Made by a program: the position numbers and the translations under genes. This document shows positions 1 through 64,000 of a stretch of DNA of 64,000 bases, piece by piece. Source of the DNA: a virus. The stretch's first letter is position 1, and every line of letters starts with the position of its first letter. The stretch lies in the IMG/VR virus record IMGVR_UViG_3300008107_000102, positions 25,436 through 89,435 of that record; one strand, written 5' to 3'. A model generated the notes under the pieces. That model did no database searches. It had not been told where the DNA came from and was given only the letters and a program-made list of their open reading frames with translations.

Positions 1-191
1 GGAAACCGGCAAGGTAATATTCCACTAACTCGGGGAAAGGACTCTCTCCCAATCCCGAGCGAGTAACACGTCAGTAGGGCTACTACCCATTGATAGACGT
101 GTTACCGTGTAGAGACCATACGTGGAACACCTAAACCTAGTAGAGATGGTGAAGAGATGGTCCATCCGTGACAGCGGAGGCAAGAGTTAAG
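1..191 (+). ncRNA. Group I intron, 3' part, inside the DNA polymerase gene
   Basis: The core of a self-splicing group I intron can be read directly. P4 pairs CTCGGG (29-34) with CCCGAG (54-59). P6 pairs GTAACACGTC (63-72) with GACGTGTTAC (96-105) and is capped by a small inner hairpin. P7 pairs GACCAT (114-119, R element) with ATGGTC (157-162, S element, in the S-like string AAGAGATGGTCC). An in-frame TGA at 169-171 closes the polymerase frame inside the intron, and the exon resumes near 191-193. The 5' splice site lies left of the window. No homing endonuclease is visible in the part shown. The exact 3' splice site is inferred. Confidence 0.85.
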
Positions 192-192
192 A

Positions 193-1062
193 TTGGCGGG
201 GGCCTTCAGTAAGGATTCTGCTATTACAGAGATTTACGTACTCGAAGATGAGTACCATAGAGGTATACGACCCCTCCCCCTATCGCCTGAGGGTCTAACT
301 TATACTGACCCCAAGGTAGATCAGCACCTAGTCGCTAGTACGTTCCTGAATAAGGATATAGAGAGGCGCATGACACACGAGCCCTGGACTGTGAGTGCAG
401 ATGATCCTGTCATCTCGCCCTGGCGGAAGAAGGGTAAGATTATGAACTTCAAGGTGATATATGGTGGTAGCGCTAGTAGTTTAGCAGCAGACCTCAATTG
501 TGATGACAAGGAGGCAGGTCGCTTACTCAAGCAATACTTCACAGGTTTCCATGGCCTCTATACCTGGATTGAGATTACGGGGAGCCTATGTTCTCGTACT
601 CGATGGGTTCGTAGCGCTATGGGCCGCTTCATCAATGTCAATGAGGATAATGCTAAGGGTATAGCTGGTAAGAGTACTACGCGGCGAAAGGCAGTTAATT
701 CTGTTATCCAGAGCTCAGGTAGTGAGATGCTGAAGATCTCGCTACCGCGAGTAAGGCAGGCCATAGAGACTATAGATGCAGGAGAACGGCGGGCCAGTAT
801 TATCAACGCTACTCACGATGAAATCAATCTACTAGTGCCGGGCTATGTGGCATGGCAAGTAGTTAACTCTCGAGTAGTACCTATCTTGGATCAGGACTAC
901 TATACTGGTCAGCAGCTCGATGAGTTTATGCTGGCACAACGTTATGCCGCTGCTGCATTATATCAGATGGAGAGCGCAGGTAACTATATACTTAAGGATG
1001 TGCTGGGCTCCGATATACCATGTCGGGCTAAGCCAAATATACACCGCTATTGGTCACATTAA
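193..1062 (+). CDS. Family A DNA polymerase, C-terminal exon
   Basis: This is the palm and fingers end of a PolA-type replicative DNA polymerase. Exon residues LAGAFSKDSAI match the stretch just after motif A (compare LAHLSGDPALI in relatives). Motif B is at residues 78-91, with Arg78, Lys82, Asn85-Phe86 and Tyr90-Gly91. The RRKAVNSVIQSSG helix is at 164-176. Motif C is the catalytic HDE at 208-210. Upstream, an in-frame stop lies within a group I intron, so this reading frame is an exon rather than a complete gene; the TTG at 193 is simply where the frame opens. The exonuclease domain and motif A must lie to the left. The TAA overlaps the next start. Confidence 0.9.
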   Translation: MAGAFSKDSAITEIYVLEDEYHRGIRPLPLSPEGLTYTDPKVDQHLVASTFLNKDIERRMTHEPWTVSADDPVISPWRKKGKIMNFKVIYGGSASSLAADLNCDDKEAGRLLKQYFTGFHGLYTWIEITGSLCSRTRWVRSAMGRFINVNEDNAKGIAGKSTTRRKAVNSVIQSSGSEMLKISLPRVRQAIETIDAGERRASIINATHDEINLLVPGYVAWQVVNSRVVPILDQDYYTGQQLDEFMLAQRYAAAALYQMESAGNYILKDVLGSDIPCRAKPNIHRYWSH

Positions 1063-1622
1063 TGGATAAACTATTACAATTACTGAGGCTATATAACCCC
1101 ATGAAGGCCATCGAGGCTTCATTAAGTAACTTCCCACTAACAGACGATTTTGCTCAGCAGGTAGCTATTAATGATAGGACTTATTTGGATATCGTAAGTG
1201 ATACCGGTATCGGTGAGTTTCGTTACGAATGGGTACAGTTTAACCCAATGAGTCATGCGGATATGTTGGTTATGTCTGAGCATATGGCCCTAGTGTTAGA
1301 CTTTGGCTATCTCTATACCTATATAAAACATGACCTAAATGATGTAGCTATAGTCTTAGAGTACAGGGCCGCCTTTAACTACGCTACGTTAAATAAGGAG
1401 AAGATGGATAAGTTCCTAGGTCGAGCAGGGCGGGCTGTGCATGTGCTTAATAGCTATACTGAAAGCTACGCAAAAAATAGGAAAAGAGAGGTCATAGAAG
1501 ATCTAGTCAGTCAGGGCATTACCCTCGACGGTGATAATATGGATATCCTAGACTTCTCTTCACTCAATACAGATTCTAGTGAAGATGATGACGGTAATGA
1601 CGGTATCGGTAGCCCAAATTAA
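1062..1622 (+). CDS. Hypothetical protein of the replication operon
   Basis: I recognise no family. The ATG at 1062 overlaps the polymerase stop (TAATG), which favours it over the upstream TTG at 1050. The 186-residue product has helical, hydrophobic N-terminal and central parts, a basic patch (KNRKRE) around residue 150, and an Asp/Glu-rich tail (SSEDDDGND). Acidic tails like this often mediate protein contacts, but that is inference. It lies between the polymerase and a clamp-like gene and overlaps the latter's start, so it probably works with the replisome. Confidence 0.6.
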   Translation: MDKLLQLLRLYNPMKAIEASLSNFPLTDDFAQQVAINDRTYLDIVSDTGIGEFRYEWVQFNPMSHADMLVMSEHMALVLDFGYLYTYIKHDLNDVAIVLEYRAAFNYATLNKEKMDKFLGRAGRAVHVLNSYTESYAKNRKREVIEDLVSQGITLDGDNMDILDFSSLNTDSSEDDDGNDGIGSPN

Positions 1623-2682
1623 TATACCTCAGTACGTAGCCGCATTAAAGGCAGTAGTGTCCTGTCTAGATAAAGACAGCCCGCGAGCTGACGCATCTTG
1701 TGTGCGTATGACTATAGGTAAAGGACAAATGCAACTGAGTGGTAATCACCTGGGCTCTCATAGCCTAATACTCAAACTACCAGTGCAGGCAGATGATGCA
1801 GATATCCTAGTACCTGGCGGGCCCCTCCTTAATCTAACTTGTCGTATGGGTACACCTACCTCGCTTGTTATCGATATAGAAGAGGATAAGATAGTCTATA
1901 GACTAGGTGCGTATGGTACTAACTCTACTCCTATCTATAGTGGCTCTCCTGCTACTCCTGTGGTACTAGAGAGCGAGGGTATACTAGATAGTAATCTGAT
2001 AGCCGGGGCTATGCGACTCATAACTGACTATAAGAGTAAGGAGAATCACATACGTCTGGATATCACGCCTGATGGCTGCTCTCTTACCCGTCGTGTAGCA
2101 GCTAGTGCTTATGTACAGGTATCGTGGGCTGATAACCCAATTGCTCGTTGGTCTGCTAATCTGACCTCCCGTCAGCTTCAGTTAGTATCTTATCTAGAGA
2201 GCCCCCTCACCTTATCAGTGGGCCGCGCTCCTCGTCGACTAATATTAGATAGCGCGCGGGGCTCCCTCACTATACTCACCGGTAAGGAAGCAGATAAGAT
2301 ACCCCACTTCGATAGAGCACCTGATGCTGAGTTCCGTGCATCAACTACAATCGATACTCGATTACTACTGGGTGCTATCAATTGGCAGAGTACAGGAGCC
2401 AGTGTGGGGCAGGCCATACAACTGCACTTCACTAATAATAATTTACTGGTGCAGGGTGCAGGGGAGCCCGCTTCTATACCGTGCACTATTACTGGTGAGG
2501 CCTCTATTAATCTGCGGGCCTGTGATCTTACAACAGTCCTACGAGGAGAGGGACCTATCCAACTTACTGTTAGAGCCTTTATAATAGGAGATAAGGCTAT
2601 ATCTATACTTCTCCTAGAGAAGGAAGTTAATGGCTTATCTACTAGAGCTCTACTCACTGAGAATGTTACCGTAGTAAGGTAA
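1597..2682 (+). CDS. Possible beta sliding clamp (DnaN-like)
   Basis: About 361 residues, close to the usual 365-380 of bacterial beta clamps. The pattern is of beta-rich, weakly repeated segments with alternating strands such as MQLSGNHLGSHSLILKLPV and SLVIDIEEDKIVYRLG, as expected for a three-domain clamp. It sits between the polymerase and a gene whose product resembles a clamp loader. I do not see a signature motif, so the call rests on size, fold impression and context. Candidate starts are ATG 1579, 1585, 1588 and 1597; 1597 gives the shortest overlap with the upstream gene. A distant structural homologue of another kind is possible. Confidence 0.5.
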   Translation: MTVSVAQINIPQYVAALKAVVSCLDKDSPRADASCVRMTIGKGQMQLSGNHLGSHSLILKLPVQADDADILVPGGPLLNLTCRMGTPTSLVIDIEEDKIVYRLGAYGTNSTPIYSGSPATPVVLESEGILDSNLIAGAMRLITDYKSKENHIRLDITPDGCSLTRRVAASAYVQVSWADNPIARWSANLTSRQLQLVSYLESPLTLSVGRAPRRLILDSARGSLTILTGKEADKIPHFDRAPDAEFRASTTIDTRLLLGAINWQSTGASVGQAIQLHFTNNNLLVQGAGEPASIPCTITGEASINLRACDLTTVLRGEGPIQLTVRAFIIGDKAISILLLEKEVNGLSTRALLTENVTVVR

Positions 2683-2686
2683 CAGC

Positions 2687-2710
2687 CCGGGTTCCTAGTC
2701 AACCCGGTTT
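2687..2710 (+). terminator. Weak intrinsic terminator-like hairpin
   Basis: CCGGGTT (2687-2693) pairs perfectly with AACCCGG (2701-2707) across a 7-base loop and is followed by TTTAAT. It starts five bases after the clamp-like gene's stop. The T-run is short, so termination may be partial. A second small hairpin, CCCC/GGGG at 2739-2753, follows. Confidence 0.5.
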
Positions 2711-2779
2711 AATCAAAAACTAGGTTAATTGTCAATATCCCCAGTCCGTGGGGTCAGTAAATTCTCGGAGTTATAATCA

Positions 2780-3154
2780 ATGTCTACTATTCCTACTTTC
2801 AATAAATTCGCTCGTCAAGGTGACGTACTTATTCAACGTATTCCAGAAGACAGCATTGACTTATCGAAAGCTACTCGTGTTGATAATACTGTCTTAGCAT
2901 ACGGTGAAGTCACTGGCCATAAACATCAGGTTGTTCCTGTTGAAACGGGCAATAACAATGCAATCATCGGTGAAAATAAGGCTGCTGAACTCTTCCGTCT
3001 TGATGACAGCGGCACTCTGTACCTCCGCGTAAATGATAGTACGGCCCGTCTTCAGCACGAAGAACACGGTCCCATTATCTTTAAGCAGGGGCTCTACAAG
3101 ATCGGTATTCAGCAAGAGTATACTCCTTCTGGTTTCCGCTCTGTAGCCGACTAG
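2780..3154 (+). CDS. Conserved small protein of the 'GDVLI...GEVTGH' type
   Basis: 124 residues with a family pattern I remember from phages, actinobacteria and planctomycetes but cannot name: RQGDVLI near the start, LAYGEVTGHKH in the middle, HEEHGPI, and a closing QQEYTPSGFRSVAD. Function is unknown. In those genomes it often neighbours DUF6745 proteins, and one occurs here at 3927. It has its own ribosome-binding site (GGAG at about 2766) and a strong terminator behind it, so it is an independent unit. Its codon use is less CTA/GTA-rich than the replication genes, suggesting separate acquisition. Confidence 0.75.
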   Translation: MSTIPTFNKFARQGDVLIQRIPEDSIDLSKATRVDNTVLAYGEVTGHKHQVVPVETGNNNAIIGENKAAELFRLDDSGTLYLRVNDSTARLQHEEHGPIIFKQGLYKIGIQQEYTPSGFRSVAD

Positions 3155-3179
3155 TACTAATTACTGTAACCTCTACCGT

Positions 3180-3203
3180 GGCCGGCCTAGTGCCGGCCTT
3201 TTT
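3180..3203 (+). terminator. Intrinsic terminator
   Basis: GGCCGGC (3180-3186) pairs perfectly with GCCGGCC (3192-3198) across a five-base loop and is followed directly by TTTTT (3199-3203). It ends the transcript of the small GDVLI-type gene. Confidence 0.85.
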
Positions 3204-3269
3204 GGCAACACTCGACGGCATAAGTGTGACATAATCACAGTTTCGCATTTAACCCTCATAACCTGAAAT

Positions 3270-3665
3270 ATGAATATCATTGACGCTATCATTGACGCTT
3301 TAGATCTCAAAAAACCCCAAGATTACCCCTCCAAAGAAGCTTATCAGCAAGACGTTGTCAAAGCGGTACAGATCTTAATGCGTTTAGGTAATATGGACAA
3401 TCCCTCGGCCGATTTAACCGCTTTCCTAAACTCTATCCTTGAGAAATTACAAGAGGATGAACTAGCTATCTACGATAGACGCAGTAAACAAGAAATTATC
3501 GCCGATTTAAAGCAAGTTAATAGTAAAATTGTTGAACTCGAGCGAGAAATAGCCGACTTAGAATGGGAAATTGCCATCAAAAAGGCTGAAATATCTGTGT
3601 GGAAGCAGGAATTTTGGACAGGGGCGGGAGGCAACGGAAACTTTGCTCGGCAAGTAGCTGAATAA
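3270..3665 (+). CDS. Hypothetical coiled-coil protein
   Basis: 131 residues, with no recognised family. Residues about 75-112 form a likely coiled coil rich in Glu, Lys, Ile and Leu heptads (KQEIIADLKQVNSKIVELER, then EIADLEWEIAIKKAEI). The N-terminal half is acidic and helical. Base composition (AAA, GAA, TTA codons) is host-like rather than like the phage core, so this is probably a cargo or moron gene. The ATG is the first in frame. The A-rich leader shows no strong ribosome-binding site. Confidence 0.6.
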   Translation: MNIIDAIIDALDLKKPQDYPSKEAYQQDVVKAVQILMRLGNMDNPSADLTAFLNSILEKLQEDELAIYDRRSKQEIIADLKQVNSKIVELEREIADLEWEIAIKKAEISVWKQEFWTGAGGNGNFARQVAE

Positions 3666-3926
3666 GACCTTTGCAAGAGGTAACTAGCCACGCCCTAAAG
3701 CAACAGGGCTTGCCTAAATTGATCTAGGCAACGCAAGTAGAGACTTGGTTATGTTAATGGAAAAACAGCTATCTGTAAGCGATACCAGTTGGAAACGATT
3801 GGGACAGATAGCTGTTAGCAAGATTCAGTTAATTCGTTGTTCTAGCGTTTTAATTGTTTCTTATTAATTTATGTAAAGTCGCCCTCCACTATCGCTAAGG
3901 GGCGGGATTTCAAACCCAATTTTTCA
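3666..3926 (+). other. Intergenic stretch with three perfect stem-loops
   Basis: No gene is visible. Three perfect inverted pairs occur in order: GCCCT/AGGGC (3692-3709), TGCCTA/TAGGCA (3711-3730), and a 13-bp pair at 3764-3816. The run of stems suggests a structured RNA or the end of a degraded mobile element. The segment near 3881-3905 (CGCCC...GGGCG) could be a further hairpin before the next gene. Confidence 0.5.
3764..3816. repeat. 13-bp perfect inverted repeat
   Basis: AACAGCTATCTGT (3764-3776) and ACAGATAGCTGTT (3804-3816) are exact reverse complements separated by 27 bases. The loop is too long for a simple terminator and no T-run follows. It may be a protein-binding site, an RNA stem, or the terminal hairpin of an IS200/IS605-like relic. 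Confidence 0.7.
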
Positions 3927-5009
3927 ATGACTTATCTTGAATTAACTCCGGAACATGAACAGCTAATCCCTACCTACAAGGAGCGCTGGATCCGTATGGT
4001 AGATCGCCCCTTCGATAAAGTCCTAGCCCGCCAAGCGGTTACTGAACTATATGCCCTACTCAAGAAGCACTGTGACTTAGGAGATCTCGACTGTCCGCGT
4101 ACTATCTTCACTAGCTCGCCCATCATGGCGGCCAGTATTATTGCTCTTCTCAATAAAGCTGAGGAGGAAGAGCAGAGTGTCGTTAGTGGTAAGAAGACTA
4201 AAACTAAGTTTACTAAGACTGAACTCACATTAATCAAGGAGTTCTTTAAGCGTAAGCCCGCTACTCCTGAGAACGAGGCCGTACTCCAGAAACTCGTCGA
4301 TGCTTATGTTGCAGAGCGGGGCCCCATTGATCCTATTAAGGATAAGGAGTGTAGCAATTATATTGCTAATGGTCACTTCTCTTACGAGTGCCGTATGAGC
4401 TTTGCTGCATTCGCTAACTTCAGCGTCGAGGTACTCGGCGTGACTATGGAGGATTACGATAAGTATATGCTCATTGCTGAGAACTTATCGTGGGTATACA
4501 CCTATGAAGAGTTATGTATTGTATGTGAGCGGCCCAAGGTACATTATACTCTAGACGGCGATATTCATTGCGATGGTGAGCCCGCGATTAAATTCTCTGA
4601 TGGCGTTGAATTGTGGTTATGGCACGGTATCCCGTTACCGGCCTTCATGCAGTGTCATAGCTCTACCTGGGATCCCAAATGGTTACTTGATGATGAGAAG
4701 GGTATGAACTCTGAGCACCGCCGTATCCTCATTGAGGCGCTGGGCTACGAGAATATCTTATCGCGCCTGGATAGTGAGATCATCAGCACCTATAATACTA
4801 CTAGCTACGTAGGTTCCGGTAATGAGTACGAGCTACACATCATCCGTGGTGACTTCGGTGGCGAGGACGCGCATATTCTAACCATGCGCTGCCCTAGCAC
4901 TAATCACTACCATGCAGTACGTGTTGATCCCGCGCACACCTCAGCCCGCGAAGCTGTAATCGAATTCAATAATGGCATAGATCCCGAAAGCTTCGAAATT
5001 CAGACTTAA
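3927..5009 (+). CDS. DUF6745-like protein
   Basis: 360 residues. The C-terminal half carries the pattern I associate with DUF6745: HYTLDGDIHCDGEPAIKFSD, then ELWLWHGIPLP, then EHRRILIEALGYE, ending HAVRVDPAHTSAREAVIEFN...FEIQT. The molecular role of this family is not known. A small protein of its usual companion type lies at 2780-3154, separated by a coiled-coil gene and a structured intergenic stretch. The middle has several cysteines (ELCIVCERP), possibly metal-binding. The stop is one base before the next ATG, tying it to the following gene. Confidence 0.6.
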   Translation: MTYLELTPEHEQLIPTYKERWIRMVDRPFDKVLARQAVTELYALLKKHCDLGDLDCPRTIFTSSPIMAASIIALLNKAEEEEQSVVSGKKTKTKFTKTELTLIKEFFKRKPATPENEAVLQKLVDAYVAERGPIDPIKDKECSNYIANGHFSYECRMSFAAFANFSVEVLGVTMEDYDKYMLIAENLSWVYTYEELCIVCERPKVHYTLDGDIHCDGEPAIKFSDGVELWLWHGIPLPAFMQCHSSTWDPKWLLDDEKGMNSEHRRILIEALGYENILSRLDSEIISTYNTTSYVGSGNEYELHIIRGDFGGEDAHILTMRCPSTNHYHAVRVDPAHTSAREAVIEFNNGIDPESFEIQT

Positions 5010-5010
5010 T

Positions 5011-5766
5011 ATGACAGCGCTATACCGAGCCGTACAATTCAACCCGCAGTGTACCGTATGTAGTCTATCTACTAGGCAGGCAGTGAGTGGTCAGTCTGAG
5101 AGACCTATTAAGGATGTAATACTGGTAGCTATCTCAGCCTATCCTGGTAAACGGGAGGAGGCCACTAAGATGAGCCTCGCTCCCGGCACTAACAATGAGG
5201 ATACTGGTGGTGCCGGGGCCTTCCTCCGGCGTTGCTTATATTGGGCTATAGAATGTGACCCCACGTGGGATGGGCCCCCCATTAATGAGCTAGTGTATTT
5301 TACTAATGCTATAAAGTGCTCCCCTCGAGACAAGACAGTTAAAGATATTCATCGCTCCCGCTGTCGGGATACCTGGCTACTCCCTGAGCTCACAGCACTA
5401 CCGACTGGCGTACCTCTATTACTAGCAGGTAGCGAGGCAGTTAAGGCCATACACGGTCTCGACGCCACTATAGCCAATTACAGAGGGGCTGTCTATAACT
5501 GGCGGGGCCATCCTACTGTAACTACGTTTAATCCAGTAGAAGTAGAGAGAGGTGTCTTCTATAAGACTACTATAGATGAAGAGGATGTTAAACGTGACCT
5601 CGAGGCCCTACTACGTAGTAAGAAAACCCTGCGAGATAATGACATCGATAAGATAGTTAAGACTCGTATGTGGAACCCCGTCCCTGTAGGTAGTATGATG
5701 TGGTACTTCAGGAAGGATATAAATACCATCAAGCAAGAGATACTGAACTATGCAAACACAAAATAA
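5011..5766 (+). CDS. Uracil-DNA glycosylase family 4/5-like protein
   Basis: 251 residues. Four cysteines spaced like the 4Fe-4S site of family 4 glycosylases are at 14 and 17 (CTVC), 103 (NAIKC) and 118. A degenerate substrate loop, APGTNNEDTGGAGAFLRRCL (57-76), matches the family's GEAPG..ED..G.PFVGRAG region, and PLLLAGSEAVKAI fits the strand-helix after the fourth cysteine. TFNP stands where families usually have HPS/HPA, so catalysis may be altered. Such proteins recognise deaminated bases; in a replication operon this one may act in repair or as a polymerase partner. Confidence 0.65.
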   Translation: MTALYRAVQFNPQCTVCSLSTRQAVSGQSERPIKDVILVAISAYPGKREEATKMSLAPGTNNEDTGGAGAFLRRCLYWAIECDPTWDGPPINELVYFTNAIKCSPRDKTVKDIHRSRCRDTWLLPELTALPTGVPLLLAGSEAVKAIHGLDATIANYRGAVYNWRGHPTVTTFNPVEVERGVFYKTTIDEEDVKRDLEALLRSKKTLRDNDIDKIVKTRMWNPVPVGSMMWYFRKDINTIKQEILNYANTK

Positions 5767-6013
5767 ACATGTCACAGAGCGGGCCGCCTTATTCAATAAG
5801 TTGCGCCTTCTGGGTATCAAGAGTATAGTCGTTCATTACTGGCACGATAATAAGCAACCCTGTCTCCTAGCGCCCCTCTATAACTCTGACGTTACTGACA
5901 CGTACATGATATCCGCTAACTTTAATATCGAGGAGACTAAATTGATCTGGAGAATTGCGCGCAATCTACTGCCCCAAGATAATCAAGAAGGACACATCAC
6001 TATTATCGTTTGA
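5750..6013 (+). CDS. Hypothetical small protein
   Basis: 87 residues, starting inside the end of the glycosylase-like gene and ending just before the next small gene. No recognised domain. The sequence alternates short hydrophobic stretches (IKSIVVHYWH, YMISANFNI) with an HITIIV end and may form a small alpha/beta fold. Codon use matches the phage core. Operon placement suggests a replication accessory. Confidence 0.5.
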   Translation: MQTQNKHVTERAALFNKLRLLGIKSIVVHYWHDNKQPCLLAPLYNSDVTDTYMISANFNIEETKLIWRIARNLLPQDNQEGHITIIV

Positions 6014-6014
6014 C

Positions 6015-6185
6015 ATGAATATTAAGAATCTAGCGTACTGGTACCTATTAATTGGGGCCACCTATGGTCTTACTGAACGTACTATTGACCTCGCTAAACA
6101 GGGGTTCACTCCTCTGGAAATAGGTACAATTGCTGTCATAGTCTTCACCCTAGTATGTATTATCTGTGTGCGTCCCTATGACTAA
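6015..6185 (+). CDS. Small two-helix membrane protein
   Basis: The ATG at 6015 comes one base after the previous stop and gives 56 residues. Two hydrophobic stretches, LAYWYLLIGATYGL (6-19) and IGTIAVIVFTLVCIICV (about 36-52), are joined by a charged loop. This suggests a small inner-membrane protein. Function unknown; holin-like size, but no lysis neighbours. It overlaps the clamp-loader start. Confidence 0.55.
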   Translation: MNIKNLAYWYLLIGATYGLTERTIDLAKQGFTPLEIGTIAVIVFTLVCIICVRPYD

Positions 6186-7269
6186 TAGTCTATCTAATGA
6201 ACATAGGCCCCGCCGACTAGCTGACTATGTAGGCGGCGGATTGGCTATCTCGCTAGTTAAGGCCCTTATCAGCAGAAATCTGCATAGCTCGGCAGGTAAT
6301 AATGTTTACTCGGCGGGGAATATATTAATGTGGGGTCCGCCTGGTTGTGGTAAGACTACACTAGCTCTACTATATGCTCGTAGCACTCTCTGTCCTAACC
6401 GTGAGCCCGGTAGCTGGGAGGGCTGCGGTGAGTGCCCCGTATGTCTGGGTACTGATACCACTAATATTTATCATTATACTATCAGTAGCCCTACTGAGGC
6501 CCGGCCTCATATAGAGCGCTTCTTGGATATAGCCTATGCCAGTCCTGTAATAGTAGGGGATAGAGAAGATCAGTATCGCCAGTTCATCATCCTCGATGAA
6601 TTTCAGCGTATCAGCCCTGAGCTGGCATCTCTATTACTAGAAGCCATTGAGTTCGGCCCCAATCATACCAGTTGGATCCTCTGCACTATGGATAAGCAGA
6701 AGCTAATGGCTAATAAGGTGACGAGCCAGGCCATAGAGCGCCGTTGCTTAGAGGTACCGCTATCTAATCCCCCCATTGATGATATGGCGGGGCGTATTTG
6801 TGATATAATGAAGATAGAGCTGGAGGCAGCTCAGGCCCTCGTTAAACTGGCCGGTAGCGCTGGTAGAGCGTGGTCTCTTCTAGAACGACTACTACTAGTT
6901 AATACAGTGGAGGATATCACCTATGACCTAGTTTATGATGAACTGGCAGGTGGCGCTACTATAGAGGGCCGAGCTGCATTCTGGAGCGCCCTAGCCCTCA
7001 GTGATGTGAGAGCCGTCCGCGCTTATATCAAGATGTGGCGACTCGACGTTAATGGGGAGGTAATCGCAGGCCTTCTAGTGGAGGATATAATTAATAGAAT
7101 TACTGGACCTAATCCCTCTATAGAACGATTACTTGCTGACCTAGCCCGCTGGTGGGGTAATAAGTCATACCCACTGGAGGCTGTTCTACTAGCCCATCTG
7201 GGTACTAGTGTGGTGTCCCCCGTACCCCTGCTATTAACTCAAGGTACGGGACTGAGGTGGCTGCAGTGA
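6178..7269 (+). CDS. Clamp loader AAA+ ATPase (DnaX-like)
   Basis: 363 residues. Walker A GPPGCGKT at 53-60, a DnaX-type zinc site with Cys72, 83, 86 and 89, Walker B IILDE ending at 141, a sensor-1-like LCTMD stretch, and ERRC close to the SRC arginine-finger motif. It loads the sliding clamp at primed sites. The length suits a gamma-type short subunit. ATG 6178 overlaps the end of the membrane-protein gene. It is followed, with overlap, by a gene that may supply another clamp-loader subunit. Confidence 0.85.
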   Translation: MTNSLSNEHRPRRLADYVGGGLAISLVKALISRNLHSSAGNNVYSAGNILMWGPPGCGKTTLALLYARSTLCPNREPGSWEGCGECPVCLGTDTTNIYHYTISSPTEARPHIERFLDIAYASPVIVGDREDQYRQFIILDEFQRISPELASLLLEAIEFGPNHTSWILCTMDKQKLMANKVTSQAIERRCLEVPLSNPPIDDMAGRICDIMKIELEAAQALVKLAGSAGRAWSLLERLLLVNTVEDITYDLVYDELAGGATIEGRAAFWSALALSDVRAVRAYIKMWRLDVNGEVIAGLLVEDIINRITGPNPSIERLLADLARWWGNKSYPLEAVLLAHLGTSVVSPVPLLLTQGTGLRWLQ

Positions 7270-7943
7270 TATACCTGACTACTACACCTATCACTCTACT
7301 CAACTATCACTTGCGGCAGCAGGGCATTACTCCTCTAGTAGGACACGATGCATCTTGTCTCGAGTGGGGCAACTTCCTAGAGCCAGTGGTGGTTATATGG
7401 GAGGGGCCCCCCACTATTGATCACGTGACACAGGTAGAGGGTAACACCGCCTATCTCGTCTTCGATAGGATACCAGCTGCATGGGCCGCTCGCGGTACAA
7501 GTTATGAGGTAGACCCCAATCAGTATCAGGCTATCCTGAATAAGGTAGGGGGCGTACTCACACAGCAGGGGCGCCTTAATCTATGGCGAGCCTATCATAT
7601 GGCCCCTCGTCGCCTGGGAGCAGAGCTATTAATACTCAGCCTGCTCTATAAGGAGACTGGTAAGCCAGCAGATTGGGTCGGGCCTAGTACTCGGAGTAAT
7701 CGAGTACGCCTGGGTCGTGGGGCCCGCCACATACTTAACCTAGATAGTGAGGTATATGTAGCATTGATGTCTAATAGCCGCACTGATAGTATAGGTGTTG
7801 CTATAGAGAGAGTAGCTGCCTGTATTAGAGCAGGCGGTCCGCGCTCTACCTGGCTGGCACTAGCGCTAGAGGAGTGGATAGCTAGAGTGGGGCCCACCCC
7901 ATCAGAAAACGACCTCGCCTTTCTTGATACACTTCTGAACTAG
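7257..7943 (+). CDS. Hypothetical protein, possible clamp-loader partner
   Basis: 228 residues from a GTG overlapping the clamp-loader gene; GTG 7266 is another possible start. No motif is recognised. The order of a strand-rich N-terminus (VVVIWEGPP, AYLVFDRIP) followed by a helical C-terminus resembles delta-type clamp-loader subunits, which lack ATP-binding residues, but that is inference from context. It ends an operon; 123 non-coding bases follow. Confidence 0.45.
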   Translation: MAAVIYLTTTPITLLNYHLRQQGITPLVGHDASCLEWGNFLEPVVVIWEGPPTIDHVTQVEGNTAYLVFDRIPAAWAARGTSYEVDPNQYQAILNKVGGVLTQQGRLNLWRAYHMAPRRLGAELLILSLLYKETGKPADWVGPSTRSNRVRLGRGARHILNLDSEVYVALMSNSRTDSIGVAIERVAACIRAGGPRSTWLALALEEWIARVGPTPSENDLAFLDTLLN

Positions 7944-8066
7944 GAGAATCTATCTTACCGAGTGCTGGCTCCTGCCACATAACTACGGCTATCGCATCGA
8001 TTAGTCGCGTCTATAAGGTTACTGGTCCACCTAAACCAGATATACACCACATACATCTACACGAAT

Positions 8067-9233
8067 ATGTCTGATTTATTACTTAATGTCGATAACGATT
8101 ATCTTGATTTAGCTGCTGAACTGAACATTGATATCAATACCATCACTGATACTATTGATATCAACACATCGAAGAGCAGCCTTAATACATACTTTACCTC
8201 GCTGCCTAAGGATATTGTCGTCCGCCGCCTCAATAGCGCTAGTTATCAAGATAGCCAAGAGATGCGCTGGGCCTACCCAGGCCAGGATGACCAGAAGTTA
8301 TTCGAACAATTCGAGGGCGTGAATGGTGTGATTGTACGGTTACAGGGCGTAATACTACAGCACCAGGCGCAGTTAGACCACAGCTATTGGGATGAAGCTA
8401 ATAGTAAATATGTGCGCTTCTGCAATAGTGTGGGATATAAGCGTGCCTATCCTGATGGTAGCATTAAACTAATCCAGGCCCTCCCTGAGAACGTATGTCT
8501 CAAGGGCGTAACTGAATATGGAGATCCACCTAATCGCCCTCTACCTATTGTCGATAAGCTAGGTCTAGTTGGTAAGAAGGGCATGACCTGTAGTGAATGT
8601 ATTCGCGCAGGCCTGCATAGTCAAGAGGTAGAAGGTAAGGACCGCCCTGTTACCTGTAGCCCGACGGGCCAGCTTATCTTCTATGTTACAGGCTTCACCA
8701 CTCGTGTATTGTCTAATAAGGGGGGCAAGGTCACATCTACCTTCACTGACTATACAGTGAAGGAACTCATGGATGATACTGGCTTCATCCTAATCATTCC
8801 CCTCAAGGCAAAGTCTACTCGCCGTGGTATCTGGGATGCCTCAACTAAACAGTGGACTAGTGTTGGTTATGAGGCTATGGTCAATAATCTCATCTACAAG
8901 CACAGCAAGGACTTCAATAATGCTCCTGTTGGCAAACGCGATACTATTGCAATGAAGATGAGTCCTTATTTTCAGACTATTATCATTAGTATCGTGCCGC
9001 CTAATCCAGAAGATAAGAACCCCAAGGCATCACTAAACTTCGCAGTTAAGGAGATTCCTGACTTAGGAGCTATTAAGGCAGCACGCAAATACTGGCAGCA
9101 GATTAATCCTGTTGATGAGATTAATGTCCTCAATGAGGGTGACTTCAGCAACACAAAGAGTGTTGGCCCGTGTACTGCGGAAATTGTAGAAGAAGAAACA
9201 ATTGAGATTAATGGGAACCCCTGGGCCGAATGA
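8067..9233 (+). CDS. Possible ssDNA-binding replication protein
   Basis: 388 residues. Features seen: an acidic N-terminus (DNDYLDLAAELNIDIN), a central Cys cluster (MTCSECIRAG...VTCSPTG) that may bind zinc, strand-rich segments, and an acidic C-terminal tail (EIVEEETIEINGNPWAE) like the interaction tips of SSB proteins. It sits just before and overlaps a helicase gene. T4 gp32-type proteins also combine zinc and an acidic tail, but I see no clear sequence match, so the role is inferred. Confidence 0.45.
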   Translation: MSDLLLNVDNDYLDLAAELNIDINTITDTIDINTSKSSLNTYFTSLPKDIVVRRLNSASYQDSQEMRWAYPGQDDQKLFEQFEGVNGVIVRLQGVILQHQAQLDHSYWDEANSKYVRFCNSVGYKRAYPDGSIKLIQALPENVCLKGVTEYGDPPNRPLPIVDKLGLVGKKGMTCSECIRAGLHSQEVEGKDRPVTCSPTGQLIFYVTGFTTRVLSNKGGKVTSTFTDYTVKELMDDTGFILIIPLKAKSTRRGIWDASTKQWTSVGYEAMVNNLIYKHSKDFNNAPVGKRDTIAMKMSPYFQTIIISIVPPNPEDKNPKASLNFAVKEIPDLGAIKAARKYWQQINPVDEINVLNEGDFSNTKSVGPCTAEIVEEETIEINGNPWAE

Positions 9234-10672
9234 TAATACGAGTAGATGGTAACTGGGCCTATATACCAGAACTACTGCCAGGCTGTCATAGACATCTCTC
9301 TGCAGTGCTAGACGTAGAAGAGGCCCGCTCTATAGCGGGTATTCTTCCTATTGAACCTCTAGCTATACCCGCTCATTACCCTCTCTATTATCCAGATGAG
9401 CGAGGGGACTATCGCTTATTGGCGGGCCTCCTCCCTCTCTATATGGAGTTATTACGGCGGGCCGGCCATACTGCTACTCTAGAGCTACCCCCCCGACCAA
9501 CGTTACTCGATCCTGTTATAGACGCCAGACTACGCCTCGACCAACGAGAGGCAGTAGCTAGCGTATTAGGGGGCTACCGGGGCTACGTGCGGGCTGCTAC
9601 TGGTTATGGAAAGAGCCCTGTTATTGCTACGCTGATGAAATACTTCGAGGCCCACCGACTCATAGTAGTACCTACCGTGCGCCTACTCTACCAGATGGCA
9701 GAGGATGTGCAGGAGTGGGCGGGCCTCTCTCCTGGGCTAGTAGGAGATGGTAATGATGATATTGGAGCTATGACTATCGCTACCGTAGATACTCTCTATG
9801 AGCGTATTAAACGGGGCGATAGACGCTATATAGAGTGGCTCTCTAGTATTGAGGTCGCTGTGTTCGATGAGGCGCATACCTATATGAATGCAAGTGGTAT
9901 TACTACTGCTCTGTCATTAGACAATGCGTGTTATAAGATTGGCATGACTGCTACACCTACGCGCACTAAGATGATGGAAGCTATATTCGGCCCCCTTCTC
10001 GGAGAGTATCAAGAGACTACTCTCATCGAGAGTGGCGTCATTATGCAGCCTAAGTTCGAGTTTTATCCGGCCCCTCCCGGTGCAGTAGCGCGCGGCTCAT
10101 TCGATAAGCCCTTTACACCATGGCTCTATAATCAGCTATACGATAGCGTCATAGTTAATAATAGAGCCCGCAATGCCCTTATAGCGAGGCACGCATGCCG
10201 ACTGATAAAAGACGGCTATGGACCTGTGCTCATCCTAGTACGTAAGGTAGGTACTACTAGTAAGAAGAAGAATCCTGCTAGTCAGGCCCTTAACATACTG
10301 ACTGAGCTAGAGGCGCTGGGCACATCTCTACCCATTATTCATGGTAAGAGTACTAACATAACCGACGTACTAGACCAGCTGTCAGCGGGCTCTATATCTG
10401 GCGCTATAGCCAGTGAGGGTATCTTGAGCCTAGGTGTGAGCATACGTTCTATTGGTAGCATAATCATGGCCGCCGGTGGTAAGGGAGGAGTAGATGGTGT
10501 ATCTATGATTCAAAAGGTGGGCCGGGCCTTACGCATTAAAGAGGGTAAGCGTAACCCACCTATAATTGACTTCGTGGATCCACAGGGCTGGTTCCACTCT
10601 CAGAGTAAGGCGCGCATTAGGATAGCCACTGATACATACGGCGGTGATCACGTCACTGTATTCACTACTTGA
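9230..10672 (+). CDS. SF2 DNA helicase (UvsW/RecG-side DEAH type)
   Basis: 480 residues. Walker A ATGYGKS (123-129), motif Ia VVPTVRLLYQ, motif II DEAH (213-216), motif III TATPTR (240-245), and motif VI QKVGRALR near 437 place it in superfamily 2. The layout resembles phage UvsW: about 100 residues before the first RecA-like domain and little after the second. Such helicases remodel forks and recombination intermediates. The start overlaps the preceding stop as ATGA. Confidence 0.85.
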   Translation: MIIRVDGNWAYIPELLPGCHRHLSAVLDVEEARSIAGILPIEPLAIPAHYPLYYPDERGDYRLLAGLLPLYMELLRRAGHTATLELPPRPTLLDPVIDARLRLDQREAVASVLGGYRGYVRAATGYGKSPVIATLMKYFEAHRLIVVPTVRLLYQMAEDVQEWAGLSPGLVGDGNDDIGAMTIATVDTLYERIKRGDRRYIEWLSSIEVAVFDEAHTYMNASGITTALSLDNACYKIGMTATPTRTKMMEAIFGPLLGEYQETTLIESGVIMQPKFEFYPAPPGAVARGSFDKPFTPWLYNQLYDSVIVNNRARNALIARHACRLIKDGYGPVLILVRKVGTTSKKKNPASQALNILTELEALGTSLPIIHGKSTNITDVLDQLSAGSISGAIASEGILSLGVSIRSIGSIIMAAGGKGGVDGVSMIQKVGRALRIKEGKRNPPIIDFVDPQGWFHSQSKARIRIATDTYGGDHVTVFTT

Positions 10673-10682
10673 CACTAGCTTC

Positions 10683-10946
10683 CTAGCATGCCCATGCCCT
10701 GCGCGCCTTGCATAAGCGCTTGTTAGGTGTCTTGCGACAGTCTATATTGTGCATATCCGCCTGACCTGCGCTACGCGCACAGAAGCTCTTGCGGCGGGCC
10801 GCATCCACCTTGTTCTTGGGATTAGGGGCAGGGGGCTTCAGGTTAGAGCCAGTAGCGCGATTGTAATCAGCGCGGCCCTTAGCTGTTAGCCCTCCGGCTG
10901 GGTCCTTGTGCTCTTTCTTAAAGGCAAAGCTCTTCTTCTTAGCCAT
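10683..10946 (-). CDS. DUF6321-like basic phage protein
   Basis: 87 residues on the opposite strand to its neighbours. I recognise the DUF6321 pattern: KKEHKDPAGGLTAKGR, YNRATGSNLKPPAPN, RRKSFCARSAGQ, then a Cys/Arg-rich end (NIDCRKTPNKRLCKARRAWAC). It is a small, very basic protein common in phages, often noted near structural genes; nucleic-acid binding is plausible. It converges on the helicase gene with an 11-bp gap. Confidence 0.75.
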   Translation of the reverse strand: MAKKKSFAFKKEHKDPAGGLTAKGRADYNRATGSNLKPPAPNPKNKVDAARRKSFCARSAGQADMHNIDCRKTPNKRLCKARRAWAC

Positions 10947-11038
10947 AGTTAATGCTCTTCTAATTTCACCATCATCATACTCAACGTAATTGGTTAATAG
11001 TAGGTGTTAAGTACCTGGGCAATTAATTACACTCATGA

Positions 11039-11068
11039 TTGACACAGCATTAGTAATTGTGTTAAAAT
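11039..11068 (+). promoter_or_regulatory. Sigma70-type promoter of the tRNA
   Basis: TTGACA (11039-11044) and TAAAAT (11063-11068) are separated by 18 bases. Transcription would start a few bases before the tRNA 5' end at 11081. Confidence 0.65.
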
Positions 11069-11080
11069 TAAAACAAACAA

Positions 11081-11163
11081 GGGTTAGTGGCCGAGTAGTC
11101 GAAGGCGACAGACTGTAAATCTGTAGATTTAATTCCACGCTGGTGCAAATCCAGCTTAACCCA
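11081..11163 (+). tRNA. tRNA-Tyr (anticodon GUA)
   Basis: 83 bases with a long variable arm, as in bacterial class II tRNA-Tyr. The acceptor stem is GGGTTAG (11081-11087) with TTAACCC (11156-11162), discriminator A at 11163, no encoded CCA. The anticodon stem is ACAGA/TCTGT (11108-11112/11120-11124) with the GTA anticodon at 11115-11117. The T stem is GCTGG/CCAGC; its loop reads TGCAAAT instead of the usual TTCAAAT, a minor oddity. A promoter lies just upstream. Confidence 0.9.
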
Positions 11164-11192
11164 TTAAAAATAATAACCATAGGAGTAAATCA

Positions 11193-11465
11193 ATGGACGA
11201 AACAGTCACAGTTTATATCACTAAATATGCTTTAACAAGTGGTATTATAAAGTGCAGTGGAAAAATCTGCAATCAGGTATTTTCCCCGGATAATCCCCGT
11301 AAATTTAATGTGTTAATGCTAGACGGATTTACCTCAAAAGAGTACGTGCTAACGGAAACAGAAGCTCAAAAAGTCTTTGAAGAAAAGAGACTTAAAGCAA
11401 TTAAACAAACTGAAAGAAAACTTGAAAAACTGAAGAATCTAAAAATGCAACTCAATGAGTATTAA
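11193..11465 (+). CDS. Conserved small phage-type protein ('KYALTSGI' family)
   Basis: 90 residues. The N-terminus VTVYITKYALTSGII matches a small protein family I remember from phages and gut bacteria, without an assigned function. A short strand-rich domain with two cysteines (KCSGKIC) is followed by a lysine/glutamate helix (about 58-90). AGGAG lies 11 bases before the ATG. It follows the tRNA-Tyr and is AT-rich compared with the phage core, marking the start of an AT-rich cassette region. Confidence 0.65.
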   Translation: MDETVTVYITKYALTSGIIKCSGKICNQVFSPDNPRKFNVLMLDGFTSKEYVLTETEAQKVFEEKRLKAIKQTERKLEKLKNLKMQLNEY

Positions 11466-11503
11466 ATGAATTTATTAACTCGTGACTGGTGGCATAATTT
11501 AAT

Positions 11504-11704
11504 AGGTACTAGGGACGGGAATTGAACCCGCAAAACTTAATTAAATCTACTCCTGACGAAACGCCCTTCCCTCACTCAATCTTTGCCAAGTTCGGTGGAT
11601 TCGCAAATTTCAGTTTTGAAACAAAAAACAAAGGTATTTTTTGCATTAAGTCCCTTTTCGGTTGAAGGCTCCGTTTCAGCCTTTAGCTACCAAGCTACCC
11701 TAGC
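11504..11704 (-). ncRNA. tRNA-like RNA of about 200 nt
   Basis: Read on the minus strand, the RNA begins GCTAGGG at 11704, seven bases after a consensus -10 box. It ends with a T-arm-like GCGGG-TTCAATT-CCCGT followed by CCCTAGT (11514-11508), A, CC. GCTAGGG and CCCTAGT form a seven-pair acceptor-like stem (one G-U). A D-arm-like AGCTTGGTAGC follows the 5' strand, and AAGGCT-GAAACGG-AGCCTT makes a clear hairpin. About 110 extra bases separate the halves, so it is not a normal tRNA. I do not find group I intron core elements or tmRNA hallmarks. It could be an interrupted tRNA, a divergent tmRNA-like RNA or a tRNA mimic. Confidence 0.55.
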
Positions 11705-11737
11705 ATTTCAATTATATCAGAGGCTTCTAAAATTGTC
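11668..11737. repeat. 70-bp direct repeat, copy 1
   Basis: This copy spans the promoter and 5' end of the tRNA-like RNA. About 93% identity (5 mismatches by eye) to 12919-12988, 1,251 bp away in the same orientation. The two copies bracket four small AT-rich genes. Confidence 0.85.
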
Positions 11738-11739
11738 AA
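11711..11739 (-). promoter_or_regulatory. Perfect consensus sigma70-type promoter
   Basis: On the minus strand TTGACA (11739-11734), exactly 17 bases, then TATAAT (11716-11711). The expected start, 11704, is the first base of the acceptor-like stem of the tRNA-like RNA. Confidence 0.85.
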
Positions 11740-11806
11740 TCCTAAGATAAATAATTTTAATTATGGTAAAGTAATATAGAACACCTAGAAAAGTTAAAGT
11801 AAAATT

Positions 11807-11965
11807 ATGAAAATAACCCTGATCTTGACTTTACTCTTAATTTCTGCGTGGGGATTTATGCTAATCACTAAAGGATTGTTTTGTGTGAGTGATGTAACTT
11901 TTGATCAAACAAGTGCAGATTTTGAAATCCTTTGTAGATTTACATGGGGAACAATAAAGAAATAA
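11807..11965 (+). CDS. Small membrane or secreted protein
   Basis: 52 residues from ATG 11807. The N-terminus, ITLILTLLLISAWGFMLI (3-20), is a single hydrophobic helix or signal anchor, followed by a short polar part with two cysteines (LFCVSD, EILCRF). No family recognised. It is AT-rich and lies inside the cassette bounded by the 70-bp repeats. Confidence 0.5.
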   Translation: MKITLILTLLLISAWGFMLITKGLFCVSDVTFDQTSADFEILCRFTWGTIKK

Positions 11966-11992
11966 CCGACAATACAACTCAGGAGTAAAACA

Positions 11993-12391
11993 ATGAACAC
12001 TCAAACCTATCGAATATTAATCGATTCAAGCTACGATGAGTTACCAAGAGAAGCTAAGCATTACGTCAATCGTTTGGTAAATAAAGCATCAAAAAAACCC
12101 TTTGTATCGACAGTGTTAAAAGGATTTTATGACAGCGCAATTAAATCAGACGATATAGATGCACTTTTAAGCAGTGCATTTATTGACGCTGATCAGGACA
12201 GAAAAGTAGGGTGTTTTTGGTACTTAAAGACAAGAATATTACTGGTTGTTTTTTCGCTACTAGCAGGTGTGACAATACCTAAGCTTCTTAAGAAAAACTA
12301 TTGTCTTTTTCTACAATCTCTTGTTATAGCTAGTTACCTTGCAAAGGAAGGTTATGTCAATGAATCTCCCTTTGATTGGGACTACGAATAA
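11993..12391 (+). CDS. Hypothetical protein with a hydrophobic C-terminal half
   Basis: 132 residues; GGAG stands nine bases before the ATG. The N-terminal part is helical and charged. Residues about 75-115 are hydrophobic (YLKTRILLVVFSLLAGVTI, FLQSLVIASYL) and may form one or two membrane helices or a buried core. AT-rich codon use differs from the phage core. Cassette cargo of unknown role; a toxin-immunity type function cannot be excluded. Confidence 0.5.
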   Translation: MNTQTYRILIDSSYDELPREAKHYVNRLVNKASKKPFVSTVLKGFYDSAIKSDDIDALLSSAFIDADQDRKVGCFWYLKTRILLVVFSLLAGVTIPKLLKKNYCLFLQSLVIASYLAKEGYVNESPFDWDYE

Positions 12392-12417
12392 ACTAAGAAA
12401 CAGCTAAAATAACCTAA

Positions 12418-12648
12418 ATGAACCAAAAAATTGACTATTACGCACGCAATCCTCAAATTTCATTGATGTCAGATAAACTAACGAATGTAGTCGGTAATAC
12501 AGTTTTTCCTTTTTCTGATAAAGAAGAACAGCTAAAATTTTTTAGTCAGATGCTTGAAGAGCTACTAGCTATATCATCTGTACCAAAATATACACCAGAG
12601 GGTATTGCATTGAATACAATTAAAGCCTTACTATCTGAGTTAGATTAG
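12418..12648 (+). CDS. Hypothetical small acidic protein
   Basis: 76 residues, AT-rich, no recognised domain. The sequence is mostly helical with acidic and polar residues (DKEEQLKFFSQMLEELLAI). It starts 26 bases after the preceding stop and shows no clear ribosome-binding site. Part of the repeat-bounded cassette. Confidence 0.45.
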   Translation: MNQKIDYYARNPQISLMSDKLTNVVGNTVFPFSDKEEQLKFFSQMLEELLAISSVPKYTPEGIALNTIKALLSELD

Positions 12649-12706
12649 TGCAAAATTAGCTATTAGTTATTAGTTAAAAAATCAAATCAATTAGGAGTAA
12701 CTCACT

Positions 12707-12877
12707 ATGTCATTCTTAAAGCCGCTTGTGTATAACAAAACTACTTCTGAAATTTCAGAAGTCAAAGAATTTCAGTTAACAGACAATGTTATTTTTGTTC
12801 TTCTTTCTAATGGTTATCGAATTAAACAAAAAGATTTTGAAAAAGACTGGGAATACGTTAAACCGCTCAAAAGTTAA
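12707..12877 (+). CDS. Hypothetical 56-residue protein
   Basis: ATG 12707 is preceded by AGGAG. The 56-residue product has strand-like segments (KEFQLTDNVIFVLLSNGYRI) and a basic end (FEKDWEYVKPLKS), like a tiny beta protein of the 'DUF2442' general shape, though I cannot assign it. It is the last gene of the cassette and is followed directly by a strong terminator. Confidence 0.5.
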   Translation: MSFLKPLVYNKTTSEISEVKEFQLTDNVIFVLLSNGYRIKQKDFEKDWEYVKPLKS

Positions 12878-12882
12878 TAAAT

Positions 12883-12914
12883 AAAAAACAGAGGGTTGTC
12901 CCTCTGTTTTTTTG
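12883..12914. terminator. Bidirectional intrinsic terminator
   Basis: ACAGAGGG (12888-12895), loop TTGT, CCCTCTGT (12900-12907), flanked by an A-run upstream and a T-run downstream, so it works in both directions. It closes the AT-rich cassette. Confidence 0.9.
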
Positions 12915-12918
12915 TTAT

Positions 12919-12988
12919 GCTCCGTTTTGGCCTTTAGCTACCAAGCTACCCTAGCACTTCAATTCTATCAGAGACTTCTAAAATTGTC
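12919..12988. repeat. 70-bp direct repeat, copy 2
   Basis: Degenerate copy of 11668-11737. The -10 reads TAGAAT and the -35 AAGACA on the minus strand, so the promoter is weakened, and the tRNA-like body is missing beyond the first 40 bases. It ends 15 bases before the nucleotide kinase gene. Confidence 0.85.
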
Positions 12989-13003
12989 TTTGCATGACTA
13001 CCT

Positions 13004-13591
13004 ATGTTCTTTATTATTATTCATGGTTTGAGTGGCTCAGGTAAGACTGAAGCCTCTAAGTGTTTATCTAAGTTACTGGGGGTACAGGAGATCCATCCTA
13101 TAGCTCCGTGGAAGCGCTTCATGGAGAAATACTATGGATTGCCAGAGGGGGCCCTCGATACAACAGAATACAAGGAGTATACGCCCAATGGTATGAATAT
13201 AACCATGAATCAGTTCATGGTTAATCTCTATCACTTCATGAGAGAGAATGACCGTTACTTCTCTAGTCGTATGATGCGGACTGAGATACAGCGCCATATT
13301 AGCGAGGGTATACCTACTGTTCTATTGTCCTTACGTAACCTAGAGGAGGTAGAGGTAATAGAGAGTATGCTATCTACATTGATTAATAGATGTTGTATAG
13401 TAATCAATATAAGCCGCCCGTCTGAGCAGGTACTGAGTAGTGATGTTAACTATCAGGCTATTAAGGACCGTCTGGCTCGTCTTGATGAGGCGGGCGTTCA
13501 TTATATAGACATAGTTAATGACTACCGTAGAGTATCAGACTTGAAGAAGGCACTAGAGGGATTGCTTAAGATTTATGTCAATACTAGATAA
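13004..13591 (+). CDS. P-loop (deoxy)nucleotide kinase-like protein
   Basis: 195 residues. Walker A HGLSGSGKT at 8-16, a substrate-side motif PWKRFMEKYYGLPEGALDT like phage deoxynucleoside monophosphate kinases, then NQFMVNLYHFMRE and SSRMM, and a strand (PTVLLSLRNLEE) in the lid region. Phages use such kinases to raise dNTP precursors. It overlaps the next gene. Codon use returns to the phage-core type here, marking the end of the cassette. Confidence 0.7.
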   Translation: MFFIIIHGLSGSGKTEASKCLSKLLGVQEIHPIAPWKRFMEKYYGLPEGALDTTEYKEYTPNGMNITMNQFMVNLYHFMRENDRYFSSRMMRTEIQRHISEGIPTVLLSLRNLEEVEVIESMLSTLINRCCIVINISRPSEQVLSSDVNYQAIKDRLARLDEAGVHYIDIVNDYRRVSDLKKALEGLLKIYVNTR

Positions 13592-14030
13592 TAGACCGTG
13601 GTACTACGTTATATATGAGGGCCCCGATTCTTATATAGGTGTCACTGATTATCTCGCAGCCGTGGCGTATGATAGGCAGCCTAGTCTAAGTTTTATGACG
13701 CAACAGAGTAGATTACTCAATTACCTGAAGAAGGGCCGCGCAGATTATAAGGCTAGTATCCGCCTAGCCCGTGCTATTAGGCCCGCTAGTGTAGCAGGTT
13801 ATGGTAACTATCTAGTAAGACAGAAGGGACACCTATCAGTTATTGAGCGGTGTGATGTTAGTACTCCTCATAGTCATAAGTATTTGAAGTCCGCGCGGGC
13901 CGAGTTGATTATCTATCTCGAATGCGAGATGAACCGATGGAGTAAAACAATTAGGACTATACGGAGATTAGATGCAGATAACGTTCAACGGCCCCTATCA
14001 GATGCTGCTGGGTCCAGCAGGGAGTGGTAA
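13575..14030 (+). CDS. Hypothetical protein between kinase and helicase
   Basis: 151 residues overlapping both neighbours. No recognised domain. An aromatic N-terminus (RPWYYVIYEGPD) is followed by a basic, helical middle (KKGRADYKASIRLARAIR). The last 19 residues are read through the start region of the helicase gene in another frame. Possible nucleic-acid contact, by composition only. Confidence 0.5.
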   Translation: MSILDNRPWYYVIYEGPDSYIGVTDYLAAVAYDRQPSLSFMTQQSRLLNYLKKGRADYKASIRLARAIRPASVAGYGNYLVRQKGHLSVIERCDVSTPHSHKYLKSARAELIIYLECEMNRWSKTIRTIRRLDADNVQRPLSDAAGSSREW

Positions 14031-15150
14031 GACAACATACATACAGAGTTTGAGTAAGGCCCTCATCACTAGTAGTACCGGCGTGAGCGCTATTAATGCA
14101 GGTGGTACTACTATTCACGCGGCCCTCCAGTTCTTCGACACTACTAGTCTATTACGCTCCGCTTCTAGTGGAAAGCTGACCACTCAGCTACAGGCTATAT
14201 CTAATGCATTTGATACTCTAGTCATAGACGAGATCAGTATGTTACATGGCCCTCAACTAACTATTATCCATCACGTAATGGAGAAGAGTAACATAAATAT
14301 GAATCTCCTACTCGTGGGAGACTTCTGTCAGTTACCACTAGTACCAGATAAAAAGGTCACTAGCACGCCAGTCTATCAAACAGACTGCCTACAGAGCTTC
14401 GATATACAGTACTTACGAGAGGTCAGGCGCCAGAATGACCCCGGCTTTATACAGGCGCTGACTAGCGTAAGAGAAGGGCGGCCTCACGAAGCAGTAGATT
14501 GGTTCATAGATAATGTAGAGTTTGTCAATCAGCTCGAAGATAACTACGCAGGTACTACTATCCTGCCTACTAATGATAGTGTAGATAGATATAACGCCCT
14601 GCACCTAGCACAACTAGAAGGGCCTAGTCGCCTCTATACTAAGAATTACGTTATACCGAAGGGGGGGAGGACCGCTCCTGAGTGGGGCCAAATACCTGAA
14701 TCAGTAGAGCTAAGGAAAGGCGCGCGCGTTATTCTACTTCGTAATAGACTACCTACATACGCTAATGGCGATATCGCCATAGTCAAGGAGCTCATGACTA
14801 ATACTATACTGGTGACAGTAGAACGTACCGGTCAGGAGACTATCATTGAATACGTGACACGAGATAATAAAGAGCTCGGCACTAACAAACTATTGGGCCG
14901 CTGCCACTACTTACCCGTTAGACTGGGCTATGCCCTTACTGTCCATCGTAGTCAGGGGCTCACGCTTAATAACGTACAGGCTCGTCTCAGTAATTTACGT
15001 TGGCTCAGCGGGGGCCTCTATACTATTCTTAGTCGTGTACGTCACTATAGCGGCCTCCGCCTGATAGGTACACGATCCGCCTTCTGTGATAGTTGCTATA
15101 TAGAGCCCTCTATCCTTAAATTCTATAATCGGTTAGGTACTAAATCATGA
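13972..15150 (+). CDS. SF1 helicase of the Pif1/RecD/Dda type
   Basis: 392 residues. Walker A GPAGSGKTT (14-22), a Pif1-type motif Ia (STGVSAINAGGTTIHA), motif II VIDEISM, motif III LLVGDFCQLPLV and a motif V-VI region ALTVHRSQGLT. The size suits a Dda-like 5'-3' helicase that clears forks and helps start replication. The start lies inside the upstream gene, and the stop overlaps the next ATG. Confidence 0.85.
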   Translation: MQITFNGPYQMLLGPAGSGKTTYIQSLSKALITSSTGVSAINAGGTTIHAALQFFDTTSLLRSASSGKLTTQLQAISNAFDTLVIDEISMLHGPQLTIIHHVMEKSNINMNLLLVGDFCQLPLVPDKKVTSTPVYQTDCLQSFDIQYLREVRRQNDPGFIQALTSVREGRPHEAVDWFIDNVEFVNQLEDNYAGTTILPTNDSVDRYNALHLAQLEGPSRLYTKNYVIPKGGRTAPEWGQIPESVELRKGARVILLRNRLPTYANGDIAIVKELMTNTILVTVERTGQETIIEYVTRDNKELGTNKLLGRCHYLPVRLGYALTVHRSQGLTLNNVQARLSNLRWLSGGLYTILSRVRHYSGLRLIGTRSAFCDSCYIEPSILKFYNRLGTKS

Positions 15151-15431
15151 TGTTAGATTTACTTAAATACTTGCGGGGGCGTATATCTGACTTCCGCGAA
15201 CCATATCAATCTCATACGGCCCTTGGCGATGAGATCTTATGCTGGTTTCATGGCACCCGTCGTCTCGCGTGTATTAGATGGATTAATGGTGGTTATTGTA
15301 TTATCCCTAACTACCGCCCTAATCTATTGAGCATCTTATCTACATTCAAGTCGGCTCAACAATACAATGACGAGGAGGCACCTGATGCCGTATACGAGGC
15401 CTACAGAAATCTATTTGATAACAATGGGTGA
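15147..15431 (+). CDS. Hypothetical small protein
   Basis: 94 residues, start overlapping the helicase stop. No family recognised; contains LCWFHGTRRLACIRWINGGY, a compact strand-rich segment with two cysteines. An odd detail: its coding sequence holds GAGGAGGCACCTGATG (15372-15387), identical to the ribosome-binding site and start of the first gene of the array at 16387-16402. Followed by a terminator. Confidence 0.5.
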   Translation: MMLDLLKYLRGRISDFREPYQSHTALGDEILCWFHGTRRLACIRWINGGYCIIPNYRPNLLSILSTFKSAQQYNDEEAPDAVYEAYRNLFDNNG

Positions 15432-15469
15432 ACTACTGTAAGGTAGAACCTTTCATCTATTATTAGTGG

Positions 15470-15496
15470 CCCCCCTTGCACTTTGGCAGGGGGGTT
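15470..15496 (+). terminator. Intrinsic terminator-like hairpin
   Basis: CCCCCCTTGC pairs with GCAGGGGGG (one bulge) around a short loop, followed by TTCTATT. It ends the kinase-helicase operon. Confidence 0.65.
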
Positions 15497-15582
15497 CTAT
15501 TGTCTATAGCCCCAGTCTATTGCATGGCACTAACCAAAGAATCTGAATTTAAACCTAATTGTTAATCTAAGGGAAAGATAAA

Positions 15583-15909
15583 ATGCATCAAAATATAAGC
15601 ACCGATGAAGCTATCAAGCTACTCAAAGAGGATGATAATGCTGATTGGTCATGGTCGGGCGCTGAGGCTTTAGTTGGGTATCTAGAAGATTTAGAGGATA
15701 GCCTTGATGAATCTATCGAATTTGATAGAGTCGCTATCCGGTGCGAGTATTCAGAATACTCTAGCGCCCTAGAAGCGGCCGAACATTACGGCTTTATACC
15801 AGAAGATGATGAGGATGAGGATGATGTAGAGTCATCTGCTATTACTTATCTAGAAGACAAAACAACAGTAATTAAATTTGAGGGGGGCGTTATTATTCAA
15901 CAATTTTAA
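15583..15909 (+). CDS. Conserved acidic phage protein ('VAIRCEYSEY' family)
   Basis: 108 residues, strongly acidic. ALVGYLEDLED, then IEFDRVAIRCEYSEYSSALE matches a small protein family I remember from many phages, without known function. An EDDEDEDD run (about residues 73-80) is typical. It has its own leader after the terminator. Possibly an early host-takeover protein or DNA mimic, by charge only. Confidence 0.6.
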   Translation: MHQNISTDEAIKLLKEDDNADWSWSGAEALVGYLEDLEDSLDESIEFDRVAIRCEYSEYSSALEAAEHYGFIPEDDEDEDDVESSAITYLEDKTTVIKFEGGVIIQQF

Positions 15910-15997
15910 TTAATTAGTTAGATATAAAGTATCTTAACGAGTATTCTTGTTAGTCTATTCTTATTACAACATATTGTCGTCTATACAGAGGGTATAA

Positions 15998-16384
15998 ATG
16001 CTTACTGAATTTTTGCATGATTGGGTCAAGTCTGAGCCTCACATTTGTCGGTATGGGTGGGGTACTTTTCGGAATACCTTTTTTATCCAACTATCTTGGG
16101 GTGATTGTATTTCTATCTCTACCTCTGATCCTGATCCCTTTTTGTTAGATCGGGGGTCGCTTGCTAAGTTGATCTATTTTTTCCAAATGCGTCTAGATAG
16201 CTCTGGTTATGGTTGGGTTATTCAACGATTACCTAATAGTTATACTGTGACAGTTAGTGTGAACCCCAATATTTACGAGACTTCGCGTTGTTTTGTCTCT
16301 CGACAAGAGTCTCTCATTGAGGCTTTGCTAGAGGTGTATTTAAAGGTGGTTGCTTATAAGAAAAAGTCGTTTTACGTCCAGTAA
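15998..16384 (+). CDS. Hypothetical protein upstream of the array
   Basis: 128 residues. The ATG follows GAGGG at a normal distance. The second half (GYGWVIQRLP, VTVSVNPN, then a helix with SLIEALLEVYLK) resembles the small alpha-beta phage 'ABA sandwich' proteins, but this is a weak impression. It ends 15 bases before the first array gene and probably shares its transcript. Aromatic-rich, yet it lacks the array's motifs. Confidence 0.5.
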   Translation: MLTEFLHDWVKSEPHICRYGWGTFRNTFFIQLSWGDCISISTSDPDPFLLDRGSLAKLIYFFQMRLDSSGYGWVIQRLPNSYTVTVSVNPNIYETSRCFVSRQESLIEALLEVYLKVVAYKKKSFYVQ

Positions 16385-16399
16385 AAGAGGAGGCACCTG

Positions 16400-16609
16400 A
16401 TGAAAGAGATTAGTACAAATTATTGGGCGCCCCATAATCATTATGGGGCGCCTCATAATGATTATCTATGGGACGCACCTATACCTATTACTAACCCGCC
16501 AATAGCAAACGGTGATACTTTATACTATAGGTTCTACGTTTATAATGCTGGGATGTTTTATTATATACTGACACTGTTCGCTAAGGACAATTTCTATAAA
16601 GATAATTAA
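16400..16609 (+). CDS. Array unit 1
   Basis: 69 residues. First gene of the array and the only one with a textbook ribosome-binding site (GAGGAGG, 16387-16393, six bases before ATG). It has a doubled WAPHN..GAPHN, then PIPITNPP and TLYYRFYVYN. The usual acidic tail is short (AKDNFYKDN). It does not overlap unit 2. Confidence 0.85.
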   Translation: MKEISTNYWAPHNHYGAPHNDYLWDAPIPITNPPIANGDTLYYRFYVYNAGMFYYILTLFAKDNFYKDN

Positions 16610-16631
16610 TAGTACCAAAAGGAAACATTTG

Positions 16632-16865
16632 TTGAAAAAGATTAATCCAAACTATTGGGCGCCCCATAACGATTATGGGGCGCCGTATTATGAATGGGAC
16701 GCGCCTATACCTATTACTAACCCGCCAATTTTAGCAAACGGTGATACTGTATACTATAGCTTCTACGGTTATAATGTTGGGGGGCCCTCCAAGTTTTACG
16801 ATAGACTGGCAGGAAATGTATATAATATTCTATATGAGGGTGACTATTTCTATGAAGGTTATTAA
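16632..16865 (+). CDS. Array unit 2
   Basis: 77 residues. The homologous start is a TTG (16632; 16629 is also TTG), with AAGGAAA upstream. Full plan: KKINPNYWAPHN, PIPITNPP, VYYSFYGYN, KFYDRL, ILYEGDYFYEGY. Close to unit 4: units 2-3 and 4-5 look like a duplicated pair. Confidence 0.85.
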   Translation: MKKINPNYWAPHNDYGAPYYEWDAPIPITNPPILANGDTVYYSFYGYNVGGPSKFYDRLAGNVYNILYEGDYFYEGY

Positions 16866-17058
16866 TTCTAATGGTTGGGCTCCTCGTAATACTAGATGGG
16901 CTCCATATTGGGGTGAACTTGTACCTATTACTAATCCTCTGATAACAAGTGGTTATAGTTTATACTATAAGTTTCATACTTATAATAATGAAGGGCTTGC
17001 TTGGTTTTATCGTAAACTATCGCCAGATGAGAATGATTATCTCTATGAAGAAGATTAA
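16852..17058 (+). CDS. Array unit 3
   Basis: 68 residues, 14-base overlap with unit 2. Starts MKVINSNGWAPRN; has VPITNPL, SLYYKFHTYN, AWFYRKL and tail DENDYLYEED. Nearly identical to unit 5. Confidence 0.85.
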   Translation: MKVINSNGWAPRNTRWAPYWGELVPITNPLITSGYSLYYKFHTYNNEGLAWFYRKLSPDENDYLYEED

Positions 17059-17263
17059 TTGTAATGGTTGGGCACCCCATAATCATTATTTATGGGACGC
17101 ACCTATACCTATTACTAACCTGCCAATTTTAACAAACAGTGATATTTTATATTATAGCTTCTACGTTTATAATGCTGGGGGGCCCGCCAAGTTTTACGAT
17201 AGACTAGCAGGAAATGTATATAACATTCTAGATGAGGACAATTACTTCTATGAAGATGATTAA
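17045..17263 (+). CDS. Array unit 4
   Basis: 72 residues, 14-base overlap. Starts MKKINCNGWAPHNHY; PIPITNLP, ILYYSFYVYN, KFYDRL, tail ILDEDNYFYEDD. Nine tyrosines in 72 residues. Close relative of unit 2. Confidence 0.85.
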   Translation: MKKINCNGWAPHNHYLWDAPIPITNLPILTNSDILYYSFYVYNAGGPAKFYDRLAGNVYNILDEDNYFYEDD

Positions 17264-17456
17264 TTATAATGGTTGGGCTCTTCGCAATACTAGATGGGCT
17301 CCATATTGGGGTGAACTTATACCTATTACTGATCCTCTAATAACAGATGGTTATAGTTTATACTATAAGTTTCATACTTATAATAATCAAGGGCTTGCTT
17401 GGTTTTACCGTAAACTATCATTAGATGAGGATGATTATCTCTATGAAGATTATTAA
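17250..17456 (+). CDS. Array unit 5
   Basis: 68 residues, 14-base overlap. Near-copy of unit 3, 398 bp downstream, with a few substitutions (WALRN for WAPRN, tail DEDDYLYEDY). Confidence 0.85.
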   Translation: MKMINYNGWALRNTRWAPYWGELIPITDPLITDGYSLYYKFHTYNNQGLAWFYRKLSLDEDDYLYEDY

Positions 17457-17721
17457 TTGTAACGGTTGGCTTAGTAGTAATTGGGGTCCAGATATGTCTA
17501 TATCTAAATCTATTACTGACCCAGCGATTCTAGCAAACGGCGATAATTTATATTATACATGGTTCTATGAAAGTATAATTGGGGCCTATACTCTTGAATT
17601 AGACAGGTTATATGTTTCTGTCGACTGGTTTTATTGTAAATTGCTGCTTTATCAGCGCTCTAACATAGACTGGTACATTGATATTTTAGGTGAGGATAAC
17701 TATCTCAATGAAAATAATTAA
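17443..17721 (+). CDS. Array unit 6 (long form)
   Basis: 92 residues, 14-base overlap. Middle contains YTLELDRLYVSVDWFYCKL, the 'YTPEL' subtype, plus an extra segment (YQRSNIDWYIDI) before tail EDNYLNENN. Confidence 0.8.
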   Translation: MKIINCNGWLSSNWGPDMSISKSITDPAILANGDNLYYTWFYESIIGAYTLELDRLYVSVDWFYCKLLLYQRSNIDWYIDILGEDNYLNENN

Positions 17722-17893
17722 TCCAAATTGCTGGGCTCTGTATAAATGGGGTTTACCTGTATTTATCACCGCTCCGCCAGTAGCAAATATCAATAATTTA
17801 TACTATAGCTTCTATCTTTATAATTCTAAAGGACTTGCTATATTTTACTATAGTCTGTCGTGGGGTAGTATTTTTTGTTATATGACTTTCTAG
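17708..17893 (+). CDS. Array unit 7, frameshifted tail
   Basis: 61 residues, 14-base overlap. Normal start (MKIINPNCWALYKW) and NLYYSFYLYN, but the tail is out of frame: an acidic tail (FLEEGNYFYEDY) is present in another frame after 17880, while this frame stops at TAG 17891. Confidence 0.75.
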   Translation: MKIINPNCWALYKWGLPVFITAPPVANINNLYYSFYLYNSKGLAIFYYSLSWGSIFCYMTF

Positions 17894-17911
17894 AGGAGGG
17901 GAATTATTTCT

Positions 17912-18148
17912 ATGAAGATTATTAACGACTGGCCTTCACTTAATAAGTTGAATATACCTGCTGCTGATCCGCCGGTTTTAGCAAACAGTGGTAGTTTATA
18001 CTATAGCTTTTATCATTACCACTACGAAAGTATGAGTGTGGGTCTCTGGGTCTATCTACCTGAATTAAATAAGTTTTATGCTTCTATCAAGTTGTTTTAT
18101 TATAGACTGACATTGTTAGCTAAGGACAATTTCTATGAAGATAGATGA
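17912..18148 (+). CDS. Array unit 8
   Basis: 78 residues. No overlap with unit 7; GAGGAGGGG lies 10 bases upstream. Combines SLYYSFYHYHYE with YLPELNKFYASIKLFYYRL, so it carries both middle modules. Tail AKDNFYEDR, stop TGA. Confidence 0.8.
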   Translation: MKIINDWPSLNKLNIPAADPPVLANSGSLYYSFYHYHYESMSVGLWVYLPELNKFYASIKLFYYRLTLLAKDNFYEDR

Positions 18149-18317
18149 TAGTGACAAATGGGCCCCACGTAATAAGTTGAATATACCTAGGCCTATTAGA
18201 ACTTATTATTACGATAACACAGGTCTTGTAACTATCGACCGGTTTTATTATAGACTGGTAAGCGTGTTTTATTATAACACTCTAGATGAGGACGATTATT
18301 TCGATGAAGATAATTAA
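18135..18317 (+). CDS. Array unit 9
   Basis: 60 residues, 14-base overlap. Starts MKIDDSDKWAPRNKLN; a shortened middle leads to DRFYYRL and tail TLDEDDYFDEDN. Confidence 0.8.
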   Translation: MKIDDSDKWAPRNKLNIPRPIRTYYYDNTGLVTIDRFYYRLVSVFYYNTLDEDDYFDEDN

Positions 18318-18486
18318 TTGTAACAATTGGACCCCACGTCATAAGTTAAATCTACCTATGATATCTATACCTATTACTGACCCGCCTGTTGACCTACAGG
18401 TGTATTTTGCTTATAGTCGAGAAGTCGCCTGGTTTTATTATAGAATGGAAGAATTTGGGATATACGGCTTTCTGAATAGGGGGTGA
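18304..18486 (+). CDS. Array unit 10, frameshifted tail
   Basis: 60 residues, 14-base overlap. MKIINCNNWTPRHKLN, PITDPPVDL, AWFYYRM. A run of five G (18478-18482) shifts the frame so that it stops at TGA 18484 instead of reading GDYFNESD. Confidence 0.75.
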   Translation: MKIINCNNWTPRHKLNLPMISIPITDPPVDLQVYFAYSREVAWFYYRMEEFGIYGFLNRG

Positions 18487-18494
18487 TTACTTCA

Positions 18495-18671
18495 ATGAGA
18501 GCGATTAGTTGTAATAAGCTTAAGTACTTGTTTTTTTATTATGAGGATGTGACCATCGAGAGTCATATTCCTGAATTTAGCAGGTGCTCTATCGACCGGC
18601 TTCACTATAAACTAACAGCTGTGATATACGACATTCTATATGGGGATGATTATTTCGATGAAGATGATTAG
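18495..18671 (+). CDS. Array unit 11
   Basis: 58 residues, eight bases after unit 10's premature stop. MRAISCNKLKYLFFYYED, HIPEFSRCSIDRLHYKL, tail LYGDDYFDEDD. Second subtype; near relative of unit 28. Confidence 0.8.
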   Translation: MRAISCNKLKYLFFYYEDVTIESHIPEFSRCSIDRLHYKLTAVIYDILYGDDYFDEDD

Positions 18672-18885
18672 TTGTAATAATTGGGCCCCGTGTAATCAGT
18701 TGAATATACCTATACCTATTACTGACCCGCCTGTTGACCTACAGGTATTATTAAGCAAATTGTATTTTGCTTATAGTCCTGGGAGACTCGCCTGGTTTTA
18801 TTATAGACTGGGAGAATTTGTGATATATGGCTTTCTGAATGAGGCCTTAAGCTTGGGGGGCAATTACTTCAATGAGAGCGATTAG
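18658..18885 (+). CDS. Array unit 12
   Basis: 75 residues, 14-base overlap. MKMISCNNWAPCNQLN, PIPITDPPVDLQ, LAWFYYRLGE, tail LGGNYFNESD. Related to units 10 and 23. Confidence 0.8.
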   Translation: MKMISCNNWAPCNQLNIPIPITDPPVDLQVLLSKLYFAYSPGRLAWFYYRLGEFVIYGFLNEALSLGGNYFNESD

Positions 18886-19033
18886 TTGTAACAAGCTTAA
18901 TTACTTTTTTTATTATTGTGAGCGTGCGGGTTTCACCTATACTCCTGAATTAAGGTTTTATGCTGTCGACCGATTTTACTATAGACTGTATATACACATA
19001 GTAGATAAATATATATTCTATGAAGATGATTAA
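18872..19033 (+). CDS. Array unit 13 (short)
   Basis: 53 residues, 14-base overlaps on both sides. MRAISCNKLNYFFYYCE, YTPELRFYAVDRFYYRL, tail KYIFYEDD. Second subtype. Confidence 0.75.
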   Translation: MRAISCNKLNYFFYYCERAGFTYTPELRFYAVDRFYYRLYIHIVDKYIFYEDD

Positions 19034-19193
19034 TTGTAATGTTTTCAAACTTGCTTTGTTTTACAACTGGACTATCAAGAATAAGCTAAAGGCCCGTATA
19101 CTTATTATCTCTACCGGCGGGTTTTACTATAGACTAAGAACTGTGATATACGATATTCTATATGAGGATGATTATTTCGATGAGAGCGATTAG
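19020..19193 (+). CDS. Array unit 14
   Basis: 57 residues, 14-base overlaps. MKMINCNVFKLALFYNW, NKLKARILII, GGFYYRL, tail LYEDDYFDESD. Contains the 'NKLKA' module of the third subtype. Confidence 0.75.
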   Translation: MKMINCNVFKLALFYNWTIKNKLKARILIISTGGFYYRLRTVIYDILYEDDYFDESD

Positions 19194-19371
19194 TTGTAAC
19201 AATTGGATTTTGAATAATGATTATTTCAATGCTTTGTACTTGTTTTATTATTATGAAGAGCTGGGTCTCGAGATTTATACTCCTGAATTAAACAAGTGCT
19301 GTGGCTCTATCTTCCAATTTTACTATAGACTGGCCTATAAACTGCGCTCTTATCAGCGCGCTTTAACATAG
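19180..19371 (+). CDS. Array unit 15, frameshifted tail
   Basis: 63 residues, 14-base overlap. MRAISCNNWILNNDYFNALY, IYTPELNKCCGSIFQFYYRL. After SYQRAL the frame is lost relative to unit 6 and it stops at TAG 19369, so the acidic tail is missing. Confidence 0.7.
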   Translation: MRAISCNNWILNNDYFNALYLFYYYEELGLEIYTPELNKCCGSIFQFYYRLAYKLRSYQRALT

Positions 19372-19410
19372 ACTGGTATATTGATATTTTAGGTCAGGAT
19401 AACTATCTCT

Positions 19411-19620
19411 ATGAAAACAATTAATCCAAATTGCTGGGCCCCGTATGAGTGGAATGTACCTGTACCTATCACTGCCCCGCCAGTAGCAAATATCAATAAT
19501 TTATACTATAGCTTCTATCTTTATAATTCTGGAGGACTTGCTATACTTTACTATAGACTGTCGGGGATAGTATTATATAACGTTCTATATGAGAATGATT
19601 ATTTCGATGAAGAAGATTAA
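19411..19620 (+). CDS. Array unit 16
   Basis: 69 residues, 39 bases after unit 15's early stop. MKTINPNCWAPYEW, PVPITAPPVANINN, LYYSFYLYN, LYYRLSG, tail LYENDYFDEED. Near relative of unit 7. Confidence 0.8.
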   Translation: MKTINPNCWAPYEWNVPVPITAPPVANINNLYYSFYLYNSGGLAILYYRLSGIVLYNVLYENDYFDEED

Positions 19621-19798
19621 TTCTGACAATTGGGTTCCTCGTAATAGAAGAGACCCGCATGTGGCTCCATACGTACTCACTATCACTAATCCACCTCTAG
19701 TGAGCGTTGATAATTTATACTATAGCTTTTATCTTTATAATGATGATGGGGGGCTTGCTATGTTTTATACTATAGTGGCCCTACCATTATTTCTATGA
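19607..19798 (+). CDS. Array unit 17, truncated tail
   Basis: 63 residues, 14-base overlap. MKKINSDNWVPRNRRDPH, LTITNPP, LYYSFYLYN. After LAMFYTI a deletion and frame change give VALPLFL-stop; FYYRL and the acidic tail are lost. Confidence 0.7.
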   Translation: MKKINSDNWVPRNRRDPHVAPYVLTITNPPLVSVDNLYYSFYLYNDDGGLAMFYTIVALPLFL

Positions 19799-19989
19799 AG
19801 AAGATTAATTCTGACAATTGGGCTCCTCGTAATAGAAGAGACCCGCATGCGTGGACTTCATACATACCTATTACTAATCCGCCTCTAGCGAGCGTTGATA
19901 ATTTATACTATAGCTTTTATGATGGGGTGCTGTTTTATTATATACTGGAAAGAGTAGCATCATATAACATTCTAGATGAGGACAATTAA
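19795..19989 (+). CDS. Array unit 18
   Basis: 64 residues, four-base ATGA overlap. MKKINSDNWAPRNRRDPHAW is nearly identical to unit 17. Tail shortened to ILDEDN by a stop inside the usual junction. Confidence 0.75.
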   Translation: MKKINSDNWAPRNRRDPHAWTSYIPITNPPLASVDNLYYSFYDGVLFYYILERVASYNILDEDN

Positions 19990-19993
19990 TTAT

Positions 19994-20182
19994 ATGAAGA
20001 AGATTGATTGTAATGGTTGGACTCCGCGTAATTTAAATGGGCTCCGTATGAATGCACCTGTACCTACTATTGTTCTTCCAATAGCAGATAATAATAAGTT
20101 ATTCTATAACTTCTATCTTTATCATGGTGGAGGGCCTGCTTGGTTTTACCATAGATTGTTATATTTTTATGAATATGATTAA
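19994..20182 (+). CDS. Array unit 19
   Basis: 62 residues from the homologous ATG (MKKIDCNGWTPRN). An upstream in-frame ATG at 19976 (MRTINY...) would recreate the standard 14-base overlap with unit 18. LFYNFYLYHGG, AWFYHRL; short tail FYEYD. Confidence 0.75.
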   Translation: MKKIDCNGWTPRNLNGLRMNAPVPTIVLPIADNNKLFYNFYLYHGGGPAWFYHRLLYFYEYD

Positions 20183-20369
20183 CGGTTGGCCTTCACGTAG
20201 TAAACTGAATAAATATATTACTGACCCGTCGATTTTAGTAGACAGTGATAGTTTATACTACAGTTTCTATAACTATAACTTTCATACTTATAACGCTGGG
20301 GGGCCCGCCAGGTTTTACCATAGACTAGCGGGAGTAGTGTTGTATAACATTCTAGATGAGGACAATTAA
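20169..20369 (+). CDS. Array unit 20
   Basis: 66 residues, 14-base overlap. MNMINGWPSRSKLN, YITDPS, SLYYSFYNYN, ARFYHRL, tail ILDEDN. The same altered junction as after unit 18 follows, so this junction was copied as a block. Confidence 0.75.
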   Translation: MNMINGWPSRSKLNKYITDPSILVDSDSLYYSFYNYNFHTYNAGGPARFYHRLAGVVLYNILDEDN

Positions 20370-20373
20370 TTAT

Positions 20374-20562
20374 ATGAAGATAATTAACTGTAATGACTGG
20401 GCCCCACGTAATACGTTAGGTGTATCTACACCTATTACTAACCCGTTGATAGCAAACCATAATAGTTTATACGATAACTTTTATGTCAGAGGAGTCGCTT
20501 GGGTTTACCATAACCTATCTGAGCCTACTATAACCTACCATTATTTCTATGAAGATGATTAA
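20374..20562 (+). CDS. Array unit 21
   Basis: 62 residues from ATG 20374 (or 20356 with a 14-base overlap). MKIINCNDWAPRN, TPITNP, LYDNFYVRG, AWVYHNL, tail HYFYEDD. Confidence 0.75.
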   Translation: MKIINCNDWAPRNTLGVSTPITNPLIANHNSLYDNFYVRGVAWVYHNLSEPTITYHYFYEDD

Positions 20563-20806
20563 TTGTAACGATTGGGCGCCTCATAGTAGTAAACTGAATA
20601 TATATATTGACCCGCCGATTTTACCAAATGGTGATAATCTATACTATCTATGGTTCTATCGTTACTACCATGAAAGCATGGGTCTCGGGGCCTATATCCC
20701 TGAATTGGACAAGTTACATGTTCCTATCGACTTGTTTTATTATAAACTAGCATGTTTGTTATATGACTTTCTAGGGGAGGGGGATTATTTCGATGAAGAT
20801 GATTAA
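20549..20806 (+). CDS. Array unit 22 (long form)
   Basis: 85 residues, 14-base overlaps. MKMINCNDWAPHSSKLN, NLYYLWFYRYYHE, YIPELDKLHVPIDLFYYKL, tail LGEGDYFDEDD. Both middle modules in one protein, like units 6 and 8. Confidence 0.8.
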   Translation: MKMINCNDWAPHSSKLNIYIDPPILPNGDNLYYLWFYRYYHESMGLGAYIPELDKLHVPIDLFYYKLACLLYDFLGEGDYFDEDD

Positions 20807-20996
20807 TTGTAATGACTGGGCTCCGCGTAATAACTTGAATATACCTATTACTGATCTGCCCGTTGACCTACGTAAATTATTAATCAAATTGTATTTTGCT
20901 TATAGTCCTGGAAGACTTTTTTATTATAGATTAGTAGAACTTGTAATATATAGCTTTCTTAATAGAGAGGACGATTACTTCAATGAGAGTGATTAA
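20793..20996 (+). CDS. Array unit 23
   Basis: 67 residues, 14-base overlaps. MKMINCNDWAPRNNLN, PITDLPVDL, LYFAYSPGRLFYYRL, tail NREDDYFNESD, the in-frame version of unit 10's broken tail. Confidence 0.8.
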   Translation: MKMINCNDWAPRNNLNIPITDLPVDLRKLLIKLYFAYSPGRLFYYRLVELVIYSFLNREDDYFNESD

Positions 20997-21198
20997 CTGT
21001 GACGAGCACATTCAGATAAGTGACTTATTAGTTAAGCTCGATTATTATATTGCCTTGTTTTATTATGAGAACATGGATCTCGATACCTATACTCTTGAAT
21101 TAAGTAAGTTCTCTGGCTCTATCAACCTGTTTTATCATAGATTAGAACATTTATATAGCATTCTAGATGAGGACGATTATTTCGATGAAGGTGATTAA
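20983..21198 (+). CDS. Array unit 24
   Basis: 71 residues, 14-base overlaps. MRVINCDEHIQIS, ALFYYENMD, YTLELSKFSGSINLFYHRL, tail LDEDDYFDEGD. Lacks the Trp-Ala-Pro segment. Confidence 0.8.
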   Translation: MRVINCDEHIQISDLLVKLDYYIALFYYENMDLDTYTLELSKFSGSINLFYHRLEHLYSILDEDDYFDEGD

Positions 21199-21358
21199 TT
21201 GTGACGCCCCGTTTTATTGTCATGAGGGTATATGGCTTATAACTTATATACCTGAATTAGACAGGTTCCATGGTTCTATCAACCTGTTTTATCATAGATT
21301 AGGAGATGAGTTATATAACATTCTAGATGAGGATGATTATTTCAATGAAGATGGTTAA
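21185..21358 (+). CDS. Array unit 25
   Basis: 57 residues, 14-base overlaps. MKVINCDAPFYCHEGIWL, YIPELDRFHGSINLFYHRL, tail LDEDDYFNEDG. Confidence 0.8.
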   Translation: MKVINCDAPFYCHEGIWLITYIPELDRFHGSINLFYHRLGDELYNILDEDDYFNEDG

Positions 21359-21512
21359 TTGTGACGCCCTGTTTTATTGTATGAGGGTATGTGTCTTTAC
21401 AACTCCTGTACCTGACTAATTCAGGTACCATGGTTCTATCAACCTGTTTTATATAGGAGATGAGTTATATAACATTCTAGATGAGAACGGTTATTTCGAT
21501 GAAGATAATTAA
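21345..21512 (+). pseudogene. Array unit 26, frameshifted
   Basis: Starts MKMVNCDALFYC like unit 25 but stops after 24 codons. The matching remainder (HGSINLFY, DELYNILDENGYFDEDN) follows in other frames. Homology runs to the standard junction at 21512. Confidence 0.8.
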
Positions 21513-21738
21513 TTGTAACAATTGAGCCCCACGTAATAAGTTGAATATACCTATATCTATTACTGATCTGCCAGCTGACCATCACGGATTATTAATATGT
21601 TATGAGGGTATGTGGCTTATAACTTATATACCTGAATTAGACAGGTTCCATGGTTCTATCAATCTGTTTCATCATAGATTAGAAGATGTGTTATATAGCA
21701 TTCTAGATGAGGACGGTTATTTCAATGAGATGGATTAG
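21499..21738 (+). pseudogene. Array unit 27, nonsense at the conserved Trp
   Basis: Opens MKIINCNN, then TGA where relatives have TGG (Trp9). The frame is otherwise intact through PITDLP, YIPELDRFHGSINLFHHRL and tail LDEDGYFNEMD. Re-initiation at TTG 21541 would give 65 residues. Confidence 0.75.
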
Positions 21739-21898
21739 TTGTAACAGGCTTAATTACTTGTTTTATTATTATGAGGATGTGACCATCGAGACTCATATTC
21801 CTAAATTTAGCAGGTGCTCTATCGACTGGTTTTACTATAAACTAACAGCTGTGATATACAATATTCTATATAAGTATACACTCTATGAAGATGATTGA
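21725..21898 (+). CDS. Array unit 28
   Basis: 57 residues, 14-base overlaps. MRWISCNRLNYLFYYYED, HIPKFSRCSIDWFYYKL, tail LYKYTLYEDD. Near relative of unit 11. Confidence 0.8.
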   Translation: MRWISCNRLNYLFYYYEDVTIETHIPKFSRCSIDWFYYKLTAVIYNILYKYTLYEDD

Positions 21899-22073
21899 TA
21901 ATGATCTCGGGCTTGCTTTGTTTTATAACTTGATTCTGTACAATTGGAATGTGTATAATAAGCATAAAGCCTCTATACCTATTAACGCTATCAACTTGTT
22001 TTACTATAGACTAGTGGTTTTTATATATAACGCTCTAGATGAGAGTGATTACTTCAATAAAGAATATTTCTAA
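21885..22073 (+). CDS. Array unit 29
   Basis: 62 residues, 14-base overlap. MKMIDNDLGLALFYNL, KHKASIPINAINLFYYRL, tail LDESDYFNKEYF. Confidence 0.75.
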   Translation: MKMIDNDLGLALFYNLILYNWNVYNKHKASIPINAINLFYYRLVVFIYNALDESDYFNKEYF

Positions 22074-22251
22074 CGATTGTTTGTATGACATTACCTTATT
22101 TTACTACTGGAATGTGTGTGATAAGTTGAAGGGCCACACACATATTAACCCTACCGGCGAGTTTTACTATAGACTAGTGGCTTTTATATATAACGCTCTA
22201 GATGATAATGATATTCTAAATGAGGATGACTACTTCAATGAAGATGGTTAA
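22039..22251 (+). CDS. Array unit 30, relocated start
   Basis: 70 residues. The homologous start codon is ATA (22057; compare ATG at 22829 in unit 34), so the upstream in-frame ATG at 22039 is the likely start, giving a 35-base overlap. KNISNDCLYD, GEFYYRL, tail LNEDDYFNEDG. Confidence 0.65.
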   Translation: MRVITSIKNISNDCLYDITLFYYWNVCDKLKGHTHINPTGEFYYRLVAFIYNALDDNDILNEDDYFNEDG

Positions 22252-22459
22252 TTGTAACAACCTGTTTTGTCATTATATTCATAGCAATAAAGGGGGTGTA
22301 CTTACTATTACTGACAAGCTAAAATTAGCAAATGGTGAAAGTTTATACTATAGCTTCATCTTTATTGTATATAGAGGGCCCGCCAGGTTTTATCATAGAC
22401 TGGCAAATATGTTATATAACGTTCTAGATGAGGGTGGTTATTTCGATGAAGATGATTGA
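22238..22459 (+). CDS. Array unit 31
   Basis: 73 residues, 14-base overlap. MKMVNCNNLFCHYIHSN, LTITDKLKLANGE, SLYYSFIFI, ARFYHRL, tail LDEGGYFDEDD. Confidence 0.75.
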   Translation: MKMVNCNNLFCHYIHSNKGGVLTITDKLKLANGESLYYSFIFIVYRGPARFYHRLANMLYNVLDEGGYFDEDD

Positions 22460-22670
22460 TTATTGGCCTATGCTTAATAATAAGCTTATGGCATCTATAT
22501 CTAGTAGAGAGCCTTCCACTGATATAAATGTAAGAAAGTATTATAATCATAATTATTTTAACCTTGCTATGCATTACAGTATTTTTTGGGTGTCTGCTTC
22601 GACATCTTTGTTTTACTTCAGATTGGGTAACTGGCTAGGAGTATGTTTTTATGAAGACTATTATATGTGA
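22446..22670 (+). CDS. Array unit 32
   Basis: 74 residues, 14-base overlap. MKMIDYWPMLNNKLMASI; a divergent middle, then SLFYFRLGN; tail replaced by CFYEDYYM. Transition to the third subtype. Confidence 0.7.
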   Translation: MKMIDYWPMLNNKLMASISSREPSTDINVRKYYNHNYFNLAMHYSIFWVSASTSLFYFRLGNWLGVCFYEDYYM

Positions 22671-22845
22671 CGAGTGGACTCTACACAATAACCTTAGAGC
22701 CTCTATGCTTATTAAGCCTTTCGCTAGGGCAACCGGCTTAGTGCCTAGGTTTTATTTAATAAGCAGGTACTACATCGGTTTGTTTTACTCTAGATTATAT
22801 AACGCTCTAGATGAGAGCGATTACTTCAATGAAGAATATTTCTAA
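22651..22845 (+). CDS. Array unit 33
   Basis: 64 residues, 20-base overlap. MKTIICDEWTLHNNLRASM, FYLISRYYIGLFYSRL, tail LDESDYFNEEYF. Third subtype (HNxLxASMLI). Confidence 0.75.
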   Translation: MKTIICDEWTLHNNLRASMLIKPFARATGLVPRFYLISRYYIGLFYSRLYNALDESDYFNEEYF

Positions 22846-23107
22846 CGATTGTCTGTTACCTTGGATTTTGAATAATGATTATCTCAATGCCTTGCGCTTG
22901 TTTCATTATTATGAAGAGATGGGTCTCGAGATTTATACTCCTAAACTAAGCGAGTGTTGCGGCTCTATCTTCCGGTTTTACTGTAGACTGGTAAATATGT
23001 TAGAAAACATCCTAGATAAGGATGATATTCTAGATGAGGGCGATTATTATCTTGAGGATGGGCAATTCGATGAATATGAGGACGGTTATTTAGATGAAGA
23101 TGATTAA
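22829..23107 (+). CDS. Array unit 34 (long acidic tail)
   Basis: 92 residues, 17-base overlap. MKNISNDCLLPWILNNDYLN, IYTPKLSECCGSIFRFYCRL. The tail is expanded by repeats: ILDKDDILDEGDYYLEDG followed by QFDEYEDGYLDEDD. Confidence 0.8.
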   Translation: MKNISNDCLLPWILNNDYLNALRLFHYYEEMGLEIYTPKLSECCGSIFRFYCRLVNMLENILDKDDILDEGDYYLEDGQFDEYEDGYLDEDD

Positions 23108-23261
23108 TGATTATTGGTCTTTGCACAATAAGCTTGAGGCCTCTATGCTTATTGAGTTTTCCGTTGGGGCAAATTACTTAGTAACCGAGTCTTATTTAAT
23201 GGGCAGGTATTATGTCGGTTCGTTTTACTCTAGATTGAATTATAAGAGTTTGTTTTTATGA
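23094..23261 (+). CDS. Array unit 35
   Basis: 55 residues, 14-base overlap. MKMINDYWSLHNKLEASMLI, SYLMGRYYVGSFYSRL; no acidic tail (ends YKSLFL). Confidence 0.7.
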   Translation: MKMINDYWSLHNKLEASMLIEFSVGANYLVTESYLMGRYYVGSFYSRLNYKSLFL

Positions 23262-23440
23262 AGAGAATTTCTACTTATTGGATTTTATATAATAATTGGG
23301 TTCTGTGTAATAATGATTATTTCAAATTGAGTTTGCTTTACCACTGGACTCTCGACAATAAGCTCAAGGCCTCTATACTTATTACTTTTATAGATCAATT
23401 TTACTATAGACTGCTATACAATTATTTCGATGAAGACTAA
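23258..23440 (+). CDS. Array unit 36
   Basis: 60 residues, four-base ATGA overlap. MKRISTYWILYNNWVLCNND, LDNKLKASILI, DQFYYRL, short tail YNYFDED. Confidence 0.7.
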   Translation: MKRISTYWILYNNWVLCNNDYFKLSLLYHWTLDNKLKASILITFIDQFYYRLLYNYFDED

Positions 23441-23547
23441 ATTGTAATATTTGGATTCTGCACAATAAGCTGAAGGCCTCTATACTTATTACCTCTGTCG
23501 ACCAGTTTTACTATAGACTGGTAAGTGTATTGTCTAACACATTCTAG
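23430..23547 (+). pseudogene. Array unit 37, broken
   Basis: Starts MKTKL-stop. The matching body (WILHNKLKASILITSVDQFY, YRL) lies in another frame and ends at TAG 23545-23547. Confidence 0.75.
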
Positions 23548-23628
23548 ATGAGAATGAGTAAGTATAACATTATACATAAAGACGGTTATTTCAATGAAGA
23601 TAGTTTCAATGAAGATGATTATGATTAA
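23548..23628 (+). CDS. Acidic-tail relic of unit 37
   Basis: 26 residues: MRMSKYNIIHKDGYFNEDSF then NEDDYD. It preserves only the tail and the junction to unit 38. Whether it is translated is doubtful. Confidence 0.35.
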   Translation: MRMSKYNIIHKDGYFNEDSFNEDDYD

Positions 23629-23770
23629 TGATTGGTCTCTACACAATAAGCTTAAGGCCTCTATGCTTATTGAGCCTGCAAGTTATTTAGTAACCCGGTC
23701 TTATTTAATGAGTAGGAATCATGTCGGTTCGTTTTACTCTAGATTGAATCATAAGGGTTTGTTTGAATGA
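23609..23770 (+). CDS. Array unit 38
   Basis: 53 residues. MKMIMINDWSLHNKLKASML, SYLMSRNHVGSFYSRL; ends KGLFE. Third subtype, near relative of unit 35. Confidence 0.7.
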   Translation: MKMIMINDWSLHNKLKASMLIEPASYLVTRSYLMSRNHVGSFYSRLNHKGLFE

Positions 23771-23898
23771 AGACTATTTCTAACTATTGGATTTTCGACT
23801 GGACTCTCAACAATAAGGTCAAGGCCTTTATACTTATTACTCTTATAGATCAATTTTACTATAGAATGCTATACAATTATTTCGATGAAGACTATTAA
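23767..23898 (+). CDS. Array unit 39 (shortest intact unit)
   Basis: 43 residues, four-base ATGA overlap. MKTISNYWIFDWTLNNKVKA, IDQFYYRM, tail YNYFDEDY. It keeps start, core and tail modules with the middle deleted. Confidence 0.7.
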   Translation: MKTISNYWIFDWTLNNKVKAFILITLIDQFYYRMLYNYFDEDY

Positions 23899-24049
23899 TT
23901 GTAGTGATTGATCTCTGCACAATAAGCTGAAGGCCTCTATGTTTATGCCTGAACCCTACATTGGAACAGACAACTTAATACGCAAGTTTTATGATTGTAA
24001 TTCTTTCAGACTTGCCCTGTTTTATTACAGACTGGAATTTTTTGCATAA
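23885..24049 (+). pseudogene. Array unit 40, nonsense at the conserved Trp
   Basis: Last unit. MKTINCSD then TGA where relatives have Trp9, as in unit 27. The frame continues as SLHNKLKASMFM, FRLALFYYRLEFFA-stop. Confidence 0.75.
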
Positions 24050-24081
24050 TACAAAGTCGTTTAGGTGTAGCTTCGCTTAAG

Positions 24082-24528
24082 ATGGATTCTGATCTTCATA
24101 TAATGAACAAACAAGAAACAGCCCAAAAAATATTCAATTTCTGCCAAAAAACTTACCCAGAGCTAAAGTGGTCATTTACATCTTTAGGCAGAACTCAAGA
24201 CATGATTTACGGGTATCGCCCTATTCTTAATTCTATAAATGGAATACAAATAGATATAAGTATCAATAGTAACAACTTTTATAGTAGTGACGGTTCACCT
24301 AGCGATTTTAGAAATTACATAGAAGGTCGATCTACTATTTCTAATTTAGATTGGGAAGGAAGTTTTTTTGTATGGATAAATGATAGAAAAAACAGTAAAA
24401 TCTCATTCAAGAAAAGTGGGACTGCTAAACATGGAGAATTAAATCTATGGCGTAAAAAAGGAACACGAATTATGATTGATATTTATGAATTTATCGAAAC
24501 TGAAATACAAACCGAGGTGACACTATGA
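24082..24528 (+). CDS. Hypothetical AT-rich cargo protein
   Basis: 148 residues (141 from ATG 24103). No recognised family. A helical start (AQKIFNFCQKTYPELKWSF) is followed by a strand-rich domain with Trp/Phe-rich edges (WEGSFFVWINDRKN). Codon use is AT-rich and unlike the phage core or the array. Its stop overlaps the next ATG (ATGA), and the next product starts with a similar FCxKxY helix, so the two may be distant paralogues. Confidence 0.55.
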   Translation: MDSDLHIMNKQETAQKIFNFCQKTYPELKWSFTSLGRTQDMIYGYRPILNSINGIQIDISINSNNFYSSDGSPSDFRNYIEGRSTISNLDWEGSFFVWINDRKNSKISFKKSGTAKHGELNLWRKKGTRIMIDIYEFIETEIQTEVTL

Positions 24529-25015
24529 CAACAGCAGAAGAGTTTTTTAAAAGGCAAAAAGCTATAGAAGGACCAAAAAAATAGATATACTTAAAAAAAT
24601 TGCGGCTTTTTGTCACAAAGAATATAACGACAATTCTGATTGGAACAGTTGGTCGTTTAAAAACTTTCTTTGGTCAGAATGGGAACTAAAGTTTGAACAA
24701 CAAATTTACCTAACAGGTAATGCTAAGGTTCTTTTAGATTGTCAGACGGTAGCCCATGTCAAGGTTTTTTGTGGTTTTGTACCAAGCTTTAGCTTAATAC
24801 CAAAAACCAGAGTAACTGGTACGATATTTGATTTAAGAACAGGAAAAATAAAAGAAATAGCTATATGTAGAGCGTATGATGATCCAGATGATGGATACTA
24901 CTCAAGTTTTGGAATCTCTGACAAACAGGAAGAGATTACCTTTATTCGTGATAAAACAGAGGAAATAGCAGAAACTATATCAAGTTTTATCGACAAACTT
25001 TTTACATTTAATTGA
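24525..25015 (+). CDS. Hypothetical protein needing a -1 frameshift at A7
   Basis: ATG 24525 reads only 19 codons to TAG 24582. A run of seven A (24575-24581), phased as A-AAA-AAA, stands right before the stop. A -1 slip there enters an open frame to TGA 25013-25015 and gives a 163-residue protein. The continuation is clearly coding (IAAFCHKEYNDNSDWNSWSF and a strand-rich body). It could be programmed frameshifting, a recent inactivating indel or a sequencing error in the A-run. Confidence 0.55.
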
Positions 25016-25194
25016 AATTAAAATATGGACTCAGACTAAAGCGTTTAAAATTAACACAATCATCTAATATCATGGCTTCGCAAGCAACAGCATCTTTTTT
25101 CAGGGAAAACTCTGCCAAATGGCGGTGATTTTGATGTTAGTCAATTAGAAATTCGTTAGGTATCGCTTAAGAACAGTAGTATGGATGACGTGGG
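25016..25194 (+). other. Non-coding stretch with a fragmentary reading frame
   Basis: AT-rich transition from cargo back to phage core. It contains a short 18-codon frame (MASQATASFFRENSAKWR) that looks like the start of a lost gene. I see no promoter or RNA that I can support. Confidence 0.4.
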
Positions 25195-25404
25195 GTGGCC
25201 CTAGACGTTGGCGGTAGTAGTATATTAAGGTACCTGTTGAAAAAACTATCCGAGATATTCTTATGGAACGGGCCACGGGTAAGTGACATCACTTATCTCG
25301 AGCATATTGCCATTAACAGGCGATATGTATTAGTGTTAAAGTTTAAGCTTAGTTATTATAGTGCATTCATCCAATATACGGAGAGCGGTGACGAGAGAGA
25401 ATGA
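25195..25404 (+). CDS. Doubtful small protein before primase
   Basis: 69 residues from a GTG start, overlapping the possible long start of the primase gene. Codon use is phage-like. Composition is hydrophobic-basic (LRYLLKKLSEIFLW, YVLVLKFKLSYYSAF). No family recognised. It may instead be leader sequence. Confidence 0.35.
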   Translation: MALDVGGSSILRYLLKKLSEIFLWNGPRVSDITYLEHIAINRRYVLVLKFKLSYYSAFIQYTESGDERE

Positions 25405-25414
25405 GCAACTGATA

Positions 25415-26581
25415 ATGGAGCGGCTAACTATACCAGAGCTACTAAATCTACGGCATGGTACTAATGATTGCCCTGCTTGTGGGGGCCGCGGTAAGCTGAG
25501 CGTGTATCCGCACTATATGAAGTGCTGGAGGACTAGTTGTGAGTTGAACGCAGGTATGGGTCTAGTCAATGCCTGGCGCTGGCATACTAAGCTTGATTAT
25601 GCTGGGGCTATGCAGCAGTTAGAGGCCCGCGCTGGTATACGTCAGGCCCGCGAGGTTATGGATGCTCGCAGTATAGTACTAGAGAGCGCGCTAGAGGCCT
25701 ATCATTATTATTTTGATACTACGCCTGCTGCTCAGGATTATATACTGCGGCGGGGCTGGTCCCTCGATCTAGCTCGTAGCATTGGTATAGGGTATGCTCC
25801 TCCTAGTGGTCTACGTCAATTCGATATAGATCATGAGGCATTAGCCCGCGAGGGTCTGATTAAGGAGGACGGCGAGGATTACTATAGGGAACGCATTATA
25901 TTCCCTATACGAGATACACGAGGCCATCTAGTCCATATGGTTGGTCGCTATATAGGTAGTAGTGAGAGGGCCCCCCGCTATAAGGATACGCGGGCCGCTA
26001 TTAATAGTAAGCGCTATCTCTATCTAGAACATTGTCTTAAGGAGTATAGTAAGCACCCAGCTCGCGAGCTATATATAGTTGAGGGCCCGCCTGATGCCAC
26101 ATCACTAATAGGTCGTGGTTTACCTGTAGTGGGACTATTGGGTCTGGAGTATCTATTATGTCACACCAGTAAGTTCAAGCCCTTCCGTCGTATCACATTT
26201 ATATTCGACTCAGATAAGTATAGCGATGATCATCCTACTCATGCCGGTGTATATAAGAGCTGGGTGCGTATCATACCTCAACTAGTTCAGCTACAGGTTA
26301 ACTTACCATTAGCTGAGCTTATGACGTATATGGTTGCTGATTATAAAGATATTAATGAGTGGTTGGTAGCAGAGCCTCGCGTTAATGCTGCTGATACTAT
26401 CAATGCTAACCGCATATTATTCGTAGATGATTTACTAGCTCAATGGGGGCCCGACATTAGTCATCACGTAGATATATTGCGGGTATTGACTGCTACTCAT
26501 TCCCCCTTAGGGCTACTGGCTCCTTATGTAGATAATCAATTAGGGCCCCTTGAATATGCCTCTCTACTATTCGGATCGTGA
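25415..26581 (+). CDS. DnaG-type primase
   Basis: About 388 residues from ATG 25415; an in-frame GTG at 25361 would add 18. An N-terminal zinc ribbon has Cys19, Cys22, Cys37 and Cys42 (CPACGG...KCWRTSC). The core has FPIRDTRGHLVHMVGR. The Toprim motif ELYIVEGPPDA, then the metal-binding IFDSDKY, identify the catalytic domain. The C-terminal helicase-binding region is short. It synthesises RNA primers and sits just after the array and its AT-rich cargo. The stop overlaps the next start as TGATG. Confidence 0.85.
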   Translation: MERLTIPELLNLRHGTNDCPACGGRGKLSVYPHYMKCWRTSCELNAGMGLVNAWRWHTKLDYAGAMQQLEARAGIRQAREVMDARSIVLESALEAYHYYFDTTPAAQDYILRRGWSLDLARSIGIGYAPPSGLRQFDIDHEALAREGLIKEDGEDYYRERIIFPIRDTRGHLVHMVGRYIGSSERAPRYKDTRAAINSKRYLYLEHCLKEYSKHPARELYIVEGPPDATSLIGRGLPVVGLLGLEYLLCHTSKFKPFRRITFIFDSDKYSDDHPTHAGVYKSWVRIIPQLVQLQVNLPLAELMTYMVADYKDINEWLVAEPRVNAADTINANRILFVDDLLAQWGPDISHHVDILRVLTATHSPLGLLAPYVDNQLGPLEYASLLFGS

Positions 26582-27078
26582 TGACTAATTATCACGTGAG
26601 TATACCTGCTCGCGATTGTATGATATACCCCTATTATGTAGGGCGTTACGCTGATGGCCGCTATAGTGCTGTTACTATAACACTACAGTCGGGCTGGGCC
26701 CAGGAGTGGCGTATGTATCGGCGTGCCATAGAGTATCTACGTGAGGATAATGAAAGCCCGCCGATTATAACAGGCTACCTACCTGATATGGGGCGGCCCC
26801 GCTCTGGCGCTGCCTGGTACTGTCTAGATACTACTGAGTATCTGCATGACTATAACCTAAATATATATCACGAGCGCTACCCTACCCTGGGTATACTAGA
26901 TCATAGGGGTATAGCTACACCTCAGCATATAGAGGCTCTAGCTCAGCTAGAGTTCTTACCCTACTTCTATCATCCTCTTATCGCAGCGCGGGCCTGTTAT
27001 CTTATAGAGCCCCGCCCTGTCTGGTTAGAGGCTTTCCTATCATCTGATATTAACAGGAGATTATTCAATGTCTGCTAA
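26581..27078 (+). CDS. Hypothetical protein after primase
   Basis: 165 residues from ATG 26581, coupled to the primase stop. No family recognised. It is Tyr/Trp-rich (MIYPYYVGRYADGRYSAV) and mixed alpha-beta. It overlaps the next gene by 11 bases. The operon suggests a replication-linked role. Confidence 0.5.
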   Translation: MTNYHVSIPARDCMIYPYYVGRYADGRYSAVTITLQSGWAQEWRMYRRAIEYLREDNESPPIITGYLPDMGRPRSGAAWYCLDTTEYLHDYNLNIYHERYPTLGILDHRGIATPQHIEALAQLEFLPYFYHPLIAARACYLIEPRPVWLEAFLSSDINRRLFNVC

Positions 27079-27409
27079 CCTATCTACGCTTATTAGTCTT
27101 AATCTAGAGTATCTGATGAAAGAGTACCCTGATAAGCCATTCCATGTGTATCTCTGTCAGATAGATGCAGCCCTATGTGAGAGAGTAATCGAGGATGAGC
27201 CGCCCCCCGCTTTATTTGAATTGCTTCCGCGTATCTTCATGGAGATCAACGACCTATTATCTCCTAATTTTATAGATAAGGACGTGCGCTTCTTTGACAA
27301 TGTCAAGGTAGAAAAGGTGCTCGGAGCACTACCTAACTCTGTAATTCAATTTTGCGAGGGCCGCCTAGCGTATTATCAAGAAAGAAACGTTCTATTAATT
27401 AAGGACTAA
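27068..27409 (+). CDS. Hypothetical helical protein
   Basis: 113 residues, start overlapping the previous gene. Mostly helical and acidic (ERVIEDEPPPALFELLPRIF). No recognised domain. Last gene of the primase operon before a host-like fragment. Confidence 0.5.
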   Translation: MSANLSTLISLNLEYLMKEYPDKPFHVYLCQIDAALCERVIEDEPPPALFELLPRIFMEINDLLSPNFIDKDVRFFDNVKVEKVLGALPNSVIQFCEGRLAYYQERNVLLIKD

Positions 27410-27423
27410 ATTAGCTAAATGCG

Positions 27424-27609
27424 ATGAACAGCGACCATTTACCCAATATTCATCCCGGTGAAATCCTCAAGTTAGATTTTCTGGAACCGCTCAATATTAC
27501 CCCCTACAGACTGAGCAAAGATTTAAGCGTAGCTCAAACTCGTATCGGTGAGATTTTAGCGGGTACTCCATTTGCAGATGTGGCCGAGGGGAAAAGCGCA
27601 AGGGACTAA
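27424..27609 (+). pseudogene. HigA-type antitoxin fragment
   Basis: The first 47 residues match HigA/VapI antitoxins: IHPGEILKLDFLEPLNITPY followed by a Cro-type helix-turn-helix (RLSKDLSVAQTRIGEILAG). After that the frame turns to TPFADVAEGKSARD and stops, so the second half of the domain is missing. No HigB toxin is adjacent. Host-type codon use. It looks like a truncated remnant of host DNA inserted between phage operons; the next 170 bases are a G-rich spacer without genes. Confidence 0.65.
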
Positions 27610-27780
27610 TTTTATCTGGGAGGGGGAACAGGATTAGTGAGAGGGTGGGACTGGGAGAAGCGGCAGGAATAAGGGGATTTTCAAATTTACGGACTTGGGG
27701 GACGGGTAACAGATAGAAAAGTAGGGCCTAGTATGTATTAACTACGCGCAACCTAACGTATATTGTAGAGTAGAGGACAA

Positions 27781-28581
27781 ATGTTTACTATTAATTATCG
27801 CTATCTAACAGAGGCGCAGGAATACTACAAACAAAAAGGCTATAGAGTAGTCGATCTAAAATGGGTCGTGCCCCGCAGAATTGGCTCTATAACCTCACCA
27901 GAGCCTAACAGTCAGGCCCCCTATAGCTGTTACGACACTTTTGTGCTGGTAGGTAGCGCAGAACAGACCTTCATCTATAATGCGATAAATGGACATTATC
28001 AGGCAGGTGACGCACTGCAAGCTATTACGCCGTGCTTTCGTCCACTGGATAATGACAATTATAGCTACCCTTACTTTATGAAGCTAGAGTTATTTGTGTA
28101 CAAGGGTATGCCTGGTATGACTGTAAATACTATCTGTACTGATGCCTACCAGTGGATGCTACATTACATTAATCCACATAATCTCAAGTACGTGCATTGT
28201 GCCAATGAGACGGATATAATCTATACTCCATTGAATCTAGAGCTGGGCTCCTATGGTAAGCGCTCTTATGATGATCACTGGTGGTATTATGGCACTGGTA
28301 TAGCTGAGCCCCGCTTTAGTATAGCAGTTAATGACTCCTTCCGGCCCGGCTATCACTCTAGCCCTATCCCTAAATATTCTGTTAATACGTTGGATAAGAT
28401 ATACGAGGAGCTGCTCGAGTGCCGCGAGGCCACTAATTCGTTATTGAGACAATGTGAGTTAGCTGATCTATTACTCGCTGTTGAGCAATATGCTGTATCT
28501 CAATACGGTGAAGCAGGATGGGATGTTATTAGGGATATGGCTAAGTTAACACAACGCGCCTTCGCCGCAGATAAACGATAG
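27781..28581 (+). CDS. Class II aminoacyl-tRNA-synthetase-like protein with MazG-like tail
   Basis: 266 residues. The N-terminal part (about 1-185) resembles the catalytic core of Asp/Asn-tRNA synthetases in a reduced form reported from phages: NYRYLTEAQEYYKQKGYRVV, SAEQTFIYNAI, ITPCFRPLDN and YFMKLELF. There is no anticodon-binding domain. The C-terminal part (about 199-266), with DKIYEELLECREA and ELADLLLAVEQYA...TQRAFA, looks like a MazG-type nucleotide pyrophosphohydrolase helix bundle. The joint activity is unknown; a role in amino acid or nucleotide alarmone metabolism is possible. Confidence 0.6.
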   Translation: MFTINYRYLTEAQEYYKQKGYRVVDLKWVVPRRIGSITSPEPNSQAPYSCYDTFVLVGSAEQTFIYNAINGHYQAGDALQAITPCFRPLDNDNYSYPYFMKLELFVYKGMPGMTVNTICTDAYQWMLHYINPHNLKYVHCANETDIIYTPLNLELGSYGKRSYDDHWWYYGTGIAEPRFSIAVNDSFRPGYHSSPIPKYSVNTLDKIYEELLECREATNSLLRQCELADLLLAVEQYAVSQYGEAGWDVIRDMAKLTQRAFAADKR

Positions 28582-28647
28582 CGGGTTGAGGTTCTCGTTC
28601 CCCTAGAGTCAATGTCAAATCACTATTAATAATCCTGGGAGGTTAAA

Positions 28648-28728
28648 ATGGATAATGCACCGTTAGTTATAGGGCTAGCTCTCGCTCTTATCACAATAAT
28701 TGGCTTGTTGTTTAATGACTTAACTTGA
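28648..28728 (+). CDS. 26-residue single-helix membrane peptide
   Basis: ATG 28648 is preceded by GGGAGGT at a good distance. The peptide is one hydrophobic helix, PLVIGLALALITIIGLLF (5-22), with short polar ends. It could be a small regulatory or holin-like peptide; no homologue is recognised. Confidence 0.5.
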   Translation: MDNAPLVIGLALALITIIGLLFNDLT

Positions 28729-28788
28729 CCCTCCTCACTGTCGTACCGCTGTGTCGTAAGTAGATCTATAATTTCTTAAGGAGTCTTT

Positions 28789-29283
28789 ATGCTTAGCATT
28801 CAAGTCCGTCAGGGTGTATTTGAAACTAATAGTTCGAGCACCCATAGTATATCTATTCCCTGTCAGACTAGCCTTACTATCCCTAAATTAATACATTTCG
28901 AGATTGGCGAATTCGGTTCTGAAACTAGTATCCTGAGTTCTATAGCAGCCAAGGCCAGTTATTTATACACGGGCTTCGCCGCTAACGATAGAATGAAAGA
29001 CGCCTATGACATGATACTCTATCTGCTATCAGAGGGTATTGCTGTAACTGCCGAGGATGTAGTATATGACAAATACAAAAGTCTTAATGGCGGCTACATG
29101 GACCACGCCAACGAGTTGAACGGCTTCCTCAATGCTATTGTAGCTAATAAGGATATGATGATGCGTTATCTATTCTCGCCCTATAGCTTTATCCTAACCG
29201 GTAGTGATAATGATTACAGTTATGTGATTGATAATAAGGGAGTGATGGAGTATGCTAGCGACTTCTTTTACAAGGGCAATTAG
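28789..29283 (+). CDS. Conserved phage protein ('FETNSSSTHS' family)
   Basis: 164 residues. The start IQVRQGVFETNSSSTHSISI is a very conserved signature I know from many phage and some bacterial proteins of unknown function. The rest is mixed alpha-beta and acidic. AAGGAG precedes the ATG, with a possible TATAAT box at about 28771. Confidence 0.7.
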   Translation: MLSIQVRQGVFETNSSSTHSISIPCQTSLTIPKLIHFEIGEFGSETSILSSIAAKASYLYTGFAANDRMKDAYDMILYLLSEGIAVTAEDVVYDKYKSLNGGYMDHANELNGFLNAIVANKDMMMRYLFSPYSFILTGSDNDYSYVIDNKGVMEYASDFFYKGN

Positions 29284-29332
29284 ATATCACTAGCTAGGGC
29301 TCGCCTAAACTAATTTACCAGAGGAAAAGTAA

Positions 29333-29689
29333 ATGTTGCCGAAAGACTTTATTAAAAAGGGTGCCAGGGTATGGGCAGTAATTCCCCACGAGGATGGTAC
29401 ATGGGGAACTATTAAATCAGTCGGGCGAAAGTATATAGTGGTTGATGGCAAGGAGTTTGATATTGATACTCACCGTCAAGTAGGAGATTGGGAATGCGAA
29501 TTATATACTTCTCCAGAAGCCTACACAAAAGAGCGTAGAGGTGAATGCCTCATCGAAGAGCTCCGATGTTTATTGAGCAATCCTAATGTTACCGCCAAAT
29601 GGTTCGGGGGGATAGATAAATTAGTTGAAGCTTGCGAGATCATGGGGATTAATACTGATGATTATCCGTCATTCTATGACTATGAATAG
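29333..29689 (+). CDS. Small beta-barrel-like phage protein
   Basis: 118 residues. VWAVIPHEDGTWGTIKSVGR then KYIVVDGKEFDI has the look of the short beta-barrel proteins common in phages (SH3-like); a helical C-terminal part follows. AGAGGA lies upstream of the ATG. Function unknown. Overlaps the radical SAM gene. Confidence 0.55.
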   Translation: MLPKDFIKKGARVWAVIPHEDGTWGTIKSVGRKYIVVDGKEFDIDTHRQVGDWECELYTSPEAYTKERRGECLIEELRCLLSNPNVTAKWFGGIDKLVEACEIMGINTDDYPSFYDYE

Positions 29690-30599
29690 GTTTAATGAAG
29701 CGATAGCGTTAGCGCATTATATTAATGGTGATTATGAGTGTACTCTATATGCTGATGGTACCCTAGTTCGTACTACAAGTGTGGTTGGGGCCCGCCCTGC
29801 CTATCCCTGCTCTATAGATATTAAGATCACTGACTACTGTGATATGGGATGTAGGTACTGCCATGAGAGTTCTACTCGTAGTGGTAAACACGCTGACCTA
29901 ACACGGTTACTCGATGTCCTTAGTGATATACCTGCTGGGGTCGAGTTAGCAAATGGAGGGGGTAACCCACTATCTCATCCTGATATAGTGGGCTTCCTAG
30001 TAGAACTTAAGGCCCGCGGGCTTATAGCTAACATTACTGTTAACCAGGGTCATCTACATCGCTACGCTACTCTAATAGAGGACATAGTAAGTCAGGAGTT
30101 AGTGCGGGGCCTCGGTATCTCAATCACTAGTAGTAACTATAGCAGTCTGATACCAGTACTGCGTCTCTCAGATAACATCGTGTATCACATCATCGCTGGT
30201 ATCCATCCCGTCAGTATAATCGATGAGTTGGTTAGCCTCAGCGCTGTAACCAGTAAGGTACTCGTACTAGGCTATAAGAACTTCGGCTTCGGTATAGATT
30301 ATCATAGCCCTGAGGTAGATGCAGGCATAGCGCAGTGGCGGCGTTCCCTACCCTCTCTTATAGGTAAGTGTAATCTCTCCTTTGATAACCTGGCTATCGA
30401 ACAGTTAGAGCTCAGACGTTTATTCACTGATGAGGGGTGGGCCCGCTTCTATATGGGCGATGACTTCCAGTTTACTATGTATATTGATGCAGTTAAGCAG
30501 CAGTATGCTCCTACTAGTCGTAGTTATAACCGTACGTCATTCGACTCTACTTCACTAATCGATTACTTCCAGACAGGCTTCCCATGCACATCAGGCTAG
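29682..30599 (+). CDS. Radical SAM enzyme
   Basis: 305 residues from ATG 29682 (29676 also possible). The iron-sulfur motif CDMGCRYC (Cx3Cx2C) follows SIDIKITDY, and ANGGGNPLSHPD is the SAM-binding glycine motif. No SPASM or other C-terminal Cys cluster is visible, and the C-terminal half is divergent. The substrate is unknown: nucleotide modification, peptide modification or tRNA modification are all possible. Both ends overlap neighbouring genes. Confidence 0.8.
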   Translation: MNRFNEAIALAHYINGDYECTLYADGTLVRTTSVVGARPAYPCSIDIKITDYCDMGCRYCHESSTRSGKHADLTRLLDVLSDIPAGVELANGGGNPLSHPDIVGFLVELKARGLIANITVNQGHLHRYATLIEDIVSQELVRGLGISITSSNYSSLIPVLRLSDNIVYHIIAGIHPVSIIDELVSLSAVTSKVLVLGYKNFGFGIDYHSPEVDAGIAQWRRSLPSLIGKCNLSFDNLAIEQLELRRLFTDEGWARFYMGDDFQFTMYIDAVKQQYAPTSRSYNRTSFDSTSLIDYFQTGFPCTSG

Positions 30600-30790
30600 G
30601 CGATGAGATTAATAATAAGGTAGTTACTAATATAGCATATCAATCAACGTACCCTAGGTCAGCGGGTTATAGTTACAACACGAAGGGTAATCTTTCTCAC
30701 CGCTACGCTGGCCATAAGAACAGAGTGGTTGTTACGTTAGATGATAATACTGAACTAACCTGGAATCCCTGGTTGTTTCAATTCGATTAG
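30584..30790 (+). CDS. Hypothetical small strand-rich protein
   Basis: 68 residues, start inside the radical SAM gene's end. HKNRVVVTLDDNTELTWNPW suggests a small beta-barrel, of the type that often regulates or binds nucleic acid. No family recognised. Confidence 0.5.
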   Translation: MHIRLGDEINNKVVTNIAYQSTYPRSAGYSYNTKGNLSHRYAGHKNRVVVTLDDNTELTWNPWLFQFD

Positions 30791-30816
30791 TTATTCTCAG
30801 TGTAGCAGGCGTTATG

Positions 30817-30825
30817 TGCTATAAT
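30817..30825 (+). promoter_or_regulatory. Extended -10 promoter
   Basis: TG-C-TATAAT (30817-30825) matches an extended -10 box without a clear -35, 13 bases before the resolvase reading frame opens. Confidence 0.4.
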
Positions 30826-30838
30826 GATAATATACTAG

Positions 30839-31390
30839 TTGGTGATTATCTTGGATAAATTTATATGTGGGATAGACCCAGGTTTAACTGGGGGACTTTG
30901 TATACTACAAAAGGGGGATACCCATAATGTAGTTGATGTTAGAATCATGCCAATCTCTACGTCTGATAAGGATATAAACATGGGGGTAATTAAGAATTAC
31001 CTGTCTTATTATAGACCTCATCTTACTATTATTGAACGCCAGATAGTAGTACGGCCCAGGATAGTTGCGGGAAAGACGCGGCGTCAGGGTCTGGGTTCTA
31101 CTGCTAAGACTATGCTTAACTATGGGAAACTAATTGGCCTATTGGAGGGTATAGGTCTGAATTATGTAGTAGTAGATTCCCGTGAGTGGCAATCGCACTA
31201 TGCCGATATGGCCCCGCCTATTAAATGGACCTATAGTAAACCTACTAAGACACGCAGCGTATCTATTGCTGTGGATCTCTATCCTGCTGTTAATTTATTC
31301 AGGACTCCTCTCTGCCACAAGCCCCATGATGGTATGGCTGAGGCACTATTATTAGCTCATTATGGCGCAGAGGTTATCGATGACCTCTAA
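30839..31390 (+). CDS. RuvC-like Holliday junction resolvase
   Basis: Up to 183 residues. The RNase H-fold motifs are in order: ICGIDPGLTGG (first catalytic Asp), LTIIERQ (Glu), a basic GKTRRQGLGSTAKTML loop, and HKPHDGMAEALLLAHY (last Asp). Size fits RuvC. The start is uncertain: TTG 30839 or TTG 30851, the latter giving MDKFICGIDPG. It would resolve replication and recombination junctions before packaging. Overlaps the next gene. Confidence 0.8.
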   Translation: MVIILDKFICGIDPGLTGGLCILQKGDTHNVVDVRIMPISTSDKDINMGVIKNYLSYYRPHLTIIERQIVVRPRIVAGKTRRQGLGSTAKTMLNYGKLIGLLEGIGLNYVVVDSREWQSHYADMAPPIKWTYSKPTKTRSVSIAVDLYPAVNLFRTPLCHKPHDGMAEALLLAHYGAEVIDDL

Positions 31391-32504
31391 TATTATTACT
31401 AGTCGATCTATAGCAGAACGCCCGCCCTACTACTCTGTTAGTGCACTGCGCGTATATCGCCGCTGTGGGATGGAGTTCTATCATAAATACGTTGACCTCA
31501 ATAGGAAGAGTGGGGCTACGCGCTCTACTCTATTGGGTAACCTAGTGCATGAGGCCCTCGAGTTATTCTATGATCCTGAAGTAGAACATGATTATAATCT
31601 AGAGCAGTGCCTCGAGGAGACCTACATAAGCGCGCTTATGGCCGCTGGTGTCATTGTATCTAATACGCCTGCGTCGGACCAGACCACTATCTCTAGTTAC
31701 TTAATGGGTCTAGTAGATGGTTATGCAGCACTGCATAACAGAGCCCGCGCTGACTATAAGGGTCCCGATGCCATACGCACCGCTGCCGGTAAGGTGAGTA
31801 GTGCCTATCAGTCTACTACTGCATGGAAGCAGGCAGAGGAGCCCCTTCTCGCTCTACGGCATGCAGCTAATGAATATATGCTTATGCTTAATCCTGAATT
31901 GGATACTGAGCTTGATGTTATTGGCGCATTGACTGACGCGTTTAACCTATGTCGGGCCTTTATCCCTCCTAAGGAATTTAAGCGCACTATCTATGTTGAG
32001 TTACCTATCAGTGAGTATAATGACGGCACTATAATCAATGAGGTGTCTATGCCGCCTGACTGCGGCGGTGATGCCGGTATCAACCTCCTGGGCTTCATTG
32101 ACTGGGTGGGAATCACCTCTCATGGCCTAACTATAGTTGATTATAAGACCAGTAAATCTGCCTATACTACAGATAAGCTGGCGTATAACCCTCAGCTCTG
32201 TGCCTATGCCTATGCCTATGAGAAATTGACAGGCACTCGCGTTGATGCTATGGGTATCTATAACGTCAGGGAGGGTAGTCTAGTACTAACACCTATTGAC
32301 CGTAGCATCATGGATCGCGTACTAACCTCATTCTTTGGCACGCACAAATTAATCACGGCGGGTTTCTATCCTCACCACTACCCTGAGGATAATTATAGTC
32401 CCTGTCTCGATTCCTTCGGTAAGCCTTGTCCCTATCTCCATGATTGCTACCCTGAGCTCGCAGAGGAACAGAGCCTACTCGATCTCTATAGATTATTGAT
32501 TTGA
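31380..32504 (+). CDS. PD-(D/E)XK nuclease of the Cas4/RecB/AddB type
   Basis: 374 residues from ATG 31380 (31362 also possible). SVSALRVYRRCGMEFYHKYV carries the first Cys; VHEALELFY follows; the catalytic core is LLGFIDWVGIT then LTIVDYKTSK (D-x-YK); the QLCAYAYAY helix and three C-terminal cysteines (CLDSFGKPCPYLHDC) would complete a 4Fe-4S cluster. Such proteins act as exonucleases in recombination. Typical of phage recombination operons with RuvC. Confidence 0.8.
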   Translation: MTSNIITSRSIAERPPYYSVSALRVYRRCGMEFYHKYVDLNRKSGATRSTLLGNLVHEALELFYDPEVEHDYNLEQCLEETYISALMAAGVIVSNTPASDQTTISSYLMGLVDGYAALHNRARADYKGPDAIRTAAGKVSSAYQSTTAWKQAEEPLLALRHAANEYMLMLNPELDTELDVIGALTDAFNLCRAFIPPKEFKRTIYVELPISEYNDGTIINEVSMPPDCGGDAGINLLGFIDWVGITSHGLTIVDYKTSKSAYTTDKLAYNPQLCAYAYAYEKLTGTRVDAMGIYNVREGSLVLTPIDRSIMDRVLTSFFGTHKLITAGFYPHHYPEDNYSPCLDSFGKPCPYLHDCYPELAEEQSLLDLYRLLI

Positions 32505-32553
32505 CATACTGGTATTTAGTACGATAAGATTAATGGGTATATAGAGGATATGT

Positions 32554-33000
32554 ATGCCCAAACCTAACCCCTGGCTTGATGAAGTAAAGTATTACCTGCG
32601 TAAGAGGTTCTATCAGCAGATTGATTTCGAGTCTGCCTGTTACAATCGAACATTCTCATATGAGACAGTGCGTAAGTGCATGTATTTAATTATGAGAACT
32701 AGCCCCGATATATATAGACATGCCGCCTGGCTCTGGGCTACGCAGCGCAGTCGCAATGACATCGCGGGCGGTCTTAATGTGGATAGTAGTACTATTAAGC
32801 GTAAGTTTGATGCTTTTGCTATCCAATTACTTAATTATCTGATTCATCCTAATATCATGCCTGTATTAGGCCCCATCGATATTCGTATGCAGATGGAGGA
32901 AGAGGATAAGCACATCAGGATCCCTGAGATCGTCGAGGGTAATGTGTATACGGCCGCTGATTACTTAGATAGCGTGGTAGATGATGGCAGACTACACTAA
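32554..33000 (+). CDS. HTH protein, possible regulator
   Basis: 148 residues. RSRNDIAGGLNVDSSTIKRK is a helix-turn-helix like sigma region 4, so a late-gene regulator or terminase small subunit are options. The C-terminal part is acidic. It has its own short leader and overlaps the next gene. Confidence 0.55.
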   Translation: MPKPNPWLDEVKYYLRKRFYQQIDFESACYNRTFSYETVRKCMYLIMRTSPDIYRHAAWLWATQRSRNDIAGGLNVDSSTIKRKFDAFAIQLLNYLIHPNIMPVLGPIDIRMQMEEEDKHIRIPEIVEGNVYTAADYLDSVVDDGRLH

Positions 33001-33691
33001 TATACTGCAGGAGCTGCGGGACTGGAAGAATGACTTTGGTAGTCTGCTTGATAGTAAGCAGCTTATAGGAACTATTGATTGGCAGCCCCTCTGGGAGCGG
33101 TTAGTAGCTCTAGAGAAATTATTCAATGACCCTATAATATCTGAACCACTGGATAACTATAAGGTGGCTCTCCGCCACCCTATTGATGCCTGTGGGATGA
33201 CAGAATTTGTCGTGCAGTTAATAGAGAAGGGTTCCAGTGAGAGTGATATATCCCGCGCCTTATCTATGCACGGGGTTGATCTTACAGCGCGCGAGGTAGG
33301 TGAATGGATAACCGCCTATAGAAGCGCGCCTATAATGGAGAGAGTAGAGTATCCCTATGGCTCTGTGTTTGATACTCAGACACAGCTACAGACTATATTC
33401 AATGATCTTAAAGCAGGTATTATAGCTCTCGAGTCGGCCGATGATGAACCATTTTTTAAGGCTAGGAAAGTCAAGGAGGAAATATGGGTATCTATGTTGC
33501 AGGAGCAGCGTCAACTACTGAAGGATGCGCGCTCACTGATGGAGACTGTCAAGCAATTCGAGGCCATAGACCGATTCAAGCAAATTGTAATAGAGGAGGT
33601 GAACAAGGAGAATCCAGCTATAGCGAGTCGTATCTACCGGCGTATACAGATGGCCAAGACACTCCTCAATACGTTGGAGCCCCGCGCGTAG
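32981..33691 (+). CDS. Helical hypothetical protein, possible terminase small subunit or regulator
   Basis: 236 residues, mainly helical. GSSESDISRALSMHGVDLTA then REVGEWI has the shape of a helix-turn-helix, followed by long coiled helices with Gln/Lys/Glu repeats. DNA binding followed by oligomerising helices fits phage small terminases, but the large subunit is in the other operon. Undecided. The stop overlaps the next start as TAGTG. Confidence 0.45.
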   Translation: MMADYTNILQELRDWKNDFGSLLDSKQLIGTIDWQPLWERLVALEKLFNDPIISEPLDNYKVALRHPIDACGMTEFVVQLIEKGSSESDISRALSMHGVDLTAREVGEWITAYRSAPIMERVEYPYGSVFDTQTQLQTIFNDLKAGIIALESADDEPFFKARKVKEEIWVSMLQEQRQLLKDARSLMETVKQFEAIDRFKQIVIEEVNKENPAIASRIYRRIQMAKTLLNTLEPRA

Positions 33692-33954
33692 TGGCATCAC
33701 AATATAGCACGCATATACTAGATGAATACTTTCTTTATAATAGCTTCAATGTATTCATCGGTACATTTATATTTGGCCTAGGTGGTAGTATTAATTATGA
33801 TAGATGTGGTTATACCTTCTATCAGGACATTCGACTGGGCTCCATCTATTGTGCTATTAGCTGGTCTAGTCAACGCCCATTTCATCTGAAAATTAGAGGT
33901 AAGCTCATTGAAAACAAACTATCACGGCGGGAGGTATCTCAGATGGAACAATAG
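33691..33954 (+). CDS. Hypothetical protein at the end of the plus-strand arm
   Basis: 87 residues from GTG 33691, coupled to the previous stop. A longer upstream frame exists but overlaps the preceding gene by 207 bases and is probably not used. Contains a hydrophobic FNVFIGTFIFGLGGSI stretch and an aromatic segment; single membrane helix possible. Last gene before the convergent terminator. Confidence 0.45.
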   Translation: MASQYSTHILDEYFLYNSFNVFIGTFIFGLGGSINYDRCGYTFYQDIRLGSIYCAISWSSQRPFHLKIRGKLIENKLSRREVSQMEQ

Positions 33955-34030
33955 GGCAATAGTAAAAACAGTACAAAAAGCTAGTCGAGTGTTGTCGCAC
34001 TGCCCAGCTTGAATTCAGTAAACATTCTAC

Positions 34031-34159
34031 CTATCGCTTCCCGCCTTGATTATCCCCACCGTAGAGTTTTACCAGTTCTGTTACGGTACGGAGAAAAACG
34101 AACTCGTAGGGCTTGATCTCGCCCAGAGCTACGTCGTAAAAGAGGGAGCTTAGGAGCAT
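34031..34159 (-). CDS. Doubtful 42-residue protein or gene fragment
   Basis: MLLSSLFYDVALGEIKPYEF then VFLRTVTELVKLYGGDNQGG-KR reads like real protein with host-type codons, but it has no good ribosome-binding site. It may be the C-terminal remnant of a host gene. Confidence 0.35.
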   Translation of the reverse strand: MLLSSLFYDVALGEIKPYEFVFLRTVTELVKLYGGDNQGGKR

Positions 34160-34271
34160 GACAATGAGTAAGTGATTTATTGATTGACCTCCTGGCTTCT
34201 TGAGTCCACTAATAAGGTTTTAAATCTCCTGGTGGGCTGTTGAGAGGGCTAATCTCAATGATGCGAAGCTA

Positions 34272-34303
34272 GAAAAAAGCCAGTACCTGTAGGGGTACTG
34301 GCT
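34272..34303 (-). terminator. Bidirectional terminator between the two arms
   Basis: AGCCAGTACC (34278-34287) and GGTACTGGCT (34294-34303) form a perfect ten-pair stem with a six-base loop. On the minus strand a T6 run follows (34277-34272), ending the structural operon; on the plus strand CTTTA follows, giving weaker stop of the early arm. Confidence 0.9.
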
Positions 34304-34386
34304 CTTTACAAATGCATCCCCCCATCTTAGCTTATTAGGATAGGTTGAGTCAAGCTAATAATGTTGGGGATTCCTGACACGAGGGC

Positions 34387-37300
34387 CTAGCCCATGCGTA
34401 ACATTGCCTCTCTATCAAGTTTACCATCTAACCTATTGACCCAGAGACTATTATCGTCACTGGGTCTTGTTGTGACTGTTACTGTATTACCATTCTGCTC
34501 GGCGCTGGTCTCCTGAGATATTAGTGCTATATGGCCCCGTCGTGTTGCCTCCTCTGCTATCTCCTTCAGCTCGGGGCTGAAGTTACCATTATTGCTTATA
34601 ATGGCTCGAGATTGAGTAGCGGGTGCGGGCCCGCCTACTGTCTTACTGACGGCTATGGCTAGACGGGCCACCTCTGTATTATAAGGAGTAGCTGACTGGG
34701 CCAGCTTATTCATAGTGTCTGATACAGTAGCGCGAATAGCCGCCATGTTGTTTTTATACTGGCCTAGCATCTGCTGTCTAACGTATATCTTTATGGAGCC
34801 CCAATCACTACTGGCCCGCGCTGACTTGACCCAACTGGTCTGTCCGAATATCTCTACGTTGAAGAGACGGGCCCGTCGTGCTATCTCTCTCTCTGTGAAT
34901 GGATCTAGTAGTTGTATGTTACTATCCCCTCCATCAGGTGTCGGTAACAGCATAGCTGCCGTCCTATTACCAGCGGAGTCCTTGCTAGCTTCGGCCCATC
35001 TATCCGCGTTGTATTGGAAGGCGCGCCCTGGCATAGCTAGTGTCATGCCGCCTGGCCCTTGTTTATAACGCGCTAGTAGATAATCTGTTGGCGTGACAAA
35101 CATATTCAGCCCTGTTATCTTACCCATGCCCTCTACTGCGACGCTACTACCGCGGGCCAGTGTCTCGTGTACACCTGGGGTGGCAGTTATAACTGCCCCT
35201 CCTAGAAGGCCCCCCAGGCCTGATTTAGCTATTAGACTCCAGCCCGCGCCCTTGAACCAGCTTGCAGCCGCCCCGACTAGTGACATTGCACCTAGTGCCA
35301 TGCCTATAGCCGATGTAATGACGCCCTTGACCTCATCATTACCCAATGATAGAACGCTGGGTATCTTATCTCCTATTATGTCGCCTATAGCTCTATCTAC
35401 GCCGGCCCAGAATCTCTCGCTAGCTTGACTGAAGTCCTGCCAGGCATCGCCCTTGGTGACTGCCTCTAGGTGTTTATAGCCCCATGCAAATAGTCCTGTT
35501 GCTATACCTACGCCTATTGCTACCACCCCTATTGCTGCTATTAGAGGGGCGCCCATGACTGCCGCGCCTATAGCTCCTATTGCTTTAGCAGCTATTAGAC
35601 CTGTGACTATACCAGTTATGGAGTTACGCACTGTCATACCAGCATGCTCCTCAAGTAGCTGTCTCTCTGCCTCAGTGTATAACTCATCCCGCTGAGATCG
35701 GCCGAGTCTTAAAAATGCACTACCCACATCTAGACTCTCTATGCCCCCCCAGGCTGTCATAACGCCGCCGCCTAATGCCTGAAGCGATCCCCATGCGCTG
35801 AGCCGCGCCTTAAAAAATGGGTAGACCTTTATCTCTGAGGGGTCAGCTATGGGAGCCTTACCGCTATCCCAGTGGAATATACGCTTCCATTGGGGGGCCT
35901 TCTTCCGCTCTATATCTATAATGCCGCCCTGCTTATTGGCCCAGCCCTCTACTCTCTGATTGCGACTACGCAATACTTCTATATCAGTAGTGGCCCCAGC
36001 CATTATCAGCGCCTTCTCCTTGATATCCTTGAATAGGAAGCCTAGTTCATTTAGTACGCTAGCGCTTATGATGCGTATCTGTTCGTCTGATGTCAGACCA
36101 CGGAAGCGCGATGATATCATGAAGGCATCACCAGGATCGGGGTTAAGAGATATATTACGTATAACCTCGCGCTCTATCGTCTCCTCGATAACCTCGCGTA
36201 TACGACGTCTTAGGAATGAGTTAGCATCTCCATACTGTATCTTGAATGTCTCCTCGTTTAATCCTAGTAGTGAGTAGGCCTTCTGTGAGAAGAGGGCGGG
36301 CCCGTTATTAATTGATATATCGCTATCTAGTAGGTTTAATATCTTAGTTAGGAAGCTATCGGACCCGCGGCTTATAGCGTCATCTAGACTATCTACTAAT
36401 TTACGTACTAGAGCATCCCTATCACCTATACTGCGTACAGTGCTCTCGTTTATAATAGGGGCATCGTATACGCGCGCCATTAGAGCATCCATCCCGTCAT
36501 TTGCGGTTATACTCATAGAACTATTGAGGAAATAACCTATTCTCTTCCCTACCTCTCCGCCCATGCCATCAGGTGGACTGGCGTGTAGCGTATAGGTGAA
36601 GCGGCCCCGCTTCACCTCATACTTCATACGGTTCTCTCCTAGGGGGCTCTTAGCCTGGGGTGCCGTTATAATAAAGTGTTCTGCCTTCTCACCGGCCCAT
36701 AGAACACGCAGCTCAGTCATAACGTTATCTATAGCTCGTGCCTGCTTACCTCCCTCTAGTACGCCAAATAAACTCATCATCGCGCCTATCGCGCCCGCAA
36801 TCATAGTGGCTGCAACGCCCCCAGCTAGACTCGTCATAATGGGTGTGTTGATTAGTGGTATCTTACCCCAGAAGTTAACTAAGAAGGATCCCATCATCCC
36901 CAGGATATTGCTCTCCTCTGTCCTCATTGATGTAGGCGCGCCCATCTCCAGCCAGTCTCCATCTGCAGCATATATATCTACCCGTCTACCTCCTGTACGC
37001 CGTTCCGACGAGTACTTAATGAAGTTCTCGTACTGTACGAAGTTGAGGGGATTAGCCACTCTGGATGCCAGGCCAGGGAATGCAGTTTCTGCTAATAGTC
37101 GCATGTCTCCCTTACTCAACGATGCAATTAGCGTGTCTAGATATGACTTGGGTTTCTTACTATCCCGGGGATTCATACCATCAGGATTACCTAGATTAGT
37201 CATCTCAGATACTAGTGACTCGGGCCGCTGATATGCGAAGTTGCGTATTACCTGCAGGCGACTACTCAACGCTATGTTCATCAACGGATCCGCTCTATAG

Positions 37301-40300
37301 AGGGCCAGGCTGGCTCTATTGAATGGGCTAGTTACGCGCCGGCGGTTCTTATCAGTCAGTGGGTCTAATCGTGCTGTTAGACTGACTACGCTGATGGCCA
37401 TAAACTTGCGCTGATCCTTTGATAAGTCATTCATCGAGGCATCAGTTATATTAGCCTTACGGTAGTCGCGCGCGTATAGCTGGCCCATGGCCCCTGCCTT
37501 GACCATCTTGAACATATAGGCTGGCGCTGTAGAATATACTGCCGTACTGATGTCCTGGTTAGTAGACTGTAGCTGCATGTAGAAGGTCTGACGCGAGCCT
37601 AGCTCTCCCTCTCGCACACTAGTACCGAATACTAGGACACTCATGAATGGGTTACTGGCATTTAATACAAAGCTGCTGCGTAGGTTATCTATTGCAGTAC
37701 TCATACGCCCTACGTTGCTCTCTATGGGGTTGATTAAGCGCACGCCGCGCTTACGCTTATAGGCGCCATCTGCCATTACAATCAGAGGCTCCAGAGGATC
37801 CGGTGCCACAGCTATATCCCGTCGTGTGACTAGACGGAATGCATTAGATACGAACTCCAGCGGCGTGCCATCCATAGCATTATAGAAGCCCGCTGTTGCT
37901 TCCTCCTGATTACCTGAGCCAGATAATATAGCACCTACACCTAATAGAAGAGCAGTAGCGGCTATGTTCACGGTACCTAGTGCCGCTGCAGAACGTAATA
38001 GCCTATTACCGCCGGGCCCCAGTATTCTGGCGTTTCTATACTTGAGGTAGTCCCGGCTATCTACTAGGGTGCGTAGGTTCTCACCGTAATCTGTTAGTCT
38101 ATAGTTACCTGCCTCGTCTATAATGTCCCGTACCTGGAAGTTAGATGGACGCCGGCCGTGTTCATTCATAGCATCATGGTATGCTTTGCCATGCTGTGTC
38201 TTCAGGTGTTCATCTAGTAAATCGAAGCTATGATAGCCCCGTCGATTATTACGGTAGTCTGATAGGTAGGTCTCTACAGTATTGAAATCAGACCGTATGT
38301 CTCTCTCAAGAGAGGCTAGACGTAGCCGCCGCCACATACCTAGTGGGTTCAGTGGGTGCATCTTACCTACCTTGGCCCTCATTCTACGATACCGCTCTAT
38401 AGTAGCGCCTGGGTCTAGCCCGAGGTCTGCTAGTTCTACTACTGCCATAGCGTTTACGCCGGCATAGAGCCCCACTGTAGCTAGTCGAGTCATGACATTG
38501 TCGTCCATGCCCTCACTTATGTTCCACCCAGTCTTAGTCTGGAATAGGGCTGCTGTAGTGCCAAGAAGTAGTGGCATGCGATAGGCCCGCCATCTGCGTA
38601 GACCCGTATGCATACCGCGGCTTATACTAATATCATTCATACCTGTTACTCTCGCTACACGAGATTGTAGCGCCGCTACATTCTTACGCCATGGATCGTG
38701 CTTCATAGCGAAGGAATATGCAAAGGCCAGAGAAGTACCTACAAGTAGAGAACTTGTTAGAGGACTCGTGCCCGTTAGTCCAAATAGTGCGCCTAGCACA
38801 GGCGGTACAATAAAGTTACTCAGAGCTATGACCTTAGCTAGTCTTCTATCTAGCTTATCGAATCCTTGTAGTGCCCCGTAACTAAACCCCGCCATTGTGT
38901 CTATTACCTTACCTGAGTAATGCCAGAAGGAACCAACCGCAGTTCGTGCACCTGCTATGGGTATATTCATAGCCCGGCCGCCCCAGTCATCTACTAGTAC
39001 TGCTAAGTTAGTCATCTTATTGCTGAGATCCTTCGCACCCGCACCTATCGTTGGATCGCGTAGTATCTTAGAGCGCGCGTACTCTGGTAACAGAGCAGAC
39101 AGACTAACTAGACCCGCCGTTAACGATACTGCTAATGATACATTACCAGCGCTCTGTATGTAATTGATAACGTTATCCTTCTCCTGGTTATATATGAAGG
39201 CCTCAGCGAAGGGCTTATTAGCGTCGAAGGCTAGGGGGGCTGACACGCTCATAGAGATACCCAGTACAGGTGCTGATTGTACCCCCATACTATAACTGTA
39301 TACGCCTTTATCTATCTCAGAACCACGGCGCCGTGACTCCGCTATGAAGAACTGTATGTAGGACGTGGGGGCCTGGCTCGCGTAGACCTCTATAGTTTTG
39401 GCCCGTCGACTTATAGCTGCTACCGGTGTGTGGGCACTAATGCGTCCTGCTACGAATGCAGACCATGCCTCTAGAGTCCTCTCAGTTCTATTGCCAACTA
39501 GCGTGCCTGTATTAACCCTATTGAGTACTGATTGTTTCCATGCCTGGAGACTACCTACTGTTGCGTAGTTCTCGTCTAGTACCTGCCCCTCTTGCCCTGT
39601 CATACGGTTGAAGGTATTCATTATAAAGTTACCTACACCAGTGATGACGCGGGGGGCCCATAGTAGCGCTGCTGTAGTTAGACCCCACGTCATGAATCTA
39701 TTACCCTTCTTGACTAGAGTGCCTCGCTTCAGTACCTCCTCCGCCTCTGCGGATATTAGACGACTGATACCATTGGCATACAACTCATCGCTGAGACTAT
39801 ACCGGTTAATAGCCATACTGCCAAATACCTCACTACCTACATAACCCCCGGCTACTGCTAATGCCGTATAGGCAGCCCCCATGACGGGCCCCTCGAGTAT
39901 TAGATTGCGGTTATTGTAGCGCACCTCCTCTACGTCGACAGCACCGAACTGCAGGTTAATAGAACGCAGGAAGCTAGGCCCACTGGCATCTAGTATATTA
40001 GCTAGGCCAGTCTGTACGTTCATAAGAGCTAATACAGAGGCACCTATAACACCCTTATTGCGGAAGAACGATGAGGTTAGGAAGCGACTATTACGCCCTG
40101 ATATTAACCTGAATAGATCCTCTTGAGCTGCCGTGGCCCCCGCTGCTCGTTGTACTGCCTGCTGATAGTGAGGACTACTCTGTATGGCCTGATTGTAGAC
40201 TATCAACTGATCTACAAACTTAGCAACTAACTGGCGCTGCTCGCTAGTTTGTACATTACCTATCTGACGACTACCTTGTCCATTAATGCCTACCTCCCAT

Positions 40301-43083
40301 GTCAGTAGGTTCTCTACTAACATCTGTCTCTCTAACTTCATGAGTTTCTTATACTCTGCAGCTAGATTAGTAGTTGCTATGGGCCCTATACCCATAAATA
40401 AGTTATTGCCCTGGAGGCGCGCCTTAGTAGAACGCATCACTCCCCCCAGCATAGCCCCTCCTCGCATGAGGAGACCCTTCATACCTCTAGTGTTATTCTC
40501 GCTACTACTGACTATGTAGTTGAGGCTCTGGCTTCCAGTACCTAAGATTCTATGGAAGGATTCTGCCATCTCACTAAAGCTGAATACCTCTGCCATACTC
40601 ACAAAGGAGCGGCTGTCTTCCTTACCCACCCCCCATCCCCAGCGCCAGGGTGCAGCAGGTAGACTAGCCCCTACCTCGTCAATTAGTATTGCTAATTCTC
40701 GTTGTCTCTCGAAGCCTATGTTAGTGGCCCTGAGCGACACTAGGAATGGCTCCATCTTACCCGAGACTTGGTTATACCTCTCTTCAAAAGTGGCCTCTAG
40801 ACCAATAGGACGCCGCAATGAATCATGGAAGGCATCCGCAGAGCGCCTTAACTTAATGTCCTCTGCACTCCCTCTCTCATAGGGATTCATGACATCTAGT
40901 ATGAAGGGCTTAGTTATATACTCGAAGAAGGTGGACCCCCTCTCTCTATAAAATAGGTTATTGAGAGCGGGCAGTGTATTTATACGATTAGTGTAATAAT
41001 TGTCGAGGGTGCCTCCGCTAAGCCCCTGAACTTCCTGCATGTATTTAGCTAACTCGAAATTATCGATGGGAGAAAAGTCTAGTATAGGTGTGTGCTGAGG
41101 ATATCTTTTTCCTTTTGTCTTCTGTACAGCGCTATCGATAGTGCCCTGGACCATCGACTTATTTAGTTCTGCAGTTATGTAACCTAGGGGTATACCTACA
41201 CTGAAGTATAGTCCCATACTGGCCGCTGTAGTCATTACGAAGCTACTAGCAAATGTAAGCGCATTCTCGTATACACCAGCCACCGGTACCATACTATCGC
41301 GCGTCTCATCGTAGTCGAAGAATGTGCCGTAGTATGTCAGTGTTCTATCTAGTACTGCACCGAAGGCCCCCGTTATACTAGGTAGGGCCCCCACCTCATC
41401 CTTATATAGCCTGCCGAAGCCAGCCATGATAGTGTATTCATTAATGAGAGAGCCTAGGCCTGGCGCTAATAGAGCTCTATCGTAATCGCGGACCTGGTCT
41501 GGTACAGCACTGGGGGTCCCACTTAGCGCAGCGCGCGCTAGGTAGTTCTGTGCGGCTATGCCCGGCCTATTGGTATAAGACTCTAATGATTCTCTCCAGT
41601 CTAGGTGTCCGCTTACTCGAGCGCGGGCTGCGTTATTGATGGCCACCTCATAGAAATGAGAGGCTCCCAGGAAGCTGGGTAGTTGAGATATAGTAGTACC
41701 AGTAGTAGCACGTATAAATGACTTATTGGTATAACCCATCTGCGTCATCGCTATATCGGAGACGTTGAACTTATTATCAGACAATAACATGCCCTTATAA
41801 TACGCGAAGGCAGCGGGGTCATCCCCGCTAGTCAACCGTATCATGATCTCCCTATTGTGCTGAGCACTGAGGCGTCGAGTGCCCATATAGAGTACATCAG
41901 TGCCCTCCTCATCTATATTCTCGAATAGGTGTTTATTATAATGAGTACCTACGTTAGAGCCCACTATAACGCCGGCCTGCTGCAGACGATTACGTATACT
42001 GGAATCTACCCGGCCACTAGTAGCCATTAATATTGGTATGTCGGGCGCCCGCTCTACTATAGTGTTCTCGAAGTTCTCTAGTCTGGCGTAGTGAGTCCTA
42101 TCTAAATTATTATCTCGACTGATAATACTTCCACTATCATCTCTTGCTTGAGCTAGGCTCCAGCTTGCTGGGCTCAGTACTATGCCATTGGCCCTCTGCG
42201 CGTCGCGGGTCATGGCTAATATAGCTTCTGACTCACCTAATATGAATCTATTGCTAGAAGTATCTAGCTCCCTGCCGCCTGCTAAGGAACGCATATAAGT
42301 GCGGAGTTCAGCAACAAACTTAGGGTTACTGGTTTCGTAGAATATGTCCTTTTTATCAGACTTAAGGCCTATGTCAAGAAGACTACTATTAGTATTCCTG
42401 AGCATTACGCCAGCACCCATGAGTAGAGGAGCGGCTATAGCCCCTACTATACCTAGTCGCGGGGCCCTGCCTGATATTATAGCGCCGGCTCCTGCGATAC
42501 CTGATACTACCGCTCCTACCTCAAGGGCATTAGTTCCGTACTCTGTTATATAAGGAGCCGTGTGTACTCTACCTACATTGGTGCCGTCTTCTCTGGTGAT
42601 CAACTCGAGCTTAGAGTGCATCAGCGTAGTGCCCTGACCCTTATTAGCAATATAGGGTATGACGTTTAGATTACTAGATGCTGCCTTTAATGCCTGTGAC
42701 TCTCTCTTAGATATAGTCATGTCAACTACGACGGTACCACCTACCTTATCGTATAAATCCATCTCATTAGTAAATATACCCTCTGCCATTTTTATATATG
42801 GCTTCATGCTCTGATAGAATTTATCTTGCCTCTCTTGGCCTATTGTCCTGAAGCTCTCTTTATTAAAAGTATCGTGTAATAACTCTAGGGTAAAATCTGA
42901 GTGGAACCTATTGTGTGAAAACAGGGCTGCTTGTAGAGTATTCGGGCGCGCATCTCTTAGAAAACGCTGAGTCTCACTAAGAGATGACACGCCGAATCGA
43001 CTAGGGTAGTCTCCTAGTGAACCAACACCAGCCGATGGGTATTTACCTGCCTCCTCTATTTGTTTTAGTAGATCCGATTCCAC
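34387..43083 (-). CDS. Giant structural protein with PLD-like N-terminus (tape measure or ejection protein)
   Basis: 2,898 residues, the largest gene of the operon and its last. Residues about 110-430 resemble two phospholipase-D-like halves: MHSKLELI (155-162) followed by HTAPYITEYGTNALEVGAVV, and HYNK (381-384) followed by VLYMGTRRLSAQHNREIMI. The second has H-x2-K rather than H-x-K, so activity is uncertain. The rest has many glycine-rich hydrophobic segments (for example AIAAPLLMGAGVML, LIAAKAIGAIGAAVMGAPL) and long helices, as in tape measure or membrane-penetrating ejection proteins. It overlaps the upstream gene by 19 bases. Confidence 0.7.
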   Translation of the reverse strand: MESDLLKQIEEAGKYPSAGVGSLGDYPSRFGVSSLSETQRFLRDARPNTLQAALFSHNRFHSDFTLELLHDTFNKESFRTIGQERQDKFYQSMKPYIKMAEGIFTNEMDLYDKVGGTVVVDMTISKRESQALKAASSNLNVIPYIANKGQGTTLMHSKLELITREDGTNVGRVHTAPYITEYGTNALEVGAVVSGIAGAGAIISGRAPRLGIVGAIAAPLLMGAGVMLRNTNSSLLDIGLKSDKKDIFYETSNPKFVAELRTYMRSLAGGRELDTSSNRFILGESEAILAMTRDAQRANGIVLSPASWSLAQARDDSGSIISRDNNLDRTHYARLENFENTIVERAPDIPILMATSGRVDSSIRNRLQQAGVIVGSNVGTHYNKHLFENIDEEGTDVLYMGTRRLSAQHNREIMIRLTSGDDPAAFAYYKGMLLSDNKFNVSDIAMTQMGYTNKSFIRATTGTTISQLPSFLGASHFYEVAINNAARARVSGHLDWRESLESYTNRPGIAAQNYLARAALSGTPSAVPDQVRDYDRALLAPGLGSLINEYTIMAGFGRLYKDEVGALPSITGAFGAVLDRTLTYYGTFFDYDETRDSMVPVAGVYENALTFASSFVMTTAASMGLYFSVGIPLGYITAELNKSMVQGTIDSAVQKTKGKRYPQHTPILDFSPIDNFELAKYMQEVQGLSGGTLDNYYTNRINTLPALNNLFYRERGSTFFEYITKPFILDVMNPYERGSAEDIKLRRSADAFHDSLRRPIGLEATFEERYNQVSGKMEPFLVSLRATNIGFERQRELAILIDEVGASLPAAPWRWGWGVGKEDSRSFVSMAEVFSFSEMAESFHRILGTGSQSLNYIVSSSENNTRGMKGLLMRGGAMLGGVMRSTKARLQGNNLFMGIGPIATTNLAAEYKKLMKLERQMLVENLLTWEVGINGQGSRQIGNVQTSEQRQLVAKFVDQLIVYNQAIQSSPHYQQAVQRAAGATAAQEDLFRLISGRNSRFLTSSFFRNKGVIGASVLALMNVQTGLANILDASGPSFLRSINLQFGAVDVEEVRYNNRNLILEGPVMGAAYTALAVAGGYVGSEVFGSMAINRYSLSDELYANGISRLISAEAEEVLKRGTLVKKGNRFMTWGLTTAALLWAPRVITGVGNFIMNTFNRMTGQEGQVLDENYATVGSLQAWKQSVLNRVNTGTLVGNRTERTLEAWSAFVAGRISAHTPVAAISRRAKTIEVYASQAPTSYIQFFIAESRRRGSEIDKGVYSYSMGVQSAPVLGISMSVSAPLAFDANKPFAEAFIYNQEKDNVINYIQSAGNVSLAVSLTAGLVSLSALLPEYARSKILRDPTIGAGAKDLSNKMTNLAVLVDDWGGRAMNIPIAGARTAVGSFWHYSGKVIDTMAGFSYGALQGFDKLDRRLAKVIALSNFIVPPVLGALFGLTGTSPLTSSLLVGTSLAFAYSFAMKHDPWRKNVAALQSRVARVTGMNDISISRGMHTGLRRWRAYRMPLLLGTTAALFQTKTGWNISEGMDDNVMTRLATVGLYAGVNAMAVVELADLGLDPGATIERYRRMRAKVGKMHPLNPLGMWRRLRLASLERDIRSDFNTVETYLSDYRNNRRGYHSFDLLDEHLKTQHGKAYHDAMNEHGRRPSNFQVRDIIDEAGNYRLTDYGENLRTLVDSRDYLKYRNARILGPGGNRLLRSAAALGTVNIAATALLLGVGAILSGSGNQEEATAGFYNAMDGTPLEFVSNAFRLVTRRDIAVAPDPLEPLIVMADGAYKRKRGVRLINPIESNVGRMSTAIDNLRSSFVLNASNPFMSVLVFGTSVREGELGSRQTFYMQLQSTNQDISTAVYSTAPAYMFKMVKAGAMGQLYARDYRKANITDASMNDLSKDQRKFMAISVVSLTARLDPLTDKNRRRVTSPFNRASLALYRADPLMNIALSSRLQVIRNFAYQRPESLVSEMTNLGNPDGMNPRDSKKPKSYLDTLIASLSKGDMRLLAETAFPGLASRVANPLNFVQYENFIKYSSERRTGGRRVDIYAADGDWLEMGAPTSMRTEESNILGMMGSFLVNFWGKIPLINTPIMTSLAGGVAATMIAGAIGAMMSLFGVLEGGKQARAIDNVMTELRVLWAGEKAEHFIITAPQAKSPLGENRMKYEVKRGRFTYTLHASPPDGMGGEVGKRIGYFLNSSMSITANDGMDALMARVYDAPIINESTVRSIGDRDALVRKLVDSLDDAISRGSDSFLTKILNLLDSDISINNGPALFSQKAYSLLGLNEETFKIQYGDANSFLRRRIREVIEETIEREVIRNISLNPDPGDAFMISSRFRGLTSDEQIRIISASVLNELGFLFKDIKEKALIMAGATTDIEVLRSRNQRVEGWANKQGGIIDIERKKAPQWKRIFHWDSGKAPIADPSEIKVYPFFKARLSAWGSLQALGGGVMTAWGGIESLDVGSAFLRLGRSQRDELYTEAERQLLEEHAGMTVRNSITGIVTGLIAAKAIGAIGAAVMGAPLIAAIGVVAIGVGIATGLFAWGYKHLEAVTKGDAWQDFSQASERFWAGVDRAIGDIIGDKIPSVLSLGNDEVKGVITSAIGMALGAMSLVGAAASWFKGAGWSLIAKSGLGGLLGGAVITATPGVHETLARGSSVAVEGMGKITGLNMFVTPTDYLLARYKQGPGGMTLAMPGRAFQYNADRWAEASKDSAGNRTAAMLLPTPDGGDSNIQLLDPFTEREIARRARLFNVEIFGQTSWVKSARASSDWGSIKIYVRQQMLGQYKNNMAAIRATVSDTMNKLAQSATPYNTEVARLAIAVSKTVGGPAPATQSRAIISNNGNFSPELKEIAEEATRRGHIALISQETSAEQNGNTVTVTTRPSDDNSLWVNRLDGKLDREAMLRMG

Positions 43084-43700
43084 TGTTCATTGACCTCTAT
43101 ATTATCTGTATAGGAGACCTCTACCGGCACTACCGGTGTATCGTATTCTACTACTACGGGATCATTATTAGGTAATTGTATCTCTGCCTTGAAGCGCTCT
43201 GCTCGGCTAGTGCTCTGGTCCTTGACGGTGTAATCTACACTAGCACCCAGTGCATTTTTAACAATGATGCCTGTCAGTATATCGGGGTAATCAAATAAAC
43301 TAATTATATTGTTTACTGGTGTTACCTCTATACGCTCGCGGCCGGTAGACATACCTATCCACCAGTATCGTGTGTCTACTAATGACTCCTGATAGTCCAG
43401 GACTACGCGCCCTGGTACCTTAGATTGTTGCCTCCATCTCCAGATCTCTATCCTATAGGCATTCTCTAGCCTGAGTGCCTCGCTGGCTCGCGGCGTGCTG
43501 TACTGGGGGTAGGCCAGCGGTATATACTCCGGCTCGCAGGGGGCCAGCAATAAGCGTAGGGGTATAGTCGACTGGAGATGTATTCTCTGACTGGTGCCAG
43601 GCGTGACCCCACGGAGAGAACGCGGCGGCGTGATATACAGGTAGTATCGCCACGAGCCGAATAATTCCTGGAACTTAAATACAACTGGAGATAATTTCAT
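43065..43700 (-). CDS. Structural hypothetical protein
   Basis: 211 residues between terminase and the giant protein. Strand-rich with a basic, aromatic N-terminus (GSWRYYLYITPPRSL) and a beta C-terminal half (IQLPNNDPVVVEYDTPVVPV). No family recognised; a tail or connector role is likely from position. Confidence 0.5.
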   Translation of the reverse strand: MKLSPVVFKFQELFGSWRYYLYITPPRSLRGVTPGTSQRIHLQSTIPLRLLLAPCEPEYIPLAYPQYSTPRASEALRLENAYRIEIWRWRQQSKVPGRVVLDYQESLVDTRYWWIGMSTGRERIEVTPVNNIISLFDYPDILTGIIVKNALGASVDYTVKDQSTSRAERFKAEIQLPNNDPVVVEYDTPVVPVEVSYTDNIEVNEQWNRIY

Positions 43701-43773
43701 TATAGTTATGGCGCGCCTGGGGACAGCTTTTAATACATCATGGATGAGATGGGCTTATCTATTGTGGACATGA

Positions 43774-45552
43774 CTAGATTGAGGGGCGCCGCTTACGCGC
43801 TGCTAGTAGTAACCCCTTACCGCGAGCTGTAGTTAGTTCTCTATTCTTATTGAGTGTCTTGCTACTGATACTCTTGATGCCACTAGAACTTATACTGAAT
43901 CCCATGAGAGTGCTATCCTCCTTAACGCAGTTGAATACAGCGTTGACTACAGCATCTATTATGTCCTTACCACTGGCCCGCTCGTTGTGAGTTATCTTAC
44001 CACTAGCCAGTTGTAATATACCGCCCATCTCGGCCATCAGACTATGCGTCCAGGTGCTATCGCGAGGTAGTATCAGGCGCCCCTCATTGAGTAGTTGTCG
44101 CGTTAGGTTATAGTAACTCAGCTGCGCTGTATTAGTGGTACTCATCTCAGTAGAGCGTATGCCGTGAGCGTGTAGTCGTTGTATAGTGGACTGAGATTGG
44201 TACGAGTCAAATGAGCAGAGACCAATATGGCGGGCCTGACATATCTGCACTAACTTCTCCTCTATATCTAGGTAGGAGACTATACGCTGTATGCCCCTCC
44301 CCCTATCATCTCTATCACTATAGGGCTTCCACACTAGCAGACCATCTACTATGACACCCCATCTACCATCCTCTAGCTTAGTGCTCCTTACGAAGGCAAT
44401 AGCGGCACTATCCTTCTTGAGCCCGTAGTCTACGTGTAGATAGGAGCGGCCCTCACTGAGTCTCTCTAGTCTAGTTATCTGCAGTGATACGTAATGGCGT
44501 GTATCATCCCCATTGGTTATATCCAGTGGTATAGAACGCGCATCCAGACAAGAGAGACCCTTAACTGCCTCCTCTATATACTCCTTCTGGAAGAAGGAGC
44601 CGTGCCTACTAGAGCGTATGCCCTCATACTCCAGAGCTGCTGTTACGGGATCGCGTATGTAGTCCTCACTATTCTTGAGGTTATACTCACTGACCTCTGG
44701 TCGTAGATTGATATCCCAGGTGCGTAGGCGGAATGCCACCATGCGCGCATCGCGTGTCGCTACCTTATAGAGATTCTGTATGTAGTCCCCCTCACCCCAA
44801 GCAGAACTAATGGCTATCTTCTTACCTTTATCGCCGAAGGTACTCAGCCCCTTAGCTACGTTACTCCATATATCATCTGCCTTCGATTCTCCTAGCTCGT
44901 TATACTCGAAGCGGGCCGCCTCATCTAGAACTAACATCTTAAGAGAATAACCTACTAGGGACTGCGAGTTAGTGTGTTTAGCGTAGATGGCTATATTCTT
45001 AGTCGGGCAACGTATCTCCTGCGTGAGTATCTCTATCTGACCACTGTTCACTAGCCCCTTGAAGTACGCGCTCTGGCTAGCGTAGCCCCTGATTGCGCCG
45101 AATAGTGTCTCATTGACCTGGGCCCCGCTCCGCGCTATAACAAATATGGCTATAGGGGATCCACTCAGGAGACCATAGTGCTTAGCTGGGTTATCTAGGT
45201 TGATAAGGCAATAGAATTCATAGAGCACGCATATACTCGCTAGCACACTCTTACCTCCTCGTCGCCCGCACTCTAGTACCATGTTGACGTAGGAGCGGTC
45301 TGGTACCCAGGTGGTTACATCTTGCTCAGCCCATCGTTGTAGTATAGCTAGCTCATCCCCTGGTAGGGGCTCATTATAGAGAGCGCGCAGTATAGCTCTC
45401 TGAGGCGGGAATAATGTATCGCCGGGGGCCAGTAGATACTGCTCTGCAAATTCAACTATACCTATAACGTGACCAGTCCTAACCTGAGCTAGGCCTTCAT
45501 ATACTAACTCATCGAATAGTTCTATTGGATCCAGCTTACGTTTACGCGCCAA
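43774..45552 (-). CDS. terL: Terminase large subunit
   Basis: 592 residues. Walker A CGRRGGKS (95-102), Walker B MLVLDEA with Asp210-Glu211, the coupling motif region AISSAWGEGD, and a RNase H-like nuclease with LHVDYGLKKDSAAIAF, SFDSYQSQST and DIIDAVVNAVF. It packages DNA into the capsid. It overlaps the upstream gene; no portal gene follows, which is unusual and suggests capsid genes lie elsewhere. Confidence 0.9.
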   Translation of the reverse strand: MARKRKLDPIELFDELVYEGLAQVRTGHVIGIVEFAEQYLLAPGDTLFPPQRAILRALYNEPLPGDELAILQRWAEQDVTTWVPDRSYVNMVLECGRRGGKSVLASICVLYEFYCLINLDNPAKHYGLLSGSPIAIFVIARSGAQVNETLFGAIRGYASQSAYFKGLVNSGQIEILTQEIRCPTKNIAIYAKHTNSQSLVGYSLKMLVLDEAARFEYNELGESKADDIWSNVAKGLSTFGDKGKKIAISSAWGEGDYIQNLYKVATRDARMVAFRLRTWDINLRPEVSEYNLKNSEDYIRDPVTAALEYEGIRSSRHGSFFQKEYIEEAVKGLSCLDARSIPLDITNGDDTRHYVSLQITRLERLSEGRSYLHVDYGLKKDSAAIAFVRSTKLEDGRWGVIVDGLLVWKPYSDRDDRGRGIQRIVSYLDIEEKLVQICQARHIGLCSFDSYQSQSTIQRLHAHGIRSTEMSTTNTAQLSYYNLTRQLLNEGRLILPRDSTWTHSLMAEMGGILQLASGKITHNERASGKDIIDAVVNAVFNCVKEDSTLMGFSISSSGIKSISSKTLNKNRELTTARGKGLLLAARKRRPSI

Positions 45553-46330
45553 GTGTCACCTCCATACACATATTCTTAGTCTCTGTGTATTCTGTTATGT
45601 CTATGTCAGGTTGTATGGCCTTGACTAAATTAGGATCCTCATTTATAGCAACATAGAATACGTCACCTTGGGGTATCATGTGTATTGCTGCAGGGCCCGA
45701 TATTGTGTTTACTGGTAGTGATGGATTCAGATATATAGATGATACGGTACTCATAATATAGGGGCCCGCGTCTATCTCCAGCTCTATGTACTCGTCTGGT
45801 ATTGGTACCTCTAAGCGGGGTGGCGATTCTATATAGCGTAGTGTCCAGAGCACAGTTGAATTGAAGCGGATAGTCGTTACAGTTATATTCTGCGGGACCT
45901 CTAATTGTACCTCTTGATCTAGACTATTGTCTCGAGAGAATGCAGTGTAGATTATAATAGTACTGGAGCTGCCTGACCGTAGTATGTATGCGCTTATACT
46001 GCCCTCCTCCTTAGTAGAGAGGATGGCTCTCTGCAGTGGTTCTAGACCCCAGCTATCTAATTCTGAGCGCATGATAAAATTACCCCTACTATCTATCATG
46101 TCGTAGGGAGCGGGCACTCTAACAGAATGTATATCCCTATTGAGAACTACGACGGGGTAATCAGTACTACTGAGTAATTGTATTATCCACCAATCTAATA
46201 GTGGCAGAGCACCTAATAGTGTGGGGGCCCGTGTTCTAATTAATGACTCGAGGTTAATCACAATGAATAATGAGTTTAGACAGCAACGCTTTAGTAGTAT
46301 GCCCCCTACTATATGGTCAATAGCAGGCAC
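45542..46330 (-). CDS. Structural hypothetical protein
   Basis: 262 residues, strand-rich after a helical start (GGILLKRCCLNSLFIVINLE). Contains many beta segments (ISAYILRSGSSSTIIIYTAF). Possibly a connector or tail-completion protein by position. It is preceded by 167 non-coding bases, which may hold a promoter I cannot pinpoint. Confidence 0.45.
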   Translation of the reverse strand: MPAIDHIVGGILLKRCCLNSLFIVINLESLIRTRAPTLLGALPLLDWWIIQLLSSTDYPVVVLNRDIHSVRVPAPYDMIDSRGNFIMRSELDSWGLEPLQRAILSTKEEGSISAYILRSGSSSTIIIYTAFSRDNSLDQEVQLEVPQNITVTTIRFNSTVLWTLRYIESPPRLEVPIPDEYIELEIDAGPYIMSTVSSIYLNPSLPVNTISGPAAIHMIPQGDVFYVAINEDPNLVKAIQPDIDITEYTETKNMCMEVTLGA

Positions 46331-46497
46331 CGCGCATGTACTTGACTATAGATTTGAAAGGCTATAGCACGGCTCGTGTAGTAATTGACACTATGCTTAG
46401 TATTGAGATGGTAGTATGGGAATGAATGGCACTAACAGTCGAGGAGGCCAGAGAACTATACCCTGCTGGCCTCTCTACTAGGTAGCAGCTACATGGG

Positions 46498-46968
46498 TCA
46501 TGCCTCCTCGTTGAGCAGTAAATTGATAGTGTAATTGTATACTGCAGGTGGCGCTACCGAGAGTGGTGCGCTAACTACGGTTTCTATGTGCACTACAGTA
46601 CCCACGTTACTGCCGCGGTTATTACCATTAGCTGGAGTGGCACCAGTTAGGTTAGCCCCCCGTACTACCAGTGCATGAGTAAAGGGCCCTATCGTCCCCC
46701 CTGATGGCGTGAATGTGGCAGTACTAACCAGACTAGCAGTGGGGGCTGTACGCGTTGGGATAGTGATGATTGGGGTAGTGATGATGAATCTACTATAACC
46801 ACTAATCTCCCAGAGGGCTGCCTGAGCCATAGTGATATTCAGGCGGGCATCTATCTCATCGGCGGTTAATACAGTACCGATACCTAATTGGGGTCGATTG
46901 ATTAGAATGACTACTAGATTAGTATTAATCTGAGATAGTAGGAAGGAGTATAGTGCTCTTGTGTACAT
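46498..46968 (-). CDS. Structural hypothetical protein
   Basis: 156 residues. Thr/Ala/Asn-rich beta sequence (STATFTPSGGTIGPFTHALV, VVSAPLSVAPPAVYNYTINL) typical of phage tail or decoration proteins. Its ATG lies two bases after the previous gene's stop. Confidence 0.5.
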   Translation of the reverse strand: MYTRALYSFLLSQINTNLVVILINRPQLGIGTVLTADEIDARLNITMAQAALWEISGYSRFIITTPIITIPTRTAPTASLVSTATFTPSGGTIGPFTHALVVRGANLTGATPANGNNRGSNVGTVVHIETVVSAPLSVAPPAVYNYTINLLLNEEA

Positions 46969-46969
46969 A

Positions 46970-47338
46970 TTAAGGTAGTGTTATGTTAAGGCGGCTCTCT
47001 ACAGCGCCGTCGATGATTCTATACACTATATCATCATCAAGGGGGTCATATAACTCTATATCATAGAACCATGTCTGGCGGAGCGCTGTAGTAGGTATCT
47101 GCTTAGTACGTGTAGCACCTAGATAGGGTTTAATACGTGTGTAGATCACTCCATCTCTATTTACTGTAGTTAGGGGCTCAAACTCAAAGTTAGCAAATAA
47201 CTCACCATCCTCCCCATCTCGTATCTGGCCCCGGCACTGCATTGCTGTTAGATCTCCCTGACGTAGTATAGTCAGTAGATCCCAGAGGGCCCCCCGTATA
47301 ATAGCTCTATCCTTAACTAGATCTAGCTTAGTTACCAT
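46970..47338 (-). CDS. Tail-associated protein
   Basis: 122 residues. RGQIRDGEDGELFANFEFEP and TWFYDIELYDPLDDDIVYRI-IDGAV follow a pattern I know from small phage structural proteins linked to tail fibres or baseplates (a YDIEL strand followed by a G-x-V hairpin). Overlaps the upstream gene. Confidence 0.55.
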   Translation of the reverse strand: MVTKLDLVKDRAIIRGALWDLLTILRQGDLTAMQCRGQIRDGEDGELFANFEFEPLTTVNRDGVIYTRIKPYLGATRTKQIPTTALRQTWFYDIELYDPLDDDIVYRIIDGAVESRLNITLP

Positions 47339-48177
47339 AATCTCAATGTTGCTGTTACTGTCTGCTGTATAACTACGCCCTGTACAACTCTATGACTGAG
47401 GCGCACCCTATCAATTAACCACTGCTGTTTGTATAAAATACTATCTAATAATGGGGGGCTATCTAGTAGGAATAATTCCTGAGTCTGGGCTCTATATTGA
47501 TATAGCGTCGTCTCCTCACCATAATTAATAGTAGACCAGCCCGTATACGTTCCTATCCAGGGTTCCTCTAATCTAGTGGGTAACTCACCTACTAGATTAG
47601 GTAGTGTACGCGTCATCTGCTCTACGCTTGGTGGACCAAGGGGATCTAGTAGATTAGTAGGTCTCAACCTACTCCACTGGAGAGTATCAGGCGGTGCTAT
47701 ATCACCTGATACATGCTGATATTCATAGTAAGGCCATATCACTCGCCCAGTCCATACCCAGCCGGGTAATAGGGGGTGTATACCCTGACTACTTAACAAC
47801 ACCACCCTACCACTGAATATAGGTACTAGATCATTCGCTGAGGGATAACGTAGTGTATAACCACCATCTACCATTGGTATATATGGCAGGAGATGCTCTA
47901 CTAAATCTACTGGTAAGTAGATATATCGCCTATTGGCCCAGCTCTGGCCATCTATTCTTACAAATACGGCTATCTCCTGCCAGCCACGACGGCCCCATAA
48001 ATCGCCGCCCAGCCACTGAATTCCTACCCATGTGTAACTCTCTACCTCTATGACTAGTGCATCTAGGCCCTTATACTCAAATAGACCTGCCTGCGGCTGA
48101 TACGGCCGCGTGGGGTTGAGCCGCCGCTGTTCTGCTACTAGTTCTTGCCATGGTTTAATAGTACTCAATTCGGCCAA
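47332..48177 (-). CDS. Structural hypothetical protein
   Basis: 281 residues. Trp/Tyr-rich and beta-rich (VIEVESYTWVGIQWLGGDLW, YIYLPVDLVEHLLPYIPMVD). No family recognised. Overlaps both neighbours, so it belongs to the tail operon. Confidence 0.5.
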   Translation of the reverse strand: MAELSTIKPWQELVAEQRRLNPTRPYQPQAGLFEYKGLDALVIEVESYTWVGIQWLGGDLWGRRGWQEIAVFVRIDGQSWANRRYIYLPVDLVEHLLPYIPMVDGGYTLRYPSANDLVPIFSGRVVLLSSQGIHPLLPGWVWTGRVIWPYYEYQHVSGDIAPPDTLQWSRLRPTNLLDPLGPPSVEQMTRTLPNLVGELPTRLEEPWIGTYTGWSTINYGEETTLYQYRAQTQELFLLDSPPLLDSILYKQQWLIDRVRLSHRVVQGVVIQQTVTATLRLW

Positions 48178-49303
48178 TCTCCTCTTTAGCTACTAGGTAA
48201 TTATCATTCTCGTATGTAGCAAGAATGAATATATTACTCCATTCTTTTATAGATAAGAAGAATATGGGCTTATAGTCACCTTCCCTATATATTACGCCTA
48301 TCGATGATTGTATAGATACAGTACGGGCCTGTGGAGTAGACCTGCCCGGCTGTATAAGCGTATTAACTGATAGACCAGAGAACATAGTAGCCGTCAGTAA
48401 CCTTACATCTCTTATACTGACCCACCAGCTCTCTGGCCCATTTGCTAATACTATGCAGCCATCCTGTAAATACATGGCCCGGCTGCTTATACGAGTACCA
48501 TCTATTAGATACGTATCGTATAACTCTGCGCCTATAGTCTCATTTATTGTGTAGTTTCGTATAAACCTAGTAGCAGCACGGAGTAGACCTAAGTTAGGAA
48601 TTATAGGCCCCCGCGGCGGCCGGGTATTAAACCACGTCTTATCGCCTTGTCTTACACTCTCTACTGTCTCTATTGGCATTGTTACAGTTATATCCCCTAG
48701 TCTACCTACTATCTGACGGCCCCGACTAGTATAGACTGTATCTGCCTCTATCGTTGTGGCGTCTCCTATTCTATCTATGTAGAAACGACCTGAGCCCAGA
48801 GATTCTAACCATACCTCCAGGTTTATTATACTATCACTCCATCGAGATGGAACCCCAGTAGTAATCTGGAGTATTGCGTTGACTGCCGTTCTTACGTCTC
48901 CTGCTGCTGTTTCTAATATGAGGTCATTATCAATTAATCTGACTGCTTCTACTATGATGCTATCTATGTATGTGACTAGTGCAGTACGGCGTATAAGCTG
49001 TACCTCTGGCGCTATACCCTGCTCTAGGTACTCTATCACAGCCCTCTCTGCGTCAGCAGCCCAGTTAAACGGACGTGTTAGTGTCTGCGCCACTGGGGCG
49101 TTATAGGTCGGCGTGCCATCTGGCCTAGTGTAGATAGTATTATTGCCTTGTATTATAATCAGTACATCTCGTAGGTTAGAACGGGCGGGCCCTACTGTCA
49201 CTATCTTATCAGTGATAGATAGCGTACCCGTCACCTGAGACTCTACCTTACCTACTAGATATCTCATAGTTACAGACTGACCTATGTATATCAGTAATCT
49301 CAT
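48155..49303 (-). CDS. Structural hypothetical protein
   Basis: 382 residues. N-terminal beta segments (VESQVTGTLSITDKIVTVGP) then alternating helices and strands; WFNTRPPRGPIIPNLGLLRA in the middle. Baseplate or hub partner by position. Eleven bases separate it from the 1,215-residue protein. Confidence 0.5.
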   Translation of the reverse strand: MRLLIYIGQSVTMRYLVGKVESQVTGTLSITDKIVTVGPARSNLRDVLIIIQGNNTIYTRPDGTPTYNAPVAQTLTRPFNWAADAERAVIEYLEQGIAPEVQLIRRTALVTYIDSIIVEAVRLIDNDLILETAAGDVRTAVNAILQITTGVPSRWSDSIINLEVWLESLGSGRFYIDRIGDATTIEADTVYTSRGRQIVGRLGDITVTMPIETVESVRQGDKTWFNTRPPRGPIIPNLGLLRAATRFIRNYTINETIGAELYDTYLIDGTRISSRAMYLQDGCIVLANGPESWWVSIRDVRLLTATMFSGLSVNTLIQPGRSTPQARTVSIQSSIGVIYREGDYKPIFFLSIKEWSNIFILATYENDNYLVAKEEIGRIEYY

Positions 49304-49314
49304 TAGACCCTCCC

Positions 49315-52300
49315 TTATTTCAAAACTCTTATATAATTACGTATAGTAGTAGCAAATAGATCTCTGTTAAAACCTATCGCAAAGGTTACGTCAACAAGAG
49401 CGAGTATCTGATTATTAGATAGCCTATCAGGATTTATGTCGGGATTATTATTTAATATTGCTTGTGCCTGATTCTTTGCTATTTGTTCTATTTGTATAGG
49501 CGAAGTAGAACGGCTAATAGTAGCATGACCAGTTGTAGCATCTGGAGCCCGCCCTACCACTTGATTAGTAGGCGTACCCAATCTATCAGGTAGTTGCTCT
49601 ACTATATCCTGTATATCACCTGTATTAGCTACTCTAGGTACTACTGGAGACCCAGGATTATTTTGCTTGACTAAGTTTACTATCTCGTTTACTTGATCAG
49701 GACTATATATTGCCTGACTAGCCCCTAGATAGTCTATTACTTCATTTCCAAGTACTGCATCCGGAATATTCCCCACATCAGGTATGAGTGCAGCTATGTC
49801 GTTAGCAACTGCTTCTTCTGATATGGTTCCCCCTCCCGTAATAGAAATAACCTTATTAGCTGGAGAAGCCGGTGCAGATACAGGTGCAGCACCTGTATTA
49901 GTTTGTATATTGCCAGGCGATCCTACTGGTGCGGCTGGCGCGGTTAGTGTATTCGTAGGTATAGGTACTATAGAATCAATAGTATTGAACGTATCGTCTA
50001 TAATAACAATGGGCTCACCATCAATAGAGCCTGCAGCAGGACCTAAGGTAGTAGGGGTACCGTCAGGATTAAGTGGAGGAGGAAGCGCCTCTTCTGGAGG
50101 TCTTACTGAAGTAACTCTTATATTACTAGTTAATCGTCTATTTAGTACCTCGTTAAGTACTTGGAGGCCCCCCTCTTTATCAGGGATATTCTCAAGAGCC
50201 TCTAGCTTCTGGGCCTGAGTGGCGTCTGGGCGTAGAGTATCGGCAATCTCTATAATGTCATTGTATACGCCCTCATCAGTTATAGCTCTGGGATACTTCT
50301 CATTATATTCACTGAGTACCTGATTCTTTAAACTAGTCACAACCTCGTCAGATATGCCGGGCCTAGCCTCGTCATATATGCCGGGCCTAGCATTCTTAAT
50401 ATAATTAATTAATTCAGCTGGGCTCATATCTTGTGGGTTATAACCTTCTTTGTATAGGGCAGTGGCCAACGAAGCAGGATCATCTTCTACTGGAAAATCA
50501 ACATTATTACGTATAATTTGTCTAGCACGGAGTACTTCTCCAGAATTAGCATTTGGATAATTATCAACTATCCATCTAGACGCATCATCTATAGATATAT
50601 TCTCATTACGCATTTGGATGGCTATGTTGCCGCTTTCTTGACTTACCTTATCTATATTAGGAATATCCCTTCTTGTTAAAGTTGACCGTGTAGCGTTAGT
50701 AACTGTATCATCAACAATATTATTAGTCTGAGAAGTAGCAGTAGAAACGCGGCCAGTCGACCGGCCTGCGTCGTCGACTGCATTAGTTGTATTACTGGCT
50801 GAGCCTAGGCCAGGAGTTATAAACCTAGTGAACCTAGCCGCGACGTTACTACTACTGAGATAATTCGAGGGAGGTTGTAGTATATCGGGAGTGGGGCTCA
50901 GTGCAAAGTTTACTGCGCTATTCTTAGCCTTATTAGCAGTAGAGAGAATAGCCCTACGAACACCTTGAGTGGACTGAGCCAGGCTACTAGTTATCTTAGC
51001 TGCTGGCCCAGTACTTAATATACCAGTCTTTGATACAACCTTACCCGCGAGTTTTACTGGGGCAGATGCAACCTTAGCCCCAACACCAACTACTTTGCCT
51101 AGCGTTGCGGCTCCTATCTTAGTAGGAGCCAGTATAGTTACTGCGTCTATGGCCGCCTCGACAGGCGTGTATTGTCTGTTATCTCCATTAGCAACTGTAT
51201 TAATGAGATCACCTGCAACAGCACCGCAACCTGCGGCCGCCGCTGCTGTTACTACTCCTCCTACAATGGTAACAGCTGCAGGTATGGAGCCTGCAGCTAC
51301 AGCACAGGTTGTCACTGTAGCTGCAATACTTGCTCCAGTGCGTATAAGTCTATTAGTATTCCAGCCCCCTATTCTCTCATTCTTGAGTTTATCTATTTCC
51401 TCTTTATCAGTTTCTTCATATAGCTGCCCTCCTGGAGTGAAGACGTAGTATCTACACTTACCGTCGTTATCACATACTTCATTTACGCGAAGGGCCCGGC
51501 CGCTGGGGTCAGGATCCCCACTCTCCCACTCAGATATCTTTTTGCCATTGGTTCCCTCCTTAGCCATATTAATGTCGTCAGTTATAGTCCTGATGCTCTC
51601 AACTGCGACGGTCTGCTCTTCTACTGCGACCTGGCTTAGTCTCTCCTTGAGACTATCAGGTATGTGATCTATCTTAGTTATCTCACACTTATCCTCCGTT
51701 AGAGAGCGCGTCTCGAATTGTAGCGTATAGTATGTTCTATCGCTACGTGCATGTGCTACCTCGAGTAGTGACAAGTGCCCGCGGAAGCGGGGATTACCTG
51801 TCTTAGCTGAACGTATCACCCCCTCCTCTACGTCGAAGGCCTGGTAGCGTGCCATGTTGATCTCTACGTCTAGATCAGCCCCACTCAGGTATGCGTGCTC
51901 GTAAAAACTCTGCATAGCGCCATAAGTATCTAGCTTAGCCATAAGAGTCCCGACCTTATCCTTACCAGTAGCATGAGATAGATAGGTAGCCGGGCTCGGT
52001 TTATCACCATCCATTCCAGTGAACATCCCTACTACAGTTACCATCACACTATCTATCCCCATGTGTTGGTAGATAGGTGTGCTGCCTGGTACCCGCAACT
52101 TAGCTATATTAGCCTTAACTCGTATGTATAATCCCGGCAGTGCGTTGGGTACATCCTTACTCGCTGTCATAGGTATGACTGAGTCCATAGCCGGCAATAG
52201 ACTGAAGAAATAACTCTTATTAGTGTCTACTTGTGTAACCCTCATACCCCAGTCTGCCGCAGGTGGATACGTTATAGTCGGCTCCTGCTTAGTTGTTGAT

Positions 52301-52962
52301 TTGTTGGCATCCCCCTTAGAAATATCTACTTTACTACCTGTAGGTATAACTGTACTACTCGGAGTGTCAAGTTTTGCTATATACGCCCTAGCCTTCTCTT
52401 TTCCTACCTCGGTGAGGTCCATACTAATAGGCAATGTAGAGACTGTATCTTTAAGGTACTTTATAGCCTGTCCTCTGGCTTCATCATCTAATCGATCATC
52501 AACTAGTAGTCCTACAAGAAGATTTATATCGCTATCGGAGGGGTCAAAATTAAAATAGGAGGTAAGGCGTAACCCCTCCTCTGGTACTACATCAGTTAAC
52601 CCCAACTTAGGGCTAACTGTTGTGCCAGGTGGGGCGGGCGCTAATCGTGAGGGAGTATCGCCAATAATCGCCTGCATCTGTGGAATATTAGGATTATTAC
52701 CAACTCTCCCAATTATTGCTCTTACTTTCTCTACTACGTGGGCTTTTAAGCTACCATCTGCTGTTGATAATAATTGAGATAGAAGATTTATATAAGAAGG
52801 GCTATAGCTAGTAGGTATAATAGCACCTAATTCAACAATAACAGTATTAACCGATAGGATTGCAGTCGCATCTGTATCATCTTCACCTAATAATTCAAAG
52901 TACGCTTTTCTAACGGAATGACCCGATGGTATAGTGCCATTTAAAGATAAGGGATTATTCAC
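49315..52962 (-). CDS. Baseplate-associated protein with pretoxin-like hydrophobic region
   Basis: 1,215 residues. Residues about 230-440 (WGMRVTQVDTNKSYFFSLLP, LYIRVKANIAKL, VTVVGMFTGMDG) resemble baseplate hub or tail proteins that carry tail-tip domains. A Gly/Ala/Val-rich membrane-like segment (IAATVTTCAVAAGSIPAAVT) follows, then RQYTPVEAAIDAVTILAPTK, the kind of pretoxin linker seen in polymorphic toxins. The C-terminal 500 residues are low-complexity helical and Pro/Ala-rich, with repeats of RPGIYDEA/RPGISDEV. Overlaps the next gene. Confidence 0.5.
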   Translation of the reverse strand: MNNPLSLNGTIPSGHSVRKAYFELLGEDDTDATAILSVNTVIVELGAIIPTSYSPSYINLLSQLLSTADGSLKAHVVEKVRAIIGRVGNNPNIPQMQAIIGDTPSRLAPAPPGTTVSPKLGLTDVVPEEGLRLTSYFNFDPSDSDINLLVGLLVDDRLDDEARGQAIKYLKDTVSTLPISMDLTEVGKEKARAYIAKLDTPSSTVIPTGSKVDISKGDANKSTTKQEPTITYPPAADWGMRVTQVDTNKSYFFSLLPAMDSVIPMTASKDVPNALPGLYIRVKANIAKLRVPGSTPIYQHMGIDSVMVTVVGMFTGMDGDKPSPATYLSHATGKDKVGTLMAKLDTYGAMQSFYEHAYLSGADLDVEINMARYQAFDVEEGVIRSAKTGNPRFRGHLSLLEVAHARSDRTYYTLQFETRSLTEDKCEITKIDHIPDSLKERLSQVAVEEQTVAVESIRTITDDINMAKEGTNGKKISEWESGDPDPSGRALRVNEVCDNDGKCRYYVFTPGGQLYEETDKEEIDKLKNERIGGWNTNRLIRTGASIAATVTTCAVAAGSIPAAVTIVGGVVTAAAAAGCGAVAGDLINTVANGDNRQYTPVEAAIDAVTILAPTKIGAATLGKVVGVGAKVASAPVKLAGKVVSKTGILSTGPAAKITSSLAQSTQGVRRAILSTANKAKNSAVNFALSPTPDILQPPSNYLSSSNVAARFTRFITPGLGSASNTTNAVDDAGRSTGRVSTATSQTNNIVDDTVTNATRSTLTRRDIPNIDKVSQESGNIAIQMRNENISIDDASRWIVDNYPNANSGEVLRARQIIRNNVDFPVEDDPASLATALYKEGYNPQDMSPAELINYIKNARPGIYDEARPGISDEVVTSLKNQVLSEYNEKYPRAITDEGVYNDIIEIADTLRPDATQAQKLEALENIPDKEGGLQVLNEVLNRRLTSNIRVTSVRPPEEALPPPLNPDGTPTTLGPAAGSIDGEPIVIIDDTFNTIDSIVPIPTNTLTAPAAPVGSPGNIQTNTGAAPVSAPASPANKVISITGGGTISEEAVANDIAALIPDVGNIPDAVLGNEVIDYLGASQAIYSPDQVNEIVNLVKQNNPGSPVVPRVANTGDIQDIVEQLPDRLGTPTNQVVGRAPDATTGHATISRSTSPIQIEQIAKNQAQAILNNNPDINPDRLSNNQILALVDVTFAIGFNRDLFATTIRNYIRVLK

Positions 52963-53290
52963 GTAGGCTCTCCACTATTACTAGGAATTGGGCTATGGTG
53001 TGGTCAGATAGATAAGAGGGTATATGAATATACTGCCCGCGGTAATACAGCTCTCTATACGTACTAGTCATACCTGCCGTTAGGAGGCCTAGTGGTAGCG
53101 TTGTTAGGTAATCGAGCTCCTCATCTGTGAAGTCAGCTATAGGGAGGCCTTGTAATAATAGGGCCAGTCTATTATCGTAGCCCCGCGCTGCCAGCTGTGA
53201 TACAGTACGACGGTATAGTGCCCCTATGATGAGGGGCACAGCGTGATTAACTGGTATACGCGTTACTATACTCTCTAATATGTCAGACAC
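52955..53290 (-). CDS. Small baseplate-type protein
   Basis: 111 residues, mainly helical (YRRTVSQLAARGYDNRLALL, LDYLTTLPLGLL). Overlaps genes on both sides; probably a small baseplate or wedge component. No family recognised. Confidence 0.5.
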   Translation of the reverse strand: MSDILESIVTRIPVNHAVPLIIGALYRRTVSQLAARGYDNRLALLLQGLPIADFTDEELDYLTTLPLGLLTAGMTSTYRELYYRGQYIHIPSYLSDHTIAQFLVIVESLRE

Positions 53291-55797
53291 TGCAGGCTCG
53301 AGACATAGGGTAATCTAGTTATAGTGCCGCTTACGATTATTTGTAATCTAATGCGTATGCGATTTCTGGCCAATGGTACATCATTATCACCCTGACGCAC
53401 TAATACAGTGGGAGTGAGGTCGGACAATGTAGTCTCATTCTCAATGAGGGGTATATTACCATCTACCAGCGTAGTGGTAGGAGTAGGCATTTCAGTCCAC
53501 GTCTGGCCCCCATTGGAGCTGACACTGGCTACTACACTACTACCCTGCGGTAGGAAGGCGCGGTATATAACCTTGACGTTAGTGTAGTCACGCGTAGGAT
53601 AATCTATGCTGATCCAGGTAGCTTTAGAACGGGCCCGCCCTATAATCAGTATACTCCTGTTGAGGTAGACTATGGGTGTCGTACCTGTAGTGAAGAGCAC
53701 TAGCCTCATCTCTAGATTATCTGGCAGCTCCGTAGCTCGCTCGGGTAAGGGCACTAGCTCCTGCCCTTCCCTATAGAAGGTAGAGAATGAGCCCCCCTGA
53801 CCTAGGTTATAACTCCAGAGGCTATTGAGCTGTGTTAGGTCTACCTGAGTGTCCGCCTCAGGCGCTGGGCTATAGGTGAAGTCTATATAGCCTGTCGAAC
53901 CTAGACTCCCTCCTATTAGCTGGTATGTTAGATCACTATTGGTCTGTGACTGCCAGTTACTACCACTGCGTGTCAGGAGGTAGCCGGGTATGTCGGGCCC
54001 TTCTTGGTTTCGTGATATAGCAAGCTGTGCGTTTGTATTGATGTGCATAGAGCCCGGGCTAGTGGCACTAATGACCACACAGTAACTACCTGCCACTAGA
54101 TTAATGGGCGGGTCGAAGGTCAACTCTACTGGTGTATCAGGGCTACCGCTCGTTACCTGTAGGCGGACCCGTCCTAGCTCCCTCTCCTCTGGTATATTAT
54201 TGGGTGCTGCTACTAGACTCACCCAAGCGCTTATGGCCCCCGCAGGATATACGCGTATACCCGTTATAGTATTGGCTGTTGATAGAGTAAATAGCTGTGC
54301 CATACCCTCCCTGACCTGTACTACAGCTGGTGCGGGGGCTCCAGTGGAACCGAACTCCAGACACTGCCCTATTGTCCATCCACTTCCTGTTGCTGTTATA
54401 GATAGTGCTGCGCTACTAGAAGGGACTGCTATATTTGCTACTAGTGTGCCGCTGACATCAGCCCTATAGCGTCCGTCTTCTATAGAGCCACGGGTTACTG
54501 TAGCCTGGGGAGCCCGTCCGTCTATTTGTAATACTATACCACTCTCTAGAGATAACAGACCCTGTAGAGTGATTGTGACTTGCACTGCCTCGGTGGCTAT
54601 AGTGAGACGGCCTATCTGGTACTCGATGCGCCTTGCATCGGGTGCTACTACTGGTGGGTTGAGCGTCATACGCACGTCTCGTGTCTGGGCTGCTAATGCC
54701 AGACTGCCTGTAGCGCGTCGTTGATCAATTATAGTACCAGGGGCAGGTCGTAGATACGCCGTCTGCAGGCTCCCTCCAGACTCCGTTATGGTTACATTAC
54801 TACTACTGCTTATAGTTAGATTATCGGGTCTGATCGTGTTATACGAGCTAGGTAGTGTCATGTACCCCGTCATAGCACAATCGAAGCCAGGAGCTGTGAT
54901 GTCAGTCCCCAGTGTATTCTGGAAGGATTCTACAAAGCCGCTCTCTAGAATACGCGGGGCCCCCGAGTAGAAGTTAAGTCGTTCTAGAACGATATCTATA
55001 GCCTCCTCTCGTAGTGTGTTCAACTTAACCTGTAGATCTCGCAGTAGGCCGGGCTCTACCCATCTATTATCGCTGGCTATTAGTTCACTATTACGTATAC
55101 GCGCTAGCGTGAGGGGCCCCGTACCTATTCTCACCTCACCTTTCTTATCTATGACGATCTCACCACTAACCATCATGGGCAGATAGACAGGCTCGTATAG
55201 ATCCACTATCTTACCATCTATGAAGGCCCGGCCCGGCTGGACGGCCAGACGTTGAATAGGTTGATTCTGTGTTAGGTCTATCTCTAGTGCACTATCGAAG
55301 CGCAGGCCCAGTACCTCTAGGCCTCGCTGGATGTAGTTGCCGTATACCTCCTTGTCCACTAATTCTATGGTCTCTTCTAGTGACGCTACTTTACTGCGCG
55401 GGGCCCGACTGAATCGCTTACCATCGTATATGAGTATCTGGCCCCCCGATATCTGCAGGAATGGGTAACCGTCCTGCCCTACTACTGGTTCAGGAAATAG
55501 GATACTGCGCCCATCATAATCTATCCGGTATATGCGGAGTGTAACGTTGGCGTTACCGGTTATAGTTAGCTGGGCTGGGTTGATACGATACCATCCCTCC
55601 TCCTCTATATATATCAGACCACCTTGTATTGTTAGACTGGGGGACGCCCATATTATATCTACCTCTGCTAGGTAATAGACATCGTATAGACTGCGGCTCA
55701 TCTCCTCTACATGCAAGTGTAAGAGATCCTGCATCTCTATGAGCTCTCGCGCCTGTAGGGGCCGGCCATCCGTGAATAGTAGCTTAGTTCGTTCCAT
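53275..55797 (-). CDS. Baseplate wedge-like protein, DUF4815-type start
   Basis: 840 residues. The N-terminus (TKLLFTDGRPLQARELIEMQ) matches the start of DUF4815-like phage proteins, which shares GxPLxAxxLxEMQ with the next gene. Later parts are strand-rich repeats (VASLEETIELVDKEVYGNYI; then beta sandwiches with SVVASVSSNGGQTW). It overlaps its neighbour by 14 bases and is probably a paralogue of that gene's N-terminal region. Confidence 0.6.
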   Translation of the reverse strand: MERTKLLFTDGRPLQARELIEMQDLLHLHVEEMSRSLYDVYYLAEVDIIWASPSLTIQGGLIYIEEEGWYRINPAQLTITGNANVTLRIYRIDYDGRSILFPEPVVGQDGYPFLQISGGQILIYDGKRFSRAPRSKVASLEETIELVDKEVYGNYIQRGLEVLGLRFDSALEIDLTQNQPIQRLAVQPGRAFIDGKIVDLYEPVYLPMMVSGEIVIDKKGEVRIGTGPLTLARIRNSELIASDNRWVEPGLLRDLQVKLNTLREEAIDIVLERLNFYSGAPRILESGFVESFQNTLGTDITAPGFDCAMTGYMTLPSSYNTIRPDNLTISSSSNVTITESGGSLQTAYLRPAPGTIIDQRRATGSLALAAQTRDVRMTLNPPVVAPDARRIEYQIGRLTIATEAVQVTITLQGLLSLESGIVLQIDGRAPQATVTRGSIEDGRYRADVSGTLVANIAVPSSSAALSITATGSGWTIGQCLEFGSTGAPAPAVVQVREGMAQLFTLSTANTITGIRVYPAGAISAWVSLVAAPNNIPEERELGRVRLQVTSGSPDTPVELTFDPPINLVAGSYCVVISATSPGSMHINTNAQLAISRNQEGPDIPGYLLTRSGSNWQSQTNSDLTYQLIGGSLGSTGYIDFTYSPAPEADTQVDLTQLNSLWSYNLGQGGSFSTFYREGQELVPLPERATELPDNLEMRLVLFTTGTTPIVYLNRSILIIGRARSKATWISIDYPTRDYTNVKVIYRAFLPQGSSVVASVSSNGGQTWTEMPTPTTTLVDGNIPLIENETTLSDLTPTVLVRQGDNDVPLARNRIRIRLQIIVSGTITRLPYVSSLQCLTY

Positions 55798-58700
55798 ATA
55801 CCACTACCTCCATTATAGATGGCACGTCTGTTGTCGAGATTCCAAATGCGTCTATAGACCACTTCAGCTCTCCACTACGCGGGCCGGGAGATACATATAC
55901 ATAAGTTAGGCGAGATAGTCCTAGTCCTGCATCTAGCGTGACTGTGGTCGGGTTGCTTAGGGTGTGCCAACCCCCTGTGTTGAACTGTATTCTTACCTGT
56001 AGCGTACTCGATGGCGGCATTAGCGCTGTTATGGCTACTGTAAATCTCGTACTCGTCTGCAGGATAGGCTGCCAGTTAGATATGTGCTGTGTGGGTGACA
56101 GGTTACGATAGATGGATACTGTCCCTATTTCTATGATAGGAGCTAGGGCTGCCGTACCTGTGGATACTGCACGTAGGAGGAGTATAGACTCTACTTTATC
56201 TAGACATATAGGCGTATTAGGTGCTATAGATATCCAGTTGGGGTTCACGCCCGCCTTGTACTGATAATCTATTGTGCAGCCCGCTGGTACTATGTCTCGT
56301 ATATTGAGGGCGAAGGCCGTCATATTGGAAGAGTAACTACCTAGGTCTATACTAATCGGAGTCGTCGGGAATACAGCGCGGTAGAGACGCATACTGATAT
56401 CTTCTCTCTCGTGGTTAGAGATGGTAGTACCATCACTAGACCAGAGGTTACCATTTATGCCTAGCTGCTGTCCTATTAGTAGCCCCGCATCTAGTATATC
56501 GGCCTCTCCTATCTCACTAGTGAATACGCTCCAGTCTCCCTCTGTACTGCGGAAGCCTAGTGTATAATACTGATCCTCCTTGAGATAGATGGGAGTAGGG
56601 AATACGTATTTAGTCCAGAGCCGCCCCTGTATATCAGGTAATACGGCTCCACTGACAAGGGCCTCTCCTAGTAGTATCTGCCCTGGTGTAGTAGCTGTGC
56701 CATCCCGTAGTGATATAACTAGGGCCCCTGATGCCGGCGCCGATGCTATTTTTATATCAAGGCCGCTCAGGTACATATCAGAGGGTGCCTGAAATGTCTG
56801 CATCAGTGGGTCGAAGCCTACCCTCGGCATCAGGGGTAGGGGCTGAGTATCTACTGAGGATGATGGTAAACCCCAGGAGGCCGCCCCGCCTAGCGCCACG
56901 TGGGTCAGGTTATTATTGAATATAGATAGCGTATTACTTACACTCAGTGTATCAGAGTGTAGCACTACGGCATGGACACCGGGGGGTAGTGCGGGTAGGA
57001 ATAGCTCGACCTCGAGTATGCCATTAGAGCGGGGCCGGAACGCGAATGGTAGGGTGCCCGATATTGGTGTGTTATTAATTGATACTGCAGTAGTCATGAT
57101 AGTATCAGCTATCAGTAGTTGATAGCTGCCCTGGGGGAGCCCCTCTCCTCGTATAGTGTATCGTATGTTCTGGGCCCGCGCCTTATCTATCTCCTCGCTC
57201 CCCATTAGATTAGCGCCTATAGCTGGTATAGCCTCACCTGCTGAGATGGCCTCTCGTACACGACGAGATAGCCGCGTGAACTCTGCTCTATTCCCCTCAT
57301 TGATAAATCGATAGAGGAGATTACTAGTGGAGCTGAATAGAGCAGCTCCTCGGACGGCCAGCTCGTCGCAGGGGTTAATCCGCCCTAGATCGCGATTAGC
57401 CATGATGACTCTACGACAGAATAACCGCGGGGCTGTAGTCTGCTGTATACTCCTCTCTTTCGTCAGCTTAGTTTGCTCAAGGAATATACTATCTGTATAT
57501 GTAGGTACTACAATGTAGGGGTCCCCTGCGTTATTAGGTCTAGCCGAGGGAGCCGTTGCTCTGACATCACTATATACTCTATTGGATGTCAGACTATTAG
57601 TTAGAGGCGAGAGCATACCTGTGCTCTCCGTTAGATTAATACCACTACTATTCACTAGAGCATCGATAGATGTAAAGTTGGGTACGGCCCCTGTATTAGT
57701 GAAAGCCAGCCCCTCTGCTCTCGTTGTGAGTCGTAGTCTATCTATATCATCTGATAGCGATGATACGGCGCTGGATAGCTGTCGTATACTATCGTAATTG
57801 ACAGGGCGGCAATCGATGGGCTCAATGATGGCGTTATTATTACTTATAAGTACACGTGCTAGTGGTAATACTGAATCACTAACGGCAGGAGGCTGAGGAT
57901 TAACTCCTACCTCACCATATATGACAGCGGGCTGCCCTTCCTTATCTAGCGTCACTATAGCTATACGGCTGAGGAAATAGCTATAGTCTACCTGGAATGT
58001 GGTATTAGGTGCGGGGCTCCGTGTACCAGTAAATACTATAGTGTCAGTAGCCGTCAGGAGATTGAAATCTACTCCTAGTGCTAATTGACTGGAGTACGTA
58101 TACGTCACAAAGTAGGTAGTGCCAGGTGCCGGCTCTAGAGCTCCTGCGCCATTAGGAGCCCACTCCAGTCTACCACCATCGAGAACCTGGAAGTCCCGGC
58201 CCTCTGCGTAATTAATGGAGCCCTGGAATACCCGTTTCACTCTAGATACAGTATCGCGCCCTAGGTAGTCACTAGTGCCAGGTGTAGGCCCGCGCACTAT
58301 GGCAGCCGTATTCTCCTGGAGCGTAGCTACTAGTCGTGTTACCTCCTTGACGGGTCGGCGAGTTAACTTGAACTCATTAGTATTGGCTGCACCTCCAATG
58401 GGACCGCTGGGCACGTCGACGAGTAGTATACTACTAGGGGCCCCCCCTGTGATAGTGATACCTATGGTAATGTTCACTAGGTTAGACGTGGTACCTATAC
58501 CTATGGACTCCATGACGAGTGTCAGTCCATTACGGCGGAAGGCTATGGCATCTCGGAGTAGATTACGGGCCGCATCCGTAGTAATGTTGGTACCGGTAAT
58601 GGTACTATTATTATCAGTACCAGTAGCTATGCGAGCTATTATGTAGTCTATGAAGGTTTCTACTGAGGTGGCTGCTGAAGTATTAGCCGTCACGGTTATA

Positions 58701-59863
58701 GTCGAGTTATTGATAGGGGCAAAGCTTATGCTTACTCGGGTACCCTGTGTTACTACATTAGCCCATGTAGAGGTACCCTGCAGCGATATGGTGCGGTTAG
58801 CTATAGCAGTTACACCTGCATAAGTAAATGTAGCCGCCGTTACTACCTGACTATCTGTGGTACGCTGTAGTGCTAGGTTTATTGGTGTATCAATAACTAC
58901 TCTACGCCCCACAACGTAGGCTACTCCAGGTGCCAGTGACATACCAAGTGAGGACTCTGATCTACGTCGGGCCTCCTCTAATTCTGCTAGCCCGCTCCGT
59001 GCTGCCGTCTGTCTCTCTCTGTAGGTAGCCTCTAGTGTAGCTACCAGGGCCTCCTCTTCCACTACACGCGTCTCAAGATCAGCGAGTATAGTCAGGTTAG
59101 CGGGTGTGGGGCTGACACTACTTATATCCCGTGCGTCATCTAGTCGCAGTAGTAATCCATCTAGTCTACTCTTACTCTCTAGGTATAGGCTACGCGACTC
59201 AGTAGCCCGCGCCTCTAGTGTAGAGTAGTTTTCATTGAGCGCCACTAGACTAGTATCAGCTAGAGTGCGGGGGCGGTCCAGGAGCGCTAGGTTCAGACCG
59301 CGCACGCAGAAGTTACCGTGTCTCTCAAATACTCTCTCTGCTAGTGTCTCCTCGATACCACCAGGTAGGTCCCTCGCTCTATTAATAGCTACTCCATTGC
59401 GTATAGAGTAGAGGGGATACCCTCGCCCCGTAAGGACTATACTACTATTAACTACTAATCGAGATGCCCCCCGGGGCCCGTATTGATTACCGGCCCGCAT
59501 ACTCTCATCCTCGAGTACGGTAGTAGTGACCTCGAGATAAAATGTAGTCTCTCCCTCTCGTGATACCTGAAAGCGCGCGGGCTCAGTCTTGACTACTACA
59601 CCCGCAGCATATACACGGCCTTCAGTTATCAGGATATCCATGGTCGTACCGTCATCACCTACGACGACTAACTCTACACCCGAGAGTATAGTACCATCTC
59701 TATAGAGCGCATCCATGCCAGTCTGGAACTGGCCCTGCACTATTGATTGCATCTCTAGGAGGTCCTGTGCCACTAAGGGTTGGCCGTCCTCTGGTAGTAC
59801 TTTCACCCAATTACTATTGAGGGTATAATTCTCGGGGTAATCTGCTCTTTGTAATATGGACAT
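55784..59863 (-). CDS. Large baseplate protein, DUF4815-like
   Basis: 1,359 residues. The start WVKVLPEDGQPLVAQDLLEM followed by QSIVQGQFQTGMDALYRDGT is the DUF4815 pattern, a phage tail or baseplate protein. Central repeats of beta strands and coiled segments (ESKSRLDGLLLRLDDARDIS) follow, then a C-terminal jelly-roll-like half with DMYLSGLDIKIASAPASG. Carbohydrate or neck contacts are possible. Confidence 0.65.
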   Translation of the reverse strand: MSILQRADYPENYTLNSNWVKVLPEDGQPLVAQDLLEMQSIVQGQFQTGMDALYRDGTILSGVELVVVGDDGTTMDILITEGRVYAAGVVVKTEPARFQVSREGETTFYLEVTTTVLEDESMRAGNQYGPRGASRLVVNSSIVLTGRGYPLYSIRNGVAINRARDLPGGIEETLAERVFERHGNFCVRGLNLALLDRPRTLADTSLVALNENYSTLEARATESRSLYLESKSRLDGLLLRLDDARDISSVSPTPANLTILADLETRVVEEEALVATLEATYRERQTAARSGLAELEEARRRSESSLGMSLAPGVAYVVGRRVVIDTPINLALQRTTDSQVVTAATFTYAGVTAIANRTISLQGTSTWANVVTQGTRVSISFAPINNSTITVTANTSAATSVETFIDYIIARIATGTDNNSTITGTNITTDAARNLLRDAIAFRRNGLTLVMESIGIGTTSNLVNITIGITITGGAPSSILLVDVPSGPIGGAANTNEFKLTRRPVKEVTRLVATLQENTAAIVRGPTPGTSDYLGRDTVSRVKRVFQGSINYAEGRDFQVLDGGRLEWAPNGAGALEPAPGTTYFVTYTYSSQLALGVDFNLLTATDTIVFTGTRSPAPNTTFQVDYSYFLSRIAIVTLDKEGQPAVIYGEVGVNPQPPAVSDSVLPLARVLISNNNAIIEPIDCRPVNYDSIRQLSSAVSSLSDDIDRLRLTTRAEGLAFTNTGAVPNFTSIDALVNSSGINLTESTGMLSPLTNSLTSNRVYSDVRATAPSARPNNAGDPYIVVPTYTDSIFLEQTKLTKERSIQQTTAPRLFCRRVIMANRDLGRINPCDELAVRGAALFSSTSNLLYRFINEGNRAEFTRLSRRVREAISAGEAIPAIGANLMGSEEIDKARAQNIRYTIRGEGLPQGSYQLLIADTIMTTAVSINNTPISGTLPFAFRPRSNGILEVELFLPALPPGVHAVVLHSDTLSVSNTLSIFNNNLTHVALGGAASWGLPSSSVDTQPLPLMPRVGFDPLMQTFQAPSDMYLSGLDIKIASAPASGALVISLRDGTATTPGQILLGEALVSGAVLPDIQGRLWTKYVFPTPIYLKEDQYYTLGFRSTEGDWSVFTSEIGEADILDAGLLIGQQLGINGNLWSSDGTTISNHEREDISMRLYRAVFPTTPISIDLGSYSSNMTAFALNIRDIVPAGCTIDYQYKAGVNPNWISIAPNTPICLDKVESILLLRAVSTGTAALAPIIEIGTVSIYRNLSPTQHISNWQPILQTSTRFTVAITALMPPSSTLQVRIQFNTGGWHTLSNPTTVTLDAGLGLSRLTYVYVSPGPRSGELKWSIDAFGISTTDVPSIMEVVVYGTN

Positions 59864-59866
59864 CGA

Positions 59867-60424
59867 TTAAATAGGTAATATGAATTTAACGCGTGTGCGG
59901 TCAGTAGGGGCCGCGTGAATCACGGGAGTGAATAGGAGTGCCATCTGCGCAGGGCCCGTGTCGACCCATTCGCCGGGTAGCCAGAAGTCAGCATTAGTAT
60001 TCGCGCCTGTTTGTAATACTACATCAGTTAGCAGTGATGCAGAGCGAAAGGCCCCGGGTACCTGCTCACCGGATACTATTGCCTCTACGTATAGCGCCTG
60101 GGGTAATAAGCCTAGGAGTGATGTAAGGTCAGCTCTATCGTTAGGTATTATGTTCCAGCGCTGGTCCCCCTGTATAATATCACCGCCGCTCTCTACTCTA
60201 TAGGCCAGTGATACTCGGTGAGGGCGCAGTATAACCTGTGTGCTCAGGAATGCAGAGTCCTGCGGTATAGGTCTATCCGGCGGCTCATCTATATCTAGTG
60301 GGTTATCGGGGGCCCATGTCGTATAGCGGCCTATTCCCACACGTAAGGGCAGTGTGTCTCTCATCTGTATCAGACGATATACCCGCCCTTCTGATGTAGT
60401 CTTACTTATGATGGTAGTGCTCAT
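59867..60424 (-). CDS. Structural hypothetical protein
   Basis: 185 residues, strand-rich (LPLRVGIGRYTTWAPDNPLD, HRVSLAYRVESGGDIIQGDQ). Three bases from the baseplate gene and one base of overlap with the flavoprotein gene. Probably a small baseplate or fibre-linker component. Confidence 0.5.
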   Translation of the reverse strand: MSTTIISKTTSEGRVYRLIQMRDTLPLRVGIGRYTTWAPDNPLDIDEPPDRPIPQDSAFLSTQVILRPHRVSLAYRVESGGDIIQGDQRWNIIPNDRADLTSLLGLLPQALYVEAIVSGEQVPGAFRSASLLTDVVLQTGANTNADFWLPGEWVDTGPAQMALLFTPVIHAAPTDRTRVKFILPI

Positions 60425-61437
60425 TATCTCACTATGTCGTCTTCTATTATGGCATTGACTATCTCGCGACTGGTTATACCAGCACTAATCAATGAGTTCT
60501 GCCGAGGCCCGTCGTATGCTGTAGCCCCTATTCCCGTTATATATACATTCTTTATTAGACGAAAGCCGGGCTTAACTAGTGGAAATCTAACTAATATTGG
60601 ATCAGCAGGATAATTCATTGGCCACGATGGGTAGAAGCCGGTCGCTAATACAATAGAATCCACACCTGGTATCTCTTTACTATTAGTTATGCGGGGCATC
60701 TCCTTGTAATTATATTGGGCTAGCTCATTGGCTATATAGGGTGTGATGCTGGGCCCCCATCTCTTAACACGAGATAGGTACTCAGCACGTTTATTTAATG
60801 GGAGGGTTCTATAGTATCCGCCCAGCGCTGTTTTATTATACCAGTGCGCGTAGGATGGGGCGGGGTAATTATCTATACGGTACCCCCCGTGACTCCAGGT
60901 AACCTCATTGTTTTGCGCTAGGTATGCTACTGCCTCTGCCGCACCCTGACCGCCTCCTAGTACTAGGAGGCGCTTATTGCGTGCCGGGTGCTTCAGGTAG
61001 TGACTGAGCGCATGAGTATCGTAACCCATTGTCCAATCAGGCACGCGCTGCTCTCGTTGTCCTGTAGCTATAACCAGGGGCCCCTCCTCCAGGGGGCCTA
61101 TCTCTAGACCCATGCTCAGTGCTCGTTGTAAGGCCCACTGTAAGTAGCCCTCGAATATATCCCTGTTGCATCGCTCCTGCACTGCCTCTATCTCACGCTG
61201 GCTCCCCAGTATACGCTCTCGTTGTAGGTAGTGACAGAGGCTGTAATCAGCACCCTCTATATTAGTACATAGGTCGAAGGAGATAGGACTCCTCATCTGT
61301 AAATTGGGTACTACTTCATCTTTACCCCAGCTGCTCAGGGGCCTCGGGTCCCATGCGCGTACAGTTAGACCTCGACTGAGTGCTTCTAACGCTACTGATA
61401 GGCCACGCGGGCCTAGTCCCATTATATTTACAATCAC
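60424..61437 (-). CDS. FAD/NAD(P)-binding oxidoreductase-like protein
   Basis: 337 residues. The first Rossmann motif IMGLGPRGLSVALEA is at 6-20 (GLGPRG, 7-12); a second, LVLGGGQGAAEAVAYLA, is at 158-174; ATG-type NAD/FAD contact motifs occur at 124-126 (VIATGQ) and in VLATGFYPSW. The plan resembles flavin-containing monooxygenases of the lysine/ornithine N-hydroxylase or SidA type, though shorter. Its place inside a tail operon, between fibre and baseplate genes, is unexpected. It may modify a virion part or act during infection. The 153 bases upstream contain only a doubtful overlapping frame. Confidence 0.7.
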   Translation of the reverse strand: MIVNIMGLGPRGLSVALEALSRGLTVRAWDPRPLSSWGKDEVVPNLQMRSPISFDLCTNIEGADYSLCHYLQRERILGSQREIEAVQERCNRDIFEGYLQWALQRALSMGLEIGPLEEGPLVIATGQREQRVPDWTMGYDTHALSHYLKHPARNKRLLVLGGGQGAAEAVAYLAQNNEVTWSHGGYRIDNYPAPSYAHWYNKTALGGYYRTLPLNKRAEYLSRVKRWGPSITPYIANELAQYNYKEMPRITNSKEIPGVDSIVLATGFYPSWPMNYPADPILVRFPLVKPGFRLIKNVYITGIGATAYDGPRQNSLISAGITSREIVNAIIEDDIVR

Positions 61438-61590
61438 AAATTATAGCCCCCGTTATACACCGTACGCCGGCGTGGTGAGTTAACCATACCGTCTGATCTA
61501 TTGTACCTAGTGACAGTGCAGTATCGCTAGTATTACCTGTTGCTATAGTCTCAATAGTCTCTACTATATGCTGCGCCATTAACCTGAACG

Positions 61591-63633
61591 TTAGGCAGGT
61601 TCCCAGGAGTACCAATCTACGCCATCCCATGTGAACTCTGCCTGTATACTCGTGCTGCTATTACCCAGCGTCAGTACGGTAGCGCTAGTATTGGGATTCT
61701 TAACTAGAATATTAAACGCGGGCGCCAGATTCAGTATACGGAAGCGCGTCCCCACCGTAGGATTAAGCGGTAATAATACATCTCTGTTCGTACCACCAGG
61801 GTCTAGGTGTTGTGTACCAGCGCTAGATAATGTGAGAGTCAGCGCACCAGTGAGAGTCTGCCTATTCAGTGATACCTGATTACTGAGGTTAGCCGCGTTC
61901 CATCTACTGGTAGTAGCATTCCACGTCAACACCTGGCCCTGCGCAGGGCTAGTGATAGCAACATCAGATAGGCCTGCCAGAGTGCCGCTAACTGCGCCCC
62001 AGCGCAAACCAGTGGCTGTAGTGCTATCAGCCAGTAGTACCTGGTCGTTGTTACCTACGGGGAGCCGACTTAGTACTGTGGCACCCTGTACCAATAGATC
62101 CCCCTTAGCTACTGTGGGGATTAGAGTATTGAATCTAGTAGTTACACGCGCATCAGTGTAGTAGAGATTAGTTGTACCCTCAGCTATATCATCAGTATCA
62201 GGGGGCGGCTGTACACTAGAGCGCACCCATCTATTACTAGTGTTATCCCAGACTATAGTGTCTCCATCTTCTAGATCAATGCTACTTATATTCACGTCTG
62301 ATAGTCTAGTCAGAGGGAGAGATTCATTGGCCCAGTCAGTGCCATTATATCGTAGTACTTGCCCCGCGCTAGGAGTTGTTATGTCTAGTGGTAAGAGAGG
62401 CTCAAGTGCAACAGCCTCCCATTGACTGCCCGTCCAGGTTAACACATCATTATCATTGGGATCTGGCGTATTAACATCAGCAATGTTATTAAGTGATAGA
62501 GCAGCCTGCCACCGTAGCCCCGTCGTCGTTGCAGAGTCAGCTACTAAGAAGGTGCCATTAGCCCCTATAGGCAGACGGGCATCAGTAGTACTATACGTAT
62601 GTATATCGCCCTTAGTAGTAAGAGGGCTAGTGAAAGTAGAACCACCACTGGTAACTGGTGTGGTAGGGACCCAGTTACCAGTTGCGCTATTCCACGCTAG
62701 GTACTGCCCATTAGTAGCTGCTGTATTGCTGACATTCAGTAGATCAGATAATTCCGCCAGCCCGATACGCGCATCTACTCGAGCGCTTGTATAATAGAGA
62801 TTAGCCCCCTCAGGTAGATCAGTAGTAGTGGCTGGACCCGCCCCTCCTGACACCAGAGTAGTAGGTATCCAGTTACCACTCTGATATGCTAGAACCTGAC
62901 CATTAGTTACGCCTGCAGTATTAACATCATTGAGATCATTGAGCAGGGCTCTATCTAGCCGTAGCCACTCAGTACCATTAGAATAATAGGCACCCCCCGC
63001 ATCATTGACTGCAGCAAACATACCTCGGTAGGTATTAGCTGGCGGTAGGCCGCCTATATTAGCTATATTGGTGCTCCACCTAATAGTGCCTGTAGTGTGT
63101 ATGTTATTATCACCATCTATTAGATTATTGAGCGCAGTCTGTGTGTTATTTACATCATCTAAATTATTGAGCGCCAGTAAATCCCCCCCACCAGATGCTG
63201 TAGCATTAACCCAGTTAGTACCATTCCATGTTAGGCCCTGCCCTATAACAGGAGTAGTTATAGCTACATCACTCAGCGTATTAATACCAGTGCTGTTTAT
63301 ATGCGTGCGTACCCAGGCAGTAGTGGCTAACCGCGTGTTATTGTCGCCACTAGGAGGTGTGGGTGCAGTGGGGGCCCCGGTTAGTGCTGCATTATTGATA
63401 GGGGCCCGCGTTGTCAGGCCGGGTACGGTAGGCGCTGTTGCTGTACCACCTAAGTCGCCGGTTAGCCTGATAGTACCTAGTACGCTGGCTGTAGCGGGCC
63501 CAGGTAATAGAGTACTTAGATTAGTGCGGTATGGTGTTACCATTCCATTACGAATTAGTACTATTACCATTGAGTCCCCAGTTATTATGCTGGGGAGTAA
63601 TGGTAATGCTAGTGCATTATCTTGAATAGACAT
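61591..63633 (-). CDS. Tail fibre protein
   Basis: 680 residues, the first gene of the structural operon. Repeated fibre modules alternate: LSDVAITTPVIGQGLTWNGT, LLNDLNDVNTAGVTNGQVLA, LPEGANLYYTSARVDARIG, IAEGTTNLYYTDARV, and LPIGANGTFLVADSATTTGL. This repeat style is typical of long phage fibres. The C-terminus (FTWDGVDWYSWEPA) closes the last beta module. It would recognise the host surface. No chaperone gene is obvious beside it. Confidence 0.8.
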   Translation of the reverse strand: MSIQDNALALPLLPSIITGDSMVIVLIRNGMVTPYRTNLSTLLPGPATASVLGTIRLTGDLGGTATAPTVPGLTTRAPINNAALTGAPTAPTPPSGDNNTRLATTAWVRTHINSTGINTLSDVAITTPVIGQGLTWNGTNWVNATASGGGDLLALNNLDDVNNTQTALNNLIDGDNNIHTTGTIRWSTNIANIGGLPPANTYRGMFAAVNDAGGAYYSNGTEWLRLDRALLNDLNDVNTAGVTNGQVLAYQSGNWIPTTLVSGGAGPATTTDLPEGANLYYTSARVDARIGLAELSDLLNVSNTAATNGQYLAWNSATGNWVPTTPVTSGGSTFTSPLTTKGDIHTYSTTDARLPIGANGTFLVADSATTTGLRWQAALSLNNIADVNTPDPNDNDVLTWTGSQWEAVALEPLLPLDITTPSAGQVLRYNGTDWANESLPLTRLSDVNISSIDLEDGDTIVWDNTSNRWVRSSVQPPPDTDDIAEGTTNLYYTDARVTTRFNTLIPTVAKGDLLVQGATVLSRLPVGNNDQVLLADSTTATGLRWGAVSGTLAGLSDVAITSPAQGQVLTWNATTSRWNAANLSNQVSLNRQTLTGALTLTLSSAGTQHLDPGGTNRDVLLPLNPTVGTRFRILNLAPAFNILVKNPNTSATVLTLGNSSTSIQAEFTWDGVDWYSWEPA

Positions 63634-63874
63634 ATAATTTGCGTTGTAGTGTAGGGGTTAAATATTGCACATATTAAGAGTCATACTAAACACCTCTGGA
63701 CTCTAACTTGTGGGATGGCTTTTTTCTCCTGCACTATATATTCTAATATTAGGGTAGCTCATATTTAACCATAACCCTGGGAGCAGCGGCCTGATATGTA
63801 GCGCATACTCAACGGATTTAGTATTAACCCTCTTTATCACTTTATCGCCTCAACGCTCGATTAACACCACCACT
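63634..63874. other. Right boundary between phage and probable host DNA
   Basis: 241 bases between the fibre gene and a SelO-like gene, without a gene I can support. The phage-style composition fades across it. No tRNA, integrase or clear attachment-site repeat is visible within the window. The fibre operon's promoter should lie here on the minus strand, but I see no strong match. Confidence 0.5.
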
Positions 63875-64000
63875 ATGACAGACCACCTCACCAATCCCTT
63901 TCTCAGTCTCCCTTACGAAAGCGCCATGCAGGACTTGGGGGACCAATACTATGATCAAGTTGCGGCTGCGGATTTTCCCAGTCATATCCTTCGTTTTCGC
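63875..64000 (+). CDS. SelO/YdiU-type protein adenylyltransferase, N-terminal fragment cut by the window
   Basis: 42 codons to the window edge. [17 protein letters not shown] then [20 protein letters not shown] matches the start of cyanobacterial SelO proteins (NPFL.L.YEPALESLGDDYYD.V.AA.FPQH.LRFR). SelO is a pseudokinase that transfers AMP to proteins in redox stress. Codon use is host-like, consistent with chromosomal flanking DNA of an integrated phage. Confidence 0.7.

Follow-up and report, generated by a model that had tools for sequence, protein, structure and literature searches.

What is the stretch of about 200 nucleotides that lies, in this phage genome, directly under a textbook bacterial promoter and ends like a tRNA? 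The window, meaning the whole 64,000-nt stretch of DNA analysed here, comes from a Ma-LMM01-like (Fukuivirus) phage of Microcystis and is part of an 89,435-base IMG/VR virus record. Its first part is collinear, at ∼92–94% identity, with the Fukuivirus isolates Ma-LMM01, MaMV-DC, DH01, CH01/02 and DL01/02. In the cultured phages the stretch carries no annotation, or shares no more than a few bases with the start of a gene, and searches of the literature found no description of the RNA. The evidence set out below makes it highly probable that the locus encodes a genuine structured RNA and that the 3′ half of this RNA is tRNA-like; the assignment of that RNA to a class, and above all to a use, is more tentative.

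The locus, its promoter and its neighbours

The locus spans positions 11504–11739 on the minus strand, with a promoter upstream of an RNA of ∼200 nt. Its parts, and two neighbouring features, are:

11734–11739, minus strand: −35 element TTGACA, kept in nearly all homologues
11711–11716, minus strand: −10 element TATAAT, preceded by TG; TAGAAT, TAAAAT or TAGGAT in relatives
11505–11704, minus strand: the RNA, ∼198–200 nt, from the predicted +1 (G1) to A73-CC (alignments A1 and A3)
11698–11704, minus strand: acceptor-like stem, 5′ strand GCTAGGG; pairs 6–67 and 1–72 vary yet pair
11684–11697, minus strand: short D-arm-like hairpin UAGCU-UGGU-AGCUA, on its own not significantly tRNA-like
11665–11683, minus strand: hairpin 2, AAGGCU-GAAACGG-AGCCUU, at the anticodon-arm position
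11672–11678, minus strand: tentative long-range pairing, 5′ side UGAAACG in the loop of hairpin 2; 7 bp with 11557–11563
11645–11652, minus strand: closing helix of the branched insert, 5′ strand GACUUAAU, invariant
11621–11644, minus strand: A-run/U-run hairpin (R)CAAAAAAUA-nnnn-URUUUUUUGU, with a variable loop
11542–11620, minus strand: core of the insert, nearly invariant in the alignment of copies, with helix AAAUUUGC/GUAGAUUU
11557–11563, minus strand: tentative long-range pairing, 3′ side CGUUUCG; excludes a small GGCG-UUU-CGUC hairpin
11534–11541, minus strand: closing helix of the branched insert, 3′ strand AUUAAGUU, pairing with GACUUAAU
11515–11531, minus strand: T-arm GCGGG-UUCAAUU-CCCGU, fitting the tRNA consensus GTTCRANYC (A57/G57 variation allowed)
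11508–11514, minus strand: acceptor-like stem, 3′ strand CCCUAGU, followed by the discriminator A (11507) and CC (11506–11505)
11081–11163, plus strand: phage-borne tRNA-Tyr(GUA), convergent with the RNA
12919–12988, minus strand: broken second copy, comprising a promoter remnant and ∼40 nt from the 5′ end of the RNA (70 nt at 93% identity)

A sequence-only reading of this DNA had described a perfect TTGACA-17-TATAAT promoter that places the transcription start on the first base of an acceptor-like stem, and both claims hold. The 17-nt spacer separates TTGACA (11739–11734) from TATAAT (11716–11711), TGAAAT follows, and G1 lies at 11704, 7 nt past the −10 element. No other exact consensus promoter occurs in the 64 kb of the window, where 0.01 would be expected by chance. 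The exact TATAAT is limited to the window genome and near-identical contigs; the LMM01 copy (NC_008562, positions 144,839–145,079) has the near-consensus TTGACA-17-TAGAAT. Since LMM01 reportedly transcribes from host SigA-type promoters in all phases of infection (PMC5780444), the promoter of the RNA should be active.

The acceptor-like strands GCTAGGG (11704–11698) and CCCTAGT (11514–11508) form six standard pairs and a G·U, followed by A-CC-T, in agreement with the earlier placing of the partner strand after a T-arm and before A-CC. The insert had been put at 110 bases, but the stretch from hairpin 2 to the T-arm measures about 133 nt. An H-type pseudoknot between the CGG of hairpin 2 and a downstream CCG was considered and rejected, as common G-to-A/T changes break its third pair. 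The folding energy of the RNA is unexceptional, mildly better than that of shuffled sequences (z −1.3 to −1.7).

The RNA occurs in two phage contexts. In Fukuivirus it is encoded upstream of gp162, the gene of a kinase-like protein, in divergent orientation, and is convergent with the tRNA-Tyr gene. In a second set of contigs, which has a few genes in common with MaMV phages, it is flanked by a primase/helicase-like gene and by a conserved 67-codon reading frame (ORF67; L053 9036–9239), which follows the RNA in many contigs and starts 3–5 nt past the acceptor stem. ORF67 matches no Pfam or PHROG family and has weak matches in two cyanobacterial genomes only. The promoter in these ORF67-type phages (L053 8792–8833) contains a perfect 14-bp direct repeat, CCTGATAGGATTGA, at 28-bp spacing. 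The repeat CCTGATAGGATTGA resembles the 3′ end of what we take to be a common CRISPR repeat of cyanobacteria (P ∼0.0015 by shuffling), a lead only.

In the window, the broken second copy occupies the usual site at gp162, where relatives have the RNA gene intact; a strong terminator-like hairpin (12883–12912, minus strand; 13 pairs, then a T-run) stands directly after it. The tRNA-Tyr(GUA) gene has a near-consensus promoter of its own (11039–11068, TTGACA-18-TAAAAT, 11 of 12 positions).

Conservation and pair-preserving change

Across the seven isolate phages the RNA is 94–95% identical. Scans of IMG/VR by sequence patterns and neighbouring genes yielded dozens of contigs. The full-length copies, 28 of them distinct, are found both in isolates and in IMG/VR contigs. 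Among the ORF67-type phages the mean difference is 2.0% in the RNA and 4.2% in the promoter, against 7.5% in ORF67, 12.5% at the four-fold sites of ORF67 and 12.3% in the upstream gene; the low divergence of the RNA could in part be due to recent spread.

The changes that do occur tend to spare base pairs. Standard pairs fill 99.9% of pair cells, compared with 37–58% when the partners are slid, in a structure derived from the same sequences as those counted. A standard pair is kept in 14 of the 16 variable paired states, all 16 of which are transitions (P = 0.011 against a transitions-only expectation). Acceptor pair 6–67 is A-U, G-U or G-C across the phages and pair 1–72 is G·U or A-U, and the A/U-run hairpin has paired 1-nt deletions, one on each side, in LMM01, MaMV-DC and DH01. 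Two pairs are fully compensated; the shuffle control (97 of 500) is not significant, because most columns never vary. Covariation is thin since the copies are so alike: the closing helix GACUUAAU yields none because it is invariant, and the UGAAACG/CGUUUCG pairing has one compensatory change, G-C to A-U, in L062. On these alignments the predicted structure appears well supported for the acceptor stem and for the hairpin of A and U runs; the remaining helices are no more than plausible. The RNA thus has the conservation above its flanks and the pair-preserving change expected of a structured non-coding RNA, within the limits set by the high identity. One lineage (L033, L044, L045 and L053) keeps the whole RNA and has lost the 3′ strand of the acceptor, with CTGGGGACTATG in place of CTCTAGTACCTATG; it is a natural test of the importance of the acceptor.

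The search for more distant relatives returned little. A D-arm/T-arm pattern recovered the known copies and one unrelated chance match, L137. That match, in a GC-rich phage contig (L137 2700–3080, minus strand), is an unrelated tRNA-like stretch of ∼110 nt (GCCTCGC ... CCCGGTTCGATTCCGGGGCGAGGCA) without an ARAGORN call. A scan of a genome collection for cellular homologues with a core 18-mer gave nine unrelated chance matches, 386 cyanobacterial genomes gave tRNAs or short low-complexity matches only, and a search of plasmids gave none.

Relation to tRNA, tmRNA and other RNA families

The 3′ half of the RNA can be called tRNA-like because of two results: its 3′ 33 nt score 38 against cyanobacterial tRNA 3′ ends, where the best of 200 shuffles scores 28, and a covariance model built from the RNA alone, with no tRNA in it, has tRNA genes as its top hits when run against 386 cyanobacterial genomes. 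At the matched sites ARAGORN called a tRNA in 12 of the 12 loci checked. The model (R1) matches the RNA itself at 246.8 bits, by construction. Of the marks of tRNA membership, the acceptor stem and a T-arm with a GTTCRANYC loop are present. The 5′ 41 nt score 22 against cyanobacterial tRNAs (null mean 21.5), no excess over shuffles, and at the D-arm and anticodon-arm positions the likeness to tRNA is only suggestive. An origin from tRNA-Phe, on the strength of a CTGAAA run resembling the Phe anticodon loop, was rejected since the 5′ half fits no better than shuffled sequence.

The sequence-only reading had left a choice between a new class of tRNA-like RNA and an interrupted tRNA, and had proposed a covariance search with tRNA and tmRNA models. 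No standard model in Rfam or ARAGORN explains the locus. None of 4,227 Rfam models, tRNA and tmRNA included, recognises the RNA, tRNA-Tyr being the only family above threshold in the window; at E values up to 10 nothing relevant overlaps it on its own strand; and ARAGORN at default settings reports the tRNA-Tyr of the window and misses the RNA. It resembles a class II tRNA (RF00005) in its acceptor stem, GTTCRANYC T-arm and discriminator A and in the overall arrangement of its helices, with a large insert where the variable arm would be. It departs from one in its length of 200 nt, its short D-arm-like hairpin, its branched insert of ∼120 nt, the lack of U33 and of a fixed anticodon loop, and the lack of any score with the tRNA model.

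Could it then be a former tRNA gene with an insertion, one that no longer decodes or does not yet do so? ARAGORN does call a tRNA once ∼125 nt of the insert are removed, and in intron mode only it predicts, for 21 of 26 variants and for 10 of 300 shuffled controls, a tRNA-Pro(GGG) that lacks U33 and is split by a 105-nt intron. The latter call arises from the real 7-base complementarity of UGAAACG and CGUUUCG, which is possibly a long-range contact and is not proof of an intron. Conservation of the insert is at least that of the tRNA-like part, and because the insert is as constrained as the rest, the RNA is not a decaying pseudogene. The candidate anticodon loop (GAAACGG or variants) has 7 or, in L114 and L123, 9 nt, varies in sequence and never has U33, and decoding is therefore very unlikely; the bases before the T-arm complete no anticodon stem, and the 5′ half lacks significant similarity to any tRNA tested. 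As had been noted, the insert is without group I core elements: it is too short, and no Rfam intron family matches at E values up to 10. A degenerate or interrupted tRNA is thus improbable. A minimal tmRNA that tags stalled proteins would share with known tmRNAs (RF00023; cyano_tmRNA, RF01851) the tRNA-like half closed around a long insert, and offers a GCA triplet from which a frame runs to TGA. The earlier doubt about the AKNTFVF tag was justified, however: GCA is ACA in several phages, and the two single-base deletions in LMM01, DC and DH01 (−2 nt) break the frame. There is no conserved resume codon or tag frame, the predicted peptide end is unlike a degradation tag, position 3–70 is U-A in all copies and never the G3-U70 pair, the RNA is much shorter, and no tmRNA model matches it in Rfam or ARAGORN. 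The chance that it is a tmRNA is very slight indeed. A new class of tRNA-like RNA, by comparison, gains support at the level of sequence: the RNA matches no standard model, is conserved and appears structured, with a tRNA-like T-arm and acceptor half.

The omega RNA of IscB-like elements (HEARO, RF02033) is likewise a structured RNA of ∼200 nt in a variable insertion. The present RNA differs in having no guide-like end and in not lying beside the RRXRR gene gp171, which is ∼6 kb off in LMM01, and the HEARO model finds no match in 24 kb of LMM01. An IscB-type omega RNA was rejected, there being no Rfam HEARO match and no adjacent nuclease gene. The LMM01 gp171 product (L139 15606–16754) is a 382-aa RRXRR-domain protein with an IscB/IsrB-like N-terminal part; no HEARO RNA was found nearby.

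Presence, absence and possible role

Among the 37 ORF67 contigs with a readable junction, the RNA is present in 21 and absent in 16, at a single exact junction. The empty allele reads ATATAAATACCT-AATGATTGG; the filled allele has the same left flank, then promoter and RNA, then TACCTA(A)TGATTGG, with TACCT on both sides of the insert (a 5-bp repeat). Trees built from the flanks mix filled with empty alleles and show 5–7 changes between the two states. One Fukuivirus contig (L024) also lacks the promoter–RNA unit. LMM01 and other Fukuivirus retain a truncated ORF67 3′ of the RNA, a remnant that has gone from the window. Because the truncated frame follows the RNA there, the unit must have reached Fukuivirus by recombination with the second set of phages.

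These alleles bear on two further explanations. The start of ORF67 just past the acceptor stem would suit a cis-acting leader, a riboswitch or T-box-like element of the downstream gene. That idea is largely refuted and very doubtful: the 16 contigs without the RNA keep the frame intact, and in Fukuivirus the frame is truncated or gone with the RNA still invariant, so that each exists without the other and the RNA is not a leader of ORF67. The exact junction between TACCT repeats, the intermixed states and the second site in Fukuivirus, with its ORF67 remnant, would all suit a small mobile or insertion unit of promoter and RNA, whose hairpins serve its own movement and whose likeness to tRNA is incidental or captured. 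Exact loss between direct repeats combined with homologous exchange gives the same pattern, however, and the ORF67 remnants mark the Fukuivirus copies as having arrived by recombination, leaving one primary insertion site and no second independent one. Terminal inverted repeats are not evident, and the pair-preserving change in the acceptor indicates a working RNA. A mobile unit is for these reasons rather unlikely.

The preferred reading, with a probability of roughly 0.5, is an accessory, stand-alone structured non-coding RNA whose tRNA-like end sets and protects its 3′ end and docks host proteins that handle tRNAs. From its promoter we infer that host SigA RNA polymerase would start transcription at or beside G1. 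The first 7 nt would pair with the last, beside the T-arm, to form the tRNA-like acceptor/T-arm half, and the D-arm-like hairpin, the second hairpin and the branched domain of ∼120 nt would replace a working anticodon arm and variable arm. No terminator-like site lies 3′ of the RNA before 10560 in the window (>900 bases) or within 1.6 kb in LMM01, and cyanobacteria are not known to have Rho; tRNA 3′ processing at the acceptor stem is therefore the simplest way to end the transcript. Host RNase Z and CCA addition would make the 3′ end and would also stabilise the RNA.

The branched body would then be the effector. As a best guess, the RNA would tie up host proteins that attack or otherwise handle tRNAs, for instance by luring a defence nuclease directed at tRNAs. 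Acting as such a decoy may be its most likely use, a tentative proposal at modest odds that fits an RNA which phages exchange and can do without, yet whose sequence hardly varies. Strongly expressed phage tRNAs are known to counteract defences that cleave tRNA (PMC11555353, PMC13096335). The RNA shares with the tRNA-Tyr of T5/T6, which acts against retron-Eco7 and Septu (PMC11555353, PMC13096335), a strong promoter, carriage by a phage, tRNA features, dispensability and variable occurrence among phages, and its place next to a phage tRNA-Tyr is a further likeness. The T5/T6 tRNAs decode, whereas here counter-defence would be exerted by an RNA that probably does not. The tRNA-Tyr of the window may itself serve counter-defence, because work on E. 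coli phages has shown retron-Eco7 and Septu to target tRNA-Tyr (PMC11555353, PMC13096335). It is possible, at similarly modest odds, that the RNA represents a new class of phage RNA, in which the tRNA-like end is a passport, through 3′ processing and CCA addition, for an effector domain that acts as a decoy or inhibitor of tRNA-targeting immunity or of the translation machinery.

Few known bacterial RNAs combine a tRNA-like half with a long insert, tmRNA being the main one. The RNA described here is conserved in phages, lies outside the RNA family library searched and is unannotated in cultured Microcystis phages. It offers a testable case of a viral RNA that would hijack tRNA maturation, and a candidate for RNA-based counter-defence in Microcystis, which is known for the large number of its antiviral genes (PMC5780444). 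Both Ma-LMM01 and its host grow in culture, which makes it practical to test expression and deletion.

Follow-up and report, generated by a model that had tools for sequence, protein, structure and literature searches.

A single block on the plus strand of a Microcystis phage genome (16400–24049 of the window, the whole 64,000-nucleotide stretch that was analyzed) holds 40 paralogous units, and we consider it, with moderate confidence, to be a translationally coupled polycistronic array that makes a pool of small, tyrosine-rich, variable proteins. Ribosomes would read some 40 small open reading frames in succession from a single message, with each unit stopping just beyond the start of the next (a 14-nt overlap) and a GAGG-like Shine–Dalgarno (SD) sequence at the junction. 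Given that overlap and that sequence, a ribosome finishing one unit would be well placed to restart at the following one in the -1 frame. The product would be a pool of about 30–40 variants of 43–98 residues that have a thinly spread aromatic framework (W, Y, FY..L) in common and little constraint elsewhere, and unequal recombination would duplicate, delete and shuffle the units. The overlap and junction arrangement is what is new here; the family itself is already catalogued, as phrog_4393.

Composition and surroundings of the array

Frame-by-frame reading and an iterated profile across 16400–24049 gave 42 profile hits on the plus strand and none on the minus strand. Thirty-six units are intact frames (43–98 aa) and four are broken, the latter yielding six of the hits since two of them are split into two hits each. 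The extent, single strand, unit size and copy number of about 40 given in a preliminary description of this DNA are thus upheld, and the features that it listed (MKxIN, LYYSFY or YTPEL, FYYRL and an acidic tail) are confirmed, as is its mix of intact, frameshifted and nonsense copies. A 30-base junction consensus has 18 matches in the window, whereas shuffled sequence is expected to give 0.00. The 89-kb record yielded no second paralogous array, and a search for structured RNA gave no Rfam match.

Four types of unit (A, B, C and D) coexist within the array. Unit 1 (16400–16609), of type A with LYYRFY, has a strong AGGAGG directly upstream; unit 2 (16629–16865), also of type A and with a TTG start, and unit 3 (16852–17058) reappear as units 4 (17045–17263) and 5 (17250–17456) through a two-unit tandem duplication (period 398 bp, 89%). 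Units 6 (17443–17721) and 8 (17912–18148) are A/B chimeras, and unit 7 (17708–17893) has lost its frame ahead of the tail while retaining the junction DNA. Unit 9 (18135–18317) is followed by unit 10 (18304–18486), whose tail frame is lost, by the type B unit 11 (18495–18671) and by unit 12 (18658–18885); units 13 (18872–19033) and 14 (19020–19193) are of types B and C, respectively, and the tail frame is lost again in unit 15 (19180–19371). Unit 16 (19411–19620) gives the best match to phrog_4393 (1e-28) and served as the query in the search for relatives. Unit 17 (19607–19798) terminates in a 4-nt ATGA overlap, and units 18 (19795–19989), 19 (19994–20182), 20 (20169–20369) and 21 (20374–20562) come after it.

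Unit 22 (20549–20806) is another A/B chimera and leads to unit 23 (20793–20996), the start of which is the canonical junction GATTATTTCGATGAAGATGATTAATTGT, and then to the type B units 24 (20983–21198, with YTLEL) and 25 (21185–21358). Unit 26 (21345–21516) is broken by an internal stop and unit 27 (21499–21738) by a TGA at the conserved Trp. Type B returns in unit 28 (21725–21898) and type C in units 29 (21885–22073) and 30 (22039–22251), the last having ATA in place of the usual ATG, with an in-frame ATG available upstream. The type A unit 31 (22238–22459) precedes units 32 (22446–22670), 33 (22651–22845) and 34 (22829–23107), and in unit 34 the acidic tail is extended. Unit 35 (23094–23261), of type D with SFYSRL, terminates in a 4-nt overlap; unit 36 (23258–23440) is of type C, and unit 37 (23430–23593) is broken by a frameshift after its start. 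The array closes with units 38 (23594–23770, type D), 39 (23767–23898, type C) and 40 (23885–24049), which is broken by TGA at the conserved Trp. This codon is where most nonsense copies stop (for example, those at 21499 and 23885), but decoding of TGA as Trp was rejected because the broken copies carry either TGA or TAG there. Promoters inside the units were also considered; TTTATA-N16-TATAAT appears repeatedly where type A units encode LYYSFY, but it follows from the codons and nothing is drawn from it.

The putative transcription unit lies between two terminator-like hairpins, both recognized by consensus match: one upstream (15471–15494; a 9-bp stem with 7 GC pairs, then T-rich) and one ahead of the DNA primase gene (25302–25328). 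Its first gene is a 108-aa acidic ORF (15583–15909) that belongs to phrog_9974, a cluster with no assigned function. A 128-aa ORF (15998–16384) sits immediately 5' of the array and a 148-aa ORF (24082–24528) 3' of it; all of these features are on the plus strand, and the latter two ORFs are unrelated to the units. Tyrosine makes up 11.7 per cent of the units against 4.1 per cent of other proteins, and a plus-strand tRNA-Tyr (GTA) at 11081–11163, which all scanned loci share, may serve the array. In Ma-LMM01, the middle class takes in 162 of the 182 clustered genes, the early genes being gp054–063, cluster A1 gp037–041 and the late class five genes (PMC5780444). Because most of gp137–157 are not among the early, A1 or late genes they are middle-like by elimination, and the array is thus most likely expressed in the middle (takeover/replication) phase.

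Overlaps and conserved start signals at the junctions

Each unit runs into the next, in most cases by exactly 14 nt (ATGAAGATGATTAA), and overlapping neighbors are mostly in the -1 frame. Across eight genomes the overlap is exactly 14 nt in 109 of 143 overlapping pairs, with a second class of 4 nt and 1 nt. As expected of a translationally coupled gene chain, stop and start codons on the same strand overlap or nearly so, and the putative SD sequence of the downstream gene lies inside the upstream one, as the junction logo and the codon choice at its glutamate indicate. That codon, five codons upstream, is GAG rather than GAA in a ratio of 64:2 against 146:178 elsewhere (p = 2.6e-17, a nominal value given that the copies are related); the putative SD-to-ATG spacing of about 11 nt is long.

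The start itself varies little. TTYNATGA occurs 234 times in the eight arrays and TTYNACGA 6 times, a count independent of start-calling; the codon holding the AT of the ATG varies freely among D, N and Y, with T as its third base in 143 of 143 cases against 71 per cent of such codons elsewhere, a figure that is partly circular through start-calling. Junction DNA is retained where the preceding unit fails to read it in its customary frame (10.4 of 18 matches against a background of 4.9, n = 58), many junctions with a gap or another frame still keep the start, and the junctions are the best conserved part of the array. From these overlaps and junctions we infer that the units are translationally coupled.

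The same arrangement bears on the acidic tail. The last 14 residues, rich in D and E, carry a mean net charge of -3.3, compared with +0.9 for the body; the tail listed in the preliminary description does exist, but its acidity falls almost wholly in the overlap with the next gene. The tail of each unit is encoded by DNA carrying the purine-rich SD-like sequence and the ATG of its successor, and because of this overlap the tail (DEDDYFDEDD) is probably for the most part a coding shadow of the next ribosome-binding site and start. A conserved protein tail can, in other words, be a by-product of the start signal of the gene that follows.

Distribution, selection and turnover

Microcystis is a bloom-forming cyanobacterium, and the phage is Ma-LMM01-like, of the genus Fukuivirus; the window is 92–93 per cent identical to Ma-LMM01 and MaMV-DC over about two thirds of 1–24.9 kb. 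Homologous arrays occupy the same locus in all nine Fukuivirus records found, and every IMG/VR contig reaching the locus carries one. The phage origin and single orientation of the paralogous family are supported, but the array is no peculiarity of this one phage. Every known member of the genus spends 4–8 kb of a genome of about 160–180 kb on 20–40 copies of one tiny gene family. No arrays were found in other phages, plasmids or cyanobacteria, and the sister Microcoleus phage My-WqHQDG (34 per cent in the primase) has none between helicase and primase. An alignment scan for distant relatives gave no patterns, the unit alignment being too variable.

The units had been assigned to no known family, which is wrong: they match phrog_4393 over nearly their whole length, most with E of 1e-5 to 1e-28, and like that family they are phage-encoded. 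All but one of 22 divergent units tested match; the type B unit at 18872 reaches an E of only 0.066, yet is matched by the iterated profile. A profile search had been proposed as the result that could overturn the preliminary description, but the placement does so only trivially, phrog_4393 being a cluster without assigned function. A cyanobacterial origin was considered and rejected. Single-unit scans and profile searches were empty (0 of the order's 293 genomes), and the lone phrog_4393 hit in the class (1 of 390 genomes), a weak one, fell by chance in non-coding, AT-rich DNA.

In seven relatives, premature stops at aligned codons number 2, 1, 4, 4, 2, 2 and 2 against 16.6, 16.1, 17.9, 16.4, 19.6, 11.7 and 17.3 expected, nonsense mutations being 4–16 times rarer than expected. 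The framework columns (W, Y, F, Y, L) have a pN/pS of 0.13 (0.09–0.20) with normal pS, whereas the remaining columns stand at 0.58 (0.53–0.64), against a neutral expectation of 0.63–0.66 at the observed ts/tv of about 1.7–2.3; flanking genes give 0.16–0.20 with similar pS. Because stops are so rare and the framework so constrained, the frames are, on this comparative evidence, proteins under selection, with five residues held as in normal phage genes and the others changing at an approximately neutral rate. Positive selection was suspected from a flat codon-position profile but cannot be taken as proven, a neutral simulation giving an equal ratio; replacements outside the framework are no more frequent than neutrality predicts, and so give no positive sign of an arms race.

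Expansion and decay of copies had also been proposed, and birth and death are borne out by the range of 22–42 profile hits among complete arrays of relatives, the 398-bp duplication and the mosaic structure of 7 of 35 units. The word active needs qualification, since isolates CH01 and CH02 have identical arrays, as do contigs G006, G007 and G008.

Possible roles and relation to known systems

The most serious competitor to a pool of distinct variants supposes that amplification yields much of one loosely specified aromatic-rich protein (a scaffold, condensate former or sponge), the identity of each copy being irrelevant while copies drift and turn over. Near-neutral change outside the framework, never in excess of neutrality, would fit this account, as would a copy number of 22–42 and a tyrosine-rich composition alongside a conserved phage tRNA-Tyr. 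However, distinct types A to D coexist, recognizable orthologs persist between relatives in largely conserved order, and a stronger promoter or ribosome-binding site would serve pure dosage equally; we regard it as possible but doubtful. It is improbable that the block is tandem DNA that recombines and has little function at the protein level, its frames open only because a stop blocks downstream coupled translation (polarity). Such DNA might well show a mean pN/pS close to neutral, decay in 4 of 40 units and junctions conserved above all else, but coupling alone leaves the constraint on the W, Y, F, Y and L columns unexplained, and the whole clade retains the array at one locus despite a cost of 4–7.6 kb.

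DNA or RNA mimicry by anti-restriction proteins of the Ocr/ArdA kind, for which the acidic tails might speak, is disfavored to the point of being very unlikely, although DNA mimics were among the roles named in the preliminary description. Many units do have a pI of 4–5 and D/E-rich tails, but the range is 4.1–10 with about a quarter above 7, and neutral to slightly basic bodies with acid confined to the gene junction do not make the strongly acidic protein and negative fold surface of such mimics. Searches of Pfam, NCBIfam and PADLOC found no homolog of known function, and the PDB offered no convincing relative (a weak cellulase hit, E 0.019). Least probable of all is translation of the chain into one long polyprotein through -1 ribosomal frameshifts at successive overlaps, for which the constant 14-nt overlap and -1 frame might speak. 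Frameshifting, however, needs neither the almost invariant ATG nor the upstream GAGG, and starts are kept even at many gapped or differently framed junctions.

If the block is instead a coupled pool, its small proteins may bind or inhibit targets within the host cell, for instance to counter the defences of a host very rich in them. Such a role, host-directed or against defence, is plausible, and we advance host direction tentatively; decoys, binders and anti-defence proteins, all named in the preliminary description, are candidates, and no catalogued homolog was found among anti-CRISPR and counter-defence proteins. Counting against the coupled-pool reading are the long putative SD-to-ATG spacing, the database searches that returned no homolog of known function, the near-neutral change outside the framework and two AlphaFold predictions that yielded only low-confidence helices (mean pLDDT 54 and 64, pTM 0.26). 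More speculative still than host direction is the possibility of a library that recombines, in which short proteins vary around a fixed aromatic framework and are all made at once by serial coupling, in a lytic cyanophage that meets a host with unusually many defences. The array would then correspond, in a phage, to a variable gene library; its tails would double as ribosome-binding sites, and counter-defence would proceed by many variants rather than by a few dedicated inhibitors. Ma-LMM01 with Microcystis NIES-298 is a published infection model for this system.

The closest known counterparts are the homologous arrays MAP_137–MAP_157 of Ma-LMM01 and ORF134L–ORF144L of MaMV-DC, which lie between a RecD-like helicase and the DNA primase and are labeled hypothetical. 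They give 26 and 22 profile hits, respectively, against 42 here, and their annotation misses several units; outside the original genome paper, no literature treating these ORFs as an array was found. The cluster phrog_4393 matches the units in sequence but is silent on array, coupling or function. Translational coupling by termination–reinitiation, studied on gene pairs (PMC6728339, PMC10666635), shares the short same-strand stop/start overlaps (ATGA and TGATG pairs), and the array likewise has some of 4 and 1 nt; the present case differs in a fixed 14-nt overlap along a chain of about 40 paralogs, with coupling that is putative. This overlap rule would be one way in which many small genes can be packed into, and translated from, one message. 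With tandemly arrayed multigene families evolving by birth and death the array shares tandem duplication, mosaic copies, pseudogenes and copy-number variation, but unlike them it consists of very small genes with overlapping coding frames, inside a phage.

The array and its genomic setting

Window positions 16400–24049 are filled by 36 intact and 4 broken units of a small-gene family on the plus strand, where an iterated profile finds 42 matches (two broken units are each counted as two) against 0 on the minus strand. The preliminary description of about 40 paralogs in one orientation, with intact and decayed copies mixed, is borne out; its statement that they belong to no known family is not, as the units match phrog_4393, a PHROG cluster of unknown function. 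Searches of Pfam, NCBIfam and PADLOC with the units gave nothing significant, the PDB gave a single weak, unconvincing match to a cellulase (E = 0.019), and structure prediction gave no help on function.

The window comprises bases 25436–89435 of an 89-kb viral record, and its first 24.9 kb share 92–93% identity with the Fukuivirus phages Ma-LMM01 and MaMV-DC across about two thirds of their length. The array lies between genes for a RecD/Pif1-like helicase (13972–15150) and a DNA primase (25361–26581), and because terminator-like hairpins (15471–15494 and 25302–25328) bracket the region, the array may form a single transcription unit with the two small ORFs that precede it and the one that follows. 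In Ma-LMM01 an IS607-type resolvase/transposase pair (gp136/gp135; locus L009, 3863–4471 and 2713–3885) sits directly between array and primase; the pair serves as a lysogeny marker in metatranscriptomics (PMC5584929), a use that mobile insertions common to phage and host may confound. The Ma-LMM01 deposit annotates 42-bp and 56-bp repeats near early genes (43271–43551 and 35836–35961; 13272–13552 and 5837–5962 in L132), and its array, gp137–157, carries no repeat annotation from the depositors. Elsewhere in the window, a single 2898-aa ORF (34387–43083, minus strand) matches phrog_29513, of unknown function, end to end.

The family is present in 9/9 Fukuivirus records of the phage collection and in every IMG/VR contig reaching far enough beyond the helicase; the four helicase contigs with no family match are all short (4.7–8.2 kb) and end near that gene. 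Profile matches number 42 in the window, 40 in contig G010, 36 in G006, G007 and G008, 30 in CH01, CH02, DH01 and DL01, 26 in Ma-LMM01 and 22 in MaMV-DC. Many IMG/VR contigs (L015, L016, L017, L019, L025) end within or just ahead of the array, as expected if repeats break short-read assembly, and metagenome-derived copy numbers may be underestimates. In cyanobacteria, which the earlier proposal of a consensus-profile search included, the profile found no relatives in 7 + 293 genomes and the PHROG model a single, spurious match in 390, absences that are provisional as neither search had a cyanobacterial positive control. The plasmids searched held no relatives, and Microcoleus phage My-WqHQDG, the nearest outgroup found, carries no such array in the interval from its helicase gene to its primase gene. 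The family seems to be an innovation of this genus.

Constraint and turnover of the units

The units are proteins under selection, although of an unusual kind. Against seven relatives, the window shows 1–4 new stops at aligned codons where 12–20 are expected from the observed substitutions. The three codon positions of the array change near-equally (relative to Ma-LMM01, for instance, by 12.1, 11.9 and 12.7%), and the flanking genes follow the usual pattern (3.6, 2.3 and 8.6%); pN/pS of reciprocal-best units (0.54–0.70) equals that of neutral simulation (0.63–0.66), compared with 0.16–0.20 in flanking genes at similar pS. No excess of amino-acid change over the simulation was seen in the units, so diversification is permitted rather than shown to be favoured. 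At five framework residues (Trp, Tyr, Phe-Tyr, Leu) pN/pS is 0.13 (0.09–0.20), versus 0.58 (0.53–0.64) for all other unit columns; these residues were picked from the same family, and their normal synonymous rate guards against mere recent descent. The unit product therefore matters, but selection specifies no more of it than a sparse framework.

We lean towards host-directed small binders or inhibitors as the function of the units. Close behind is bulk or redundant dosage, which near-neutral evolution suits just as it suits binders or inhibitors. Constraint on the framework residues speaks against a purely selfish repeat.

In broken units (window 21499 and 23885; also in G009, G010 and Ma-LMM01) the premature stop, TGA or TAG, mostly replaces the Trp codon conserved near the start, which leaves 8-codon minigenes, and the remaining frame stays well preserved.

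Units 2 and 3 are duplicated as 4 and 5 with a period of 398 bp, and 7/35 units are mosaic, their 5' and 3' halves being nearest to different paralogs. Unit order is mostly collinear with G010 and rearranged relative to G006, and identity between relatives is lower in the array (82–94%) than in the 6-kb upstream flank (92–97%). Active expansion and decay, as suggested earlier, is thus only partly upheld: duplication, mosaics and broken copies agree with it, but the arrays of CH01 and CH02 are identical, as are those of G006, G007 and G008, from which turnover does not appear fast on the scale of isolates.

Junctions as start signals

Across eight arrays, 109/143 overlapping pairs have the exact 14-nt overlap ATGAAGATGATTAA, after which the following unit sits in the −1 frame, giving a regular frame walk along the array. 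The junction logo shows purine-rich GAGGA at positions −16 to −12, followed in turn by GATTATTTC and ATG; the junction consensus is matched 18 times in the window and never in shuffles. A separate pattern count, which does not depend on start-calling, gives ATG 234 and ACG 6. The junction reads as a start signal rather than a protein motif, because the codon containing AT of the ATG as bases 2–3 encodes D, N or Y freely while its third base is T in 143/143 cases (71% elsewhere), because the Glu codon at the would-be Shine-Dalgarno-like sequence is GAG over GAA by 64:2 (146:178 elsewhere), and because the junction DNA is retained where the preceding unit is out of its normal frame (10.4/18 matches versus 4.9 background); p-values of these tests are nominal, since the copies have common ancestry. 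The acidic tail (mean net charge −3.3 in the last 14 residues, +0.9 in the remainder) is therefore mainly a shadow cast by the start of the following gene. The near-invariant ATG at junctions counts against a frameshift polyprotein, and this same charge distribution against DNA mimicry, raised in the preliminary description.

Expression and comparison with known systems

RNA-seq of Ma-LMM01 infection (PMC5780444) assigns gp054–063 to the early class, gp037–041 to a separate cluster, five genes (among them gp086, gp087 and gp091) to the late class and 162/182 clustered genes to the middle class. The main text does not name gp137–157, most of which would by elimination be middle-like. The same source emphasises how unusually large the defence-gene repertoire of Microcystis is. 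A promoter-like TTTATA-N16-TATAAT recurs inside the LYYSFY coding region of several type A units (16519–19741); it is probably a codon by-product, internal promoters being possible.

All loci scanned (window 11081–11163; L009–L014, L089–L094, L096) have a tRNA-Tyr(GTA) upstream of the array, at a distance of no more than several kb, and the Ma-LMM01 annotation has tRNA-Tyr and tRNA-Met only in the stretches examined. Tyr makes up 11.7% of unit residues versus 4.1% in other window proteins, and the array accounts for 272/919 Tyr codons counted; this is in keeping with a high demand for the tRNA, as a correlative association.

A coupled-chain architecture, in which recombining copies would be translated as a pool, is well supported, the coupling itself being presumptive. 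The array genes have already been deposited and clustered as phrog_4393, and a literature search, which did not extend to the 2008 genome paper, turned up no account of the array as such. Tandem gene families and translational coupling are each known; what is new here is the extreme copy number and the overlap rule, in a protein family of unknown function.
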